Of a stretch of DNA of 64,000 nt, positions 1 through 64,000 are shown one piece after another. A program made the position numbers and the translations under genes. Positions within the stretch are counted from its first letter, which is position 1, and each line of letters opens with the position of its first letter. The stretch lies in NCBI RefSeq assembly GCF_000787395.1, contig NZ_JRAA01000003.1, positions 372,001 through 436,000 on the forward strand, read 5' to 3'. The notes under the pieces are model-generated. The model had not been told where the DNA came from. It worked only from the letters and a program-made list of their open reading frames with translations, and made no database searches. The stretch comes from Solemya velum gill symbiont. GTDB taxonomy: Bacteria > Pseudomonadota > Gammaproteobacteria > Chromatiales > Chromatiaceae.

Positions 1-324
1 AATTTCGTTCGGAATGTAGCGTCGGGCATTCAATTTACTGGCCGGGTTAGGCCGCATTAGCATCTGGTTAAAAAATTTCATTTTGAAAAAATGATCACAG
101 GTTTTCGGGAGGTTAACCAGGTCTGGTAATCTTTGATGATTGAAATGAAATTCTTGTAACGTAGTAGACAATACGGAAAGAAAAGCAGATGTAGCGTAAT
201 AGTCGAGACCACGTCCCTTTCCTGGCACCCTGGGAGCTTCAAACAGGGAGGGGTTGTCAATCAGGAGTGAACTCAAAAACTTTTTTGCAGTCTCCTTCCA
301 ATCTGTATTTTTCTTCATATTCAC
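1..324 (-). CDS. Unidentified protein, 5' portion (runs off left edge)
   Basis: The minus strand is open from a GTG at 322-324 (or the ATG at 316-318) to the window edge, giving over 105 residues with no stop. GAGGG lies 7 bases before the GTG, which favours it as the start. The N-terminus begins MNMKKNTDWKETAKKF and is mixed hydrophilic and aromatic, with no signal peptide or membrane segment. I do not recognise the family. The gene reads away from the IclR regulator, about 90 bases downstream of that gene's stop, so both point left. The C-terminal part lies outside the window, so no function is proposed. Confidence 0.6.
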   Translation of the reverse strand, partial: MNMKKNTDWKETAKKFLSSLLIDNPSLFEAPRVPGKGRGLDYYATSAFLSVLSTTLQEFHFNHQRLPDLVNLPKTCDHFFKMKFFNQMLMRPNPASKLNARRYIPNEI

Positions 325-415
325 ATTTTAACCCTCACATAGAAAAGTCCCACGCCTTATAAGAGTTATCCGGTATAAGCTACCAGGTAAATAATAAAAG
401 TACTCTGCGTAGCAA

Positions 416-1171
416 TCAGTGCCCCAGTTGTGCAGAGAGTTTTTTGCCGGCTTCGATGAGATCATCGGCCCAGGCGTCTCTGCGTCGATCTATCGGGGAA
501 GAGACGGACAATCCGGCAACAGCAGTATTGGTATTGTCATAGATGAGTACGCCTATACAGCCGACATCGATTTCTGCTTCTTCATTATCGAATGCAAAGC
601 CGCGAGAGACTGCCTCGTTACACTCCTTTCTCAGTCGCTCGACACTGTTGATAGTATTTCTTGTATAGGCAGGAAGGTTTGTACGTGTTGCATAGCCGTC
701 TATGGCTTCATCACCTGCAACACCCAGCATCAATTTACCGACTGCAGTTACATGCAGTGGTGCCCGGCTTCCAACCAGTTGTTGAACGTGCATCATGCGT
801 TTTGGCGTGGCTTTTTCGATATAGACCACTTCGTCACCTTCCCGGATCGTCAGGTTGACCGATTCGTTCAGTCTGTCGCGAAGGTCTTCCATTATGGGCA
901 TCGCCAGTGAGCGTATGTCAATATTGCTGTGAAGCCTGGCACCCAGTTGCAGCAGGCGCATGCCGAGTCGGTAGTTGCCGGCACTGTCCTTTTCTACCAA
1001 CCGGTTGTGGATCAGCGCAGCGAGAATTCTGAAAGTGGTTGAGCTATGAAAGCCTGTCTCTGCACTCAGGATCTTCAGGCTGACCGGTTCCGGATAGCGC
1101 GCTATTGCGTTTAATAGCTCTGTGGCGCGGTCGATCGCCTGGATGCGGTACTCCTTGTTGTTTTCTTTCAT
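416..1171 (-). CDS. bhcR: IclR-family transcriptional regulator, likely BhcR
   Basis: This 251-residue protein has the IclR architecture: a winged helix-turn-helix at about residues 10-75 (segment SLKILSAETGFHSSTTFRIL), followed by a C-terminal effector-binding domain. The motif VGCIGVLIYD near residue 205 and the GLSVSSP segment are typical of that domain. The gene is divergent from the dehydratase/aldolase/reductase operon. In Paracoccus the beta-hydroxyaspartate cycle genes are controlled by a divergent IclR regulator, BhcR, which responds to glyoxylate. The family is certain; the BhcR assignment rests on gene context and on three similar AT-rich motifs in the shared promoter region. Confidence 0.8.
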   Translation of the reverse strand: MKENNKEYRIQAIDRATELLNAIARYPEPVSLKILSAETGFHSSTTFRILAALIHNRLVEKDSAGNYRLGMRLLQLGARLHSNIDIRSLAMPIMEDLRDRLNESVNLTIREGDEVVYIEKATPKRMMHVQQLVGSRAPLHVTAVGKLMLGVAGDEAIDGYATRTNLPAYTRNTINSVERLRKECNEAVSRGFAFDNEEAEIDVGCIGVLIYDNTNTAVAGLSVSSPIDRRRDAWADDLIEAGKKLSAQLGH

Positions 1172-1566
1172 CTGTCATCAATCCTGGTAGGAAGGTGGGG
1201 TTTTCATAATGTAAAAAATATGATTCATTTTTACATAAAAGCACAATAACGCAAATGTTTTCCCTCACTACAAATAAAAAATAACACGATTATAGTTTCA
1301 CAATATGAAAAAAATATCAGTTATCGATCTGAAAACCGCATTAAATAAGGGAGTAGATGATGTGTCCTTTGATAATTACATAATATGAAAACATATCCGT
1401 ATTGCGAAATTCATTCCAGTCATTTACTTTAGCTCCATTGAAACTGAGACGAAAGATTCATCCGGAGCTATTTCATGCATGACCTGAAGGATCCGATTAC
1501 CACGGTTACCGGTGTCATCAGGGTGCAGAAATATAACCGAATGAGAATAAACAACAGGAGTTCGTC
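1172..1566. promoter_or_regulatory. Divergent regulatory region with three operator-like repeats
   Basis: This 395-base AT-rich gap separates the IclR gene from the operon it faces. A motif occurs in direct orientation at 1296-1311 (TTTCACAATATGAAAA) and 1376-1391 (TTACATAATATGAAAA). A one-base-shorter reverse-complement version lies at 1201-1216, 30 bases from the regulator start. These are candidate binding sites for the regulator. No clear sigma-70 promoter could be assigned. The first gene has a good ribosome binding site, ACAGGAG, at about 1554-1560. No small open reading frame with coding character was seen here. Confidence 0.5.
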
Positions 1567-2541
1567 ATGACCATACAGGCTGAGACTATGATAATCCCGA
1601 CATTCGATGATGTATTGATAGCGCATGAACGTATCAAGCCGTATATCCATCGCACCCCGGTATTGACATCAACATTCCTGAACGAGTTGACCGGTGCAGA
1701 GTTGTTTTTCAAATGCGAAAATTTCCAGAAAGCCGGAGCTTTCAAGGCGCGTGGAGCATCGAACGCGGTATTCAGCCTGTCGGAAAATAAAGCAGCAGTT
1801 GGTGTTGCGACTCATTCCTCTGGAAATCATGCTCTCTCGCTGTCATACGCTGCTGGTCGGCGCGGCATTCCGGTCACGGTCGTCATGCCACACTCAGCAC
1901 CGCAGGCCAAGAAGGATGCAGTGAGGGGATATGGTGGAACCATCGTTGAATGTGAGCCATCGCTCAGTTCAAGAGAGTCCACTTTTGCCCAGGTCGTGGC
2001 CGAGTCCGGTGCTGAGTTTGTCCATCCGTATAATGACCCTCGCGTCATCGCAGGGCAGGGAACCTGCTCGCTGGAACTGAATGAGCAGGTCGAGAACCTG
2101 GAGATGGTCGTCGCGCCTATCGGTGGCGGCGGCATGGTCTCCGGTACTTGCCTGACACTCTCCAATGTTGCTCCGGATATCAAGATTTATGCTGCTGAAC
2201 CCTTGAATGCTGACGATGCTGCACGCTCTCTGCATGCTGGCCACATTATTGCCGACGATGCACCGGAAACAGTCGCAGATGGTCTCAAGGTTCCGTTGAA
2301 GGACTTGACCTGGCACTTCGTCAAGAATCATGTCACAGACATCCTGACCGCAACCGAAGAAGAAATTGTCGATGCGATGAAACTGATCTGGAAACGCATG
2401 AAGATCGTGATGGAACCAAGTAGCGCAGTGCCGTTGGCAACCATCATTAAAAACAAAGAAATTTTTCAAGGTAAACGGGTCGGCGTAATCATTACCGGCG
2501 GTAATGTCGACCTCGACAACCTGCCCTGGAACAAAAACTGA
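1567..2541 (+). CDS. bhcB: Beta-hydroxyaspartate dehydratase (BhcB), threonine dehydratase family
   Basis: This 324-residue fold-type II PLP enzyme resembles threonine/serine dehydratases and serine racemases. The PLP lysine is K60 in AGAFKARGA, the SSGNHA substrate loop follows at about residue 80, and the phosphate-binding glycine loop GGGG lies near residue 187. There is no C-terminal ACT domain, so it is not a biosynthetic IlvA. BhcB converts beta-hydroxyaspartate to iminosuccinate. The assignment over a generic threonine dehydratase depends on the neighbours: a BhcC-like aldolase starts 17 bases after the stop and a BhcD-like reductase follows. The start ATG has ACAGGAG upstream. Confidence 0.75.
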   Translation: MTIQAETMIIPTFDDVLIAHERIKPYIHRTPVLTSTFLNELTGAELFFKCENFQKAGAFKARGASNAVFSLSENKAAVGVATHSSGNHALSLSYAAGRRGIPVTVVMPHSAPQAKKDAVRGYGGTIVECEPSLSSRESTFAQVVAESGAEFVHPYNDPRVIAGQGTCSLELNEQVENLEMVVAPIGGGGMVSGTCLTLSNVAPDIKIYAAEPLNADDAARSLHAGHIIADDAPETVADGLKVPLKDLTWHFVKNHVTDILTATEEEIVDAMKLIWKRMKIVMEPSSAVPLATIIKNKEIFQGKRVGVIITGGNVDLDNLPWNKN

Positions 2542-2557
2542 AACCTGGAGTAAAACA

Positions 2558-3715
2558 ATGAACGCAACAGTCAATTTAGATACATATGAAGTTGGTTACG
2601 ACATTCCTGCAAGTATCGGTATGGATGAAGCGGATATCCAGACCCCGTGCCTGGTCGTGGACCTTGATGCATTCGAACACAACATAGAAGTGATGCGTGC
2701 CTATTGCGAAAAGATGGGTATACGTCACCGCCTGCACGGCAAAATGCACAAGTCGGTCGACGTGGCGAACTACCAGATTGAGAAAGGTAACTCCTGCGGC
2801 GTCTGCTGCCAGAAGGTGAGCGAAGCCGAGGTTTTTGCCCGCGCAGGTATCAAGGATGTCCTGGTTTCAAACCAGGTGCGTGACCCGGCCAAGATTGATC
2901 GACTCGCCAACCTGCCGACGTTCGGCGCACGTACTATTTGCTGTGTGGATGACATTGATAACGTGGCAGAGCTGTCTGAGGCAGCTGTTCGTCATGGAAC
3001 AGAGATTGAGGTGCTGGTTGAGATCGATTGTGGCGCCGGTCGTTGTGGTGTGTCCGCTGGCCAGCCGGTTGTGGACATTGCCAAGGCCGTTGAAGCAGCA
3101 GAAGGTTTGAAGTTCTCAGGTATCCAGGCATACCAGGGCGCGATGCAACATATGAAAAGCTACGAGGATCGCAAGGAGAAGATTGATATCGCGGTAGACA
3201 TGGTGAAGCAATCCATGGAGATGCTAAAGGCCGAAGGCCTTGAGTGCGACATTGTCGGTGGCGGTGGTACCGGCAGTTACTACTTCGAGGGGGCTTCCGG
3301 TGTATACAACGAACTCCAATGCGGTTCCTACGCTTTCATGGACGCAGATTACCAGACCATTCATGACGAAAAGGATCAGCCGATTTCTGAATTCAAGAAT
3401 TCACTCTTTATTCTGACTTCTGTCATGAGCCACGCCAAAAGCGATAAGGCCATCTGTGACGCCGGGCTCAAGGCGCAGTCAATCGATAGTGGCCTGCCAT
3501 ACATATTTGGCCGCGATGATGTTGAGTACATTAAATGCTCCGATGAACATGGCGTGATTGAAGATTCAGGTAATGCGTTAAAGGTCAATGACAAGCTGAA
3601 ACTGGTGCCCGGACATTGTGACCCAACCTGTAACGTCCACGACTGGTATGTCGGCGTACGCAACGGAAAGGTTGAATCGCTGTGGCCAGTGAGTGCACGT
3701 GGTAAGGCATATTAA
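2558..3715 (+). CDS. bhcC: 3-hydroxy-D-aspartate aldolase (BhcC), DSD1/D-threonine aldolase family
   Basis: This 385-residue fold-type III PLP protein matches the length of known 3-hydroxyaspartate aldolases. The PLP lysine is expected at K62 in the HGKMHKS motif. HCDPTC near the C-terminus supplies the His and Asp metal ligands of D-threonine-aldolase-type enzymes. The enzyme joins or splits glycine and glyoxylate with (2R,3S)-beta-hydroxyaspartate. The ATG at 2558 follows CTGGAG and starts just after the bhcB stop; a longer in-frame start at 2504 would overlap bhcB and lacks a good site. A D-3-hydroxyaspartate dehydratase of the same fold is the main alternative. Close genomic linkage to bhcB and bhcD supports the aldolase. 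Confidence 0.75.
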   Translation: MNATVNLDTYEVGYDIPASIGMDEADIQTPCLVVDLDAFEHNIEVMRAYCEKMGIRHRLHGKMHKSVDVANYQIEKGNSCGVCCQKVSEAEVFARAGIKDVLVSNQVRDPAKIDRLANLPTFGARTICCVDDIDNVAELSEAAVRHGTEIEVLVEIDCGAGRCGVSAGQPVVDIAKAVEAAEGLKFSGIQAYQGAMQHMKSYEDRKEKIDIAVDMVKQSMEMLKAEGLECDIVGGGGTGSYYFEGASGVYNELQCGSYAFMDADYQTIHDEKDQPISEFKNSLFILTSVMSHAKSDKAICDAGLKAQSIDSGLPYIFGRDDVEYIKCSDEHGVIEDSGNALKVNDKLKLVPGHCDPTCNVHDWYVGVRNGKVESLWPVSARGKAY

Positions 3716-3775
3716 AAGCAGGTTTGTGGACCGGAGCGGTTGCATGCTCCGGTCCAGATAATCAGGAGTGAAATC

Positions 3776-4780
3776 ATGAATCAACCTTTATCAGTAATGG
3801 AAGCCGAAAAAGGAGTGGTTGTCGTTTCCGAGGCAACTTGCGAAGAGGTTATCGACCGTGCTTCATCTTTTACAGCGGTGGAAAGTGTTTTTGCCGCGAT
3901 GGCAAGAGGGGATGCCTACAACTTTCCGGTTGTCAGGGAAGCGATCGGCCATGCCGATGCGTTGTACGGATTCAAGTCCGGTTTCGACCGGGCGGGTATG
4001 AGCCTGGGTGTGAAGTCTGGCGGGTACTGGCCTGGTAATGTGAACCTGGGTATTCCCAATCATCAGTCGACGGTGTTCCTGTTTGATCCTGATACCGGCA
4101 GGTTGAAGGCCATGGTTGGTGGCAATTACCTGACCGCTGTACGTACGGCAGCATCATCAGCAGTCTCGATCAATCATTTGGCTCGAAAGGATGCCAAGGT
4201 GCTGGGCATGGTTGGTGCCGGTCACCAGTCAAAGTTCCAGTTGCGTGCTGCCGCGGATCAACGTGATTTCGAAAAAGTTGTTGCCTGGAATCCGCATCCT
4301 GAGATGTTACCCGGGCTGAAGGCAGTAGCTGATGAATTGGGCTTGCCTTTTGAATCTGTAGAACGGGAAGAGTTATGTGCACAGGCTGATGTCATCATTA
4401 CCATCACTTCAGCATTTGAAGCCTTACTGATGAAAGAGTGGATCAAACCTGGTACTCATATTGCCTGTATGGGTACAGACACAAAGGGTAAGCAGGAAGT
4501 GGATACAGCCCTGGTTGAAAGCGCCACCCTGTTCACTGACGAGATCGTCCAATCAATCACCATTGGCGAAAACCAGCATGCCATCGAGAGTGGCGCGATC
4601 AGTGAGTCGGATATCACGCCAATCGGTGATGTCATCAACGGCAAACATCCGGGGCGAAGCCATGCTGATGAAATCACCCTGTTTGATGGCGCCGGTGTGG
4701 GCCTGCAGGACCTTGCGGTCGCGTCGGTAGCGGTGGACCTGGCTCTCGAAAAGGATCAGGCCCAACACGTATCACTCTAA
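3776..4780 (+). CDS. bhcD: Iminosuccinate reductase (BhcD), ornithine cyclodeaminase/mu-crystallin family
   Basis: This 334-residue protein has the ornithine cyclodeaminase fold. The substrate lysine region FKSGFD and LGVKSGGYW lie at about residues 66-86, and the dinucleotide motif GMVGAGHQSKFQL lies near residue 145. In the beta-hydroxyaspartate cycle BhcD reduces iminosuccinate to L-aspartate with NADH. True cyclodeaminases and alanine dehydrogenases share the fold, so the substrate is inferred from context. The ATG follows CAGGAG by about 6 bases. A 60-base gap separates it from bhcC, and the FAH-family gene starts 13 bases after its stop, so all four are probably one operon. Confidence 0.75.
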   Translation: MNQPLSVMEAEKGVVVVSEATCEEVIDRASSFTAVESVFAAMARGDAYNFPVVREAIGHADALYGFKSGFDRAGMSLGVKSGGYWPGNVNLGIPNHQSTVFLFDPDTGRLKAMVGGNYLTAVRTAASSAVSINHLARKDAKVLGMVGAGHQSKFQLRAAADQRDFEKVVAWNPHPEMLPGLKAVADELGLPFESVEREELCAQADVIITITSAFEALLMKEWIKPGTHIACMGTDTKGKQEVDTALVESATLFTDEIVQSITIGENQHAIESGAISESDITPIGDVINGKHPGRSHADEITLFDGAGVGLQDLAVASVAVDLALEKDQAQHVSL

Positions 4781-4793
4781 AAGATGCATCACG

Positions 4794-5687
4794 ATGAAAC
4801 TGGCCAGCTTTACCCTGAAAGGTAACAAAAATCCTCTATATGGTGTTATCCGGAACGGAGAGGTGTTTGTGCCCGGAACGGATTTCATCTCTATTCATGC
4901 CAGCCTGAGAGATGTCATTGAGGCAAATGCACTTGAGCAGCTTGAACGTTCCTGTAATGGCACGAAGGCCTATTCATTGAATGAAGTCAGCCTGTTGCCG
5001 CCAGTACCGAATGCCCGCAGAGTCATCTGCGCAGGAATGAACTACCAGAAAGTTTACCCGGTCGATATCGATAAACCGCCGGAACCTGAAAATATCCTGC
5101 TCTTTTCAAAACTCGAGGGCACCCTGGTCGGACATGCCGATGAGTTGGAGATGCCTCCGGGTGAGGCAGGCCTGAGCTATGACTATGAAGGGGAACTCGT
5201 CTGCATCATCGGAAAGGGCGGGCGCTATATCTCGCAACAGGATGCGCTTGAACATATCGCAGGCTTTACTATCATGAACGACGGATCAGTCAGGGATTGG
5301 CAGAAACAGAGTATCCATGCGGGTAAGAATTTTGCCAATTCCGGATCATGCGGACCATGGATGGTGACCAGGGACGATATTCCCGATGTAACTGAAGTTC
5401 GAATCGAGACGCGATTAAACGGTGACAACGTGCAGTCTGCATCGGTCAGGGAGATGCTTTTCCCGATCGAGGAATTGATCTGCTATATCTCGCATACCAT
5501 CGATCTGAAACCGGGTGACATGATTGCCACCGGGTCACCAGATGGCTCAGGTGGAAGCCTAAACCCCAAGAGGTATTTACGCGACGGTGACAAGTTGGAA
5601 ATTGAAATCACTGATATTGGCACTCTCAAAAACCGTGTTTGCAGTCAGCAGTTCATGGGCTTTGAAAAACAGAAGATGAGTGTGTGA
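4794..5687 (+). CDS. Fumarylacetoacetate hydrolase-family protein
   Basis: This 297-residue protein has a short N-terminal domain and a C-terminal FAH catalytic domain (about 75-285). Metal-binding acidic residues occur in FSKLEG and YDYEGELV, with NDGSVRDWQ and TGSPDGSG following. The superfamily includes acylpyruvases, oxaloacetate decarboxylases (FAHD1) and oxaloacetate tautomerases (FAHD2). It is the last gene of the bhc-like operon. Iminosuccinate, made by BhcB, hydrolyses readily to oxaloacetate, so an oxaloacetate tautomerase or decarboxylase would make sense here. That substrate is inference; the family is clear. Roles in aromatic breakdown are less likely because no such genes are near. 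Confidence 0.8.
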   Translation: MKLASFTLKGNKNPLYGVIRNGEVFVPGTDFISIHASLRDVIEANALEQLERSCNGTKAYSLNEVSLLPPVPNARRVICAGMNYQKVYPVDIDKPPEPENILLFSKLEGTLVGHADELEMPPGEAGLSYDYEGELVCIIGKGGRYISQQDALEHIAGFTIMNDGSVRDWQKQSIHAGKNFANSGSCGPWMVTRDDIPDVTEVRIETRLNGDNVQSASVREMLFPIEELICYISHTIDLKPGDMIATGSPDGSGGSLNPKRYLRDGDKLEIEITDIGTLKNRVCSQQFMGFEKQKMSV

Positions 5688-5761
5688 AACAAGAGTGATT
5701 ATCATTGGCACCATGGCAGGGGTGCTAATAACTATCAGGAATAAAGTCTACAATCTATCGT

Positions 5762-5783
5762 GAATTCAATTTCCAAGTGCAAC
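5762..5783 (+). repeat. Left terminal inverted repeat of the IS30 element
   Basis: The repeat starts GAATTCAATTTCC and ends AGTGCAAC. It pairs with the right end at 17 of 22 positions. Confidence 0.7.
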
Positions 5784-5858
5784 TCAACAGAGTTGGTTAG
5801 AGGGCAAGCTGCGGTAGCATAGGTAGCTTCTCTCACCGACCAAAGTTAGAGGAGCACC

Positions 5859-6821
5859 ATGTACACGCAGCTTACCCAGGAAGAACGATACCAGATTCAG
5901 GCACTGATGAAAGCAGGTCACAATCAAACAGAGATAGCCAAGATACTTGGGCGCCACAAATCCACTGTCAGCCGCGAACTGAGGCGTAACCGTGGCTTGC
6001 GCGGCTATCGCCCCAAACAGGCCCATCGGCTGTCTGTAGAGCGCCGTCAGAGCAAGAGCCAGCCCCGTATTGCCACTACCCACTGGGAGCGAGTCGAGCA
6101 TCTGTTGCGCGAGGACTGGAGTCCGGAACAAATCAGCCTGTGGCTGTGCAATGAGGCTGACATTCAAATCTCTCATGAGTGGATTTACCAGTACGTTCTC
6201 CAGAACAAATCCATGGGCGGTAACCTATACCGCCACCTGCGTTGCCAGAAGCAGCGTCGAAAGCGCTATGGCAGCTATAGCCGCCGAGGGCAACTGATTA
6301 ACCGAGTCAGCATCGATGAACGTCCTGCCGTGGTTGATGAGCGTTCACGCTTCGGTGATTGGGAACTTGATACCATTATCGGAAAAGGCCACAAACAGGC
6401 CATCGTTTCAATCACCGAGCGTAAATCCCGATTGACGCTCATCCATAAGGTGGAGAGAAAAACCGCCAGCAACGTCACCAGCGCTATCCTCAAACTGCTC
6501 AAACCCATCGCCGGCCGCGTTCACACGCTGACCTCAGATAATGGTAAGGAATTCGCCGGTCACGAGACCATCGCTAAAGGCCTCAGTGCCAGGTTCTTCT
6601 TTGCCCATCCCTATGCCTCCTGGGAACGTGGCTTGAATGAGAACACCAATGGACTCATTCGCCAATACTTCCCAAAGCATCGGGACTTTACAACCATCAC
6701 TCAGGCGGAAATCAACCAGGTGATGAATAAACTGAACAATCGTCCCCGAAAATGTCTTGGCATTAAAACGCCCAATCAAGTATTTTTCGGGATTAACCCA
6801 TCCGTTGCACTAGTGAGTTGA
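5859..6821 (+). CDS. IS30-family transposase
   Basis: This 320-residue transposase is full length. The N-terminus has the IS30 helix-turn-helix (LTQEERYQIQALMKAG, then EIAKILGRHKSTVSRELRRN). The C-terminal half carries the DDE integrase core: Asp in WELDTIIG, Asp in LTSDNGKEF, and Glu in GLNENTNG. All three catalytic residues and an uninterrupted frame suggest it may still be active. A ribosome binding site (AGAGGAG) precedes the ATG. The stop codon overlaps the right inverted repeat. Confidence 0.93.
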   Translation: MYTQLTQEERYQIQALMKAGHNQTEIAKILGRHKSTVSRELRRNRGLRGYRPKQAHRLSVERRQSKSQPRIATTHWERVEHLLREDWSPEQISLWLCNEADIQISHEWIYQYVLQNKSMGGNLYRHLRCQKQRRKRYGSYSRRGQLINRVSIDERPAVVDERSRFGDWELDTIIGKGHKQAIVSITERKSRLTLIHKVERKTASNVTSAILKLLKPIAGRVHTLTSDNGKEFAGHETIAKGLSARFFFAHPYASWERGLNENTNGLIRQYFPKHRDFTTITQAEINQVMNKLNNRPRKCLGIKTPNQVFFGINPSVALVS

Positions 6822-6825
6822 ATCC
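6804..6825 (-). repeat. Right terminal inverted repeat of the IS30 element
   Basis: Read on the minus strand it begins GGATTCAACTC and ends AGTGCAAC, matching the left end at 17 of 22 positions. It contains the transposase stop codon. Confidence 0.7.
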
Positions 6826-6868
6826 GCGAGAGTATGCAAAACAGAAACAACGAATTAAGGAGAGCATT

Positions 6869-7585
6869 ATGTTGAAACCAAGAATAATCCTCATTACAGC
6901 TTTTGCAGTCGCTTTCCAGACCGCACTAGCCAGTTCAGCCATTGCAGGCGCCACCAAGGGAGCATACTTTGGTGTTGATGTCGGCTACAGTTGGCTAGAT
7001 GACTATACTTACTTTTTAGACGGATCAAGCTCAGGAGATCATCCCACGGACTTTGATGGTGGATTGATTTGGACGCTAAAAGGGGGTTACGGATATGACA
7101 ATGGGTGGCGTGCTGAACTCGAACTAAGTCACAGGGAAAATGATGTGGATAGCTTCAACGATATGGATGGAAGCGGGAGTGTAACGAACACGAGTCTCTT
7201 CCTTAACGCCCTGTATGATTTTGATTCCGGCTCCATGTTTACACCATTCCTTGGTGCTGGTGTTGGCTACATGGATATTGATGTAAACAATGCACGTCAC
7301 ACTGAGCACGATAATCCATTACATTCAAACGGCGGTTGTTGTACTGGCATTGTTGATGGCAGTGATGGTGTCATCGGTATCCAGGGCATTGCTGGTGTTT
7401 CTTACGCTGTCTCTCCGACGGTATCAGTCGTATTGGATGTTCGCTATGTAACCGCACTCAATGATCCAGAGTTTGGATACGGTTATGGCTGTAATTCAGA
7501 TGGTACTGGCTGTGATGGTACTGGCACTTTGGAAATGGACTACTCGAATACATCGGTGAACCTAGGCTTTAGGATGCAATTCTAG
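6869..7585 (+). CDS. Outer-membrane beta-barrel protein
   Basis: This 238-residue protein starts at an ATG preceded by AAGGAGAG; an in-frame start at 6818 lies inside the insertion sequence and is rejected. The first 28 residues form a signal peptide (hydrophobic core, then SAIAGA). The mature part is a series of alternating amphipathic strands rich in Gly, Asp and Tyr. It ends in MQF, the C-terminal phenylalanine typical of barrel proteins, and resembles the OmpA-like or OMP_b-brl eight-strand families. Two cysteine-bearing loops are unusual: GGCCTG near residue 152 and YGCNSDGTGCDG near residue 207. The function is not known. A terminator follows. Confidence 0.8.
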   Translation: MLKPRIILITAFAVAFQTALASSAIAGATKGAYFGVDVGYSWLDDYTYFLDGSSSGDHPTDFDGGLIWTLKGGYGYDNGWRAELELSHRENDVDSFNDMDGSGSVTNTSLFLNALYDFDSGSMFTPFLGAGVGYMDIDVNNARHTEHDNPLHSNGGCCTGIVDGSDGVIGIQGIAGVSYAVSPTVSVVLDVRYVTALNDPEFGYGYGCNSDGTGCDGTGTLEMDYSNTSVNLGFRMQF

Positions 7586-7623
7586 TCACTTTCCTCTGTT
7601 CCTACGGCAACAAGTAGATGAAG

Positions 7624-7649
7624 ACCCCGCCATAGTGCGGGGTTTTTTT
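7624..7649 (+). terminator. Rho-independent terminator after the beta-barrel gene
   Basis: A 7-bp stem ACCCCGC / GCGGGGT with a 6-base loop is followed by a run of seven T residues. It lies about 40 bases after the stop codon. Confidence 0.85.
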
Positions 7650-7770
7650 ATTCCCGATTTTTCGAGAGATTGAATGTCCACTTCTGGCCGAAAGCAGTCA
7701 TTAAGCGTAGCTGTACCGTGCAATTTCATGAACTCACGCCATTAGATGAGCATGAAAATAGTGGTTTTGG

Positions 7771-7792
7771 AGTGTGTAAGCAGTGTGTAAGC
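7771..7792. repeat. Tandem duplication of an 11-base unit
   Basis: The unit AGTGTGTAAGC occurs twice in a row directly next to the tRNA terminator. No function is evident. Confidence 0.6.
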
Positions 7793-7823
7793 AAAAATGA
7801 CTTAGCCAAAACTGGCTAAGTCA
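7793..7823 (-). terminator. Rho-independent terminator of tRNA-Ile2
   Basis: On the minus strand a 10-bp perfect stem TGACTTAGCC / GGCTAAGTCA with a 6-base loop is followed by TTTTT. It begins about 8 bases after the tRNA 3' end. Confidence 0.85.
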
Positions 7824-7831
7824 TTGAAAAG

Positions 7832-7908
7832 TGGTGGGCCGTCAGGGACTTGAACCCCGGACCAAAGGATTATGAGTCCTCTGCTCTAACCAACTGAGCT
7901 AACGGCCC
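7832..7908 (-). tRNA. tRNA-Ile2 (CAT anticodon, lysidine type)
   Basis: The 77-nt cloverleaf has acceptor GGGCCGT / ACGGCCC, a T arm with GGTTCAAGTCC, encoded CCA, and the anticodon loop CTCATAA. A CAT anticodon can be Met or Ile2. Base pairs C4-G69 and C5-G68 are the determinants used by TilS for tRNA-Ile2, and elongator tRNA-Met usually lacks them. E. coli ileX also lies close to rpoD. I therefore call Ile2, decoding AUA after conversion of C34 to lysidine, with elongator Met as the alternative. Confidence 0.85.
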
Positions 7909-7969
7909 TGTGAAGGTGCGCCGGTAGGATAATTGCTTTTTACAGATTATGCTACCGGCGCTTTTTCAT

Positions 7970-9775
7970 TTACTCGTCGAGGAAGCTGCGCAGACGCTCC
8001 GAACGGGTAGGGTGGCGCAGTTTGCGCAGGGCCTTTGCTTCTATCTGGCGAATACGCTCACGTGTTACATCGAACTGTTTACCAACTTCCTCAAGGGTGT
8101 GGTCGGTATTCATGTCGATGCCGAAACGCATGCGCAGGACCTTGGCTTCACGTGCTGTGAGTCCGGAGAGCATGTTCTGGGTTGCTTCACGCAGGCCTTC
8201 GATGGTTGCCGAGTCGATTGGCGTGACTGCGTTTGAGTCCTCGATGAAGTCACCAAGATGCGAATCTTCATCATCACCAATTGGCGTCTCCATTGAGATA
8301 GGCTCTTTGGCAATCTTGAGTACCTTGCGGATTTTGTCTTCCGGCATGTCCATCTTTACAGCCAGCTCTTCCGGTGTTGCGTCGCGCCCCTGTTCCTGGA
8401 CGATCTGGCGCGAGATGCGGTTGAGCTTGTTGATGGTCTCGATCATGTGCACAGGAATACGGATAGTGCGCGCCTGGTCTGCAATCGAACGGGTGATTGC
8501 CTGGCGGATCCACCATGTTGCATAGGTCGAGAACTTGTAGCCGCGACGGTATTCGAACTTGTCGACAGCTTTCATCAGGCCGATGTTGCCTTCCTGGATC
8601 AGGTCAAGGAACTGCAGGCCGCGGTTGGTGTATTTCTTGGCGATCGAGATAACCAGTCGCAGGTTTGCCTCGACCATCTCTTTCTTTGCACGGCGTGCCT
8701 TGGCTTCACCAATCGACATCATGCGGTTGAGCTCTTTGAGCTGGGTGATGCCCAGGCTTGCGTGTTCTGTCACGATCAACAAGCGGTTCTGAATCTTCTG
8801 CACTTCATCAGCAATTTCGAGCAGTGCAGCCTTGGGTGCGCCCTTGGCCTTCGCCTGGATCTTGATCCAGTCGGAGTTTGTTTCATTCTCGGGGAATGAG
8901 GTGATGAACTGTTTGCGCTCCATGCCAGCATCGATACACAGTGCCATGATTTCACGCTCATATGTGCGGATGTTGTTCACTGCGCTTTTGACACGCATGG
9001 TAATCGCGATGAATACGGCAGGGATCAGTTTGAACTCGGTAAAGAATTCTGTGACCTTTTCCTGGCTCTTTTGAGCCTTGGCAGCGTCGCCAGCATCCAT
9101 TGCCTTGCGCAGGGCATTGTAGTTACGCTTCAGTCCGGTAACGCGGCGCTTGGTCTCTTCTGGATCAGGGCCTGTGTCAGCGGGAGTGTCATCGTCGTCA
9201 CTGCTGTTCGCTTCCTGGTCTGCCTTGGAGACAGGCGTTGCAGGTGTCACATCATCGAAGTCAATGAAGCCCGAAATGACGTCGGTTAGCTTGCCTTCCT
9301 CGCTCTGTGCGATTTCGAATCGCTCGAGGAGATCCTCTATAACAGGCGGGTACATTGAAGCAGCCGTGGAGACCTGGCGAAGGCCGTCCTCGATACGCTT
9401 GGCAATGCGCAGTTCGTCTTCACGAGTCAGGAGCTCTACCGTACCCATCTCACGCATATACATGCGTACCGGGTCAGTTGTGCGGCCAAAATCTGTATCA
9501 ACAGAAGCCAGTGCAGCAGCAGCTGCTTCCGCAGCATCATCGTCTGCTGGCGCAGCTTCGTCCATGGTCGTCTCGTCGAGATCGGGTGCTGTCTCGTAGA
9601 CGTTAATTCCCATGTCGTTAATCATGCGAATGATGTCTTCGATCTGCTCCGGATCGACAATCGTATCAGGGAGATGGTCGTTTACTTCAGCATAGGTCAG
9701 ATAGCCCTGTTCTCTTGCTTTATCAATCAGCAGTTTGATCTGGGAGACCTGTTGTGCTTGGTTCATTTGGCTCAT
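7970..9775 (-). CDS. rpoD: RNA polymerase primary sigma factor (sigma-70)
   Basis: The protein is about 601 residues from the ATG at 9775 (MSQMNQAQQ); a GTG six codons upstream gives a longer form but is less typical. Region 1.1 ([14 protein letters not shown]) is at the N-terminus and is followed by a variable acidic spacer. Region 2 holds [20 protein letters not shown] and [20 protein letters not shown]; region 3 and the region 4 helix-turn-helix [20 protein letters not shown] complete it. It directs transcription of housekeeping genes. It is the last gene of the minus-strand rpsU-yqeY-dnaG-rpoD operon, about 110 bases after dnaG. Confidence 0.97.
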
Positions 9776-9885
9776 AAACTGAATTTCCACCACGCAAATA
9801 AAATGGCCTGAAAAGCTAGGCCATGAGACGAACTTAAAAAGAATCAGGTATTATAGTCGGTTATATCTGAATATTCCAGAAGGTT

Positions 9886-11619
9886 TCACCCTTTTACTGC
9901 ATTTTCCCCGTCGTCCAGGAGCTCCCTGAGCTGTTTCTTCTCCTCATCTCCCAGTTGATGCAGGGGGCGGCTGAGCAGTTGCTTCAGCTGCCGCTTCTGA
10001 TATTGGGACGCAAGCTGGCGAAAACAACCGCGTAACTCTTCTGAAAGGCCCTCTTCGGGAATGTCCAGTGGCCCCTGAAGGAGATGCTGCAGATGCTCCC
10101 CAATTGCGCTTCCGTGCCAGTGTGTGACTACTCGAGCGCTGCTTATTTCTGGATTATTTCTAATTAAATCAATGATTTCACTCAGAAGATCGACACCTTT
10201 CACTTGCGCCATTTGCCAACCTTGCCGTGGTTCAAAATCCAGAATCAGCTGTGGGCGTTCGAGCAGAATACGCAGTGCCAGGCGAACCGGGGTGGATGGC
10301 TGCGCCGGGGTTTGGGTGGTCGGCTGTTGTGCCGGTGCGGGTGTCGAATCCGGAGTACGGCTCTCCAACCCGGTAATCTGTTCCAGTTTTCTGTTGAGCA
10401 GGTCTCTCAGCGTACCGGGAGGGATTTTTTCAATGAAGGGTGTAATGGCATCTGAAAAGCGTGCTCGCCCATCCAGAGTGCCGGTATCAATCTGCTGTTG
10501 AAAATGATCAAACAGGTACCCGGAGAGTGGCGGTGCATCCATGAAGCGCTGGCGCAGGGCATCTGAATCCTCCTTGCGTACCAGAGAATCCGGATCCTCT
10601 CCATCGGGAAGAAACAGGAAACGTGCCTCGCGGCCGGCTTTCATCAGCGGCAGAATGGTCTGCAGCGCTTTCCAGGCAGCATCACGTCCGGCACGGTCTC
10701 CATCGAAACAGAAGACCACCTTGTCGACGGTACGAAACAGCAATTCCAGGTGCTTCTCGGTTGTTGCCGTGCCGAGGGTCGCAACAGCGTTGTTAATATC
10801 ATGTTGTGCAAGTGCCACCACGTCCATGTAGCCCTCGACAACAACAAGGTAATCCTCGCCATGGTTTGCACGTCTCGCCTCGTAGAGCCCATAGAGAATC
10901 GTGCCCTTGTGGAACACCGGGGTTTCAGGTGAGTTGAGATACTTGGGTTTGTCGTCGCCAATAATGCGTCCGCCAAAACCGACGACGCGACCGCGTGTAT
11001 CGCGGATCGGGAACATGATGCGATCACGGAAACGGTCATATGGGTTGCCGTTATCACGCTGGCTGCTTAGGCCCGCATTCTCGAAATTACGCAAGGTGTG
11101 TTGCGAGGAGAGTGCACAGAGCAGGTTATCCCATCCCGGTGGCGCGTAGCCGATACCGAAGGTGAGGGCGATTTCGCCGGAGAGGCCGCGCTCTTTCAGG
11201 TAGTCGACAGCACGTTTTCCCTGCTGCTTGTCTTTCAGCTGTTGCTGGTAGAAATTGCTGGCAGCCTCAAGCAAGGCATAGACTGGTTGAAGATCAGGGC
11301 CTTTTTGCACCGAACCGCCTTCATGCGGTACTTCCACTCCCGCCTGCTTGGCGAGTTCCTCGATGGCTTCGACAAAGCTGAGGTGTTCATACTCCATCAG
11401 AAAACCGATCGCGGTTCCATGCGCACCACAGCCAAAGCAGTGATAGAACTGTTTTTGCGGACTGACGGTGAAAGAGGGGGTTTTTTCAGTGTGGAATGGG
11501 CAACAGGCCTGGAACTCACCGCCGGCTTTTTTCAGCGGAACGCGATGCTCCACCACGTCAACAATGTCAACGCGTGCAAGAAGCTGGTCGATAAATTCGT
11601 TTGGGATCCTGCCTGCCAT
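9886..11619 (-). CDS. dnaG: DNA primase
   Basis: This 577-residue primase has the N-terminal CHC2 zinc finger (CCPFHTEKTPSF, then FHCFGCG-type YHCFGCGAHG at about 40-65). The catalytic TOPRIM domain begins at YLVVVEGYMDVVAL near residue 258, with DGDRAGRDAAWKAL following. The C-terminal helicase-binding domain is preceded by a Pro/Gln/Thr-rich linker at about 425-445. It makes RNA primers at the replication fork with DnaB. It is the third gene of the macromolecular-synthesis operon. Confidence 0.97.
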   Translation of the reverse strand: MAGRIPNEFIDQLLARVDIVDVVEHRVPLKKAGGEFQACCPFHTEKTPSFTVSPQKQFYHCFGCGAHGTAIGFLMEYEHLSFVEAIEELAKQAGVEVPHEGGSVQKGPDLQPVYALLEAASNFYQQQLKDKQQGKRAVDYLKERGLSGEIALTFGIGYAPPGWDNLLCALSSQHTLRNFENAGLSSQRDNGNPYDRFRDRIMFPIRDTRGRVVGFGGRIIGDDKPKYLNSPETPVFHKGTILYGLYEARRANHGEDYLVVVEGYMDVVALAQHDINNAVATLGTATTEKHLELLFRTVDKVVFCFDGDRAGRDAAWKALQTILPLMKAGREARFLFLPDGEDPDSLVRKEDSDALRQRFMDAPPLSGYLFDHFQQQIDTGTLDGRARFSDAITPFIEKIPPGTLRDLLNRKLEQITGLESRTPDSTPAPAQQPTTQTPAQPSTPVRLALRILLERPQLILDFEPRQGWQMAQVKGVDLLSEIIDLIRNNPEISSARVVTHWHGSAIGEHLQHLLQGPLDIPEEGLSEELRGCFRQLASQYQKRQLKQLLSRPLHQLGDEEKKQLRELLDDGENAVKG

Positions 11620-11683
11620 TGCCGTAGTTTAACCTACAATGCAGCCAGGTTTGTTGATTGGTATGGCAGCGGGTGTGTCAGGG

Positions 11684-12127
11684 TTAGCCGGTCAGCTTCT
11701 GCTTGACGAGTGCACTGGCTGCACCCATGTCTGCCTTGCCCTGTAACTTGCCCTTGAGCTGTCCCATCACCTTTCCCATGTCCTTGGGGCCGCTGGCACC
11801 AGTTGCAGCGATGATCTCGTCAATCACTGCAGCTACCTCGTCTTCGGACATCTGCTCGGGAAGATATCCCTCGATGATACCGATTTCGTAGGTCTCCTGA
11901 TCAGCGAGTTCAGTGCGGCCAGCATCTGTGTACTGGGTGACTGAATCACGACGCTGTTTGACCATCTTGGTCAGTACACCGGTGATATCCGCATCGGAGA
12001 GTTCTTCCCGCGTATCGACCTCGACTTGCTTGACGGCAGCAAGGATAAGGCGAATAACGCCCAGGCGTGACTTGTCACCACCTTTCATGGCGGCTTTCAT
12101 GTCATCCGTAAGCTGCTGTTTAAGCAT
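11684..12127 (-). CDS. yqeY: GatB/YqeY domain protein
   Basis: This 147-residue protein is a single GatB/YqeY tail domain, with the characteristic segments LGVIRLILAAVKQVEVD and a GKVMGQLKGKLQGKADM motif near the C-terminus. The same fold ends GatB, where it contacts tRNA, but the free-standing protein's role is not established. It sits between rpsU and dnaG, an arrangement common in non-enteric gammaproteobacteria. Confidence 0.92.
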   Translation of the reverse strand: MLKQQLTDDMKAAMKGGDKSRLGVIRLILAAVKQVEVDTREELSDADITGVLTKMVKQRRDSVTQYTDAGRTELADQETYEIGIIEGYLPEQMSEDEVAAVIDEIIAATGASGPKDMGKVMGQLKGKLQGKADMGAASALVKQKLTG

Positions 12128-12176
12128 GAGGGGTACCGGGAGGGTAGAGTCTGTTATCGGTCAGTACAGTATTAAC

Positions 12177-12392
12177 TTAGTACTGACGATCGAAACGACG
12201 GCTTTCGCGAGACACCTTCTTCATGTTGCGCTTGACTGCTGCTGCAGCTTTACGCTTACGCTCGGAAGTTGGCTTCTCGTAGAATTCGCGACGGCGAACC
12301 TCGGCAAGAACGCCTGCTTTTTCACAGGAGCGTTTGAAACGTCGCAGTGCGACTTCAAAGGGTTCGTTATCTTTAACGCGTACGCTTGGCAT
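12177..12392 (-). CDS. rpsU: 30S ribosomal protein bS21
   Basis: The 71-residue, highly basic protein begins [20 protein letters not shown] and has a C-terminus rich in Lys and Arg, identical in plan to other gammaproteobacterial S21 proteins. S21 helps the 30S subunit bind mRNA at the anti-Shine-Dalgarno region. It is the first gene of the rpsU-yqeY-dnaG-rpoD operon, 49 bases before yqeY. Confidence 0.97.
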
Positions 12393-12459
12393 GTCTTTCC
12401 TCAGAAAAGAATCAATTTAATTACCGGTAAATATTGACCGGAAGGCAATAAAGCGCGAA

Positions 12460-12487
12460 ATTGTAGTCGATTTCAGCCAAATTGCAA
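12460..12487 (-). promoter_or_regulatory. Sigma-70-type promoter for the rpsU operon
   Basis: On the minus strand, TTGCAA (12482-12487) and TACAAT (12460-12465) are 16 bases apart, and transcription would start about 60 bases before rpsU. The -10 box matches 5 of 6 and the -35 box 4 of 6. It lies in the 103-base gap shared with tsaD. Confidence 0.55.
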
Positions 12488-12495
12488 AATTTCTA

Positions 12496-13524
12496 ATGAA
12501 GATTCTTGGAATAGAGACCTCCTGCGACGAAACCGGCGTCGCCATTTATGACTCAAATGAGGGTCTGATTGCCAACCTTGTGCATAGCCAGATTGATGTT
12601 CACGCCCCATATGGCGGCGTGGTGCCGGAACTCGCCTCGCGTGACCATGTGCGCAAAACTATCCCGTTAATCAAGCAGTTACTGGTTGAGAGTGGGTTGC
12701 AGGAGAGCGATATCGATGGCGTTGCCTACACCCGTGGACCGGGTTTGGTTGGCGCATTGCTGGTCGGTGCAGCCGTGGGCCGAAGCATCGCCTGGGCCTG
12801 GAATGTGCCCGCGATCGGAATTCATCATATGGAGGGGCATTTACTCGCTCCTTTGCTCGAAAGTCGCCAACCGGCGTTTCCTTTTGTTGCCTTGCTGGTC
12901 TCAGGCGGGCATACACAACTCGTTGAAGTGACCAGTATCGGCGACTATCGTCTGCTTGGTGAATCACTCGATGACGCTGCCGGTGAAGCTTTCGACAAAA
13001 CTGCCAAACTGCTTGGCCTGCCATATCCCGGTGGGCCGGAGCTTGCAAAGCTGGCAGAGCAGGGGGATGCATCCAGGTTCCGTTTTCCTCGCCCGATGAC
13101 AGACCGACCGGGTCTCGATTTCAGCTTCAGTGGCCTGAAGACCTTTGCCCTGAACACAATGCAGGAGCATGAGCCACTCGACGATCAGACCCGTGCCGAT
13201 ATCGCACGTGCATTTGAAGATGCCGTGGTCGACACCCTTGTCATCAAGTGTCGCCGGGCTGTTGAACAGACAAAGGTAACTCACCTGGTGATGGCGGGTG
13301 GCGTCAGCGCCAATCGCCGCTTACGCGAAAAGCTGGAAACAGAGTTGCAGAAAAAGGGTGTTGAGGTGCTCTACCCGCGTCCGGAATTCTGTACGGATAA
13401 TGGCGCCATGATCGCTTTTGCAGGCTGGCAGCGTTTACAGGCGGGCTTGCATGATGAAGATGCCGGCTTCCAGGTAACGCCGCGCTGGCCGATGACTGAG
13501 CTTGAACCTCTGAAAGCAGAGTGA
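12496..13524 (+). CDS. tsaD: tRNA N6-threonylcarbamoyladenosine transferase TsaD
   Basis: This 342-residue ASKHA-fold protein begins [19 protein letters not shown]. It has the metal-binding HMEGH motif (in [13 protein letters not shown], near residue 111), and SGGHTQL and [11 protein letters not shown] nucleotide-binding segments. With TsaB, TsaC and TsaE it installs t6A37 on ANN-decoding tRNAs. It is divergent from rpsU, a conserved arrangement. No strong ribosome binding site precedes the ATG. It ends one base before the convergent plsY gene. Confidence 0.97.
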
Positions 13525-13525
13525 T

Positions 13526-14131
13526 TCAGCCTTTCTGGCCGATCTTTCCCTCGGTACCGTTCAGCAGTCTCTCTATGTTCGTCCTGTGACGCCAGAAGAG
13601 AATCACCGTAATCAGGGTTTGGCATGCAGTAAGAAAAGCGTTGTTCCACTGCAGGTAGACGATTACCGGAGCCATCGCCATGGCTGTCAGTGCTGCCAGT
13701 GACGAGTAGCGAAACAGCAGCGCCATGACCAGCCACACGGCAACCACGCCCAGCCCGGTCAGGAGTGAAAATCCGAACAGCACACCGAGTGCCGTGGCAA
13801 CACCTTTACCGCCCTTGAAACCGAAAAAGATCGGGTAGAGGTGTCCAAGAAATGCAGCGAGTCCGACAAGTGCGATGACATCAAGTGGCTGCTCCAGCAT
13901 CTTTGCAGCGAGAACAGGGAGTAAACCTTTCAGCCAATCTCCGGCCAATGTAATCGCAGCTGCTTTTTTTCCGCCCAGGCGTAATACATTGGTGGCACCT
14001 GGATTTTTTGAGCCCTGTTCACGTGGGTCGGGTAGTCCCATCAGTCGACAAACGATGATGGCGCTCGAAATGGAGCCAACCAGGTAGCCGGCAAGGATTA
14101 GCAGCAGGGCGAATAGGGTTATCTCGGGCAT
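13526..14131 (-). CDS. plsY: Acyl-phosphate:glycerol-3-phosphate acyltransferase PlsY
   Basis: The 201-residue integral membrane protein has about five transmembrane helices and the conserved cytosolic loops GSKNPGATNVLR (about 41-52) and FFGFKGGKGVATALG (about 99-113). It makes lysophosphatidate from acyl-phosphate, the first step of phospholipid synthesis. The chosen ATG gives MPEITLFALL, the usual N-terminus; the longer in-frame extension to 14476 is not family-like. It is convergent with tsaD. Confidence 0.95.
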   Translation of the reverse strand: MPEITLFALLLILAGYLVGSISSAIIVCRLMGLPDPREQGSKNPGATNVLRLGGKKAAAITLAGDWLKGLLPVLAAKMLEQPLDVIALVGLAAFLGHLYPIFFGFKGGKGVATALGVLFGFSLLTGLGVVAVWLVMALLFRYSSLAALTAMAMAPVIVYLQWNNAFLTACQTLITVILFWRHRTNIERLLNGTEGKIGQKG

Positions 14132-14305
14132 TTGGGAAATTAGATTGAACCTGTCATACATGAAGTATGTCAAAAAAGCGCATCCATGACGAACTGTTTG
14201 CGCCATGTTGAGATTCGACATGGCAGTCGTCCGGGTTGGCAGGCATAATCTGCAAAGCAACTTTAAAGTAAAGAATGGAACCCGTTTATACGGGAGAATC
14301 ATCGA

Positions 14306-15739
14306 ATGATCAGAACAATAATTGAAGACAGGTTCAGGAGCAGTATGACAAAGACAGGATCGGCCTTTTTGGGATTGCTGGCCACAATCGCTCTGTTTCC
14401 TCTCGCCGTACAGGCATCCCAGGTTCAGGAGTTTGAACTGGAGAACGGTATGAAAGTGATCGTCAAGGAAGATCATCGTGCACCGATCGCTGTTTCACAA
14501 GTTTGGTACAAGGTTGGTTCTTCCTACGAACCGGAAGGGCAGACAGGTATATCGCATGTCCTTGAGCACTTGATGTTCAAGGGAACAGAGCGTTATGGCC
14601 CGAATGAATTCTCGAAAATCATCTCCGAAAACGGCGGGCGTGAAAATGCCTTCACAGGTCGTGACTACACCGCCTATTTCCAGACACTCTCATCAGACCG
14701 GTTGAATATCGCCTTCGACCTCGAGGCAGATCGCATGCGCAACCTGCTGCTCGACGAGAAAGAGTTTCAGAAAGAGCGCGACGTCGTTACCGAGGAGCGC
14801 CGCCTGCGCACCGAGGATAAGCCAACAGCACTGACTTACGAGCAGTTCAACGCAGTGGCCTGGCGTGTGCTGCCTTATCGTCGCCCCATCATTGGATGGA
14901 TGAGTGATCTCGAGAACCTGAAAATCGAAGACCTGCGCGACTGGTATCAGCTCTGGTATGCACCAAACAACGCAACACTTGTTGTGGTTGGTGACGTTGA
15001 TGCAGAAAAGATTCACACCATGGCGCAGGAGACATTTGGCCAGTTACCTCCGTCTGACCTGCCAGTCATGAAGACGCCTGTCGAGCCTGCACACAATGGT
15101 GTGACGCGCCTGCAGGTCAAGGCACCGGCAAAGCAGCCTTACCTGCTGATGGGCTTCAAGGCGCCGGTTGTTACCACGGTTAGCGAAGAGAATGCATGGG
15201 AGCCATATGCAATGGAGGCGCTTGCAGCTGTTCTGGATGGTGGTGACAGTGCTCGTCTGAGCCGTTCCCTGATTCGTGGCAGCAGTATCGCCAACAGTGC
15301 AGGTGCGAGTTATAACGCCTACACGCGCCTTCCCGGCATGGTGATGTTTGACGGTGTTCCAGCAGAGGGACGCAGTATCAAGGACCTGGAGAAAGCGTTG
15401 CTCTCCGAGATTGAAAAGGTCAAGGCTGAACCGGTTGCAGCAGATGAGCTCAAGCGCGTTGTGACCCAGACTGTTGCCAGCAAGGTGTATGAGAAAGACT
15501 CGGTTTTCTACCAGGCGATGCAGATCGGCATGCTGGAGACAGTCGGACTCGATTGGCGCCTGACTGACAGCTATGTTGAAAAGCTCAGGGCGGTGACTCC
15601 CGAACAGGTGCAGGAGGTTGCACAAAGATACCTGCAACCGGATAACATGACGATTGCCATTCTCGATCCGCAGCCCATGGATGAGAAGCAGGCCGAATCA
15701 AAATCCAGGCCGCATGTGGGGGTGAAGCATGGCTCATAA
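14306..15739 (+). CDS. M16 family zinc metallopeptidase (catalytic member)
   Basis: This protein of about 477 residues contains the inverted zinc motif HVLEHLMF (HxxEH, near residue 89) with the downstream glutamate expected around residue 165 (ERDVVTEERRLR), so it should be active. An N-terminal signal peptide ending AVQAS points to the periplasm. Two starts are possible: 14306, preceded by GGGAGA, and 14345, preceded by AGGAG and giving a cleaner signal peptide. The next gene overlaps by 11 bases and encodes an M16 protein without the zinc site. Pairs like this assemble as an active plus inactive heterodimer in other proteobacteria. The substrate is unknown. Confidence 0.92.
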   Translation: MIRTIIEDRFRSSMTKTGSAFLGLLATIALFPLAVQASQVQEFELENGMKVIVKEDHRAPIAVSQVWYKVGSSYEPEGQTGISHVLEHLMFKGTERYGPNEFSKIISENGGRENAFTGRDYTAYFQTLSSDRLNIAFDLEADRMRNLLLDEKEFQKERDVVTEERRLRTEDKPTALTYEQFNAVAWRVLPYRRPIIGWMSDLENLKIEDLRDWYQLWYAPNNATLVVVGDVDAEKIHTMAQETFGQLPPSDLPVMKTPVEPAHNGVTRLQVKAPAKQPYLLMGFKAPVVTTVSEENAWEPYAMEALAAVLDGGDSARLSRSLIRGSSIANSAGASYNAYTRLPGMVMFDGVPAEGRSIKDLEKALLSEIEKVKAEPVAADELKRVVTQTVASKVYEKDSVFYQAMQIGMLETVGLDWRLTDSYVEKLRAVTPEQVQEVAQRYLQPDNMTIAILDPQPMDEKQAESKSRPHVGVKHGS

Positions 15740-17069
15740 TGGTCGCAGGATTGTCTCCCTGTTGCTGGTGCTTCTGTTACCGCTGACTGCACAGGCAACA
15801 CCTGAAATTCAGTCCTGGATCACAGCCAAGGGCGCCAAGGTGATGTATGTGCATGTGCCTGATCTGCCGATGGTTGATGTGCGCATGGTATTCGATGCAG
15901 GCAGTGCGCGAGATGATAGTAAACCGGGTATTGCTGCACTGACGAATACACTGCTTAACGACGGAGCAGGCGAGTGGAATGCCAACCATTTGGCAGAGCG
16001 TTTTGAAAATATTGGTGCGCGCTTTACCACCAGTTCACTACGCGACATGGCGATTGTCTCGCTGCGTACTTTGACTGATGACGAGGAGGTGTTGAACCAG
16101 AGCCTCGACACCATTGCAGCCGTTGTCACGCAGCCGCAGTTTGACGAGGAAGAGATCGAGCGTCGTCGCCAGCAGGTTCTGGTGGGGCTTGAGCAGCAGA
16201 AACAGAATGCCGGTACTGTCGCCAGTAAAGCCTTCTACAAATCACTTTATGGCGATCACCCGTATGGTCATAACCCGTCCGGAAATGCCGTTAGTGTGGC
16301 GGCGATTACGGTCGAGGATATTCGCAACTATTTCAAGCAGTACTATGTTGCTTCGAACCTTGTTGTTGCCATCGTCGGTGCAGTGGATCGTGCACAGGCA
16401 GAAAAAGTGGTTGAGCAGATTACCGCGGAGATGCCTGCCGGTGAAAAGGCAGCACCGCTGCCGAAGGTCACATTCAGCACGGGCGAAAGCCTCAGTATCG
16501 ACTTTCCCTCGACGCAGACACATATCTATCTTGGTCAGCCAGGCATGTCACGCAGTGACCCTGACTATCTTCCACTTTATGTAGGTAACCACGTATTCGG
16601 AGGCAGCGGCCTGGTGTCAATGTTGTCTGAAGAGGTGCGTGAGAAGCGCGGTCTCTCCTACAGTGTTTACAGCTATTTTTCACCGATGCGCGCTGAAGGT
16701 CCCTTCATGATGGTGGCGCAGACGCGTAATGAACGTGCCGAAGAGGCACTTGGTGTGATGCGTGAACAGCTTGCTGACTTCATTAAAAATGGCCCACCGG
16801 AAGAGCGCCTGGAGCGTTCCAAGAACAATATCAGCGGTGGTTTTCCCCTGCGTGTCTCGTCAAACAGCAAGATTGTTGAGTACATCGCCATGATTGGTTT
16901 CTATGACTACCCGCTCGACTACCTTGCAACTTTTGTCAGCAGGGTTGAGGCTGTCACTGCAGAGCAGATTCATTCAGCATTCAAGCGTCGCGTTCATCCG
17001 AATAATCTCGCCACTGTCCTGGTTGGCAACAGCAGCGAAAACGGCACTCCTGCAGAGAAGCAGGAGTAA
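15729..17069 (+). CDS. M16 family protein lacking the zinc site (partner subunit)
   Basis: This 446-residue protein has a signal peptide (LLLVLLLPLTAQA) and both M16 halves, but where HxxEH should be it reads GIAALTNTLLNDG, so it cannot bind zinc in the usual way. The C-terminal half keeps the Arg/Tyr substrate-binding segment REKRGLSYSVYSYF, typical of the non-catalytic chain. It overlaps the catalytic M16 gene by 11 bases, which favours translational coupling and a fixed 1:1 complex in the periplasm. Confidence 0.9.
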   Translation: MAHNGRRIVSLLLVLLLPLTAQATPEIQSWITAKGAKVMYVHVPDLPMVDVRMVFDAGSARDDSKPGIAALTNTLLNDGAGEWNANHLAERFENIGARFTTSSLRDMAIVSLRTLTDDEEVLNQSLDTIAAVVTQPQFDEEEIERRRQQVLVGLEQQKQNAGTVASKAFYKSLYGDHPYGHNPSGNAVSVAAITVEDIRNYFKQYYVASNLVVAIVGAVDRAQAEKVVEQITAEMPAGEKAAPLPKVTFSTGESLSIDFPSTQTHIYLGQPGMSRSDPDYLPLYVGNHVFGGSGLVSMLSEEVREKRGLSYSVYSYFSPMRAEGPFMMVAQTRNERAEEALGVMREQLADFIKNGPPEERLERSKNNISGGFPLRVSSNSKIVEYIAMIGFYDYPLDYLATFVSRVEAVTAEQIHSAFKRRVHPNNLATVLVGNSSENGTPAEKQE

Positions 17070-17076
17070 TCAGCCA

Positions 17077-17679
17077 GTGGGCGGGCGACACAAGAACAGC
17101 CTGCGCATTATTGGTGGTGAACATCGCGGCCGGCGTCTGCAGTTCGTTGCCCCGGAAGGGCTTCGACCAACGACTGACAGGGTGCGTGAAACCCTCTTCA
17201 ACTGGCTGCAGAACCGCATCCAGGGTGCGCGGGTACTCGACCTGTTTGCCGGTTCCGGTGCGCTGGGGTTCGAGGCTGCATCGCGTGGTGCACGTGAAGT
17301 CATGTTGGTGGAGATGAATCGCCAGGTGTGCGAAGTGTTGCGACAGAATGCAGCGCTGCTCGATTCGCCGGATGTGGATATCAGGGTACAGCAGCGCGAT
17401 GCCCGCAAGTTCCTGCAGCAGTCGGACGGCAGCAGCTTCGATATCGTCTTCCTCGACCCGCCTTTCAGGAAAAACCTGCTGCAGCCGGTTATCGAACTGC
17501 TTGAGTCAGATGGCTGGCTTGCGGACGATGCCCTGATCTACATCGAACAGGGCAGTGACGAACCCGAGGCACAGCTGCCACCCAGCTGGAAACCGCTGAA
17601 AGAGAAGAGTGCCGGACAGGTGCGTTATCAGCTGTTTGGTCGTGAATTGAGAGAGTCTGCAACCAGCGATAACCAGTGA
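17077..17679 (+). CDS. rsmD: 16S rRNA (guanine(966)-N(2))-methyltransferase RsmD
   Basis: The protein is about 200 residues from a GTG at 17077 (VGGRHKNSLRIIGGEHRGRR). The GTG follows AGGAG at 17061-17065, and ATG starts further upstream would lie inside the peptidase gene. It has the SAM-binding LDLFAGSGALGFEAASRGA motif and the FLDPPF catalytic motif. It methylates G966 of 16S rRNA. Its 3' end overlaps the convergent glcF gene by 52 bases. coaD and ftsY, its usual neighbours, are not here. Confidence 0.94.
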   Translation: MGGRHKNSLRIIGGEHRGRRLQFVAPEGLRPTTDRVRETLFNWLQNRIQGARVLDLFAGSGALGFEAASRGAREVMLVEMNRQVCEVLRQNAALLDSPDVDIRVQQRDARKFLQQSDGSSFDIVFLDPPFRKNLLQPVIELLESDGWLADDALIYIEQGSDEPEAQLPPSWKPLKEKSAGQVRYQLFGRELRESATSDNQ

Positions 17680-18854
17680 ATCACAGGCAGGTCACTCTTC
17701 TCACCGAGATGCGTCATACAGCCGATATTGGCAGTTGCAATAGCGCTGGCACCGGGCTGTTGCAGCTGTTCTAGCTTGCGTTCACGAAGTTCTGACGAGA
17801 TTGTCGGCTGGAACAGTGAATAGGTTCCTGCCGAGCCGCAGCAGAGATGCGCATCGTTGAATGGCAGGAGTTCATAGCCAAGCGTCGTTAGTACCTTTTC
17901 TACATTCCCCTTGATCTTCATGCCGTGCTGCTGTGTGCAGGGGGGATGGTAAACGACTGTTTGGCCCTTGCCGGGTTGTCCTTCAAAACTGTCGAGTGAT
18001 TTTTCGATGACTTCAACCGGATCTGATGCCAGTTCACTGACGCGCTTGGCTTTCTCGCTGTAGGCGTCGTTGTGGCGCAATAACCAGTCGTACTCCTTGA
18101 GCGTTACACCACAGCCGCTGGCGGTGCTGATGATCGCCTCGATACCATCTTCAACCAGTGGCCATACCAGGTCGATGGTTTCGATCGCCATCTTCTCTGC
18201 ACGAGCCTCGTCGGTGAGATGGGCTGGCAGCGCGCCGCAACAGCTGTTGCGAATCGGTACTGTCTCGATGCCGGCGCGTTCAAGCACCACGGCGAGGGAG
18301 GTGTCAATATCAGGTGCCAGCGTCGGCTGCACACAGCCGCTGAGTACGGCAACCTTGCGTTGGTGACTGGATGTTGGCCAGCTCATGGTGGATTTGGTCG
18401 ATTTCGGCAGTTTTCCGCTCAGTTTTTGCGGCAGCATGAAACTGAAAAACGTACCCAGTTTTGCGGCAGGAGCAAAACGTGCGGGATAGGGCAGAACATT
18501 GAGCATCAGCTTCCGCACAAGCTTATCCGGTGCAGAGCGTGTATCTTCGACCAGGTTACGGCCGATATCGAGCAGGCGCGCATAGTCGACACCCGATGGA
18601 CATGTGCTCTCGCAGCTACGACAGGTAAGGCAGCGGTCAAGGTGCATGCGAACTGTGCCTGTTGCCTGTGCGCCTTCGAGAATCTGCTTGATCTGGTAAA
18701 TACGCCCGCGCGGACCATCGAGTTCGTCGCCTAAAAGCTGGTATGTCGGGCAGGTGGCGGTGCAAAAACCACAGTGCACGCAGGTGCGCAGGATGCGTCC
18801 TGCCTCCTCGCCATCTTTGGTTCCGAGATATATTTCACTGATTTCTGTCTGCAT
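17628..18854 (-). CDS. glcF: Glycolate oxidase iron-sulfur subunit GlcF
   Basis: This 408-residue protein has two N-terminal 4Fe-4S motifs, CVHCGFCTATCP (about 25-36) and CLTCRSCESTCP (about 75-86). Two CCG domains carry NSCCGALPAH and LCCGSAGTYS. With GlcD and GlcE it oxidises glycolate to glyoxylate and passes electrons to quinone. glcD and glcE are not in the window, so this copy is separated from its usual operon. The link to the bhc-like genes is that both handle glyoxylate. The last 52 bases overlap rsmD on the other strand. Confidence 0.9.
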   Translation of the reverse strand: MQTEISEIYLGTKDGEEAGRILRTCVHCGFCTATCPTYQLLGDELDGPRGRIYQIKQILEGAQATGTVRMHLDRCLTCRSCESTCPSGVDYARLLDIGRNLVEDTRSAPDKLVRKLMLNVLPYPARFAPAAKLGTFFSFMLPQKLSGKLPKSTKSTMSWPTSSHQRKVAVLSGCVQPTLAPDIDTSLAVVLERAGIETVPIRNSCCGALPAHLTDEARAEKMAIETIDLVWPLVEDGIEAIISTASGCGVTLKEYDWLLRHNDAYSEKAKRVSELASDPVEVIEKSLDSFEGQPGKGQTVVYHPPCTQQHGMKIKGNVEKVLTTLGYELLPFNDAHLCCGSAGTYSLFQPTISSELRERKLEQLQQPGASAIATANIGCMTHLGEKSDLPVIHWLSLVADSLNSRPNS

Positions 18855-18883
18855 GGATGCGATTCTGCCACTAAAATAGGCTG

Positions 18884-19387
18884 ATGAATATGATTTATAA
18901 GCTTGTTAAACGATCCGGTCTGCTTTCGCCAGAACGCCGACTTGAATTCTATCCTCCTTTCAGGGCGATGCGCATCCGCGTTTTGCGCATGGAAAATGAT
19001 GGCCGCAAGGTGGTGATTCGTTTACCGCTTAACAGTTTCAACCGCAATCCGGGCGGGGGTATGTTTGGCGGTGCTATGGCATCATTGGCAGATCCGATCG
19101 CCGCGCTGATGTGTGCAAACATCTTTCCAGGAAACGCGGTATGGACACGACACATGGAGATCGACTTTATTCACGAAGCACGCACTGACCTGGAGTTGCG
19201 CTTCTCCATGGATGAAGAGCAAGAGGAGATCATCAGCAAGACACTTGAATCGAAGGGCCGTGCAACACCAGTATTCGAATATGGCTTTTACGATGAGCGT
19301 GATCGACTGTGCGCAAAAATCATTAACCGCGTTGCGATCCGGCCAAACGGCTACAAAAAAAGCGACGGCGCGCTGGGCAGGCGATAA
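18884..19387 (+). CDS. Hotdog-fold thioesterase-like protein (DUF4442/PaaI type)
   Basis: This 167-residue protein has one hotdog domain: an N-terminal helix, then NRNPGGGMFGGAMASLADPIAALM as the central helix segment with the expected acidic residue, then a beta-sheet ending NRVAIRPNG. The pattern fits the DUF4442/PaaI thioesterase group, which cleaves acyl-CoA thioesters, but the substrate is not predictable. It is divergent from glcF with a gap of only about 30 bases and is followed closely by the Sel1 gene. Confidence 0.75.
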   Translation: MNMIYKLVKRSGLLSPERRLEFYPPFRAMRIRVLRMENDGRKVVIRLPLNSFNRNPGGGMFGGAMASLADPIAALMCANIFPGNAVWTRHMEIDFIHEARTDLELRFSMDEEQEEIISKTLESKGRATPVFEYGFYDERDRLCAKIINRVAIRPNGYKKSDGALGRR

Positions 19388-19432
19388 CAGCTCTCCTGAA
19401 CCCGGTAACAGAGAACAAGAGGAATACACGGC

Positions 19433-19873
19433 ATGAGTGAACAAAATCTGGATATGGACCTTTCAAGCGGCATTGCCGCTTTTGAATCAAAGCATTTCAA
19501 CTCCGCAGCCCCCTTGCTGGCACCACTGGCCGAAGAGGGCAATCCCGAGGCGCAGTATCGCATGGCGATCATGGCGCAGAACGGTCTGGGCATGGTGGAG
19601 AATGAGCTGCTCGCCTATAAATATATGAAGGCTGCGGCAGAGAGTGGCATGGGTATCGCACAGCATGGCCTGGGTTTCATGTTTATGGAAGGCGAATGCG
19701 TCGAGCAGAATGGTGAAAAAGCGATTGAGTGGTTCAGGAAGGCTGCTGATCAGGGATTGGTCGGCTCCATGACAACGCTGGCGATGATGTACCAGGAGGG
19801 AAGGGGGGTACCAAAGGACGAGGAAGAGGCAAAAAAATGGTACAAGCTGGCCGGTTTTGACGAATTTGCCTGA
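19433..19873 (+). CDS. Sel1-repeat (TPR-like) protein
   Basis: This 146-residue protein has no signal peptide. It has three to four Sel1 repeats of about 36 residues, visible as NPEAQYRMAIMAQNGLGM, GIAQHGLGFMFMEGECV and GSMTTLAMMYQEGRGVPKDEEEAKKWYKLA (the last described by its pattern of A, G and W positions). Such proteins are helical scaffolds for protein interactions. GAGGA precedes the start by about 10 bases. The partner is unknown. Confidence 0.85.
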   Translation: MSEQNLDMDLSSGIAAFESKHFNSAAPLLAPLAEEGNPEAQYRMAIMAQNGLGMVENELLAYKYMKAAAESGMGIAQHGLGFMFMEGECVEQNGEKAIEWFRKAADQGLVGSMTTLAMMYQEGRGVPKDEEEAKKWYKLAGFDEFA

Positions 19874-19929
19874 ATTCACCCTGCGAATCGACTAACATGG
19901 ATTCCCCTCTTTTCTCGTAACTGAATCTG

Positions 19930-20841
19930 ATGACCGCAACCACTTCCGACCCGCAACAATGTTTGCAGACCCTGCGTGACTGGGTACGCTGGGGTGCCTC
20001 CCTGTTTATGGCCAAGGGTATTTTTTATGGTCATGGCACGGATAACGCACTCGATGAATCACTCGCCCTGGTGCTGCATGCCGTTGGGCTGGACCACACG
20101 CTGCCTGAGCCCTTTCTGGATACACGCGCGACCACCACCGAAGCGCAGAAGATAGAAATCCTGCTGCAGCGCCGGGTTGATGATCGCGTACCGCTTGCCT
20201 ACCTGATTGGCCAAGCGCTGTTTGCCGGGCACAACTTTATTGTCACACCGGACGTGCTAGTGCCACGCTCGCCGATTGCAGAGCTGATTCTCGACGCTTT
20301 CCAGCCGTGGATCGATCCAGATTCACTTGAGCATGTGCTTGACCTGTGTACCGGCAGTGGCTGCATCGGTATTGCTACTGCACTGGAACTTCCTGATACA
20401 GAGGTCGATCTTGCCGATATCTCACCGGCGGCGCTGAAGGTCGCGAATCAGAATATTGAACGCCATTGGCTCGGTGAGCGGGTCAGGGCAGTTGAGTCTG
20501 ACCTGTTCGACGGGCTCGGCGGCAAACAGTACAACCTGATTGTGAGTAACCCTCCTTACGTCAGCAGTGACGAGTATGCTGCCCTGCCGGGCGAATACCA
20601 TAGTGAACCAAAGCTCGGACTTGAAGCGGGGGCAGACGGGCTTGATATCGTCAGACGGATTCTCTCGCAGGCGCACGATCACCTGCTGCCGGGCGGTGTT
20701 CTGATTGTTGAAGTCGGTTCGGCTGCCGGTGCGCTGGTCGAGACATTTCCGGAGTTGCCCTTCGTATGGCTGGAGTTTGAATACGGTGGTGACGGGGTAT
20801 TTCTGTTGAACAAGGAAGATTTGGCCAATTTTAATCAGTGA
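19930..20841 (+). CDS. prmB: 50S ribosomal protein uL3 glutamine N5-methyltransferase PrmB
   Basis: This 303-residue SAM-dependent methyltransferase has an N-terminal helical domain, the SAM motif VLDLCTGSGCIGIATALE (about 137-154) and the catalytic NPPY in IVSNPPYVSSDEY (about 201). PrmB methylates a glutamine in ribosomal protein L3. The paralogue PrmC (release-factor methylation) shares the NPPY core, but the N-terminal segment ASLFMAKGIFYGHGTDNALD is the PrmB type. Confidence 0.93.
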   Translation: MTATTSDPQQCLQTLRDWVRWGASLFMAKGIFYGHGTDNALDESLALVLHAVGLDHTLPEPFLDTRATTTEAQKIEILLQRRVDDRVPLAYLIGQALFAGHNFIVTPDVLVPRSPIAELILDAFQPWIDPDSLEHVLDLCTGSGCIGIATALELPDTEVDLADISPAALKVANQNIERHWLGERVRAVESDLFDGLGGKQYNLIVSNPPYVSSDEYAALPGEYHSEPKLGLEAGADGLDIVRRILSQAHDHLLPGGVLIVEVGSAAGALVETFPELPFVWLEFEYGGDGVFLLNKEDLANFNQ

Positions 20842-20903
20842 GGCCGGAGTTTGTCATTGAGACGGGCAAGGATGACCGGGAAATATTGAGGAAGAACAGG
20901 CCT

Positions 20904-20948
20904 GTTTGAAAATAGGCATTTCAAACGGAGTGCATTTGTCGCTATAAT
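20904..20948 (+). promoter_or_regulatory. Promoter for tRNA-Leu, with an inverted repeat over the -35 region
   Basis: A perfect TATAAT at 20943-20948 is 17 bases from a weak -35 box TTCAAA (20920-20925). A GC-rich discriminator (CCGCG) follows, as expected for stable-RNA promoters. An 8-bp inverted repeat GTTTGAAA / TTTCAAAC at 20904-20926 overlaps the -35 box and may serve as an operator or as the end hairpin of prmB. Confidence 0.55.
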
Positions 20949-20999
20949 CCGCGATTCTCTTTTCAGGGTGCCTCTGATTCAGGCGCTTCTGTGAGCGAT

Positions 21000-21085
<86 letters not shown>

Positions 21086-21149
21086 TATTTTTTTACGACT
21101 ACTATTTTGATATTGATGACAGGCAGTGAGACTGCCGGAGAGATGACCC

Positions 21150-22442
21150 ATGCAAGTTTCCGTTGAAACACTCGAAGGCCTTCAGCGCCGCGTCACTGTT
21201 GAGCTTCCTGCCGAGCAGGTCAACCAGGCTGTTGAAAAGAAGCTGCAAGAGATTGCCAAAACTGTCCGCCTCGACGGTTTCCGCCCAGGCAAGGTGCCGT
21301 TAAGCGTTGTACGCCAGCGTTTTGGCCAGTCAGCAAGACAGGAAGCGTGGGGCGACCTGATCCAGCACTCTTATTACGATGCAATCACCCAGGAGGGTTT
21401 GCGCCCGGCCGGTGATCCCAGCATTGATGACATCAAGGATGAAGGCGAAGGTTTTGCCTACGTTGCCAACATCGAGGTCATGCCTGAGATCAAGATCAAC
21501 AAAATGGACACTGCTTCAGTCGAGATTATCGAAGCTGAAGTTACCGATGCCGATGTCGACACCATGATCGACAAGCTGCGTCAGCAGCGAGCGACTTTCG
21601 ATACTGTCGAGCGCGCAGCTGCCGATGGTGACCAGGTCACTATCAGCTTTGTCGGCAAGGTTGACGGAGAAGAGTTCGAAGGCGGTGCAGCCGAGAGTGT
21701 TCCTCTTGTACTGGGTTCCGGCAGCATGATCGAGGGTTTCGAAGCCGGTATTCTCGGTGCAAGTGCAGGCGATGAGCGCACGGTTGACGTCACTTTCCCT
21801 GAAGATTACCAGGCTGAGCATCTTGCAGGTAAGCCGGCAGTATTCGATATTACTGTCCAGTCTGTTGCCGAGCAGATCCTGCCGGAAGTTGACGAGGATT
21901 TCGTCAAGGCGTTTGGTATCGAGGACGGCGACGTAGACTCTTTTCGCAAGGATATCCGCGACAACATGGAGCGCGAACTGATTCAGAAGGTCAAGCAGAA
22001 GAACAAGGAAGCGGTTATGGATGTGCTGCTCGAGCAGCATGAGATGGACGTTCCTTCAGCAATGGTTGATGATGAAGCCAAGCGCATGATGGAAGAGACC
22101 AAGCAGAACATGCAGCAGCAGGGCGCAGCACAGCCCGGTTTTGAACTGCCGATCGACCTCTTCAAGGAGCAGGCGGAGCGTCGCGTTAAGCTGGGTATGC
22201 TGGTGTCTGAAATCATGAGCCAGAACAGCCTGACGCCTAGCGATGAACGCATCCGTGAGACTGTCGAGCTCTACGCCAGCTCCTACGAGAAGCCTGAAGA
22301 GGTTATCGAGTGGTACTATGGTAGCCCTGAGCGACTCGATCCGGTCAAAAACCTTGTTCTTGAAGACCAGGTTTATGATTTGTTGCGCGAGGAGATGCAG
22401 GTCGAGAACAAGACCTCATCATTCGACGAGCTTTCTGCATAA
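21150..22442 (+). CDS. tig: Trigger factor
   Basis: This 430-residue ribosome-associated chaperone matches the family length. The N-terminal domain has the ribosome-binding signature GFRPGKVPLSVVRQRFG. The FKBP-type prolyl isomerase domain (about 150-245) contains GDQVTISFVGKVDGEEFEGG, and a long helical C-terminal domain follows. It heads the tig-clpP-clpX-lon cluster and starts 64 bases after tRNA-Leu. Confidence 0.97.
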   Translation: MQVSVETLEGLQRRVTVELPAEQVNQAVEKKLQEIAKTVRLDGFRPGKVPLSVVRQRFGQSARQEAWGDLIQHSYYDAITQEGLRPAGDPSIDDIKDEGEGFAYVANIEVMPEIKINKMDTASVEIIEAEVTDADVDTMIDKLRQQRATFDTVERAAADGDQVTISFVGKVDGEEFEGGAAESVPLVLGSGSMIEGFEAGILGASAGDERTVDVTFPEDYQAEHLAGKPAVFDITVQSVAEQILPEVDEDFVKAFGIEDGDVDSFRKDIRDNMERELIQKVKQKNKEAVMDVLLEQHEMDVPSAMVDDEAKRMMEETKQNMQQQGAAQPGFELPIDLFKEQAERRVKLGMLVSEIMSQNSLTPSDERIRETVELYASSYEKPEEVIEWYYGSPERLDPVKNLVLEDQVYDLLREEMQVENKTSSFDELSA

Positions 22443-22472
22443 ACAGTTATTACCACAGGGGTGGAAACAGGC

Positions 22473-23102
22473 ATGAGTGATATTCATAACAACGGCGCAC
22501 TGGAAACCAGCAATATCGGGCTGGTCCCGATGGTTGTCGAGCAAACATCCAGAGGCGAACGTGCCTATGATATCTACTCCAGGCTACTGAAAGAGCGGGT
22601 TATTTTCGTAGTCGGTCCTATCGAGGACCACATGGCGAACCTGATCGTTGCGCAGCTGCTGTTTCTCGAGTCCGAGAATCCTGACAAGGATATCCATCTC
22701 TACATCAACTCTCCTGGCGGATCTGTCACTGCCGGACTGGCAATCTACGACACCATGCAGTTCATCAAGCCGCATGTCAGTACCATGTGTATTGGCCAGG
22801 CTGCGAGCATGGGCGCTGTATTGCTGGCCGCAGGTGAGGCGGGCAAACGCTACTGTTTGCCGCATTCACGTACCATGATCCACCAGCCGCTGGGCGGTTA
22901 CCAGGGTCAGGCGACTGATATCGAGATTCATGCCAAGGAGATCCTCCTGGTGCGTGAAAAGCTCAACCAGATTCTTGCCAGTCACACTGGCCAGTCAATT
23001 GAGAAGATTGGCGAGGATACCGAGCGCGATAACTTCATGAGCGCCGAGGAATCAGTTGAATACGGCCTGATTGACCAGGTTCTCAACGAGCGTCCTGCCT
23101 GA
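22473..23102 (+). CDS. clpP: ATP-dependent Clp protease proteolytic subunit
   Basis: The protein is about 209 residues from the ATG at 22473; a GTG four codons earlier is a less likely start. Catalytic Ser112 is in [14 protein letters not shown], His137 is in [10 protein letters not shown], and the Asp lies in the C-terminal third. A short propeptide of about 14 residues (to ETSN) precedes the mature N-terminus [20 protein letters not shown]-type segment. It forms tetradecamers that work with ClpX, encoded next. Confidence 0.97.
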
Positions 23103-23134
23103 TAAAAACAGGCATCCCCACCCGGACTTCGTAT

Positions 23135-23217
23135 TTTCGTCACCCCGGGCATGACCGGGGGTCCCTTCGGAACCGCGCACACACTCCTGGAAACCGGCTC
23201 AAGGCCGGTATGACGGG
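23135..23217. repeat. BIME-like pair of GC-rich palindromic repeats
   Basis: The 234-base clpP-clpX gap holds two inverted copies of a palindromic unit. One copy is TTTCGTCACCCCGGGC at 23135 onward. The other, read on the minus strand, starts near 23217 as CCCGTCATACCGGCC. The first copy closely matches, in reverse orientation, a unit after glnS at 32973-32998. The remainder of the gap shows no coding character. Confidence 0.7.
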
Positions 23218-23336
23218 ATGAATGCCACATTATCCTGTAATCCCCTGCAAAGCAGGCGGGTAGCCAAATGTTTGCCTTCTGCAAAGAATGGGATAATATG
23301 TTCTCTATACGTCTATTTACTAAAGTAGTTGATTGA

Positions 23337-24614
23337 ATGAGTGACGACAAAACAAAATCTGGCGACGACAAGCTTCTCTACTGCTCTTTCTGCGGAAAAA
23401 GCCAGCACGAGGTGCGTAAACTGATCGCCGGGCCTTCCGTATTCGTCTGTGATGAATGCGTTGAACTCTGTAACGATATTATTCGTGAAGAGATGCAGGA
23501 AGCGGCATCTGAAGAGTCAGAGTCGCTGCCCAAGCCATATGAACTGAATTCACGCCTTGACGAGTACGTCATCGGCCAGGCACGCGCCAAAAAAGTCCTC
23601 TCTGTCGCGGTCTACAACCACTACAAGCGTCTCAACGCGGAAGTGAAAGAGGGTGACGTCGAAATTACCAAGAGTAATATTCTGCTCATCGGTCCGACCG
23701 GTTCAGGTAAAACACTGCTGGCCGAGACGCTCGCGCGCCTGCTCAATGTGCCTTTCACGATTGCAGATGCAACAACCCTGACTGAAGCGGGCTATGTTGG
23801 CGAAGATGTCGAGAACATTATTCAGAAGCTGCTGCAGAAGTGTGACTATGATGTCGACAAGGCGCAGTCCGGTATCGTCTACATCGACGAAATCGACAAG
23901 ATTTCACGCAAATCCGACAACCCTTCGATCACCCGCGACGTTTCCGGTGAAGGTGTACAGCAGGCACTGCTGAAGCTGATCGAAGGCACCGTTGCATCGG
24001 TACCACCGCAGGGTGGACGCAAGCATCCCCAGCAGGAGTTTCTGCAGGTTGATACCTCAAATATCCTTTTTATCGTTGGCGGCGCTTTTTCCGGCCTCGA
24101 GAAGGTTATTCGTGACCGTTCCGAGAAGGGCGGCATTGGATTCTCTGCAGATGTTCGCAGCAAGGACGAAGAGCGCAATCTTGGTGAAGTTTTCTCCGAT
24201 GTTGAGGCGGAAGACCTGATCAAGTACGGACTGATCCCCGAATTTGTCGGTCGTTTGCCCGTGGTTGCCACGCTCGAGGAACTCGACGAGGAAGCACTGG
24301 TGCGGATTCTGACCGAGCCGAAAAATGCGTTGACCAAGCAGTACGGAAAACTTTTCGAGATGGAAGGATGCGGACTCGAAGTGCGTCCGGATGCCCTGCA
24401 TGCGATTGCATGCAAGGCGATGGAGCGCAAAACAGGCGCGCGTGGATTGCGCACAATTCTCGAGCAGATCCTGCTCGATACCATGTACGACATCCCCTCC
24501 ATGGATAACGTCAGTAAAGTCGTGGTTGATGAAGCGGTTGTTTCCGGCGACACTGACCCCTATATAATTATCGAGGGCGGTGACAGCCAGGTAGCAGCAT
24601 CTGCGGATGCCTGA
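23337..24614 (+). CDS. clpX: ATP-dependent Clp protease ATP-binding subunit ClpX
   Basis: This 425-residue AAA+ unfoldase has the N-terminal zinc-binding domain ([11 protein letters not shown] and CDECVELC, residues about 16-44), Walker A GPTGSGKT, Walker [10 protein letters not shown], the pore loop GYVGEDVE and the ClpP-binding IGF-like loop region near FSGLEKVI. It delivers unfolded substrates to ClpP. Its separation from clpP by repeats suggests possible independent expression. Confidence 0.97.
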
Positions 24615-24647
24615 CAACCAGGTTCCAGCCAATCCTCCCCGATTCAA

Positions 24648-24669
24648 TTCTCCCCACTAAAGGGGAGAA
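24648..24669. terminator. Hairpin between clpX and lon
   Basis: An 8-bp perfect stem TTCTCCCC / GGGGAGAA with a 6-base loop is not followed by a T run. It may be a weak terminator or an RNA-stability element. Confidence 0.45.
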
Positions 24670-24690
24670 ACTGCATTAGCCGAGGTGCAC

Positions 24691-27129
24691 ATGGCAGGAC
24701 AGAGTTCCAAAAAAGAGATTACAGAGATTCCGGCAGATGTCGCGGTATTGCCGCTGCGTGACGTCGTTGTCTATCCGCACATGGTTATCCCGCTTTTCGT
24801 GGGGCGCGAAAAATCGATTCGCGCACTCGATTATGCGACCCGTAACGATCAGCCGATCCTGCTCGTTGCCCAGCGCGACGCCGACCTTGAGGATCCGCAG
24901 GTCGAACAGCTTTACGAGATCGGTACACTGGCCAACATCCTGCAGCTGCTGAAGCTGCCTGATGGAACTGTCAAGGTGCTGGTTGAGGGCGTGTTCCGCG
25001 TCAACGTAGGCGAATTCACAGATACTGAAGAGTTTTTCCGCGCATCTCCCACGGCCGTCAAAGAGCAGCTGACAATCGATGAGCAGGAGATGGAAGTGCT
25101 GATGCGTTCGGCAACTTCGCTGTTCGACGACTACGTCAAGCTCAACAAGAAAGTTCCGCCTGAGGTGCTGACATCGCTGGCGAGTATTGATGACCCAAGT
25201 CGCCTCGCTGACACCATGGCAGCGCACATGGCGCTGAAGCTCGACGAGAAACAGCAGGTTCTCGAAATCTCCAACATCCAGCTTCGTCTTGAGCACCTGA
25301 TGGGGCTGATGGAAGGTGAAAATGACGTACTGCAGCTCGAGAAGCGGATTCGTGGCCGCGTCAAGCAGCAGATGGAAAAGAACCAGCGCGAGTACTATCT
25401 GAATGAGCAGATGAAGGCGATTCAGAAAGAGCTCGGCGAGATGGAAGACGCGCCTAACGAAATCGAGGAACTCACCGAGCGTATCGAGAAGGCAGGAATG
25501 CCGAAAGAGGTGAAGGAGAAGGCGATCACCGAGCTTAACAAGCTCAAGATGATGTCGCCGATGTCGGCGGAAGCGACGGTTGTACGCAATTATCTCGATA
25601 CCCTGACAGATGTTCCCTGGAAAAAACGTACCCGCATCAAGAATGATATCGGTGTGGCTGAAGAGGTTCTGGATGCTGATCACTATGGCCTGGAGAAGGT
25701 CAAGGAACGCATTCTCGAGTATCTCGCTGTACAGCAACGTGTACGTAAGCTGAAAGGCCCCATTCTCTGCCTTGTCGGTCCACCCGGCGTGGGCAAGACC
25801 TCACTTGGCCAGTCGATTGCACGTTCAACCGGACGAAAGTTTGTCCGTATGGCACTTGGTGGCGTACGTGATGAGGCCGAGATTCGCGGCCACAGGCGAA
25901 CCTATATCGGAGCACTGCCAGGCAAAATCGTACAAAACCTGAGTCGTGTCGGAACCAAAAACCCGTTCTTCCTGCTCGATGAAATCGACAAGATGGCGAT
26001 GGATTTCCGTGGCGACCCGGCCTCTGCACTGCTTGAAGTGCTCGACCCTGAACAAAACCACACCTTCCAGGATCACTACCTTGAAGTTGATGTTGATCTC
26101 TCCGAAGTGATGTTCGTTGCCACTGCAAACAGTATGAATATCCCGCCGGCGCTGCTTGATCGTATGGAGGTGATTCGTCTCTCCGGCTATACGGAAGATG
26201 AGAAGGTCAATATCGCCCGGAACTATCTCGTCGAGAAACAGAAAGAGAACAACGGTCTCAAGAAAGAAGAGCTCGTTATCACCGAGGCCACACTGCGTGA
26301 CATCGTGCGTTACTACACACGTGAGGCGGGTGTACGTAATCTCGAACGTGAAATCGCCAAGATCTGCCGCAAGGTGGTCAAGGACCTGCTACTGAAGAAG
26401 ACGAAGGCGAAAAAGGTCAAGGTGACACCGGCGCAACTTGAAAAGTACCTGGGCGTCAAACGCTTCAGCTTTGGTGTGGCGGATGAAAATGACCTGGTTG
26501 GCCAGGTTACCGGACTTGCATGGACTGAAGTCGGTGGTGAACTGCTGCGTATCGAGGCGGTACCGGTGCCGGGCAAGGGCGGTATGATCCAGACCGGACA
26601 GCTTGGTGATGTCATGAAAGAGTCGATTCATGCAGCCATGACAGTTGTACGTAGCCGTGCCGAGACACTCGGTATTGCACCAGACTTCTACCAGAAGCAG
26701 GAGGCGCATATACACGTGCCTGAAGGTGCAACTCCAAAGGATGGACCGAGTGCTGGTATTGGTATGTGTACTGCTCTGGTTTCTGCACTGACAGGCATCC
26801 CGGTGAAGGCGGACGTTGCCATGACGGGTGAGATTACCCTGCGTGGTGAAGTATTGCCGATCGGAGGTCTCAAGGAGAAACTGCTCGCTGCACACCGTGG
26901 AGGTATCAAGACGGTTGTAATTCCCGAGGAGAATGAGAAGGATCTTGTCGAGATTCCAAAGAACGTCAAGGAAGGTCTCGACATCCGACCGGTCAAGTGG
27001 ATCGATGAGGTATTCGATATTGCACTGACACGTCGTCCGGAGCCAGCCGAAGTGGTTGCAGCAGCACCTGCCAAATCACGCACCACAAAGAAGCGTTCGG
27101 CGCGCAAGGGCAGTGTCACCAAGCATTAA
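24691..27129 (+). CDS. lon: ATP-dependent protease Lon
   Basis: The protein is about 812 residues from the ATG at 24691, with GAGG six bases upstream. The N-terminal substrate-recognition domain starts [20 protein letters not shown]. The AAA+ module has Walker [13 protein letters not shown] and Walker [10 protein letters not shown]. The protease domain has the catalytic serine in [11 protein letters not shown] and the catalytic lysine downstream in [11 protein letters not shown] basic C-terminal tail ([10 protein letters not shown]) extends past the domain. It degrades damaged and regulatory proteins. Confidence 0.97.
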
Positions 27130-27155
27130 TTAGTGCTATTCAGGATGACCCTTAC

Positions 27156-27179
27156 AAGCAGCCATGGATGGCTGCTTTC
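27156..27179 (+). terminator. Terminator after lon
   Basis: A 10-bp perfect stem AAGCAGCCAT / ATGGCTGCTT with a two-base loop is followed by TTCTT. It lies about 27 bases after the lon stop. The remaining gap up to the hupB promoter holds nothing I recognise. Confidence 0.65.
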
Positions 27180-27333
27180 TTGGTTAAGGATGGTAGATAT
27201 GCGGTAACAAGAAAAATGTTATTGGGCGGCGAATTGTCATGAAATATATGCAAGCCATTGATGCTCAAATGATTGTTGCACAGCAACTATGTCAGACCCT
27301 TTTCCCTAGAGAAAAAATAAGCCTTTTACAAGC

Positions 27334-27362
27334 TTGACACCTGCAAGATAGATGTGTGTAAT
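27334..27362 (+). promoter_or_regulatory. Sigma-70 promoter of hupB
   Basis: A consensus TTGACA (27334-27339) is 17 bases from TGTAAT (27357-27362), which matches 5 of 6. The leader to the hupB ATG is about 57 bases and contains GAGGA. Confidence 0.8.
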
Positions 27363-27425
27363 CACGCATTCGGGTGTAAATTACAAAGCTAACCCGATGC
27401 CACTTCATAAGAGGATAAAAATATC

Positions 27426-27698
27426 ATGAACAAGAGTGAACTTGTCGACGCCATTGCCGACTCTGCAGATATCTCAAAAGCATCAGCCGCACGTGCACTT
27501 GACGGTGCAATTGACGCCATTACTGGTGCTCTGAAAGATGGGGACACAGTATCTGTTATTGGTTTTGGAACCTTCCAGGTTCGTGACCGTGCAGCACGTA
27601 CAGGCCGCAACCCGCGCACCGGTGAAGAGATCAAAATAGCAGCTTCAAAAAATCCTGCATTTAAGGCTGGTAAAGCACTTAAGGATGCAGTAAACTAG
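27426..27698 (+). CDS. hupB: DNA-binding protein HU-beta
   Basis: The 90-residue HU/IHF-family protein starts [19 protein letters not shown]. It carries the family signature [20 protein letters not shown] across the DNA-binding arms. It packages and bends DNA as a dimer. The position downstream of lon is conserved. Two tRNA genes begin only 15 bases after its stop, with no terminator between, so they may share its transcript. Confidence 0.97.
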
Positions 27699-27713
27699 CG
27701 CGCCTCAGCATAA

Positions 27714-27789
27714 GGGTGCTTAGCTCAGCTGGGAGAGCATCGCCCTTACAAGGCGAGGGTCGGGGGTTCGATCCCCTCAGCACCCACCA
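27714..27789 (+). tRNA. tRNA-Val (TAC anticodon)
   Basis: The 76-nt cloverleaf has acceptor GGGTGCT / AGCACCC, anticodon loop CTTACAA in the stem TCGCC / GGCGA, T-arm GGGGTTCGATCCCC and encoded CCA. Confidence 0.96.
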
Positions 27790-27795
27790 TTTATT

Positions 27796-27872
27796 GGAGC
27801 GGTAGTTCAGTTGGTTAGAATACCGGCCTGTCACGCCGGGGGTCGCGGGTTCGAGTCCCGTCCGCTCCGCCA
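27796..27872 (+). tRNA. tRNA-Asp (GTC anticodon)
   Basis: The 77-nt cloverleaf has acceptor GGAGCGG / CCGCTCC, anticodon loop CTGTCAC in the stem CCGGC / GCCGG, discriminator G and encoded CCA. It is six bases after tRNA-Val. Confidence 0.96.
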
Positions 27873-27884
27873 CCTTGAAGAATT

Positions 27885-27915
27885 GGGGCATCCGCATGGA
27901 TGCCCCATTTTTTTT
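27885..27915 (+). terminator. Terminator after the tRNA-Val/tRNA-Asp pair
   Basis: A 9-bp perfect stem GGGGCATCC / GGATGCCCC with a GCAT loop is followed by nine T residues within ten bases. It starts 13 bases after tRNA-Asp. Confidence 0.93.
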
Positions 27916-27947
27916 GCATAAACAGACAGACAAAGCAGGTTAATAGC

Positions 27948-29837
27948 ATGTTGCAAGCAATTAGGGATAAGGCACAGGGCTGGATTGCCTGGGTAATCGT
28001 CGGCTTCATATCCATTCCGTTCGCCCTGTGGGGGATACAGGAATACCTTGGTGTGAGTGGTGAACCGGTTGCCGCCAAGGTTGCGGGATCAGAAATCTCG
28101 CAGCGGCAACTCGAGTCCAGTATCGAACGCTTTCGCAGTCAGCTACGTGAAGTTTTTGGCGGAAAAATTCCCGAGGCCTATTCTGATGAAGCGTTGCGCA
28201 AGCAGGTACTCGATGGAATGATCAGCGACTACCTTGTTAGTGGCCATGCACAACAGCAAGGTATTCGTGCGGGTGACGGCATGGTCCGGGAAGAGATTCG
28301 CCAGTATCCTACTTTCCAGAAAGATGGAAAATTCGATGCCGACTTGTACAAATTAAGCCTGCAGCAGCAGGGGCGCTCACCTGCCCAGTTTGAAAATCTG
28401 ATCCGTCAGGATATTTCAGTCGATGTGCTGCGCCGTGCTGTCAGTGACACTTCCATTGTCAGCGATGCCGAACTGGATAGTTATATCAGTCTCAAGGAGC
28501 AGCAGCGATTGATCTCCTACCTGGTTGTAACCAATGATCAGGATGCAGATACTGAGCTGGTAACCGATGCAGAGATTCGTGCCTGGTACGATGAAAATCC
28601 TGCAAACTACATGCAACCTGAACAGGTTCGCCTTGAATACCTAGAACTGAGTCGCGACATTATCGCCAGTGACATCTCGATCGATCCTGCTGCCATTCAG
28701 ACCTATTACAATGATCATCAGCAGAGCTGGACTGCAGATGAGAAGCGCAGCATGCGTCATATTCTCTTTACTGTAGACAGCAAGCAATCAGATGCGGAAG
28801 CAAAGGCTGCGGCCGAGGCAGTACTTGCACAGCTGCACGATGGTGCAGATTTTGCACAACTGGCACAAGAGCACTCAGCTGATCCGGGTTCTGCGAACGC
28901 CGGTGGTGATCTCGGCGTGGTTGACAAAGGTGTGATGGTCAAGCCGTTCGAGGATGCTGCCTTTGCTCTTGAGAAGGGACAAATCAGCGAACTGGTACGT
29001 TCACGTTTTGGATACCACATTATTGAAGTAACCGACATCGAGGGTGGTGGTGTGAAGCCTCTTGCTGATGTTGAAGAGAGTATTCGTACACAGCTGCAGC
29101 AGGATGAGGCAGAACGTCTCTTTTACGACTATGCAGAACAGCTGGCGAATCTTGTTTATGATTCACCCGATTCACTCGTACCCGCTGCAGAAGCTCTTGG
29201 CGTGAAGGTGCAGGAGAGCGACTGGCTGGCACGCACTGGTAATCCCGAAGGTATCGGAACATCCAAGGTGATGCTTGCTGCATTTGGCGATGACGTAAAA
29301 GAGCAGGGCTACAACAGTGAAGTGATTGAGCTCGATACCGAGAAAGTCGTCGTGGTTCGACTGCTGGAGCATCGTGATGTTGCCACCAAGCCGTTTGAAG
29401 AAGTCAGCGACCTGATTCGCCAGCAGCTTGAGCTTAAGGCTAAATCAGAAATCGCATCGAAAAAAGCAGCCACCTTACTTACTCGTCTTGAGGCGGGAGA
29501 AACAATCGATGTTGTTGCACAGAGTGAGGGTCTGGATGTTGAGGCTGACAAACAGGTGTCACGTGACACCAGTGATATCCCGAGCACAATTATCAGCGCT
29601 GCATTTGCTCTGCAGCAAAGCGGTGAGCAGTCTGCCTACACCACGGCAGCACTTGTGACAGGCAATCACGCCGTAATTGAACTCAAGTCAGTGACTGATG
29701 GAGATGTCGCTGCGACTGGCGAAGCGGCACGCAATGAACTGAGCAAGCAACTTGCTGACACACGTGGCAAAAAAGCGTTATCTGCCTATATCGAGTGGCT
29801 CAGGGATACTAACGATATTGAAATTCTTTCAGAATAA
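27948..29837 (+). CDS. ppiD: Peptidylprolyl isomerase PpiD
   Basis: The protein is about 629 residues from the ATG at 27948; an earlier in-frame start lies inside the terminator and is rejected. One N-terminal transmembrane segment (WIAWVIVGFISIPFALWGIQ) anchors it to the inner membrane, with the rest periplasmic. A SurA-like chaperone domain is followed by a parvulin domain at about 262-362, with RSMRHILFT and FGYHIIEVTDI. It assists proteins leaving the Sec translocon. Its position after hupB is conserved. Confidence 0.95.
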   Translation: MLQAIRDKAQGWIAWVIVGFISIPFALWGIQEYLGVSGEPVAAKVAGSEISQRQLESSIERFRSQLREVFGGKIPEAYSDEALRKQVLDGMISDYLVSGHAQQQGIRAGDGMVREEIRQYPTFQKDGKFDADLYKLSLQQQGRSPAQFENLIRQDISVDVLRRAVSDTSIVSDAELDSYISLKEQQRLISYLVVTNDQDADTELVTDAEIRAWYDENPANYMQPEQVRLEYLELSRDIIASDISIDPAAIQTYYNDHQQSWTADEKRSMRHILFTVDSKQSDAEAKAAAEAVLAQLHDGADFAQLAQEHSADPGSANAGGDLGVVDKGVMVKPFEDAAFALEKGQISELVRSRFGYHIIEVTDIEGGGVKPLADVEESIRTQLQQDEAERLFYDYAEQLANLVYDSPDSLVPAAEALGVKVQESDWLARTGNPEGIGTSKVMLAAFGDDVKEQGYNSEVIELDTEKVVVVRLLEHRDVATKPFEEVSDLIRQQLELKAKSEIASKKAATLLTRLEAGETIDVVAQSEGLDVEADKQVSRDTSDIPSTIISAAFALQQSGEQSAYTTAALVTGNHAVIELKSVTDGDVAATGEAARNELSKQLADTRGKKALSAYIEWLRDTNDIEILSE

Positions 29838-29885
29838 TCTGGCCAACAGTTTTGCTCACCCTGTTACGGGTGACATGGAGAAATC

Positions 29886-31292
29886 ATGACAATTCGTACC
29901 AGGTTTGCACCCAGCCCGACAGGTTTTCTGCATGTTGGCGGTGCGCGAACAGCGCTATTTTCCTGGCTTTATGCACGCCGCCATGGCGGGCAGTTCGTTC
30001 TGCGTATCGAAGATACAGACCTGGAGCGTTCCACGCGTGAGTCGGTCAACGCCATTCTTGAGGGCATGACCTGGCTGGGCCTGGAATATGATGAAGGTCC
30101 GCTCTACCAGACAGAGCGTTTTGAACACTATGATGCCGCCATCGACAAACTGCTTGAGAGCGGGCAGGCGTATCGTTGTAACTGCTCGAAAGAGCGTCTC
30201 GACGAGATTCGTGATGAGCAGATGCGTAACAAGCAGAAGCCACGGTACGATGGTCACTGCCGTGAAGCACAGGTCTCTACCGATGAGCCGCATGTTATCC
30301 GTTTTCGCAATCCTGATGATGGTGACGTCTGTTTTACCGACCTGGTACGCGGTGAACTTGCCTTCAGTAATAACGAGCTTGATGATCTGATTATCCGCCG
30401 TACCGATGGTTCACCGACTTACAACCTGACTGTTGTTGTTGATGATGCCGATATGGAGATCACACATGTTATCCGCGGCGATGATCATCTCAACAACACA
30501 CCGCGACAGATCAATATGCTCCGGGCGCTTGAGTTGCCTGTTCCTGAATACGCACACGTCCCGATGATCCTTGGCGATGACGGCGCGCGTTTGTCGAAAC
30601 GCCATGGAGCTGTCAGCGTCATGCAGTACATGGAAAATGGTTACCTGCCTGAGGCACTGCTCAACTACCTGGTGCGACTCGGCTGGTCACATGGTGACCA
30701 GGAGATATTCTCACTCGACGAGATGGTCCAGTTGTTCAGTGTCGAGGGGATCAATCGTGCTGCATCGAGTTTCAATACCGAAAAACTCAACTGGCTGAAT
30801 CAGCAATACATCAAGGATAACGATCCTGCACGTGTTGCACGTCTGCTGTCCGGACATCTTGGCAAGCGTGATATTGATCCGGCGATGGGTCCCGATCTTG
30901 TTGCCGTGGTCGAGGCACAACGTGAGCGAGCAACCACCCTTGAGGAACTCGCCGACATCTCTCTCTTCTACTACAGTGATCCGGAGTCATACAGTTCCAA
31001 GGCATCTGCCAAAGCGTTAAAGCCGGCAGCACTGGAACCGCTGAGAATGGCAGGTGAACAACTGGCTAAACTTGAGAACTGGGAGCGTGAGGCGATTCAT
31101 GCTGTCATCAAGAGCACGGTAGAGAAACTGGATACCGGGTTTGGCAAGGTTGCGATGCCGTTACGCGCAGCCGTAACTGATGGTGCGCCATCTCCCGAAC
31201 TGGACCTGACACTCTTCCTGATTGGACGTGGTGCAGTTATCAGGCGTATCGACAACGCGATTGCGCATATTGAAGCCATGGGTGAAGCCTGA
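29886..31292 (+). CDS. gltX: Glutamyl-tRNA synthetase
   Basis: This 468-residue class I synthetase has the HIGH-type motif [15 protein letters not shown] (about 9-23) and the KMSKS-type motif ARLSKRHG (about 238-245). It charges tRNA-Glu. Its stop and the glnS start overlap in TGATG, a one-base overlap that suggests translational coupling of the two related enzymes. Confidence 0.96.
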
Positions 31293-32962
31293 TGTCAGAG
31301 ACGACAAACACAGTGCCAGGCAACTTTATTCGCACGATCATTGACGAGGAACTCGCTGCCGGTAAGCACGACAAGGTGGCAACCCGTTTTCCGCCGGAAC
31401 CCAATGGTTACCTGCATATTGGTCATGCCAAGTCGATTGTTCTCAATTTTGGCATCGCCAGCGACTACCAGGGCACCTGTAACCTGCGTTTCGATGACAC
31501 CAATCCGCACAAGGAGAACAAGGAGTTTGTCGAGGCAATCAAGAAAGACGTCGAGTGGCTTGGCTACAAATGGGATGCGCTCTATTTTGCTTCCGACTAT
31601 TTCGAACAACTTTATGGCTTCGCTGTCGAATTGATCGAGCAGGGCAAGGCCTATGTCTGTGAACTGAATGCCGAACAGATGCGTGAGTATCGCGGTACCC
31701 TGACCGAACCCGGCAAAGAGAGTCCTTACCGCAGCCGTTCAGTCGAGGAGAATCTCGAGTTGTTCAAGCAGATGCGTTCCGGTGATTTCGAGGACGGATC
31801 CAAGGTGCTGCGCGCCAAGATCGATATGGCGGCTCCCAACCTCAACATGCGTGACCCGGTGCTGTATCGCATTCGCCACGGCGTAATTCATCACCAGACA
31901 GGTGCCGAGTGGGTGCTCTACCCGATGTATGATTTTACCCACCCGATCTCTGATGCGATCGAGGGGATCACGCATTCTCTGTGTACGCTTGAGTTTGAGG
32001 ATCATCGTCCCCTGTATGACTGGGTACTGGATAACATCTCCATCGAGTGCCATCCGCGCCAGATCGAATTTTCACGTCTCAACCTGCAGTACACGGTAAT
32101 GAGCAAGCGCAAGCTCACACAACTGGTTGACGAGAATCTTGTTGAAGGCTGGAGTGATCCGCGCATGCCGACCATTGCAGGATTGCGACGCCGCGGTTAC
32201 ACGCCGGTGGCCTTGCGTGAGTTCGCAAAACGCATCGGTGTGACCAAGTCGGATAACAGTATCGAGATGGAACTTCTCGAGGCCTGTATACGTGAAGACC
32301 TCGACCGCTGCGCACCGCGTCGCATGGCAGTTCTCAATCCGCTCAAGGTGACCATCACCAACTATCCTGAAGGCGAGTCTGAGGAGTTGCCGGCAGCGAA
32401 TCATCCCAAGGATGAGTCGATGGGCCAGCGGCCGGTTAAGCTGACCCGCGAGGTTTATATCGACAGGGATGACTTTATCGAAGTCAGGCCCAACAAGAAA
32501 TGGAAACGCCTGGTCGCTGGTGAAGAAGTCAGGCTGCGTAATGCCTATGTGATTCGTTGTGACGAAGTGATCAAGGATGATAGCGGCGAGATTGTTGAGC
32601 TTAAATGCAGCTACGATCCGGATACGCTTGGTGCCAATCCACCAGACAGAAAGATCAAGGGCGTTATTCACTGGGTATCTGCAAGCCACAGTGAACCAGC
32701 AGAAGTGCGTCTCTACGATCGCCTGCTGGACCATCCTGCACCGGATGCCGACAAGACAGTTGAGGACTGGAAGCAGCACCTCAACGCCAATTCCCTCGTC
32801 ACTTGCGAGAATGCACGTGTCGAGGCGTCACTTGTCGATGCAACTGCCGGACAGCAGTTCCAGTTTGAGCGCGAAGGCTATTTCTGCCGTGATTCGGATA
32901 GTGGAGGCGAACGCCTGATCTTCAATCGCGTTGTGACCTTGCGGGATTCCTGGGGCAAGTAA
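31292..32962 (+). CDS. glnS: Glutaminyl-tRNA synthetase
   Basis: This 556-residue class I synthetase has [14 protein letters not shown] (HIGH motif, about 33-46) and a VMSKRKL motif (KMSKS type, about 269-275), followed by the two C-terminal beta-barrels that read the anticodon. It charges tRNA-Gln directly. Its coupling to gltX is less common than separate location. Confidence 0.97.
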
Positions 32963-32972
32963 GGCTTTTCAG

Positions 32973-32998
32973 ACCGGTCAATGCCGGGGTGACGAAAT
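32973..32998 (-). repeat. Single BIME-like palindromic repeat unit
   Basis: Read on the minus strand, TTTCGTCACCCCGGCATTGACCGG-type sequence (given here by its key halves TTTCGTCACCCCGG and TGACCGG) matches the unit at 23135-23158 with only small indels. It lies in the 58-base gap between the convergent glnS and patatin genes. Confidence 0.65.
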
Positions 32999-33020
32999 CC
33001 TACCCTTGGGACGGCCCGAA

Positions 33021-33920
33021 TTACTCCGATTCTATCTTTTCCAGGTTCTTCTGCGTCACCCTGTAACCGAAATCAATCAGCATCTCTGCCTTGTAGAATT
33101 CGTAGATGGTGCAGATATTAATCGGTATCTTGATCAGCATGTCAGGATGGTAGGCGGCAAGCTGAAAACGCGTAATCAGTGCCTGCATGGTATCGATGGA
33201 TCGGCTGATAATTTCCAGGCTGTCCATATCCTGATGCTCTGGATGCGGCGACTTGAGCTGCAAATTTTCAAGAAAGCTGTCGATATTGCGCCTGTACCAG
33301 TTGTTGTTGGGATTGCTCTTTTCAGGCACTGCTTGTGATGATTCCCTGTTGACAAGATCGTGACGTACCGGGGCTCCTGCGTCAACGGCGAATGTGAATT
33401 GTGTGTTGTCTCGTACAGTCGGTGCGATGGGGACCGGGTTGACGAGGCCACCATCAAGAAGCATGCGTCCGCCTGAATAGACGGGCGTAAATAGTGTCGG
33501 TATGGCAATGGATGCCCGTATCGCATCGAACAGGGGGCCAGACTTTAACCAGACTTCACGCTGCCGGTTGATATCCGATGCGACGGCCGTGTACGAGATC
33601 GGCAGGGATTCAATCTGGTATTCGCCTACCATGTCGCGCAATACAGAGATGATCTTTTCTCCCCTGAAGATGCCGGCACCGATACCGAAGCCCGGGTCAA
33701 GTAGCCTGATGACATCCAGTTTCTCGAGAGCGCATACCCACTTGGCGTAGGCTTCGAGCTTGCCAGTGGCGTAGATGCCACCAATCAGAGCGCCCATCGA
33801 TGAACCTGATATTGACTCGATAGTGTAGCCATTCTCTTCCAGGCAGCGGATCACACCGATGTGAGCAATGCCGCGCGCACCACCACTGCCAAGAACCAGG
33901 GAAACGCTTTTATCTTTCAT
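33021..33920 (-). CDS. Patatin-like phospholipase (RssA-type)
   Basis: This 299-residue protein has the patatin fold: the oxyanion loop GSGGARG (about 11-17), nucleophile serine in GSSMG (about 40-44), and catalytic Asp in DGGLVNPVP (about 155). There is no signal peptide, so it is probably cytoplasmic. It would hydrolyse acyl esters of lipids; the substrate is unknown. Its ATG overlaps the stop of the NapC/NirT-like gene by one base (TAATG), so it is probably the third gene of the cytochrome operon. Confidence 0.85.
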   Translation of the reverse strand: MKDKSVSLVLGSGGARGIAHIGVIRCLEENGYTIESISGSSMGALIGGIYATGKLEAYAKWVCALEKLDVIRLLDPGFGIGAGIFRGEKIISVLRDMVGEYQIESLPISYTAVASDINRQREVWLKSGPLFDAIRASIAIPTLFTPVYSGGRMLLDGGLVNPVPIAPTVRDNTQFTFAVDAGAPVRHDLVNRESSQAVPEKSNPNNNWYRRNIDSFLENLQLKSPHPEHQDMDSLEIISRSIDTMQALITRFQLAAYHPDMLIKIPINICTIYEFYKAEMLIDFGYRVTQKNLEKIESE

Positions 33921-34546
33921 TATCTGAGTCTATCCTTTCCGGCGGGCGAGATAAACCAGACCTGCTGATTAGTCACATCCTCTTCGTCAGCAAGCGGATT
34001 TTTGTGAGCAATGCCCTTGTGGCAGTCGATGCAGGTTTCCTCATCCTTTTCTATCGCTTCCTGCATTTTCTCGGCTGATCTGCGGCGCTGTTCATGGAAG
34101 TTCATCGATTCATAGCTGTGGCAGTTTCGGCACTCATGTGAATCGCTGGCTTCCATGCTTTCCCACACGCGTTCTGCCATGGCAAGACGGTGTTGTTCAT
34201 ACTTTTCTGATGTGTCGATTGTGCCGGCAAGGTGGTGAAAGAGTTCATTGGTTGCCCGAATTTTGCGCAACAACTTGGGGAAAAACTCTTTGGGGACATG
34301 ACAGTCCGAGCATATGGCACGCACACCAGATGCATTTGTGAAATGCACGGACTCCTTGTATTCGGCGTATGCGTAATCATTCATTTCATGACAGGAGATA
34401 CAAAATTCAAGTGTGTTGGTTCGATCCATACTCCAGTTCAAACCATTCCATAGCAGGGTTCCTATCACTATACCGACGATCAGAATCAGGCCCCATCCAT
34501 AACGTGTTGTGGGGCGAAAAAACCATTTCAGGAATTTCTTGATCAA
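33920..34546 (-). CDS. NapC/NirT-family tetrahaem cytochrome c
   Basis: This 208-residue protein has one N-terminal membrane anchor (about 17-36) and four haem c motifs: CISCH, CSDCH, CRNCH and CIDCH, the last followed by KGIAHKNP, a NapC/NirT hallmark. Such proteins take electrons from quinol and pass them to periplasmic reductases. It lies 75 bases after a dihaem cytochrome c gene and is coupled to a patatin gene. The terminal reductase is not in the window. Confidence 0.92.
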   Translation of the reverse strand: MIKKFLKWFFRPTTRYGWGLILIVGIVIGTLLWNGLNWSMDRTNTLEFCISCHEMNDYAYAEYKESVHFTNASGVRAICSDCHVPKEFFPKLLRKIRATNELFHHLAGTIDTSEKYEQHRLAMAERVWESMEASDSHECRNCHSYESMNFHEQRRRSAEKMQEAIEKDEETCIDCHKGIAHKNPLADEEDVTNQQVWFISPAGKDRLR

Positions 34547-34621
34547 GGTGTTTACTCATGTTGACCGGTGTGGCGTCAAGGCCACACCGGCGAAATGAAT
34601 CGGCATTATCGAATGCGCTGA

Positions 34622-35322
34622 TTACTCTTTTGGCAGTGTTTGGAGATATGCCAGGATATCGACAGAAACCTGCAGGTCAAAAGCACGCATTGCCGGCATT
34701 TTCTCGTCTGGCTGGCCGTTCAGAGTTTTCTGGATGATTTCCCAGGGGTTCTTGTTGGCCAGTTTGCCAAGTGGAGGCATATCTTTTGGCATCATGCCGT
34801 CCTTGCCGTGGCAGCCTGCGCAGACTGTACCGTAATAACGTGAGCCATTTGCTGCATCACCATTTGCTTTTTTTGATTCGCGCTCAATCACAGCGTCAAT
34901 ATCGATTTGGCCCTTGGTAACAAAGTCTGCGAGGTCGGTGAAGTCCTGTTCATCCATTTTTCCTGCAAAGCCGTGAGTTGCATCTTTCATTGCTGCAATG
35001 ACGACTGCATTATCGGCACCCTGCAGGTGCGTGAGGCCGCCAATGCCGGTTTTATAGGAGCCGGATGCATAGGCACCATCCTTGCCCATCATGTCCCATC
35101 CGTGACAGGACTTGCATCTGTGTGTTGTATCGCCTTTTTTCTTGGTATTTGATGCCGGCCAGGCGGGGTGGGTGTCTGCAGGTTTCTCTGCACCAATAAA
35201 ATAACTTTGAACCACTTGTCATAGAGTTTGCCGCCGCGTGCAATCGAGGCATCGTCGGCAAAGACAAGAACGGGTTGGAACATCAGGGCTGCAGCAAGAG
35301 TTGAAAAAATTATTGTTTTCAT
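34622..35322 (-). pseudogene. Dihaem c-type cytochrome, interrupted by a frameshift
   Basis: The reading frame begins at the ATG at 35322 with a signal peptide (MKTIIFSTLAAALMFQPVLVFA) and runs to about GGKLYDKWFKVI. It then fails and resumes in another frame as GAEKPADTHPAWPASNTKKK. The remainder has two haem motifs, CKSCHGWD and CAGCHGKD. The break is at a tandem pair of the 5-base unit TTATT (minus strand) at 35195-35204. Removing one copy restores KVIGAEKPAD, a continuous frame of about 230 residues. The gene may be truly broken, phase-variable, or affected by a sequencing error. It heads the operon with the NapC-like gene and would act in the periplasm. Confidence 0.85.
35195..35204. repeat. 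5-bp tandem duplication causing the cytochrome frameshift
   Basis: The forward strand reads AATAAAATAA, two copies of AATAA in a row (TTATT on the coding strand). One copy fits the expected reading frame. Confidence 0.8.
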
Positions 35323-35422
35323 TTGAAGGCCTCGGCTTTGGTGAGTTTGATCGTATTGTGGATAATCCACTGATAGTTAAGACCAGCTTCTTTATGGCTG
35401 GATTGCAATCAATCGCTTTCGA

Positions 35423-35436
35423 TTGATAATTATCAG
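35423..35436 (-). promoter_or_regulatory. FNR/Anr/Dnr-like box upstream of the cytochrome operon
   Basis: TTGATAATTATCAG matches the FNR-family consensus TTGAT-N4-ATCAA at 9 of 10 defined bases. It lies about 100 bases before the cytochrome start. A CATAAA -10-like box at 35391-35396 gives spacing near that of a class II activated promoter. A second dyad, ATCAATCG / CGATTGAT at 35408-35427, overlaps it. Confidence 0.5.
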
Positions 35437-35569
35437 TATAGCCCATGAAGAGTAAGGTAATGACAAAATCTTCAAGTAAGGTACAGGTTCGGTTATCAAT
35501 ACTTCAGTCAGTAATAGAAAACGCGTACAATCTTTTTTCTAATCATTCCCTCCATCTGAAATAGTGTGA

Positions 35570-36429
<860 letters not shown>

Positions 36430-36456
36430 GATAGAGAGGGTTTAGCCGTGACCAGC

Positions 36457-37338
36457 TTACCTGGTCAGGATTTCCTCGGCCTCGGCGTACTTGGCCGCTG
36501 TCTTTTCAATGATCTCCGCCGGCAGCTCGGGTCCGGGTGCTTGCTTGTCCCAGTCGAGTGTTTCCAGGTAGTCGCGCACGATCTGCTTGTCGAAGCTTGG
36601 CGGACTGCTGCCGGGCTGGTATTGGTCGACAGGCCAGAAGCGCGATGAATCCGGGGTCAGTACCTCGTCGATCAGGTAGAGGGTGCCTTCATCATCAACA
36701 CCGAATTCGAACTTGGTGTCGGCAATGATGATGCCGCGCTTGCGTGCGTAGTCTGCCGCCTCGGTGTAGATTTTCAGGCTCGTGTCGCGAACCTGTGTAG
36801 CCATCTTTTCACCCAGCAGTTCGATAGTCTGTTCGTAGCTGATATTTTCGTCATGCCCACCCACGGCAGCCTTGGTTGACGGGGTATAGATAGGTTCAGG
36901 CAGCTTGTCAGCCTGCTGCAGGCCAGTCGGTAGCTCAATGCCACAGACAGAACCTGTTTTCTGATAATCCTTCCAGCCCGAACCAATCAGGTAGCCGCGC
37001 ACGATTGCCTCGACCGGCAGTGCCTTGAGGCGCTTGACGATAATCGCCCTGTCACCGAGTTGTTCGCGTTGTGCCGCATCGGGAACGACTGATTTCAGTG
37101 GCATGTCACTGAGATGGTTGGGAACAATATTCTTTGTGCGATCAAACCAGAAATTGGCGACACGGGTCAGGACTTCGCCCTTGCCGGGAATCGGCTGTGG
37201 CAGGATGACATCAAATGCCGACAGGCGGTCGCTGCTGACGATCAGCATGTGCGCGTCGTCGATGGCGTAGATATCCCTCACTTTACCGCTGTGCAGGAGT
37301 TCAAGGTGTGGCAGATCTGATTTGAGTAGTACTGTCAT
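36457..37338 (-). CDS. purC: SAICAR synthetase (phosphoribosylaminoimidazole-succinocarboxamide synthase)
   Basis: The protein is 293 residues from the ATG at 37338 ([24 protein letters not shown]). The upstream in-frame extension to 37506 is not family-like and is rejected. Signatures are [30 protein letters not shown] and the second signature [10 protein letters not shown] near residue 209. It joins aspartate to CAIR in purine synthesis. The length matches the eukaryote-like long form seen in many bacteria. Confidence 0.95.
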
Positions 37339-37484
37339 TATGGCTGTCAATATTTCAGAGCAAGGATCGGATTGTATCCATAAATATCCCGTCAGGGTAG
37401 AGATTCTGACTTTTTCCCCTGAAAGGGGGGTGCTATGCTTTGTGGACAAGGTTTCTGCCTCAAAATTGTTAAAGAGTGAGAGAG

Positions 37485-37907
37485 ATGTCCGATTTTCTGA
37501 CCGCATTCAAGGGAAGATTTGTTTCCACGCTGCGTTGGCCGCAACTCGATGAGCTGTGGCAGCAATTGCGTAACGATGCAGATGGCGGCTGGTATCTCTA
37601 CTCGGTAGGCAACCCGCCACCATCACAGCCGTCTGACGAGGCGGGAGTTAGCAGTTTTATCGATGAGATGGATGAGATTCTGCGCACAGGGCACAAGGAG
37701 GATTATTGCGGTATTGTCTATGCTGATGACTTGCGTAATCCCTCGCTTGTCAAAATCTACGATCCGGGTAACCTCGGAGTTTCATGCGGATATTCAGACA
37801 ATCCGCCGCCCCCGGGCTGGGTCATGAGTAAACTGCCTCCCGCGGATATTCTGCCGCCTGTGAAAAAGAAAAAGTGGCAGATCTGGGGTGGTCTCGGCAA
37901 GCGTTGA
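37485..37907 (+). CDS. Conserved-looking hypothetical protein, about 140 residues
   Basis: I do not recognise the family. The ATG follows GAGAGAG. The protein has no signal peptide, an acidic central part, and a proline-rich C-terminal third ([17 protein letters not shown]) ending in a basic segment [11 protein letters not shown]. The fold looks soluble and mixed alpha-beta, with WYLYSVG and CGIVYADD strands. It is divergent from purC and faces an MFS transporter gene end to end with a 5-base gap. Confidence 0.7.
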
Positions 37908-37912
37908 CTATT

Positions 37913-39160
37913 TCACTTTTCCTTTGAATCTTCCAGCGCCGGCTCCTGTTTCAGCTCATGTATCAGGAACAGGGTGAAAATGATCAGGCCGCTGCACAGG
38001 AAGATGACACTCTCCCAGTCTGAATTTGCGTAGACCCGGCTCGGTATGTGTGAGCCGAGTGCCCCGCCTGTGTAGTAGAACGCAAGGTAGAGACCATTAA
38101 TGACGCCGTGATGATGATCCAGGCTGCGATTGAGCAGTCCGGTCAGCGTTGTGTGGACAAGGAACATGCCGCCACAGAAGAAAAAGAGACTGCCAACTGC
38201 ATAGAGATAGTCGTCCTTGAGCAGGGTCACGGTGCCGATGATGTACATCAGCAACCCGGAGATCACCAGGCGCGTCTCCGGCTTGAAGCGTGCCTTGAGC
38301 CTGCGGATGTTCAGGCTGACTATCAGGCCAACCAGGTAACCGAGGTAGAGCAGTCCCAGTTCGATATTCGTGACCAGGGGATCGATACGGCGCATTTCGA
38401 ACGGCAGCAGGGTCGTAACTGCGGTGAATATAAAGAAGACGATAAAGGTCGTTGTATAGGCGGCGCGAAAACGGGGCAGGGCGAAGATATCTTTAGCAAT
38501 AGACCAGCGAATCCGTGCAAAACCGGCACCTGCCTCACGTGGTAGCTTGTGCAGGGCAGGAATTGCGCAGAGATAGAGGAACGCCATTACCAGCGGTGGA
38601 GAGACGAGGTCGAAGGATTCAGACACCCAGCCCGCCATCATGCGACCAAAGAAGCCACCAATGATGGTACCGGCTATATAGAGCCCCATGGCATGCGGGC
38701 GAGCACTCTTTTCTACCGTGGCCGAAGCGTAGGTCATTGCTGCAGTCATCAGTGCCGGCAGCAGTAGTCCCAATGCCACACGGGCAGCAAACCAGTTGCT
38801 GTAATCAGGCATGGCCCACATCCACAACTGGGTGATTGCGATACCAATCGCAGAGACATACAACATGGTGCGTGTCGAGACACCCTCAAGCAGATACCCA
38901 TAGGCAATCGGCATGAGGCCAAGTGGTAGCAGTGTTGCCGTCATCAGCAGGGCGGTATCGGCGGATTCGATTTCAAACAGGTCAGTCAGTGATGGCAACA
39001 GTGGCTGTGGTAGGTGTAGTGCTGCCGGGGCAAGCAATGCCAGGTAGAGGATGACCAGGGGTGGGCGTGTGTACAATATCAATTCGCGTCGTAGATCTAT
39101 TCGGGAGACTGCAATGAGGGGGAATTCTAACACGACGGGAGGTGTGATTGTGCGTCGCAA
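37913..39160 (-). CDS. Major facilitator superfamily transporter
   Basis: This 415-residue protein has about twelve hydrophobic helices in two halves separated by a basic loop (about 205-220). ARPHAMGLYIAGTIIGG and the GYLLEGVSTRTMLYV loop resemble the YnfM/Bcr-type drug efflux group. The substrate is unknown. The N-terminal 35 residues before the first helix are unusually long, so translation might begin later. Confidence 0.85.
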   Translation of the reverse strand: MRRTITPPVVLEFPLIAVSRIDLRRELILYTRPPLVILYLALLAPAALHLPQPLLPSLTDLFEIESADTALLMTATLLPLGLMPIAYGYLLEGVSTRTMLYVSAIGIAITQLWMWAMPDYSNWFAARVALGLLLPALMTAAMTYASATVEKSARPHAMGLYIAGTIIGGFFGRMMAGWVSESFDLVSPPLVMAFLYLCAIPALHKLPREAGAGFARIRWSIAKDIFALPRFRAAYTTTFIVFFIFTAVTTLLPFEMRRIDPLVTNIELGLLYLGYLVGLIVSLNIRRLKARFKPETRLVISGLLMYIIGTVTLLKDDYLYAVGSLFFFCGGMFLVHTTLTGLLNRSLDHHHGVINGLYLAFYYTGGALGSHIPSRVYANSDWESVIFLCSGLIIFTLFLIHELKQEPALEDSKEK

Positions 39161-39260
39161 AAAAGCATACAGAAGACATGGCTGCCCGATGAAGATTCGG
39201 CATGCTACAATACCTGACTAAATTAATAGGTAATTCCTCACCGGAGTTTTTGGCGGAATC

Positions 39261-39677
39261 ATGACTGAAGCAGCAGCAAACAAGAAAGAGGCAAGAACTG
39301 AAATCACGCAACATGTGATGAGGCTGCTCGATTTGTGGCGACTCGAAACGAGTGAAATGCAGGCGCTTCTCGCCATGCCTTCCAATGTTCGATCAAGAAG
39401 CTTTCACAAGTTCCGTGAGGGTATTGAGCCCTTTCCGGAAGATGAGAAGGTTCTGCGCCGTGCTGGCTACCTGCTCAGAATTGCCGATGCACTTCGCACA
39501 ACTTATCCTATGAATCCGCGCATGGCCGGAATGTGGATTCGCCAGCCACATCGTCGTTTTGGTCGACGCACTCCGTTGTCAATTATTCTCAATGATGGTG
39601 AGAGTGGTTTGATCGCAGTGCTGTCGGAACTCGACTGCACTTTCTCCTGGGATCTGACAGGTTCGAAGCAGGGCTGA
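39261..39677 (+). CDS. DUF2384 (MbcA/ParS/Xre antitoxin-type) protein without toxin partner
   Basis: This 138-residue protein has an N-terminal helical Xre-like region (about 12-60) and a C-terminal DUF2384 domain. The end, MAGMWIRQPHRRFGRRTPLSIILNDGESGLIAVLSEL (described by its WIRQPHRRFGRRTPL core), matches the domain in MbcA/ParS/Xre antitoxins. The cognate RES-domain toxin normally follows, but here 475 bases of non-coding DNA follow instead. It may be an orphan antitoxin or a regulator. Confidence 0.8.
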   Translation: MTEAAANKKEARTEITQHVMRLLDLWRLETSEMQALLAMPSNVRSRSFHKFREGIEPFPEDEKVLRRAGYLLRIADALRTTYPMNPRMAGMWIRQPHRRFGRRTPLSIILNDGESGLIAVLSELDCTFSWDLTGSKQG

Positions 39678-39789
39678 CAAGCGGCTGGAAGCAGTTCTAA
39701 ATTCGGGTGACTCTGTTGCTGGTAGAGGGTACATCACAACATCAGAAAGTGCTTCTATAAGCAAAGCATTTGTATATACATAAGGGCGT

Positions 39790-40000
39790 TTATCCACATA
39801 ACCCATCCTGCTACTAGAAATTAACCCCTTAGCTGACTAGGGTTCAGTGATCACGTAGAAAAACGCTTTAACTATTTGAAATAAATGTCATTTTAAATCT
39901 GTATAAAAAATGACCAATTTATTACAACCCTTTTGCCATCAGGCGATTGCGATGAGATTCCTATCTTACTCACAAAGTTATCCACAGCAATTGTGGAAAA
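39790..40000. promoter_or_regulatory. Three DnaA boxes in an AT-rich gap
   Basis: Perfect DnaA boxes TTATCCACA lie at 39790-39798 and 39978-39986 on the plus strand. A third site at 39992-40000 reads TTTTCCACA on the minus strand and fits TTWTNCACA. The last two are inverted, five bases apart. The gap 39678-40152 is AT-rich around 39880-39950 and has no open reading frame with coding character. Function is unproven; dnaA and the usual origin genes are not in the window. Confidence 0.55.
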
Positions 40001-40102
40001 CTTTGAGCCAACCTTAGGTATAACCCTGACAAAGTCACGAGGATTCAGATACAGGGAGTGATTTTGCCTCGGAACAATTAGAGGGGCGTTTTCTTTCAGT
40101 AC

Positions 40103-40111
40103 TGTTATAAT
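40103..40111 (+). promoter_or_regulatory. Extended -10 promoter for typA
   Basis: TGTTATAAT at 40103-40111 is an extended -10 element with a consensus TATAAT. No good -35 box is seen, which fits extended -10 promoters. Transcription would start about 35 bases before the GTG start. Confidence 0.6.
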
Positions 40112-40152
40112 GCGCCGCCTTGAACTTAAATCCCTCCTGTCAGGAACTCTCT

Positions 40153-41973
40153 GTGATCCAGAAATTACGAAATATCGCCATCATCGCGCACGTCGACCAT
40201 GGCAAGACAACACTCGTCGATCAGCTGCTACAACAATCCGGCACACTTGGCGAGCGCTTCGGTCCCGTCGAGCGAGTCATGGACTCTAACGATCTTGAGA
40301 AAGAGCGTGGTATCACGATTCTCTCCAAGAACACGGCGATTGTCTGGAACGACTACCGCATCAATATAGTAGATACTCCCGGCCACGCTGATTTCGGCGG
40401 TGAAGTTGAGCGTGTTCTGTCGATGGTTGACTCAGTCTTGCTGCTCGTTGATGCACAGGAAGGACCGATGCCACAAACACGCTTCGTGACCCAGAAGGCA
40501 TTCGATCATGGCCTGCGTCCGATCGTCGTGGTTAACAAAATCGACAAGCCGGGTGCACGCCCCGACTGGGTCATTGACCAGGTATTCGATCTCTTTGACC
40601 GCCTTGGCGCCACAGATGAGCAGCTCGATTTTCCGATTATCTACGCATCGGCAATCAATGGCTATGCGAGCATAGAGGACACGGATCGTGAAGGTGACAT
40701 GCAGCCGCTGTTTGAGGCTATCGTGGAACATTGTCCATCACCGGACGTCGATCCTGAAGGTCCGTTCAGAATGCAGATATCGAACCTCGACTACAACAGT
40801 TACGTTGGTGCAATCGGTGTTGGTCGTGTCACGAGTGGCAGGGTCAAGCCCAATCAGCAGGTGGTTGTTGTCAAGCCAGGTGGTGAAGAGTACAAGGCCA
40901 AGATTGGCCTGGTCTACGGTTATATCGGCCTTGAACGGAATGAAGTGGAGCAGGCTTCTGCGGGTGACATCATTGCCATTACCGGTCTTTCTGCACCGAA
41001 TGTCTCGGATACCTTGTGTGATCCTGAGACTGTTGAGGCGCTGCCTCCCTTGTCTGTTGATGAGCCAACAGTCTCCATGACCTTCCAGGTCAACACCTCG
41101 CCGTTTGCCGGCAAAGAGGGCAAGTACCTGACTTCACGCCAGCTCAAGGAGCGTCTCGAACGTGAACTGATCCACAACGTGGCACTGCGCGTCGAGGAGG
41201 GTACTGATCCGGAGAAATTCAAGGTATCCGGTCGTGGTGAACTGCACCTGTCGATTCTACTTGAGAACATGCGCCGCGAGGGTTACGAGTTGGCGGTATC
41301 ACGTCCTGAAGTTATTTTCCGCGAGATTGACGGTGATGTATGCGAACCGTACGAGCAGCTGACTGTTGACGTCGAAGAGAAGAACCAGGGTGGCATCATG
41401 GAAGCACTCGGTGAGCGCAAGGGTGATCTCAAGAACATGGTGCCAGATGGTAGTGGCCGTGTGCGTCTCGACTACATTATTCCATCACGCGGACTGATCG
41501 GTTTTCAGACCGAGTTCATGACACTCACTTCCGGTACCGGTCTTATCTACCACGTGTTTGATCACTATGGTCCGACCCAGAGGGGTGGAATTGCACCACG
41601 TCACAATGGTGCATTGATTTCCAACAGCACCGGCAAGGCGCTCGGCTATGCACTCTTCAACCTGCAAGATCGTGGCAAGCTCTTCATCAGTCATGCTGAA
41701 GAGGTTTACGAAGGCCAGGTTATCGGTTTGCATTCACGTGACAACGATCTCACTGTTAACCCGCTGAAGGCGAAGCAGTTGACCAACGTCCGTGCTGCCG
41801 GTACTGATGAAAACCTGATTCTGACGCCACCGCTCAAGTATTCACTCGAGCAGGCACTGGAAGCGATCGAGGATGATGAACTGGTCGAGATCACACCCAG
41901 CGCTGTCCGTATCCGCAAGCGTCACCTCAAGGAACATGAGCGCAAGAAGGCATCGCGCGAGCCGAAGAGTTGA
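40153..41973 (+). CDS. typA: Translational GTPase TypA/BipA
   Basis: The protein is about 606 residues from a GTG at 40153 ([20 protein letters not shown]), with AGGA eight bases upstream; an in-frame TTG at 40120 lacks a site. The GTPase domain has [20 protein letters not shown] and NKIDKPGAR, followed by EF-G-like domains and the BipA C-terminal domain. It assists 50S assembly at low temperature and under stress. Confidence 0.96.
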
Positions 41974-42080
41974 TCCTGAATAGTTAATTACCACAGGGTG
42001 GGTTGAGCCAAGGGCGAAACTCACCGGCAATGAATGCTAATATCATTTGTTGATGACAACTGAATAGACAGACAATTCAT

Positions 42081-42974
42081 ATGCTTTCCGGTTTGCGTGT
42101 CCTAGCAGCTTTTATATTGGCGATTGTAGTTGCCTTGCTTCTCAGCGCGCTGGTGAATGCACCTCTATATGATGCTTTCCCCGAGCTCTCGTCACGGGGG
42201 CCGCATAAGCTGATGAATACCACCGGCAAACTGTTCCTGATACCGATATTCCTGTTTTTACTCGCCTGGTATGGCCTTAACAACAAGCAGGCGCTTGGTT
42301 ATGGCCTTGAGCGCAGGCTCTTCATCGCAGAGTTGTTCAGGGGCCTGCTGATGGGGATTGGCATTCTGTCATTGCTGAGTGTTGTCCTGATTGTTCTCGA
42401 TATCCGCTATCTGAAGCCCATTGGTGACGATTTCGCAATGATCCTGCTGAAGGCGATCATCGGGGGGCTCCTCGGCGGTATTCTCATCGGTTTTATCGAG
42501 GAGACCTTCTTTCGCGGCGGCATCTACGGTGCGATGCGCAAGAATGCCGGCTTTCCTGTTGCCTTGCTGCTATCAAGCCTGCTCTATGGTTCGATGCACT
42601 TTATCAAGCCGCTGCCGCTGCCAGAGGGTGAGCCTCTGCATTGGTACAGTGGTTTCCTGATCTTGCAGGGGAGTTTTGATCAGCTCGCAGACTGGGCGAC
42701 ACTGGACTCATTTATCGGTCTCTTTGCAGTGGGTCTCTATCTTGCTATCGTGCGTGAACGCACTGGTAATCTTGCCTATGTTATTGGCCTGCATGCGGGA
42801 TTCGTTTTCGTGATCAAGGTTGTGCGCAAGATCACCAAGGTCGATTCGAGTGAACCATTGAGTGTTCTGGTTGGCAGCTATGATGGAATGGTGGGTTACC
42901 TGTCGGCGACTGGCCTCTTGATCCATGCAACCCTGACCTGGTTCTTCTGGCGCAGGAACAACAGCTCAAGGTAA
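42081..42974 (+). CDS. CPBP family intramembrane metalloprotease-like protein
   Basis: This 297-residue membrane protein has about seven hydrophobic helices. CPBP/Abi motifs are present: FIEETFFRGG (EExxxR, about 138-147), SLLYGSMHF with a histidine, and IGLHAGFVFV with another histidine. These residues form the presumed active site of Rce1-like proteases. It may process prenylated or signal proteins or have an immunity role; the substrate is unknown. Confidence 0.82.
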   Translation: MLSGLRVLAAFILAIVVALLLSALVNAPLYDAFPELSSRGPHKLMNTTGKLFLIPIFLFLLAWYGLNNKQALGYGLERRLFIAELFRGLLMGIGILSLLSVVLIVLDIRYLKPIGDDFAMILLKAIIGGLLGGILIGFIEETFFRGGIYGAMRKNAGFPVALLLSSLLYGSMHFIKPLPLPEGEPLHWYSGFLILQGSFDQLADWATLDSFIGLFAVGLYLAIVRERTGNLAYVIGLHAGFVFVIKVVRKITKVDSSEPLSVLVGSYDGMVGYLSATGLLIHATLTWFFWRRNNSSR

Positions 42975-43084
42975 TTGCTGCAGTATAACTTTCGTCATGC
43001 CATTCTTGTTTTCGATCAGGTCAGAGACGATGGGTCTGGTGTCATTCCAGGTCAATTAACTCACAACTGAGAAAACAATCGGGC

Positions 43085-43618
43085 ATGCGTACTTTACTCC
43101 TTTCAATATTCATATCCTTTTCAACATGCGCATATGCATTAGATGAAGATGACAAGAATCGTAGTTTATTGCAGTGGTACCAAGGAGAATGGCAACAGGT
43201 TAATGCGGCTGGAGAGTCGTTCTATGGGGGATGTGTTGGTAGAAGAGAAATTGCTAACATTCATGCCTTTCCAAACCTTAAGTACAACTCAACGTATAAT
43301 GGTGTTTTACTCATAAAGGCGAGTGAAGCAAAACCCGATCATCTCTTTTTTTCATCAGCATTGCCCTATATCAATGCGCATTATGATACAAGCGGCATTC
43401 AGCTTCTGGTACCGGTGAAAACAAAATCAAATGCAGTGAAAGTCCCTCTGTCTATAGAGGAGAGTGGCAATTATATGAGAATTCATTTGGCCAGTGAGAT
43501 TCCAGGCATGCCATACAAACGTTATATCGACTTTGAAAATAACCAGCTCAAATTTGTAGCATACGGATCACCCGGGACTGAGAATGAGCGGCCATATTAT
43601 TTTTCCCGTTGCCCGTAG
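43085..43618 (+). CDS. Secreted hypothetical protein, AT-rich
   Basis: I do not recognise this 177-residue protein. A signal peptide is clear (MRTLLLSIFISFSTCAYA, cleavage near residue 18). The mature part looks beta-rich, with cysteines at GGCVG and the C-terminal SRCP that could pair. Its AT-rich codon use, no clear ribosome binding site and the lack of linked genes suggest recent acquisition. Confidence 0.7.
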   Translation: MRTLLLSIFISFSTCAYALDEDDKNRSLLQWYQGEWQQVNAAGESFYGGCVGRREIANIHAFPNLKYNSTYNGVLLIKASEAKPDHLFFSSALPYINAHYDTSGIQLLVPVKTKSNAVKVPLSIEESGNYMRIHLASEIPGMPYKRYIDFENNQLKFVAYGSPGTENERPYYFSRCP

Positions 43619-43664
43619 ATTGATGGGGTCTGATCACATGGCTTTCGTCATGGTGCATCCTCTT

Positions 43665-44501
43665 CTACATATCGCGAATCCACTCACTCCATGAGCCGAC
43701 ATAGAGCTTTGATCCATGCATGCCTGCTATCTCCATCGCCAGCATGTTGTGGATCGATGTAACTCCAGAGCCACACATGTGTACGACACTTTCGGCAGCA
43801 CTATCTCCAAACAGCCTGTTGTATTGCTCTCTGAGTGCATCGGCAGGCAGAAAGCAGCCGGCTTCATCGAGATTGTTCTGGAAAGGGTGGTTAATGGCAC
43901 CTGGAACATGCCCGGCAATCCTGTCGATCGGCTCCGTGATTCCGTCGAAGCGTTCAGCAGTACGGGCATCAACAAGCGTGATTGCGTGCTTCTCAAGGCC
44001 CTCGGCGACTGACTGCTTGTCGAGCCATTGAAGGTTGTCAGTTGTCGCCTTGAAGTGGCCGGGTTCTGTTTGCGGTGCCGTGTTTTCGAGCGGTCGCTGT
44101 TCAGCAATCCACTTCTGCCAGCCTCCGTTGAGAACGGCGACTTTTGTATGGCCCAGCCAGCGTAGCATCCACCACAGGCGTACAGCGAAAGCGCCCGACA
44201 TATCATCATAGACAACAACCTGTGAATCATTACTGATTCCCCAGGCCTCAAGTCGATTGACCAGTTCTTCCACATCGGGCAGCGGATGCCGACCGGTTAC
44301 GGATGTCACTTCCGAGGCGAGGTCCCGGTCGAGGTGAGCATAGCTTGCATTCGGCAGGTGGGACTGCATCCAGGACTGCTCGCCGGTGTCAGTGTTTGCC
44401 AGGTCAAAACGGCAATCGATCACAACCGGTTGCTGATCAGCCGCTGACTCTTTCTGCAGTCTGGCCAGTTCATGGGTCTCTATCAGGTTGCTGTAACTCA
44501 T
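43665..44501 (-). CDS. sseA: 3-mercaptopyruvate sulfurtransferase
   Basis: This 278-residue protein has two rhodanese domains (about 1-135 and 150-278). The catalytic Cys243 is in the loop CGSGVTS, the sequence of mercaptopyruvate sulfurtransferases rather than thiosulfate rhodaneses (CRxGxR). It transfers sulfur from 3-mercaptopyruvate to thiols or cyanide. No signal peptide is seen. Confidence 0.9.
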   Translation of the reverse strand: MSYSNLIETHELARLQKESAADQQPVVIDCRFDLANTDTGEQSWMQSHLPNASYAHLDRDLASEVTSVTGRHPLPDVEELVNRLEAWGISNDSQVVVYDDMSGAFAVRLWWMLRWLGHTKVAVLNGGWQKWIAEQRPLENTAPQTEPGHFKATTDNLQWLDKQSVAEGLEKHAITLVDARTAERFDGITEPIDRIAGHVPGAINHPFQNNLDEAGCFLPADALREQYNRLFGDSAAESVVHMCGSGVTSIHNMLAMEIAGMHGSKLYVGSWSEWIRDM

Positions 44502-44611
44502 AGGGTTAGCATGCTCTTATATACGTCTTGATTGATATTTATCAATTTTAATCTGTGTGCCGCCATTGATAATTCCTGATTATTACCTGTTTAATCTGGA
44601 TGTGAAAGCGT

Positions 44612-45001
44612 ATGAGTCTACCAATGGAAATAGGCAGCATGCTTGGTGTACTGGTTCTGGCGCTGCTGGTGCTCGCCGTGGCGCTGGTAATGCCCTACGC
44701 AATTGCCCGCAACCTGGTTACAGGTCACACTTATCGCAATCAGCTGGATAAAGGTCTGGATAGCTTGCGCATCTCCAATATGCTTGGTTTTCTCGGTATC
44801 AACAGGTCGGAATACCTGCACACGCAACATGGAGTTGATATTCAAACTCACATGGAAAAATGTGATGCCTGCGAAGACAAGGAGTTGTGTGACGATGTGC
44901 TGTCAGAGGAGCGTCAGGAGGAGACGGATCTCGGCTTCTGCGCCAACATTGATGACCTGAAGCGAATCGAAGAGGAGCAGAAAGGTAGCGCGGCAAATTA
45001 A
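44612..45001 (+). CDS. Membrane-anchored cysteine-rich small protein (DUF6455-like)
   Basis: This 129-residue protein has one strong N-terminal membrane helix (about 9-30). Its soluble C-terminal domain contains four cysteines in the pattern CDACEDKELCDD and later GFCANIDDL. The cysteine spacing resembles DUF6455, a domain of unknown function that may bind metal or a cluster. Nothing around it indicates a role. Confidence 0.6.
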   Translation: MSLPMEIGSMLGVLVLALLVLAVALVMPYAIARNLVTGHTYRNQLDKGLDSLRISNMLGFLGINRSEYLHTQHGVDIQTHMEKCDACEDKELCDDVLSEERQEETDLGFCANIDDLKRIEEEQKGSAAN

Positions 45002-45069
45002 GCTGCGTATGAATATCCCACACTCCAGCAGCAACACATCTCAGTAGCTTTTGGTGCAATTGCCTTCCA

Positions 45070-45507
45070 TCAGAAGAATAGCGTCATCATCACGGCTTCC
45101 GCCAGCAACACTACGATTGCGGCTTTTGCCACGAGTTTCATCAACTCCTCGAATCGTGCCTGTCGTTGCTTGTATCGGGCTATACTTGCATCAATGCTTT
45201 GCATGGTCTCATCGTCCAGATCCGGATCGATCCATGTTTCACTCTGTTTCAGCTGCCGACTTTTGACAGCGGCGATGGCATCTGCAACTTTCACCCTGTA
45301 GCGGTGATTGTCCAGGTCAACAAGTTGATGTCGCAGCGCTTCGTGAATATGCATCATGGCTGCATCGATATCATTAAAACGGGCCAGGTAGCAGATGTGC
45401 CCGCCAGCCTCGCCATCCGGCAACTTTGGCGCATAGAGTTGCTTGCCAAAGCGGATGATGCCCTGGTGCTGAGGGTGGGTTTCAACTGACAAATAACCTG
45501 GGTGCAT
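45070..45507 (-). CDS. Hypothetical protein with C-terminal membrane tail
   Basis: This 145-residue protein starts at an ATG at 45507 with AGGA just upstream; a longer in-frame start at 45549 is less likely. I do not recognise the family. Residues 1-45 are beta-like, 45-120 are strongly helical and acidic-basic (ARFNDIDAAMMHIHEALRHQ), and the last 20 are hydrophobic (VVLLAEAVMMTLFF), which suggests a tail-anchored protein. Confidence 0.6.
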   Translation of the reverse strand: MHPGYLSVETHPQHQGIIRFGKQLYAPKLPDGEAGGHICYLARFNDIDAAMMHIHEALRHQLVDLDNHRYRVKVADAIAAVKSRQLKQSETWIDPDLDDETMQSIDASIARYKQRQARFEELMKLVAKAAIVVLLAEAVMMTLFF

Positions 45508-45766
45508 TATTCCTGATAATCCCTGAAGTACTGCTATGCACAAAATCATACTCCAACATTTTGCAGCTGTCGTCGAACTTTATCAGCAGTTACTTATCTT
45601 CAGTCAGGGGCTTTCTTTTGCATGATGAATCGTGGCAGACTAGCCGTCTACCTAGGTGATTTGAAGTTTTTGGTAGAACAATAAATATGACAAAAACTGA
45701 GTTGCTGGCTGGAATGCTGTTACTGACGGTTTCATTTCGTCAGCACCTTAAATGGAGATAAAAGGA

Positions 45767-46792
45767 ATGATGAAGAAAAACTATTTAGCTGTTGCAGCAA
45801 TTGCATCAGCCGTTCTCATATCATCAAATGCAAATGCTGGCACCACTTTTGATGCAGTCAAGAAAAAGGGCTTTGTCCAGTGTGGTGTAACCACTGGTCT
45901 GACAGGCTTCTCTGCTCCTGATGACAAGGGTAACTGGACCGGCATTGACGTAGACGGCTGCCGCGCGGTTGCAGCTGCAGTATTCGGTGATGCTAAAGCA
46001 GTTAAATTCACTCCCCTTACTGCCAAGGAGCGTTTCACTGCGCTGCAGTCTGGCGAAATCGATATGCTGTCGCGCAATACCACCTGGACACTGACACGTG
46101 ACTCTTCGCTTGGTATCAGCTTTGCCGGTGTTAACTATTATGATGGACAGGGCTTCCTCGTGAACAAGGATCTTGGCGTCAAGAGTGCGACTGAACTTGA
46201 TGGTGCTGCCGTCTGTATCCAGGCTGGTACCACCACAGAGCTGAACCTGGCCGACTACTTCCGTGCCAAGGGCATGAGCTACACCCCGGTGACTTACGAC
46301 AAGTCGGAAGAGACTGTAAAGGCGTTCGAAGCCGGTCGTTGTGATGTACTGACATCTGACCAGTCTCAACTCTACGCGCTGCGTCTCAAGCTGAAAAGCC
46401 CCGAAGCTGCAGGTGTATTGCCAGAAGTGATCTCAAAAGAGCCTCTCGGTCCTGTCGTGCGCCAGGGTGACGATGCCTGGTTCAAGGTTGTTCGCTGGTC
46501 ACTCATTGCCCAGGTCAATGCTGAAGAGCTCGGTGTGACATCTGCCAATATCGATGATATGAAGAAGAACAGTACTGATCCTAACGTCAAGCGTCTCATC
46601 GGCCTGGACGGTATCAAGGGTGAAGGCCTCAACCTCGATGATGCATGGGCTTATAACATCGTCAAGCAGGTAGGTAACTACGGCGAGATGTTCGAGCGTA
46701 ATGTCGGCATGGACAGTCCGCTGAAAATCGCACGTGGTCTCAACGATTTGTGGACCAGGGGTGGTCTGCAGTACGGTACGCCGATTCGTTAA
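45767..46792 (+). CDS. aapJ: General L-amino acid ABC transporter, substrate-binding protein
   Basis: The protein is 341 residues, the usual length of AapJ, with a signal peptide (MMKKNYLAVAAIASAVLISSNANA). The bacterial type 3 solute-binding fold shows GVTTGLTGFSAPDDKGNWTGID near the mature N-terminus and LTSDQSQLYALR near residue 210. It delivers L-amino acids to the AapQ-AapM permease. A GC-rich hairpin follows the gene, which is typical where a binding protein must be made in excess. Confidence 0.93.
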   Translation: MMKKNYLAVAAIASAVLISSNANAGTTFDAVKKKGFVQCGVTTGLTGFSAPDDKGNWTGIDVDGCRAVAAAVFGDAKAVKFTPLTAKERFTALQSGEIDMLSRNTTWTLTRDSSLGISFAGVNYYDGQGFLVNKDLGVKSATELDGAAVCIQAGTTTELNLADYFRAKGMSYTPVTYDKSEETVKAFEAGRCDVLTSDQSQLYALRLKLKSPEAAGVLPEVISKEPLGPVVRQGDDAWFKVVRWSLIAQVNAEELGVTSANIDDMKKNSTDPNVKRLIGLDGIKGEGLNLDDAWAYNIVKQVGNYGEMFERNVGMDSPLKIARGLNDLWTRGGLQYGTPIR

Positions 46793-46811
46793 TCGCGTGT
46801 TCTGAAACAGG

Positions 46812-46836
46812 TGTGGGGGCAGTCGCCCCCACATTT
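46812..46836 (+). terminator. Intercistronic hairpin between aapJ and aapQ
   Basis: A 9-bp perfect stem TGTGGGGGC / GCCCCCACA with an AGTC loop is followed by TTTG. It is probably an attenuator or mRNA-stability hairpin that raises aapJ relative to the permease genes. Confidence 0.65.
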
Positions 46837-46868
46837 GTAATGATTTTAGTACAAGCGGGTAAATAGTT

Positions 46869-48053
46869 ATGGCATCTGAACAGCCCTCTGTTCCTGCCAA
46901 GGCCAAGTTGTGGAATCGTCCCGGTTTCCGTGCACTTGTATTCCAGGTATTACTGGTTGCGGTGCTGCTGTACTTCGGACTGACGATTCTGGGTAACACG
47001 CTGCATAACCTCGAACAGCGCGGTATCAGCACAGGTTTTGGTTTTCTTAATAACGAAGCCGGTTTCGGTATCGTTATGTCGCTCATCGAATTCAACGAGA
47101 GTCATACCTTTGGCCGTACCTTTCTCGTCGGCTTGCTTAACACGGTGCTGGTCTCATTTCTCGGTATTATTCTTGCCACGATTCTTGGCTTCCTGATTGG
47201 TGTAGCCCGTCTCTCGAGAAACTGGATCGTCAGCAGGTTAGCTGCTGTTTACATCGAGACTTTTCGAAATATTCCACTACTGCTGCAGATTCTCTTCTGG
47301 TATTTCGCAGTACTGGCACAGCTCCCGCGTCCCAAGCAGAGTATTGGTATCGGTGAAACAGTGTTTCTCAACAATCGTGGTCTCTACATGGGCGCACCAG
47401 TTCCCGAGGCTGGCTTCTCGATGACGATTGCCGCATTTTTTATCGGTATCATCGCGACATTTTTCATTGCCCGCTGGGCACATAAGCGTCAGGATGCTAC
47501 AGGTAAACAGTTCCATACCGTGTGGGCAGGCATTGGCCTGATTATCGGTCTGCCTGCAGTTGTATTCCTCTTCTCCGGTACGCCACTGGCATGGGACCTT
47601 CCCGTTCTCAAGGGTTTTAATTTCAAGGGAGGCATGGTGATTATCCCGGAGCTGGCAGCACTGCTGCTGGCGCTGAGTATCTATACGGCTTCCTTTATTG
47701 CCGAGATCGTGCGCTCGGGTATTCTCTCGGTCAGTCATGGCCAGACGGAAGCAGCGCATGCACTGGGTCTGCGTAATGCTCCGACACTTCGCCTGATAAT
47801 TATTCCCCAGGCGATGCGCGTGATCATCCCGCAGCTTACCAGCCAGTACCTCAACCTGACGAAGAACTCGTCACTCGCGACGGCGGTTGGCTATCCCGAT
47901 CTTGTTGCAGTATTCGCAGGCACGACACTGAACCAGACAGGACAGGCTGTTGAGGTGATCGCCATGACAATGGCTGTTTACCTGACACTGAGCCTGCTGA
48001 TCTCCTTCTATATGAACTGGTACAACAAGCGCAAGCAGTTGGTGGAGAGATAA
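46869..48053 (+). CDS. aapQ: General L-amino acid ABC transporter, permease AapQ
   Basis: This 394-residue membrane protein has about eight helices and the HisM-type permease EAA loop EAAHALGLRNAPTLRLIIIPQ (key residues E, A, G at about 298-308). The long periplasmic loop between helices is characteristic of AapQ. It ends one base before aapM. With AapM it forms the heterodimeric channel. Confidence 0.93.
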   Translation: MASEQPSVPAKAKLWNRPGFRALVFQVLLVAVLLYFGLTILGNTLHNLEQRGISTGFGFLNNEAGFGIVMSLIEFNESHTFGRTFLVGLLNTVLVSFLGIILATILGFLIGVARLSRNWIVSRLAAVYIETFRNIPLLLQILFWYFAVLAQLPRPKQSIGIGETVFLNNRGLYMGAPVPEAGFSMTIAAFFIGIIATFFIARWAHKRQDATGKQFHTVWAGIGLIIGLPAVVFLFSGTPLAWDLPVLKGFNFKGGMVIIPELAALLLALSIYTASFIAEIVRSGILSVSHGQTEAAHALGLRNAPTLRLIIIPQAMRVIIPQLTSQYLNLTKNSSLATAVGYPDLVAVFAGTTLNQTGQAVEVIAMTMAVYLTLSLLISFYMNWYNKRKQLVER

Positions 48054-48054
48054 T

Positions 48055-49155
48055 ATGTCGAAATTTGTACCACAGCCTGATCTGCCTGCACCGATTACCA
48101 ATGTCGGTGTCATAGGCTGGCTCAGAAACAACCTGTTTCCATCCCCGCTTGATACTGCCATGACATTGGCGGCACTCTATTTTCTTTATCTCTATGTTCC
48201 GCCATTGTTCGACTGGGCAATATTCAGTGCCGACTGGTTCGGTGACTCGCGTGATGCCTGTACCAGTGGCGGCGCTTGCTGGGTTTTTGTCAGTGTGCGC
48301 TTCAAACAGTTCATGGTGGGGCTCTACCCGGATGCCGAGGTCTGGCGTGTTTCGACTGCGGCTGTTCTCTTTGTTGCCCTGATGATCCCGATGTTTATCA
48401 AGGGCTTCAAGCACAAGGCCTGGTTGGGTGCTTTCATCCTGTTCGGTTTTCCCTTCATCGCATTCATCCTCTTTTCCGGCGGCTCGTTTGGACTGGAACT
48501 GGTTGAGACGAATATGTGGGGCGGACTCTTTCTGACCCTGGTGCTCTCGTTTGTCGGTATCGTTGCAGCCTTGCCGCTGGGAATTCTGCTGGCGCTCGGG
48601 CGGCGTTCCAGTATGCCTATCGTCAAATCGGTATGCGTGGTTTTTATCGAGTTCTGGCGTGGTGTTCCACTGATTACCGTGCTTTTCATGTCCTCGGTGA
48701 TGCTGCCGCTGTTTCTACCCGAGGGAATGAACTTTGACAAGCTGCTACGTGCCATGATCGGTATCGTGCTGTTCCAGTCAGCCTACATGGCCGAGGTAGT
48801 ACGAAGTGGCCTGCAGGCCATTCCAAAGGGGCAGTACGAGGCGGCCAAGGCGCTTGGTCTGAGTTACTGGCAGAGTATGGGGCTGATTATTCTTCCGCAG
48901 GCGCTGAAGCTGGTTATACCCGGTATCGTTAACACCTTCATTGCACTGTTCAAGGATACCACCCTGGTATTGATTATCGGCCTGTTCGATCTTCTCTCCA
49001 TGATCCAGAGTGCGTCGCAGGACGCCAAGTGGCTCGGGTTCGAGATCGAGGGCTATGTATTTGCCGCACTGATTTTCTGGGTTTTCTGTTTCGGTATGTC
49101 ACGTTACAGCATGTCACTAGAGCGCAAGCTGGAAACCTCTCATGCGAGAAACTGA
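48055..49155 (+). CDS. aapM: General L-amino acid ABC transporter, permease AapM
   Basis: This 366-residue permease has about eight membrane helices and an EAA loop with [19 protein letters not shown] and ILPQALK near residue 280. It is the second half of the AapQ-AapM channel. The ATG follows GGAGAGATAAT of aapQ's end, indicating tight coupling. Confidence 0.93.
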
Positions 49156-49169
49156 TAAGGATTAAGAGT

Positions 49170-49949
49170 ATGTCTGAAGAAAATGCAAACAAAGCTAACC
49201 TTGAGGTTTCTGACAAGGTGATGATTGAACTCAAGGATGTTCATAAATGGTATGGTGAATTTCACGTCCTGAAGAATATCGATCTGACAGTACGCAAGGG
49301 CGAGCGCATCGTTATCTGTGGACCCTCGGGTTCGGGCAAATCAACCCTGATTCGTTGTCTCAATCGTCTTGAGGAGCATCAGCGTGGCCAGATCATTATC
49401 GATGGCACTGAGTTGACTGATGATGTGAAACATATCGACGCGATTCGCAGTGAAGTTGGTATGGTGTTTCAGCACTTCAACCTGTTTCCGCACCTGACGG
49501 TACTGGAAAACTGCTGCCTGGCACCTATATGGGTGCGCAAGATGCCGCGCAGGGAGGCCGAGGATGCTGCTATGGAGTACCTCGAGAAGGTCAAGATACC
49601 GGAGCAGGCGAAGAAGTATCCCGGACAGCTTTCCGGTGGTCAGCAGCAGCGCGTGGCGATTGCCCGCAGTCTGTGCATGAATCCCAATATCATGCTCTTT
49701 GATGAGCCAACTTCGGCGCTGGATCCGGAGATGATCAAAGAAGTGCTGGATACCATGATCAGCCTCGCGGAGACTGGTATGACCATGATTTGCGTGACTC
49801 ACGAGATGGGCTTCGCAAAGACGGTTGCCAATCGCGTGATCTTTATGGATGGTGGCGAGATCATTGAGCAGAATGAACCGGACGAGTTTTTCAACAATCC
49901 GCAGTCGGATCGTACCAAGCTGTTCCTGAGTCAAATACTGCAGAACTAA
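49170..49949 (+). CDS. aapP: General L-amino acid ABC transporter, ATPase AapP
   Basis: The 259-residue ATPase starts at the ATG at 49170; a longer frame overlaps aapM and is rejected. It has Walker [10 protein letters not shown], signature [13 protein letters not shown] and Walker [12 protein letters not shown], with the His switch in CVTHEMGF. It powers the Aap importer. A terminator-like structure follows. Confidence 0.95.
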
Positions 49950-49955
49950 TCGATA

Positions 49956-50003
49956 GTCGTTGGTCACGAATCTGTTTGCTGACCAGCAACTAACGACCTT
50001 TTT
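49956..50003 (+). terminator. Probable terminator of the aap operon
   Basis: GTCGTTGGTC at 49956 pairs with GACC (49981) and AACGAC (49992-49997), leaving a 7-base bulge, and is followed by CTTTTT. The imperfect stem lowers confidence. Confidence 0.45.
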
Positions 50004-50093
50004 CTGCTGCGCTGCATGATTACGTGCCCGGTCAAAACCTCTACAGTCCCATGAAAGTTGCAATCAATAGCAGCTAAACAGGAGGAGGATAGG

Positions 50094-50876
50094 TTGGATA
50101 ACAATAAAGAAGTGGTAGTGGAGAGAGACGAGAACGGCGAAGAGATCAAGCCGCTTCTTATTTCGGCAAATACAATTAGTGTTCGTGCACCGTTCGAGTG
50201 GCTTGCCAAAGGCTGGGCTGATATTCGCCGTGCACCGCTCTTCAGTCTCACTTACGGCGGTGTCATTCACCTGTCTACGCTGCTGGTCTTCTGGTTGGTC
50301 TACCAGGGCGGGAACACCACCATGCTGTTTACCATCGGCATGGGAGCCTTGCTGGTAGGTCCGGCGCTCGCATTTGGTCTCTACTCGATCAGCCGCCAGA
50401 TCGAACTGGGACTGGAGCCGCGTCCCGGCTACTGTTTCAGGGAGGCCAGCAAGCACATGCGCAACGAGTTGCTGTTCGTCCTGATCCTGTTGGTGATCCT
50501 GCTGATCTGGGCGCGCGCCGCATCAATGGTGCACATCTTCTTTCCCCTCGGTGACGATATCGGTATCGAGGGCTGGATGCAGTTCCTCGCTGTCGGCACT
50601 GCCGTCGGCAGTTTTTTCGCTGCACTGGTCTTCGTTACGAGCGTCTTTTCCCTGCCCCTGATGCTGGACAGGAACACCGATGCGATCACCAGTGCCCTGA
50701 CGAGTATCAATGCCGTGCTCAACAACAAGCTGCCGATGCTGGTGTGGGCTGCGCTGATCGGTGCCCTTCTGCTTGCCGGGGTGGTGACACTGGGCATCGG
50801 CATGATTGTCGTCTTCCCGCTGCTCGGACACGCCAGCTGGCATGCTTACCGCGACACAATCAGCCAGCAAGCCTGA
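50094..50876 (+). CDS. DUF2189 integral membrane protein
   Basis: The protein is about 260 residues from a TTG at 50094, which has a near-ideal GGAGGAGG six bases upstream; an earlier in-frame TTG at 50058 lacks a site. Six hydrophobic helices follow a charged N-terminus. The segments WLAKGWADIRRAPLFSLTYG and GHASWHAYRD near the C-terminus match the DUF2189 pattern. The family lies in the cytoplasmic membrane and its function is unknown. Confidence 0.75.
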   Translation: MDNNKEVVVERDENGEEIKPLLISANTISVRAPFEWLAKGWADIRRAPLFSLTYGGVIHLSTLLVFWLVYQGGNTTMLFTIGMGALLVGPALAFGLYSISRQIELGLEPRPGYCFREASKHMRNELLFVLILLVILLIWARAASMVHIFFPLGDDIGIEGWMQFLAVGTAVGSFFAALVFVTSVFSLPLMLDRNTDAITSALTSINAVLNNKLPMLVWAALIGALLLAGVVTLGIGMIVVFPLLGHASWHAYRDTISQQA

Positions 50877-50882
50877 AGCTGG

Positions 50883-52508
50883 TTACTCTTCCTCGACGAC
50901 CGGGTAGTAGTTGTTCGGAATGAGCACGGTCGGTTTTTTCTGCTGCTTGTCTTTATTGGGGAAGTCGATGGTGTAGTGAAGGCCACGACTCTCCTTACGC
51001 AGTTGAGCCGAGCGGATAATCAGGTCTGACACTTCAACCAGGTTACGCAGTTCCAGCAGGTCATTATTGACACGAAAGTTGCTGTAATACTCATCAATCT
51101 CGTGACGTAACAGGTTGGCGCGGCGCTTGGCGCGTTCGAGCCGCTTGTTGGAACGAACGATACCGACATAGTCCCACATGAAGCGCCTGAGTTCATCCCA
51201 GTTATGTGAGACGACAACGCGTTCGTCTGAATCCGAGACGCGACTTTCATCCCATGGTTTGATTTCACCAACAGGTTCAATGTCGGCAATCTGTTTTTCG
51301 ATATTCTGAGCAGCAATCTGGCCGAAAACGAGGCACTCCAGCAGTGAGTTGCTTGCCATGCGATTGGCGCCATGCAACCCGGTATAAGCTGTCTCACCGA
51401 TTGCATAGAGGCCGGGAATGTCGGTGTGAGCTGCCTTGTCAGTAATGACGCCACCGCAGGTGTAGTGTGCGGCAGGAACCACCGGAATGCGTTCGCGAGT
51501 GATATCGATACCGAATTCAAGGCAGCGTTCATGGATAGTCGGGAAGTGCTCCCTGATGAAGCTGGCCGGCTTGTGGGTAATATCAAGATAAACGCAGTCG
51601 GCGCCCAGGCGTTTCATCTCGTGGTCGATGGCGCGCGCAACAACATCGCGAGGTGCGAGTTCGGCACGTTCATCGAATGCCGGCATGAACCGCTCTCCAT
51701 TCGGCAGGTGCAGTGTTGCCCCTTCACCACGCAGTGCCTCGGTGATGAGGAATGATTTGGCATGCGGGTGGAAAAGACATGTCGGATGAAACTGGATGAA
51801 CTCCATGTTGGCGACACGGCAACCTGCACGCCATGCCATGGCGATGCCGTCACCCGTGGTGACATCCGGGTTGCTGGTATAGAGATACGCTTTGTTGGCA
51901 CCGCCTGAGGCGAGTACTACCACAGGTGCTGCATAGGTCTCGACCCTGTCGTTACCGACATCAAGAATGTAGCAGCCGAGAATTCTTTTCGCCTTGCTGC
52001 CACGTGAACTGGTAATCAGGTCGATAGCGATGTGGTCTTCGAACAGGTCGATGTTGTCACGTTTTTTTGCCTGAGAGACGAGAGTGAGTTCGACCTCTTG
52101 CCCGGTTGAATCGGCCGAGTGGATCACACGCCGGTGACTGTGCCCGCCTTCGCGCGTGAGATGGAATTCGGAACGCGGGTCTTGCTCATCCTCGCGAGTG
52201 AATCGCACACCATTGTCCAGAAGCCACTGAATATTTTCGGGGCCGCGCTTGACAGTATCCCGTACCACCGACTCTTCGCACAGGCCGGCCCCGGCAACCA
52301 GGGTGTCGCGTACATGTGATTCTATCGAGTCTTCCTCGTCAAGAACTGCGGAAATGCCACCCTGCGCATAGAAAGTATTGCTCTCTTCAAGCTCGCGCTT
52401 GGCAATCACGGCAATGCGCAGTTTCTGATCCAGTCGCAATGCCAGGCTGAGTCCGGCGGCACCACTGCCGATGATTAATACATCATGATTAAAGCGGGAA
52501 GAGGGCAT
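50883..52508 (-). CDS. nadB: L-aspartate oxidase
   Basis: This 541-residue flavoenzyme has the FAD-binding [16 protein letters not shown] motif at the N-terminus and [18 protein letters not shown] and [20 protein letters not shown] motifs. It oxidises aspartate to iminoaspartate for NAD synthesis. The divergent nadB-rpoE arrangement matches E. coli. Iminoaspartate (iminosuccinate) is also an intermediate of the bhc-like pathway at the left end. Confidence 0.96.
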
Positions 52509-52577
52509 TTGTTGAGCATTTAAAGATAGAATATATATATGATGCTAGCCGAACTGGATATTGATGCAACTATTTAT

Positions 52578-52604
52578 GAACTTCACCGCGTCTTCATTGT
52601 CCCA
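52578..52604 (+). promoter_or_regulatory. Putative sigma-E/AlgU-type promoter of rpoE
   Basis: GAACTT at 52578-52583 is a perfect -35 core for ECF sigma-E/AlgU. TCCCA begins 16 bases later and partly fits the TCTGA -10 pattern. It lies about 50 bases before rpoE and would allow self-activation. Confidence 0.45.
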
Positions 52605-52651
52605 TTTTAAATCGGGAAATTTGAGCAAGACGGAGCCATGGAGCCCGCTCT

Positions 52652-53227
52652 ATGGCTGAAGAGAGTGATCTGGAACTGGTACAGCGCGCGCAGCGTGGTG
52701 ACAAGCGTGCCTTCGACCTGCTGGTACTGAAATACCAGCAGAAGGTTGCAGCGGTTGTTTCACGCTATGTACGTGAGCAGGCTGATGTGCTGGACGTGGT
52801 GCAGGAGTCCTTTATCAAGGCATACCGTGCACTGCCTAAGTTCCGCGGCGACAGCGCCTTTTATACATGGCTCTACCGGATATCGATCAATACGGCTAAA
52901 AATTACCTTGTCTCCCAGTCACGGAGACCGCCGGGATCGGATGTAGACGCCGAGGTTGCCGAACAGCTGGATGCCGGTGAGCGCCTTAAAGAGCGTGCGC
53001 GGCCTGAAGATCACCTCATGCGTGACGAGGTTGAGGCAGCAGTCTGGAAGGCGATTAATTCGCTGCCTGAGGAGCTGAGAACTGCGATAACACTGCGCGA
53101 GATTGATGGTATGTCCTACGAAGAGATTGCAGAAACCATGGCATGCCCGGTCGGCACCGTGCGTTCACGTATTTTCAGGGCACGTGAAGCAATTGATAAC
53201 AGTTTGAAACCTTTATTGAATCCGTAA
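52652..53227 (+). CDS. rpoE: RNA polymerase sigma factor RpoE/AlgU
   Basis: This 191-residue ECF sigma factor equals E. coli RpoE in length. Region 2 has VVQESFIKAYRALPKFRGDS and FYTWLYRISINTAKNYLV; region 4 has LPEELRTAITLREIDGMSYEEIAETM and GTVRSRIFRAREAI. It controls the response to envelope damage and is held by RseA, encoded next. Confidence 0.96.
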   Translation: MAEESDLELVQRAQRGDKRAFDLLVLKYQQKVAAVVSRYVREQADVLDVVQESFIKAYRALPKFRGDSAFYTWLYRISINTAKNYLVSQSRRPPGSDVDAEVAEQLDAGERLKERARPEDHLMRDEVEAAVWKAINSLPEELRTAITLREIDGMSYEEIAETMACPVGTVRSRIFRAREAIDNSLKPLLNP

Positions 53228-53239
53228 GTCAAAGAGAAC

Positions 53240-53806
53240 ATGAAGAAGATGACAAATCCCGAACCGGAACAACTCTCTGCTCTGCTTGATGGTGAAATTT
53301 CGTACAAGGATGGCAAGCAGCTAGTCGACAGCTTGCTGAGCCGAGAGGAGGCGAAAGCAACACTTGCCAGGTATCAGACCGTTCGTGCCTGTCTCAATGG
53401 CGAAACAGCTGAAATCAACCACGCAGACCTTTTCGAGAGCATCCATAACCAGTTGGCAGAGGAGCCTGTTATTCTGGCACCGGCTGCGATAAAAGGCGGG
53501 ATTTCACAGGGCATCAAGCGCTTTGCCTCCGGCGGTGCACTTGCCGCAGGTGTTGCAGCTGCAGTCATTTTCGGCGTCAACTCCCTTTCAACAAATGTGC
53601 AGGAGCCTGCATTTGTAGCAAATAGTGGCAATGCCCCTGCGGTTGTGATGGCGCCCACTACAGTCTCTTCCCCTGCTGACGCAGAGCAACCAAGCTCAGA
53701 CAGGCATGGACTTGAGATCTATCTTGAAGAACACGAGAGCCTCTCAAGGGGTTCACTTGGCACTGGTCTACCATTGGCAACCATGGTAGGTTACGAGGGA
53801 TTCTGA
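53240..53806 (+). CDS. rseA: Anti-sigma factor RseA/MucA
   Basis: This 188-residue single-pass membrane protein has the N-terminal anti-sigma domain (EQLSALLDGEISYKDGKQLV, about 8-27), a membrane helix at about 96-114 (GALAAGVAAAVIFGVNSL), and a periplasmic domain cut by DegS-like proteases during stress. It lies 12 bases after rpoE. Confidence 0.9.
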   Translation: MKKMTNPEPEQLSALLDGEISYKDGKQLVDSLLSREEAKATLARYQTVRACLNGETAEINHADLFESIHNQLAEEPVILAPAAIKGGISQGIKRFASGGALAAGVAAAVIFGVNSLSTNVQEPAFVANSGNAPAVVMAPTTVSSPADAEQPSSDRHGLEIYLEEHESLSRGSLGTGLPLATMVGYEGF

Positions 53807-53829
53807 AACTTTCCGTCGATCCTTCGTTT

Positions 53830-54744
53830 ATGCAACGTACCTTAATCAGTCTCGCACTGACTCTCCTGCTTTTTACCCCTGCAGTTGCACAAGACGAGGC
53901 AACAACGCTTCTCGATCGCATGACGCAAACTGTGCGTAATCTTAACTATGAGGGCGATTTCGTCTACCAGACCGGCGAAGTCCTCAATGCCATGCATATT
54001 GTGCATAGCGTCAGGGAAGGTTTTGAAAAAGAACACCTGTCGACACTGACCGGCCCGAAACGTGAAATTATCCGTGACGACTACACCATCACCCGCCTGA
54101 CTCCGGATAAAGAGAGGCCTTCAGTATCCGAACGCAGACGTTCACATTTACCAACACTTGCATCGTTTGACCCTGAGCGTCTCGCAAGCCTTTATCGAAT
54201 TGAGGTGATTGGTGATGAGCGTGTTGCAGGCCGCCCGGTCACACTTGTTGCAGTAATGCCCAAGGATGCCTTTCGCTACGGACACAGACTCTATCTTGAT
54301 AAAGAGACTGCGCTGCCGTTGAGGCGTGTTGTGGTTGACCGCAAAGGCGCCACCATCTCCCAAATGATGTTTACGACGATCGAAATCTCGGAAATGGATA
54401 CGCAGCCGCAGGAGGTTAGCGAGACACCCGTCGAAGCGGTTGAGTATGACGGCGAGTGGAGTTTTGATGGGATCCCTGCGGGCTTCATTATTGAGCTTTA
54501 CAGTCACACAGAGCCGGCGGGACAGGCTCGTGACCATTTTGTTTTTTCGGACGGTATTACGCGTCTCTCTCTCTACATAGAGAATGGTAGTGGTGGTCAG
54601 GATAACCGCCAGACCAGCGTGGGGGGCGTCGGTATTCTTTCTACCAAGGTCGATGGTCATAAGCTGACAGTAGTCGGTGAAGCGCCGCTTGATACTCTCA
54701 AGATATTCCTGCGTAGTGCCAGGCGCAATTCGGCAGGGAAATGA
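53830..54744 (+). CDS. rseB: Sigma-E regulatory protein RseB/MucB
   Basis: This 304-residue protein has a signal peptide (LISLALTLLLFTPAVA) and the MucB/RseB N-terminal lipid-sensing domain (LNYEGDFVYQTGEVLNAMHIVHSV), with a smaller C-terminal domain. In the periplasm it binds RseA and protects it from cleavage. It overlaps rseC by four bases. Confidence 0.92.
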   Translation: MQRTLISLALTLLLFTPAVAQDEATTLLDRMTQTVRNLNYEGDFVYQTGEVLNAMHIVHSVREGFEKEHLSTLTGPKREIIRDDYTITRLTPDKERPSVSERRRSHLPTLASFDPERLASLYRIEVIGDERVAGRPVTLVAVMPKDAFRYGHRLYLDKETALPLRRVVVDRKGATISQMMFTTIEISEMDTQPQEVSETPVEAVEYDGEWSFDGIPAGFIIELYSHTEPAGQARDHFVFSDGITRLSLYIENGSGGQDNRQTSVGGVGILSTKVDGHKLTVVGEAPLDTLKIFLRSARRNSAGK

Positions 54745-55220
54745 TCGAGGAGCAGGCAGTTGTCACTGCTGTAGCAGGTGATTTGATCGAGGTCAGGGTT
54801 GAGCAGCAGTCTGCATGCGGTTCATGCAGTGCCAAATCTGGATGTGGTACCTCCATTGTCGCTTCACTTTTTCCCGGTCGCCAGCAACAGCTGCAATTGC
54901 CAAATACCATCAATGCAGTTGTCGGAGAGAGGGTTGTCCTGTCGATCGCAGAAGAGGCGATTATTTCCGGCAGCCTGCGACTCTACCTGTTTCCGTTGCT
55001 GGGCTTGATTGCCGGTGCCATGCTGCTAAATTCCATTGCTATCCAGCTAGCACTGCCGCAGGAACTATTTCAGGTTGTCGGTGGTCTATTCGGCATGGGA
55101 CTGGTACTTTTCATGGTAAGCCGTATGCGCCGACAAAAAGCGCTTGGTGAGATTCAACTGCGCCGTTCAACTGATTCCGTCTCCGGAAATCATGTATCAC
55201 TGGATAATCTGACGAGGTAA
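54741..55220 (+). CDS. rseC: SoxR-reducing/sigma-E regulatory protein RseC/MucC
   Basis: This 159-residue inner-membrane protein has the N-terminal cysteine cluster ACGSCSAKSGCGTS (about 29-42), which could bind a metal or cluster, then two membrane helices (about 79-120). It resembles RsxC-associated RseC and Pseudomonas MucC. It is coupled to rseB by an ATGATC overlap. Confidence 0.9.
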   Translation: MIEEQAVVTAVAGDLIEVRVEQQSACGSCSAKSGCGTSIVASLFPGRQQQLQLPNTINAVVGERVVLSIAEEAIISGSLRLYLFPLLGLIAGAMLLNSIAIQLALPQELFQVVGGLFGMGLVLFMVSRMRRQKALGEIQLRRSTDSVSGNHVSLDNLTR

Positions 55221-55225
55221 CCTGA

Positions 55226-56659
55226 ATGATAAGGACAATCACTGCACCAGTAAGTGCATTTCTGATGACGCTAACTCTTCTGTTCTCTGCAGTTGCGCAT
55301 GCGCAGTTGCCTGATTTTACCGAGCTGGCAGAGAAGAATTCACCTGCGGTGGTGAATATCAGCACTAAGCATAATGGCACATCCGGTAATAAGTCCGGGA
55401 AGCATCATTTTGATATACCCGAGATGCCTGGTGGCGCACCATTTGATGATTTGCTGAAACGTTTTTTTGGTGAGCAGTTCGATTTTGACCAGATGCCTGA
55501 CTTTAAAAGCGAGTCGCTGGGGTCCGGTTTTATTATCAGTGAAGATGGTTATGTCATGACCAATCACCACGTTGTGAATGATGCTGATGAGGTGATTGTA
55601 CGTCTTGCCGACAGGCGCGAATTCACTGCTGAAATTATCGGTTCTGACAAGCAGACTGATGTTGCACTACTGAAAATCGATGCGGATGGACTGCCAACCG
55701 TGAAAGTTGGCAACGGGGCAGATCTCAAGGTTGGTGAATGGGTTCTGGCTATCGGTTCGCCTTTCGGTTTTGATCACTCGGTCACTGCAGGTATTGTCAG
55801 TGCAAAAGGTCGCAGTCTTCCCGAAGAGAACTACGTGCCCTTCATCCAGACGGATGTGGCGATTAATCCGGGTAATTCAGGCGGACCACTATTCAATCTC
55901 GATGGTGAAGTCGTCGGTGTGAACTCCCAGATCTACAGCCGCAGCGGTGGTTTTATGGGGCTCTCATTCTCGATTCCGATCGAGGTGGCAATGAATGTCG
56001 CTGATCAGCTGCGCTCCAAGGGCAAGGTCTCGCGTGGTTGGCTGGGTGTGTTGATCCAGGACGTAACCAGGGAGCTTGCGGAATCCTTCGATATGGAAAA
56101 ACCGATGGGAGCGCTTGTGGCTCGTGTCATGCCTGACAGTCCGGCTGAAAAGGCGGGCATGCAGGTCGGCGATATCATCATTCGTTTCAACGGCAAGCCA
56201 GTTGAGAAGTCATCCAAGCTGCCACCCATGGTTGGCTCGGCAAGTATCGACCGTCCGGCACAGGTTGTTGTGCTGCGCGCGGGTGACGAGAAGACTATCT
56301 CTGTCAATATAGGCGAACTGCCTGATGAGCAGCTTGCCATGCTGGAAAAAGAGCCGCAGCCTGAGCCTGAAGAGAAAGAGACAATTCTGGGTCTCGTGGT
56401 CTCGAACCTGACCCAGATGCAGCGAAATGAACTCGGAATCGCAGAGGGCGGCGTCATCGTCGAAGAGGTGCAGGAGGGACCTGCACGCAAGGCGGGTATT
56501 CGTACTGGTGAAGTCATCGCCATGATCGGGAGTCACCGCATAATGGATGTTGATGATTTCAGGAAGGGAGTAGAAAAACTGCCAAAAGAGAAACCGATTG
56601 CGATCCTGGTACAACAAAAAGAAGGTTCACGCTGGCTGACGCTTCGACTCTCTGATTGA
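55226..56659 (+). CDS. mucD: Periplasmic serine protease MucD/DegP family
   Basis: This 477-residue HtrA protease has a signal peptide ending AHAQ. The triad is His115 in TNHHVV, Asp145 in QTDVALLK and Ser218 in PGNSGGPL. Two PDZ domains follow (about 265-360 and 385-475). It degrades and refolds misfolded envelope proteins, and the position after rseC matches the Pseudomonas algU-mucABCD operon. Confidence 0.95.
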   Translation: MIRTITAPVSAFLMTLTLLFSAVAHAQLPDFTELAEKNSPAVVNISTKHNGTSGNKSGKHHFDIPEMPGGAPFDDLLKRFFGEQFDFDQMPDFKSESLGSGFIISEDGYVMTNHHVVNDADEVIVRLADRREFTAEIIGSDKQTDVALLKIDADGLPTVKVGNGADLKVGEWVLAIGSPFGFDHSVTAGIVSAKGRSLPEENYVPFIQTDVAINPGNSGGPLFNLDGEVVGVNSQIYSRSGGFMGLSFSIPIEVAMNVADQLRSKGKVSRGWLGVLIQDVTRELAESFDMEKPMGALVARVMPDSPAEKAGMQVGDIIIRFNGKPVEKSSKLPPMVGSASIDRPAQVVVLRAGDEKTISVNIGELPDEQLAMLEKEPQPEPEEKETILGLVVSNLTQMQRNELGIAEGGVIVEEVQEGPARKAGIRTGEVIAMIGSHRIMDVDDFRKGVEKLPKEKPIAILVQQKEGSRWLTLRLSD

Positions 56660-56684
56660 TCTAGAGTTTAGCCGGGGCTGCTGA

Positions 56685-56927
56685 ATGGTCAGGCTGGAAT
56701 TCTATTACCGGGAGGGGTGTCACCTGTGCGAGTCGATGTGGCACGAGCTGGGTGACTACCGCTCCCGTAATAACCTTGAATTCAGCTGTATCGACATTTC
56801 GCGTGATGAGAGTCTCGAAACACGCTACGGAGATATGGTCCCGGTGTTGGCCCACGGTGAACGTGTCATCTGTAACTATTTTCTCGATCCGGAACTTCTC
56901 GACGCCTTTCTGGTTAATCCGGATTAA
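56685..56927 (+). CDS. Glutaredoxin-like small thiol protein (DUF836-type)
   Basis: This 80-residue protein has CHLC near its N-terminus (REGCHLCESM) and a cis-proline segment DMVPVLAHGER, the hallmarks of glutaredoxin-like DUF836 proteins. It lies between mucD and lepA, a position where thioredoxin-like genes also occur in relatives. It may act on disulfides in the envelope-stress pathway, but that is inference. Confidence 0.82.
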   Translation: MVRLEFYYREGCHLCESMWHELGDYRSRNNLEFSCIDISRDESLETRYGDMVPVLAHGERVICNYFLDPELLDAFLVNPD

Positions 56928-57035
56928 TCTCCCTGTTTGCGCAGAAATTCGTTAGAATATGCAAACTTTTGACCGTGCTGTGCGATAGAAGCAGGCGGTC
57001 TCCTTCAGTGCCGGACACCACAAACATCACCACTA

Positions 57036-58838
57036 ATGACAGACCTGAGCCACATACGTAACTTCTCCATCATCGCGCACATCGATCATGGTAAATCGAC
57101 GATTGCAGATCGTTTTATCCAGCTGTGCGGCGGTCTCACCGAGCGCGAAATGGACAGCCAGGTGCTTGATTCCATGGATCTCGAAAGAGAACGCGGAATT
57201 ACCATCAAGGCGCAGAGCGTCACTCTCGACTACACCGCGAGCGATGGTGAGACCTACCAGCTCAACTTCATTGATACCCCTGGACATGTCGATTTCTCCT
57301 ACGAGGTGTCGCGTTCACTCGCTGCATGCGAGGGTGCATTGCTGGTTGTTGACGCAGCCCAGGGTGTTGAGGCGCAAAGCGTAGCCAACTGCTACACGGC
57401 AATCGAAATGGGCCTCGAGGTACTGCCGGTACTGAACAAGATTGATCTTCCCTCTGCCGAGCCTGATCGCGTCATTAACGAGATCGAGGAGATTATCGGC
57501 ATCGAGGCTGAGGATGCCCTGCATGTCAGCGCCAAGACAGGCATTGGTATCAAGGAGTTGCTCGACAAGCTGGTTGAAACCATTCCACCGCCCGAGGGCG
57601 ACGAGAATGAGCCGCTACAGGCATTGATTATCGATTCCTGGTTCGACTCCTATGTCGGGGTTATCTCGCTGGTGCGTGTCATCAATGGCGTGCTGAAGAA
57701 CAAGGACAAGATCAAGATCATGTCGACCGGCCGTCAGCACCAGGCTGACAACGTGGGTGTCTTTACTCCCAAGAAGACAGTTACCGGACGTCTCGGCCCG
57801 GGTGAGGTTGGATTTCTGATCGCCGGTATCAAGGAGATCGACGGTGCACCTGTCGGTGATACCGTGACCCATTTCGATAAGACGGCCGAACAGCCATTGC
57901 CCGGTTTCGAGGAGATGCGCCCGCGTGTCTTTTCCGGTCTCTACCCGGTCAGCTCCGATGATTACGAGAGTCTGCGCGATGCGCTGCAGAAACTGCGTCT
58001 TAACGATGCGGCTTTGCATTACGAACCCGAGACCTCGCAGGCACTCGGTTTCGGTTTCCGCTGCGGTTTCCTTGGCATGCTGCACATGGAGATCGTGCAG
58101 GAGCGCCTTGAACGTGAATATGATCTCGACCTGATTACAACAGCACCGACTGTAATTTACGAGGTGCTGAGTAACGACGGCGAGGTGATCAAGGTTGATA
58201 ACCCGGCAGATTTGCCCGATCCCTCCAAGATCGACGAGATCCGTGAACCCATCATCGAGGCGACCATTCTCGTGCCCCAGAATATGCTTGGTCCGGTTAT
58301 CTCACTGTGTGTCGAGAAACGTGGTGTCCAGAAGAACATGCAGTATCTCGGTGGCCAGGTACAGATTAACTGGGAGCTGCCGATGAACGAGGTGGTGCTC
58401 GACTTTTTCGATCGCCTCAAGTCAGTCAGTCGCGGTTATGCCTCCTTTGAATACGAATTCAGGCGTTTCCAGCCTGCACCACTGGTGAAGCTGGATATCC
58501 TTATCAACGGCGAAGCAGTTGATGCGCTCTCTGTCATCGTCCACAGGGACGCATCGCAGAGCCGTGGTCGCGAGTTGACCGAGCGCATGAAAGAGCTGAT
58601 ACCAAGACAGATGTTCGAAGTCGCCATCCAGGCTGCGATCGGCAGCAAGATTATTGCCCGCTCAACAGTCAAGGCGCTACGCAAAAATGTCACGGCCAAG
58701 TGTTATGGTGGTGATATCACGCGTAAGAAAAAACTGCTCGAAAAACAGAAAGCGGGCAAGAAGCGCATGAAGCAGGTTGGCAGTGTTGAGATTCCCCAGG
58801 ATGCATTCCTGGCAGTACTCAAGGTTGGCCAGGATTAA
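57036..58838 (+). CDS. lepA: Elongation factor 4 (LepA)
   Basis: This 600-residue translational GTPase has [15 protein letters not shown] (about 14-28), [14 protein letters not shown] and NKIDLPSA, then EF-G-like domains and the unique C-terminal domain with [20 protein letters not shown]. It affects ribosome initiation and back-translocation. It is followed by lepB, as in E. coli. Confidence 0.97.
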
Positions 58839-58880
58839 CTGAAAAGGCATAATGACCTTTAATCTCTAAATGGAGCAGGA

Positions 58881-59681
58881 ATGAGTTTTGATATAGAAAC
58901 AGTGCTGGTATTAGTTGTCGTTGTAATGGGAGTCGTGTGGCTTCTGGATCGACTCTACCTGCGTAAACGACGCAAAAAGGATGTCAAGGAACCCTTCCTG
59001 GTCGACCTGTCGCACTCTTTGCTGCCAGTCTTTCTGATTGTCCTGATTCTGCGCTCTTTCGTCTTCGAGCCATTCAGAATTCCCTCGGGCTCGATGATGC
59101 CGACACTGCTGGTTGGTGATTTTATTCTCGTCAACAAGTATGCCTATGGACTCAGGCTGCCCGTTAGCCACAGCAAGATCATGGATACCGGATCACCGCA
59201 ACGAGGTGATGTTGTGGTGTTCAGATTTCCCATGAATGATTCTATCGACTATATTAAACGAGTGGTTGCCGTTCCCGGAGACACTGTCGCCTATCGTGAC
59301 AAGATCCTCTATATCAACGGTCAGCCGCAGCAGGTTGAAGGACTGGAAATCTACAATGGTGTTGGCGGAGGAAAGCGCGAGACTGGTGTATTACATGCTA
59401 GTGAGAAACTGGATGGCGTTGAGCATAGTGTGCTGATTAACCGGCGCCGTCCCGATTTCGGACCGGGCTGCCAGGTGTTGGCTGATGGTCCCGTGAGAAT
59501 CCCTGAGGGGCACTATTTTGCAATGGGGGATAACAGGGATAACAGTAACGACAGCCGTTGCTGGGGTCTCGTCCCCGAGAAAAATCTGGTTGGTCGAGCC
59601 TCGATGATCTGGATGAATTTTGATTCTGATTTACCGGGGTTCCCTGTTGAGTGGAGTCGTATTGGTGAAACTATTAAATAA
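58881..59681 (+). CDS. lepB: Signal peptidase I
   Basis: This 266-residue protease has two N-terminal membrane helices, catalytic Ser71 in RIPSGSMMPTL and Lys126 in DYIKRVVAVPGD, then box E GDNRDNSNDSR. It cuts signal peptides from exported proteins. Its last 17 bases overlap the next gene. Confidence 0.96.
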   Translation: MSFDIETVLVLVVVVMGVVWLLDRLYLRKRRKKDVKEPFLVDLSHSLLPVFLIVLILRSFVFEPFRIPSGSMMPTLLVGDFILVNKYAYGLRLPVSHSKIMDTGSPQRGDVVVFRFPMNDSIDYIKRVVAVPGDTVAYRDKILYINGQPQQVEGLEIYNGVGGGKRETGVLHASEKLDGVEHSVLINRRRPDFGPGCQVLADGPVRIPEGHYFAMGDNRDNSNDSRCWGLVPEKNLVGRASMIWMNFDSDLPGFPVEWSRIGETIK

Positions 59682-60048
59682 ACAGAAAAATCAGCGGGGC
59701 GAATCAACTCTCTCGATCCTGTTGTTGATCGTTGCCGCAGTGCTGGTCGGTACTTTTGCGTTCAAGGCGGTGCCGGCTTACATGCAAAACAGGACGATCG
59801 TCGGTATTCTTGAGGAGCTTCAGCAAGATCCGACCATGAAGGGGAAGAGCACAAGCCAAATGAAAGAGTTGTTTTTCAAACGTCTGAGAACCAATTCGAT
59901 CTACGAATTTGACAAGAAGAATTTCACTGTCAAGGAAGAGACGAGGCACACGGTATTACGTGTCACTTACTCGGTACAGAAAAAATATATGTTAAATATC
60001 GATCTGTTGCTGCATTTTGACGATTCCGTGGAAATTCCTCCTAATTGA
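59665..60048 (+). CDS. DUF4845 membrane protein
   Basis: The protein is about 127 residues from a GTG at 59665, preceded by GGAGTCG, and overlaps the 3' end of lepB. One N-terminal membrane helix (LSILLLIVAAVLVGTFAF) with a RGESTL start looks like a pilin-type N-terminus. The rest is a small periplasmic domain. The family is regularly found between lepB and rnc; the role is unknown. Confidence 0.85.
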   Translation: MKLLNKQKNQRGESTLSILLLIVAAVLVGTFAFKAVPAYMQNRTIVGILEELQQDPTMKGKSTSQMKELFFKRLRTNSIYEFDKKNFTVKEETRHTVLRVTYSVQKKYMLNIDLLLHFDDSVEIPPN

Positions 60049-60059
60049 AACTTCCCCTG

Positions 60060-60722
60060 ATGAAACTGTCCGAGCTGATCAACTATCAGTTCGACTCGCC
60101 TGCGCTGCTGGAACTCGCACTGACACACAGGAGTGCCGGCGGTAACAACAACGAGCGCCTTGAATTTCTCGGTGATGCCATTCTCGGCATGGTGATATCC
60201 GACTGGCTCTACAAGCGCTTCCAGGCGGCCAGTGAGGGGCAGCTAAGCCGTTTGCGTGCATCACTTGTCAAGCGCGAGACACTCGCTTCCCTGGCGCGAG
60301 AACTCGATATTGGAAAATATCTTGAGATGGGCGTCGGAGAGCAGCGCAGTGGTGGACACTCACGTGACTCAATCCTGGCTGATGCGATCGAGGCTATCAT
60401 CGCTGCCGTCTATCTCGATGGCGGCATCGACAAGGCGCATAAGCTGATCCTGTCACTGTTTGACAGTCGTCTCCAGGCGGTCGATTTGAATGATTGCGGC
60501 AAGGATTCCAAGACACGATTGCAGGAATACCTGCAGGCGCGCAATCTCGAACTGCCCGAATATGAAATCCTGCGCACAGAAGGTAAACAGCATCACCAGA
60601 CATTTACCGTACAGTGCAACGTGAAATCCCTGCAACTCACATCCGAAGGGATAGGCAGGTCACGCCGCAAGGCAGAACAGGCTGCCGCAGCCGCACTACT
60701 GGAACAAGTCGATGCAGAGTGA
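60060..60722 (+). CDS. rnc: Ribonuclease III
   Basis: The protein is about 220 residues from the ATG at 60060; a TTG at 60045 is the alternative start. The signature [20 protein letters not shown] and the second acidic site [13 protein letters not shown] form the nuclease domain. The C-terminal double-stranded RNA-binding domain follows ([20 protein letters not shown]). It processes rRNA and cleaves double-stranded RNA. It overlaps era by 11 bases. Confidence 0.96.
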
Positions 60723-61617
60723 AGATAAAGTCACGCGCTGCGGGTATGCAGCTATCGTTGGACGTCCAAATGTCGGCAAGTCAACGCTGATCAATCGTCT
60801 GATTGGTCAGAAAATCGCGATTACCTCACATAAACCCCAGACCACACGCCATGCAATTCTCGGAATCAAAACCACCGATGAAGGCCAGATACTCTTTGTC
60901 GATACACCGGGCATTCACAAGCGCGGCGGCAAGGCGCTAAATCGTATCCTCAACCAGACGGCAGAATCTGTCTTGCCCGATGTCGATGTGATTGTTTTTG
61001 TCGTGCAGGCAGGCAGCTGGACTGAAGAGGATGAGAAAGTCCTCGCGGGTATTAAACGTTCAGGCAGACCGACCATTCTCGTGCTTAATAAAATGGATAA
61101 GCTCGAACGGCGTGAAGAGGCTTTGCAGTTGTTGGCAGAGCTGAGTAAAAAATATGCGTTCGAGCAGATGATTCCAACCTCTGCATTACAGGGAAAACAG
61201 GTCGACGTGGTTGAGTCAGAAGTGATGAAACTGCTTCCGGAAGCCGATATCTGGTACCCGGAAGACCAAGTCACTGACAGGTCTGAACGTTTCCTTGCAG
61301 CCGAATTGCTGCGAGAGCAGCTGACGCGCCGCTATGCAAAGGAGCTTCCCTATGCAGTGACGGTCGAGATCGAGCGATTCGAAGACGAGGGATCACGCTA
61401 TCGAATCTCGGCGGTTGTGTGGGTCGAAAAGCCGGGTCAGAAGGGCATACTCCTTGGCCACAAGGGTGGAGCCATGAAAGAGACTGCACGCATCGCACGT
61501 GAGTCGATGGAGAGCAGTTTCGGACGCAAGGTGTGGCTGGACGTGTGGGTCAAGGTTAAAAAGAGCTGGTCATCCGATGAGCGCTCTATCGCCAGCCTGG
61601 GCTATACCGATCAATGA
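60712..61617 (+). CDS. era: GTPase Era
   Basis: This 301-residue GTPase has [26 protein letters not shown] and NKMDKLER motifs and a C-terminal KH domain with [20 protein letters not shown]. It assists 16S rRNA and 30S maturation. It overlaps rnc and recO. Confidence 0.97.
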
Positions 61618-62309
61618 GCATACTGCTGAGGCGCGCCTTTGTGCTTCATCGGCGTCCTTTCAAAAACACCAGCCTGCTGCTGGAACTTTTCGTTGAAGGC
61701 GAAGGACGTTTCCCTGCAGTTTCTCGCGGCGGTGCCAAGGGGAGTACGGCCGGACTGTTGCAGCCCTTCACTCCACTGAGGCTTGGCTGGGGAGGGCGTG
61801 GGGAAGTGAAAAGCCTGCACGAGGTTGAGCCGGATGACTATCAGCTTGATCGCCTGGTTGGCAAACCTCTCTTCTGCGGCCTTTATCTCAACGAGTTGCT
61901 GATGCGCCTGGTGCCAAGATCTGAGCCACATGACCAACTCTTCGGTGATTACATCAGAACACTCTCAAGCCTCGTTGGGGAGATCCCCCTGGATTGGAGT
62001 CTGCGCCTGTTTGAGATGCGCCTGCTGCAGGCAGCAGGATATGAGCTGGTAACCGACGTGACGCTCGAAAACGAGCCAGTTGAACCGGGCAGAAACTACC
62101 TTTACCAAAAGGGCAGGGGCTTTTCTGAATCTCCTGTCGAGCTATCAGCAGACACCTCGAATATCATCTCGGGCAGGACATTGATTGCACTGCACAATAA
62201 GACGTGTGATGATATTCAGCTACGTCAGGAAGCGAAGCAGCTGTTGCGTCGCGTGATTGACTATCACCTTGATTACAAACCATTAAAAAGCAGGGAGCTT
62301 TTCGGATAA
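61614..62309 (+). CDS. recO: DNA repair protein RecO
   Basis: This 231-residue protein has an N-terminal OB-fold ([20 protein letters not shown]) and a helical C-terminal domain with [15 protein letters not shown]. It loads RecA with RecF and RecR. It overlaps era by four bases (ATGA) and ends next to pdxJ. Confidence 0.94.
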
Positions 62310-62315
62310 TTGACC

Positions 62316-63041
62316 ATGATGAAGAGATTACTTGGCGTCAATATTGACCATGTGGCAACACTTCGTGAGGCGCGCAGAACACCTTATCCCGACCTGGTAA
62401 AGGCAGCACTCATGGCCGAGGAGGCAGGTGCCGATGCCATTACGCTTCACTTGCGTGAAGATCGACGCCACATTCAGGACAATGATGTTGAAATTCTCAT
62501 TGGCCGTTTGAAAACACGTATGAATCTCGAGATGGCAGCAACAACAGAGATGCTCGGGATTGCCAAACGCATCGGGCCGGCCGACTGTTGCCTGGTACCC
62601 GAAAAGCGCGAGGAACTCACCACTGAAGGTGGGCTTGACGTTGCAGGCCAGAAGGAGATGCTGACAGATTATTGTGCTGCACTTGCAGAGGCAGGTATTC
62701 GGGTTTCACTTTTTATCGATGCCGATCCAGTTCAGCTGGAAGCTGCTAAAGAGGTGGGTGCACCTGTTATCGAGATTCACACCGGTCACTATGCGGATGC
62801 CGCAGACCAGCTGCAGCGTGAAGCCGAACTGGAGAAGGTGCGTAAGGCAGTTATCCAGGGGAGTGAGCTCGGTCTGCAGGTGAATGCGGGACACGGACTC
62901 GATTATGACAATGTACAGCCTGTTGCCAGGTTAGAGGGTGTCATCGAATTGAATATCGGTCATTCGATTGTCAGTCGTGCAATCTTCTCTGGCTGGCATG
63001 CAGCAGTTGCTGATATGAAAGAGCTGATGGTCAGCGCTTGA
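62316..63041 (+). CDS. pdxJ: Pyridoxine 5'-phosphate synthase
   Basis: The protein is about 241 residues from the ATG at 62316 ([20 protein letters not shown]). Family motifs are [26 protein letters not shown] and [12 protein letters not shown]. It makes pyridoxine phosphate for vitamin B6, which serves the PLP enzymes of the left-end operon among others. The usual next gene, acpS, is absent; a terminator and lexA follow instead. Confidence 0.95.
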
Positions 63042-63080
63042 GTCCAGGCCTGTTTTAGGCTGTGTCATTGTCATATTAAA

Positions 63081-63104
63081 CGCGGCGCCCCCGCCGCGAT
63101 CGGG
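63081..63104. terminator. Hairpin between pdxJ and lexA
   Basis: A 7-bp perfect GC stem CGCGGCG / CGCCGCG with a four-base loop is followed by GGGTTTT on the plus strand, and by TTTAAT on the minus strand. It may stop both convergent transcripts. Confidence 0.55.
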
Positions 63105-63108
63105 TTTT

Positions 63109-63729
63109 CTAATGCACGTAACTACGCATCTGCCCCACCAGTACACCCTGAATCTCGACCTGGTCAGGACGATATGTCATGGGTGACATGCTCGCGTTGG
63201 CAGGGTGAAGAATTGTACTCGTCGCCTGTTGTTCAATCCGTTTCAGGGTGGCTTCTTCACCTTCGACCAGGGCAACGATGATTTCACCATTACGTGCGTG
63301 CGAACGCTTCTCTATGACGACGAAATCGCCATCCAGAATCCCTTCATCAATCATTGAGTCTCCTTTTACCTGTAACACGTAGCAGGGAGCCTGTGTGTGC
63401 ATCCATGTTGGAACATCGAGCGTTTCCGGTGTGGAGACGGCCTCGATCGGTTGTCCTGCGGCGATGCGCCCCAGCAACGGCAGTCCGCTATCGTGTCCAC
63501 TGCTTTGCATCGAGCTTGCAGTCAGGCGAATGCCCCTGCGCTGGTTGTTCATTGGTTCGACAAGCCCGGCTTCAATCAATGCCTGTACCTGCTTATGCAT
63601 GGAGCCGCGGGAACTCAATCCCATTGCCGTACAGAGTTCGGATAGGGTGGGCGGGTGTTCGAACTGTTCCTGGTTGTTGAACAGGAAATCGTAAATCTCC
63701 TGTTGTCTGCGAGTCAGGGTGTCAAACAT
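63109..63729 (-). CDS. lexA: SOS repressor LexA (divergent DNA-binding helix)
   Basis: This 206-residue protein has an N-terminal winged helix (about 1-70) and a peptidase domain. The autocleavage site is Ala91-Gly92 in RIAAGQP, the nucleophile is Ser125 in KGDSMIDEG, and the general base is Lys163 in ATLKRI. The cleavage machinery is normal. The recognition helix reads LSSRGSMHKQVQAL, in which N41, A42, E44 and E45 of E. coli LexA are all replaced, so a different operator is expected. Confidence 0.94.
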   Translation of the reverse strand: MFDTLTRRQQEIYDFLFNNQEQFEHPPTLSELCTAMGLSSRGSMHKQVQALIEAGLVEPMNNQRRGIRLTASSMQSSGHDSGLPLLGRIAAGQPIEAVSTPETLDVPTWMHTQAPCYVLQVKGDSMIDEGILDGDFVVIEKRSHARNGEIIVALVEGEEATLKRIEQQATSTILHPANASMSPMTYRPDQVEIQGVLVGQMRSYVH

Positions 63730-63750
63730 ATCGAGGTTCTCTTTGTGTTC

Positions 63751-63764
63751 TACTAAATTCAGTA
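63751..63764. promoter_or_regulatory. Dyad upstream of lexA, candidate non-canonical LexA operator
   Basis: TACTAAATTCAGTA is palindromic apart from one pair and lies 22 bases before the lexA ATG, partly over a TATACT -10-like box. No CTGT-N8-ACAG enterobacterial SOS box is present. Confidence 0.45.
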
Positions 63765-63838
63765 TAGAACAGGTGGAGAACTAATGAAAGCCCTGTGATT
63801 GATGGCATAATCGCCCCACGATGATACTTTGAAAATAC

Positions 63839-64000
63839 TCAGTGTTCCTGGTTACGCATATGATCCGCCGTACGCAAAAAAGCATTATCAAGAAATGCTC
63901 GAAGTTTAGGCTCTATATCCATGTCATCCATAGCTTTATTCATGCATAATAGCCACTGGTCCCGTGCTTCCTCCGTGACCGTAAAGGGCATGTGACGACG
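63839..64000 (-). CDS. Group II truncated haemoglobin, 3' portion (runs off right edge)
   Basis: Reading the minus strand from 64000 gives RRHMPFTVTEEARDQWLLCM and ends RTADHMRNQEH with a TGA stop at 63839. The segments RHMPF, RDQWLLCM and FLRTADHMRN match the C-terminal helices of TrHbO-type truncated haemoglobins. The proximal histidine lies in RRHMPF. The N-terminal part is outside the window. It is upstream of lexA on the same strand, about 110 bases away. Confidence 0.85.
   Translation of the reverse strand, partial: RRHMPFTVTEEARDQWLLCMNKAMDDMDIEPKLRAFLDNAFLRTADHMRNQEH

What the first reader, a model, noticed from the sequence alone, without database searches (positions are those of the whole stretch)
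34622..35322. Dihaem cytochrome broken by a 5-bp tandem duplication
Two copies of TTATT in the coding strand shift the frame right after KVI. With one copy the protein reads through as KVIGAEKPAD, so the ancestral frame is clear. The repeat could change copy number by slippage and switch the gene on and off, or this could be a recent loss or assembly error. The downstream frame, NapC-like and patatin genes look intact.
Basis: seen in the sequence. Interest (0 to 1): 0.62.

Follow-up and report, generated by a model that had tools for sequence, protein, structure and literature searches.

The report
Recently broken dihaem cytochrome gene
A gene for a small electron-carrying protein in what is almost certainly the bacterial partner of the clam Solemya velum carries an extra copy of five bases that throws off its reading frame; close relatives have the intact gene, so this looks like an ordinary, recent gene loss (or an uncorrected sequence error) rather than an on/off switch.

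Summary
On the - strand, window 35195-35204 reads TTATTTTATT. With both copies the cytochrome gene (34622-35322) stops after 77 codons, before either CXXCH; with one copy a 231-aa secreted dihaem cytochrome c reads through. The genome matches the published Solemya velum gill symbiont (10 scaffolds, 2.70 Mb). The only other same-genus genome held, the S. elarraichensis gill symbiont, has the intact gene (93% identity), and more distant homologues continue in frame across the site, so the two-copy state is derived. dN/dS downstream of the lesion is 0.056, as low as in neighbouring gmk: the break is recent or not real. It is the only frame-breaking indel in window genes over about 45 kb aligned to the sister. 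The switch idea is weak: 34 two-copy 5-mers occur in the window (about 52 expected), and no relative read has the repeat. Best reading: a recent frameshift in one half of a conserved NapC-like/dihaem-cytochrome pair. The sister draft carries a frameshift in the other half, hinting at parallel decay. An unselected dnaX-type A AAA AAG in the overlap could allow leaky full-length protein. Consensus error is not excluded without reads.

The parts
35195..35204 (-). TTATT x2, the frame-breaking 5-bp tandem duplication
   Evidence: absent in the sister (5-bp gap) and in the homologues read
34622..35322 (-). disrupted gene for a secreted dihaem (class I, c4-like) cytochrome c; ancestral product 231 aa
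   Evidence: Pfam Cytochrome_CBB3 / Cytochrom_C on the C-terminal haem domain
35089..35322 (-). 5' frame as sequenced: signal peptide region up to KVI, then 36 out-of-frame residues and a stop; no CXXCH
34622..35215 (-). 3' frame (197 aa from GTG, open from 35218): both haem motifs, no signal peptide
35102..35116 (-). first haem motif CKSCH
   Evidence: read from translation
34808..34822 (-). second haem motif CAGCH
   Evidence: read from translation
35134..35140 (-). A AAA AAG slippery heptamer in the register of the broken frame; a -1 slip here would rejoin the 3' frame (234-aa product as computed)
   Evidence: moderate downstream fold, z -1.39
33920..34546 (-). intact tetrahaem NapC/NirT-family cytochrome, downstream partner in the presumed operon
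   Evidence: frameshifted in the sister draft genome
33021..33920 (-). intact patatin-like phospholipase (RssA-like)
35573..36166 (+). divergently transcribed neighbour, guanylate kinase (gmk) by its sequence; used as a control gene for selection
   Evidence: for the comparison; the gene name is recognised from the translation, not tested by a family search

Best explanation
A 5-bp tandem duplication (TTATT to TTATTTTATT) arose recently, after the split from the S. elarraichensis symbiont, probably by replication slippage. It inactivates the gene for a periplasmic dihaem cytochrome c that normally works with the adjacent NapC-like tetrahaem cytochrome in passing electrons from the quinol pool to a periplasmic acceptor. 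The main product is a 77-residue peptide without haem sites, and the 3' frame has no export signal, so no holocytochrome is expected apart from possible leakage. Shown: the duplication, the intact sister gene, the conserved pair, the retained constraint. Inferred: the slippage origin, the electron path, and that the lesion is real in the population.
For: Duplication and frames. The sister (S. elarraichensis symbiont, NZ_MPRK01000027.1) has a complete 231-aa gene at 93% identity with GTCATAGGC at the site. Some 30 homologues read across the site continue in frame. Downstream of the lesion dN/dS against the sister is 0.056 (whole gene 0.073), close to gmk (0.048) and patatin (0.077), so little time has passed without selection. 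Amino-acid changes polarised with seven outgroups: 4 on the window branch, 4 on the sister branch, 8 unresolved, so no relaxed branch is visible. Over about 45 kb aligned with the sister this is the only frame-breaking indel that splits a window gene with an intact sister counterpart. The dihaem cytochrome followed by a NapC-like gene recurs in many proteobacterial loci.
Against: Low dN/dS is equally expected if the lesion is a consensus error. The published annotation of the matching genome counts 0 pseudogenes (PMC4287430), which may only mean that none were called. A single genome of this species was available. No reads, transcripts or proteins could be examined.
Confidence: 0.68

Rival explanations
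1. Consensus or assembly error: the real chromosome has one TTATT and an intact gene.
For: Only one genome of the species is held; everything around the site, including selection, looks as for an intact gene. The scaffolds are a mosaic: Sanger, 454 and 35-nt Illumina contigs were joined, and gaps filled, with PacBio reads corrected using another population, so a junction could keep a short overlap twice.
Against: A 5-bp non-homopolymer insertion is not the usual error of 454 or short-read data (general knowledge); reported depth is 8x Sanger, 13x 454, 150x Illumina. No other frame-breaking indel was found in window genes over about 45 kb, so consensus quality looks high.
Confidence: 0.2
2. The gene is broken in DNA but still yields some full-length cytochrome: ribosomes slip back one base at A AAA AAG (35140-35134), which lies in the register of the broken frame inside the overlap of the two frames, giving a secreted protein with both haem motifs and about 20 replaced residues.
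For: Heptamer, register and direction all fit, and the computed product is open to the natural stop. Transcriptional correction of frameshifted genes at long poly(A) runs is documented in insect endosymbionts (review PMC5009743). An in-frame A AAA AAG also occurs in this genome's dnaX.
Against: The run comes from the conserved KKK codons, and AAG AAA AAA G is seen in several intact homologues too, so it was not selected for this. No upstream Shine-Dalgarno-like stimulator is seen; the downstream fold is unremarkable (z -1.39). Six A is shorter than the runs of about nine described for bacterial transcription slippage. The product would lose the strongly conserved THPAWPASNTKK segment.
Confidence: 0.07
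3. Reversible slippage switch (phase variation): copy number of TTATT toggles the gene on and off.
For: A second copy makes reversal possible in principle. The published genome contains other short-unit repeats of up to 70 copies. A pentanucleotide locus with 1, 2 or 4 units varies between H. influenzae strains (PMC2651432).
Against: Only two copies. Two-copy 5-mers are common (34 in this window), and the H. influenzae study set its threshold at three because two gave 1,676 hits. The repeat is not present in any relative read. A periplasmic respiratory cytochrome is not a typical phase-variable surface target (general knowledge).
Confidence: 0.05

Closest known systems
Recent frameshift pseudogenes of symbiont genomes
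   Same: Lineage-specific small indel in an otherwise intact, still-constrained gene; intact orthologue in the sister species.
   Different: This genome is large and not otherwise decayed in the window; only one such lesion in about 45 kb; reality not verified by reads.
NirT-NirB (tetrahaem NapC/NirT family plus dihaem cytochrome) of Stutzerimonas
   Same: Adjacent pair of a NapC-family tetrahaem protein and a dihaem c-type cytochrome thought to pass electrons in the periplasm (PMC13086519).
   Different: No cytochrome cd1 (Cytochrom_D1, PF02239) found in this genome, the dihaem gene comes first, and NirB itself was not compared by sequence.
Simple-sequence contingency loci (phase variation)
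   Same: A short tandem unit whose length is not a multiple of three lies inside a coding frame.
   Different: Two copies only, at chance frequency, not conserved.
Transcriptional or ribosomal correction of frameshifted endosymbiont genes (review PMC5009743)
   Same: An A-run in the right register could restore the frame.
   Different: Run of six only, not selected, no expression evidence.

Membership tests
Frameshift pseudogene | Frame disrupted relative to an intact orthologue in relatives | tested here: met
   sister and other homologues keep the frame
Frameshift pseudogene | Lesion present in the organism, not just in the consensus | not testable with these tools
   no reads or second genome of the species held
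Frameshift pseudogene | Relaxed selection after inactivation (expected of old pseudogenes, not a requirement for recent ones) | tested here: inconclusive
   no relaxation seen: dN/dS 0.056 downstream, branches 4:4; compatible with a very recent lesion, an error or retained function
Phase-variable contingency locus | Repeat array longer than chance (three or more 5-bp units) | tested here: not met
   two copies; 34 such places in the window against 51.6 expected; TRF finds none here
Phase-variable contingency locus | Copy-number variation among close relatives | tested here: inconclusive
   the sister and other homologues have no repeat at the site; same-species variation could not be tested
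NirTB electron-transfer pair | NapC/NirT tetrahaem protein next to a dihaem cytochrome c | tested here: met
   PF03264 match; pair recurs in many loci
NirTB electron-transfer pair | Linked to nirS (cytochrome cd1) | tested here: not met
   no PF02239 match in the genome
Programmed -1 frameshifting | Slippery heptamer X XXY YYZ in the zero frame | tested here: met
   A AAA AAG at 35140-35134
Programmed -1 frameshifting | Stimulatory structure or SD element, conserved | tested here: not met
   fold z -1.39, no SD-like sequence upstream, intact relatives need no shift

The most novel reading that the evidence does not exclude
The cytochrome gene is broken by the duplication yet rescued at low level by -1 slippage at A AAA AAG, so that the symbiont keeps a reduced amount of an altered dihaem cytochrome; combined with a frameshift in the partner NapC-like gene of the sister symbiont, the same electron-transfer pair is being throttled in parallel in two hosts.
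Probability: 0.05. Interest if true: 0.45.

Novelty: new member of a known kind. Interest (0 to 1): 0.2.

Why it matters
If real, it catches an early step of respiratory gene loss in a symbiont whose genome is regarded as little eroded, and it hits one half of a conserved cytochrome pair whose other half carries a frameshift in the sister symbiont's draft genome. That would make parallel loss in two hosts directly testable by resequencing. If it is a consensus error, the published gene model needs correction. Either way it is an ordinary event.

Tried and rejected
Same-species genomes are not held (two genomes in the genus). Window 1-17 kb has no long syntenic match in the sister and was left out. 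A link to cytochrome cd1 was sought and not found. No paper with symbiont expression data for this gene was found, and literature searches for the slippery heptamer found nothing. Internal initiation of the 3' frame at the GTG (35215) was rejected as a source of functional cytochrome: no signal peptide and no Shine-Dalgarno-like sequence seen upstream. The 7-bp and 10-bp gaps in the patatin gene sum to a multiple of three and are not a lesion.

Full report
What is there. The - strand of window 34622-35322 encodes a cytochrome gene starting at ATG 35322. After the codons for ...W F K V the sequence reads GTT ATT TTA TTG GTG, in which TTATT occurs twice (35204-35195). As written, the frame ends at TGA (35091-35089) after 77 residues and contains no haem site. 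With one copy it encodes one 231-aa protein with a signal-peptide-like N-terminus and two CXXCH motifs (35102-35116 and 34808-34822).

Chance. A 5-bp unit present twice is not unusual: 34 such places in the window against a mean of 51.6 in first-order Markov sequences, and Tandem Repeats Finder does not report it. What makes it meaningful is that it breaks a conserved frame.

Which organism. The window lies in a 2,702,377-base genome in 10 contigs, with contigs of 892,555 and 537,613 bases. This fits the published gill symbiont of Solemya velum: 10 scaffolds, 2,702,453 bp, the largest of 1.21, 0.89 and 0.54 Mb (PMC4287430). The only other genome held in the genus is the Solemya elarraichensis gill symbiont, matched to record NZ_MPRK01000027.1. 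The identification of the window's own genome is an inference from size and kinship.

Ancestral state. The S. elarraichensis symbiont has a complete 231-aa gene, 93% identical, with GTCATAGGC at the site and a 5-bp gap opposite the duplication. About thirty further homologues from Gammaproteobacteria, Alphaproteobacteria and others run in frame across the site. So the second copy is derived and specific to the window's lineage.

How old. Against the sister, dN/dS is 0.073 for the whole gene and 0.056 for the part downstream of the lesion, similar to the neighbours gmk (0.048), patatin (0.077) and the NapC-like core (0.113). Amino-acid differences polarised with seven outgroups fall 4 to the window branch and 4 to the sister branch, 8 unresolved. 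Nothing suggests a long period without selection. The lesion is recent, or it is an error, or some function persists.

Is it an error? About 45 kb of the window aligns to sister contigs. Within it this is the only indel that splits a window gene whose sister counterpart is intact, so the consensus looks good. The published assembly used Sanger 8x, 454 13x, Illumina 150x, then PacBio for joining. A 5-bp tandem insertion is not a typical error of those, but a badly merged junction is possible. Reads would settle it, and none could be examined here.

Is it a switch? Two copies, at chance frequency, absent from all relatives read. In H. influenzae, analysts required at least three pentanucleotide units because two units occur 1,676 times (PMC2651432). 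The same paper does list a pentanucleotide locus varying between one, two and four units, so the idea cannot be excluded outright, but nothing here supports it.

What was lost. The gene is followed by an intact NapC/NirT-family tetrahaem cytochrome and an RssA-like patatin. The dihaem-cytochrome/NapC-like pair recurs in many proteobacterial loci, which supports a shared role: quinol to NapC-like to dihaem cytochrome to a periplasmic acceptor. That path is inferred from the families. It resembles NirT-NirB (PMC13086519), but no cytochrome cd1 was found in this genome. The genome has two other NapC-like genes at 54-55% identity plus a more distant one, but no close second copy of the dihaem cytochrome (next best 36% over 78 residues).

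Unexpected parallel. In the sister's draft genome the cytochrome is intact, but the NapC-like gene shows a 1-base deletion near its start and a 1-base insertion near its end relative to the window. A start in the other frame could still give a membrane anchor, and a draft-genome error is possible. If real, each lineage has damaged a different half of the same pair.

Possible leakage. In the broken frame the KKK codons are read as AGA AAA AAG, which forms the dnaX-type heptamer A AAA AAG at 35140-35134, inside the overlap of the two open frames (35218 to 35092). A -1 slip there gives a product with signal peptide and both haem motifs, 234 characters with the stop as computed. The run follows from conserved lysine codons, and the same AAG AAA AAA G occurs in several intact homologues, so it is a coincidence and not a selected signal. 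The downstream fold is unremarkable (z -1.39). The slip product would lack the strongly conserved THPAWPASNTKK segment. I give this 7%.

Verdict. An ordinary, recent, lineage-specific frameshift (about 0.68), with consensus error as the main rival (about 0.20), leaky rescue (about 0.07) and phase variation (about 0.05) less likely.

Noticed in passing
L022 about 7354 and 7868 (window positions 33976 and 34489): In the S. elarraichensis symbiont draft the NapC-like gene has a 1-base deletion near its start and a 1-base insertion near its end relative to the window, while its dihaem cytochrome is intact: the opposite half of the pair is frameshifted.
   Followed up: partly
window 55226-56659; L084 about 858: The sister has a 2-base deletion in a trypsin-like/PDZ (Deg-type) protease gene that is open in the window (477 aa).
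   Followed up: partly
L089 (G000:C1:213703-214761 region), dnaX codons about 373 and 398: dnaX of this genome carries an A9 run and a separate in-frame A AAA AAG, so dnaX may use slippage or frameshifting here.
   Followed up: no
window 1-16953: The first 17 kb of the window has no long syntenic match in the sister genome, only short or about 70% identical pieces: likely lineage-specific DNA or a gap in the sister draft.
   Followed up: no
window 42965-43664: About 0.7 kb between two syntenic blocks is present in the window and missing in the sister contig.
   Followed up: no
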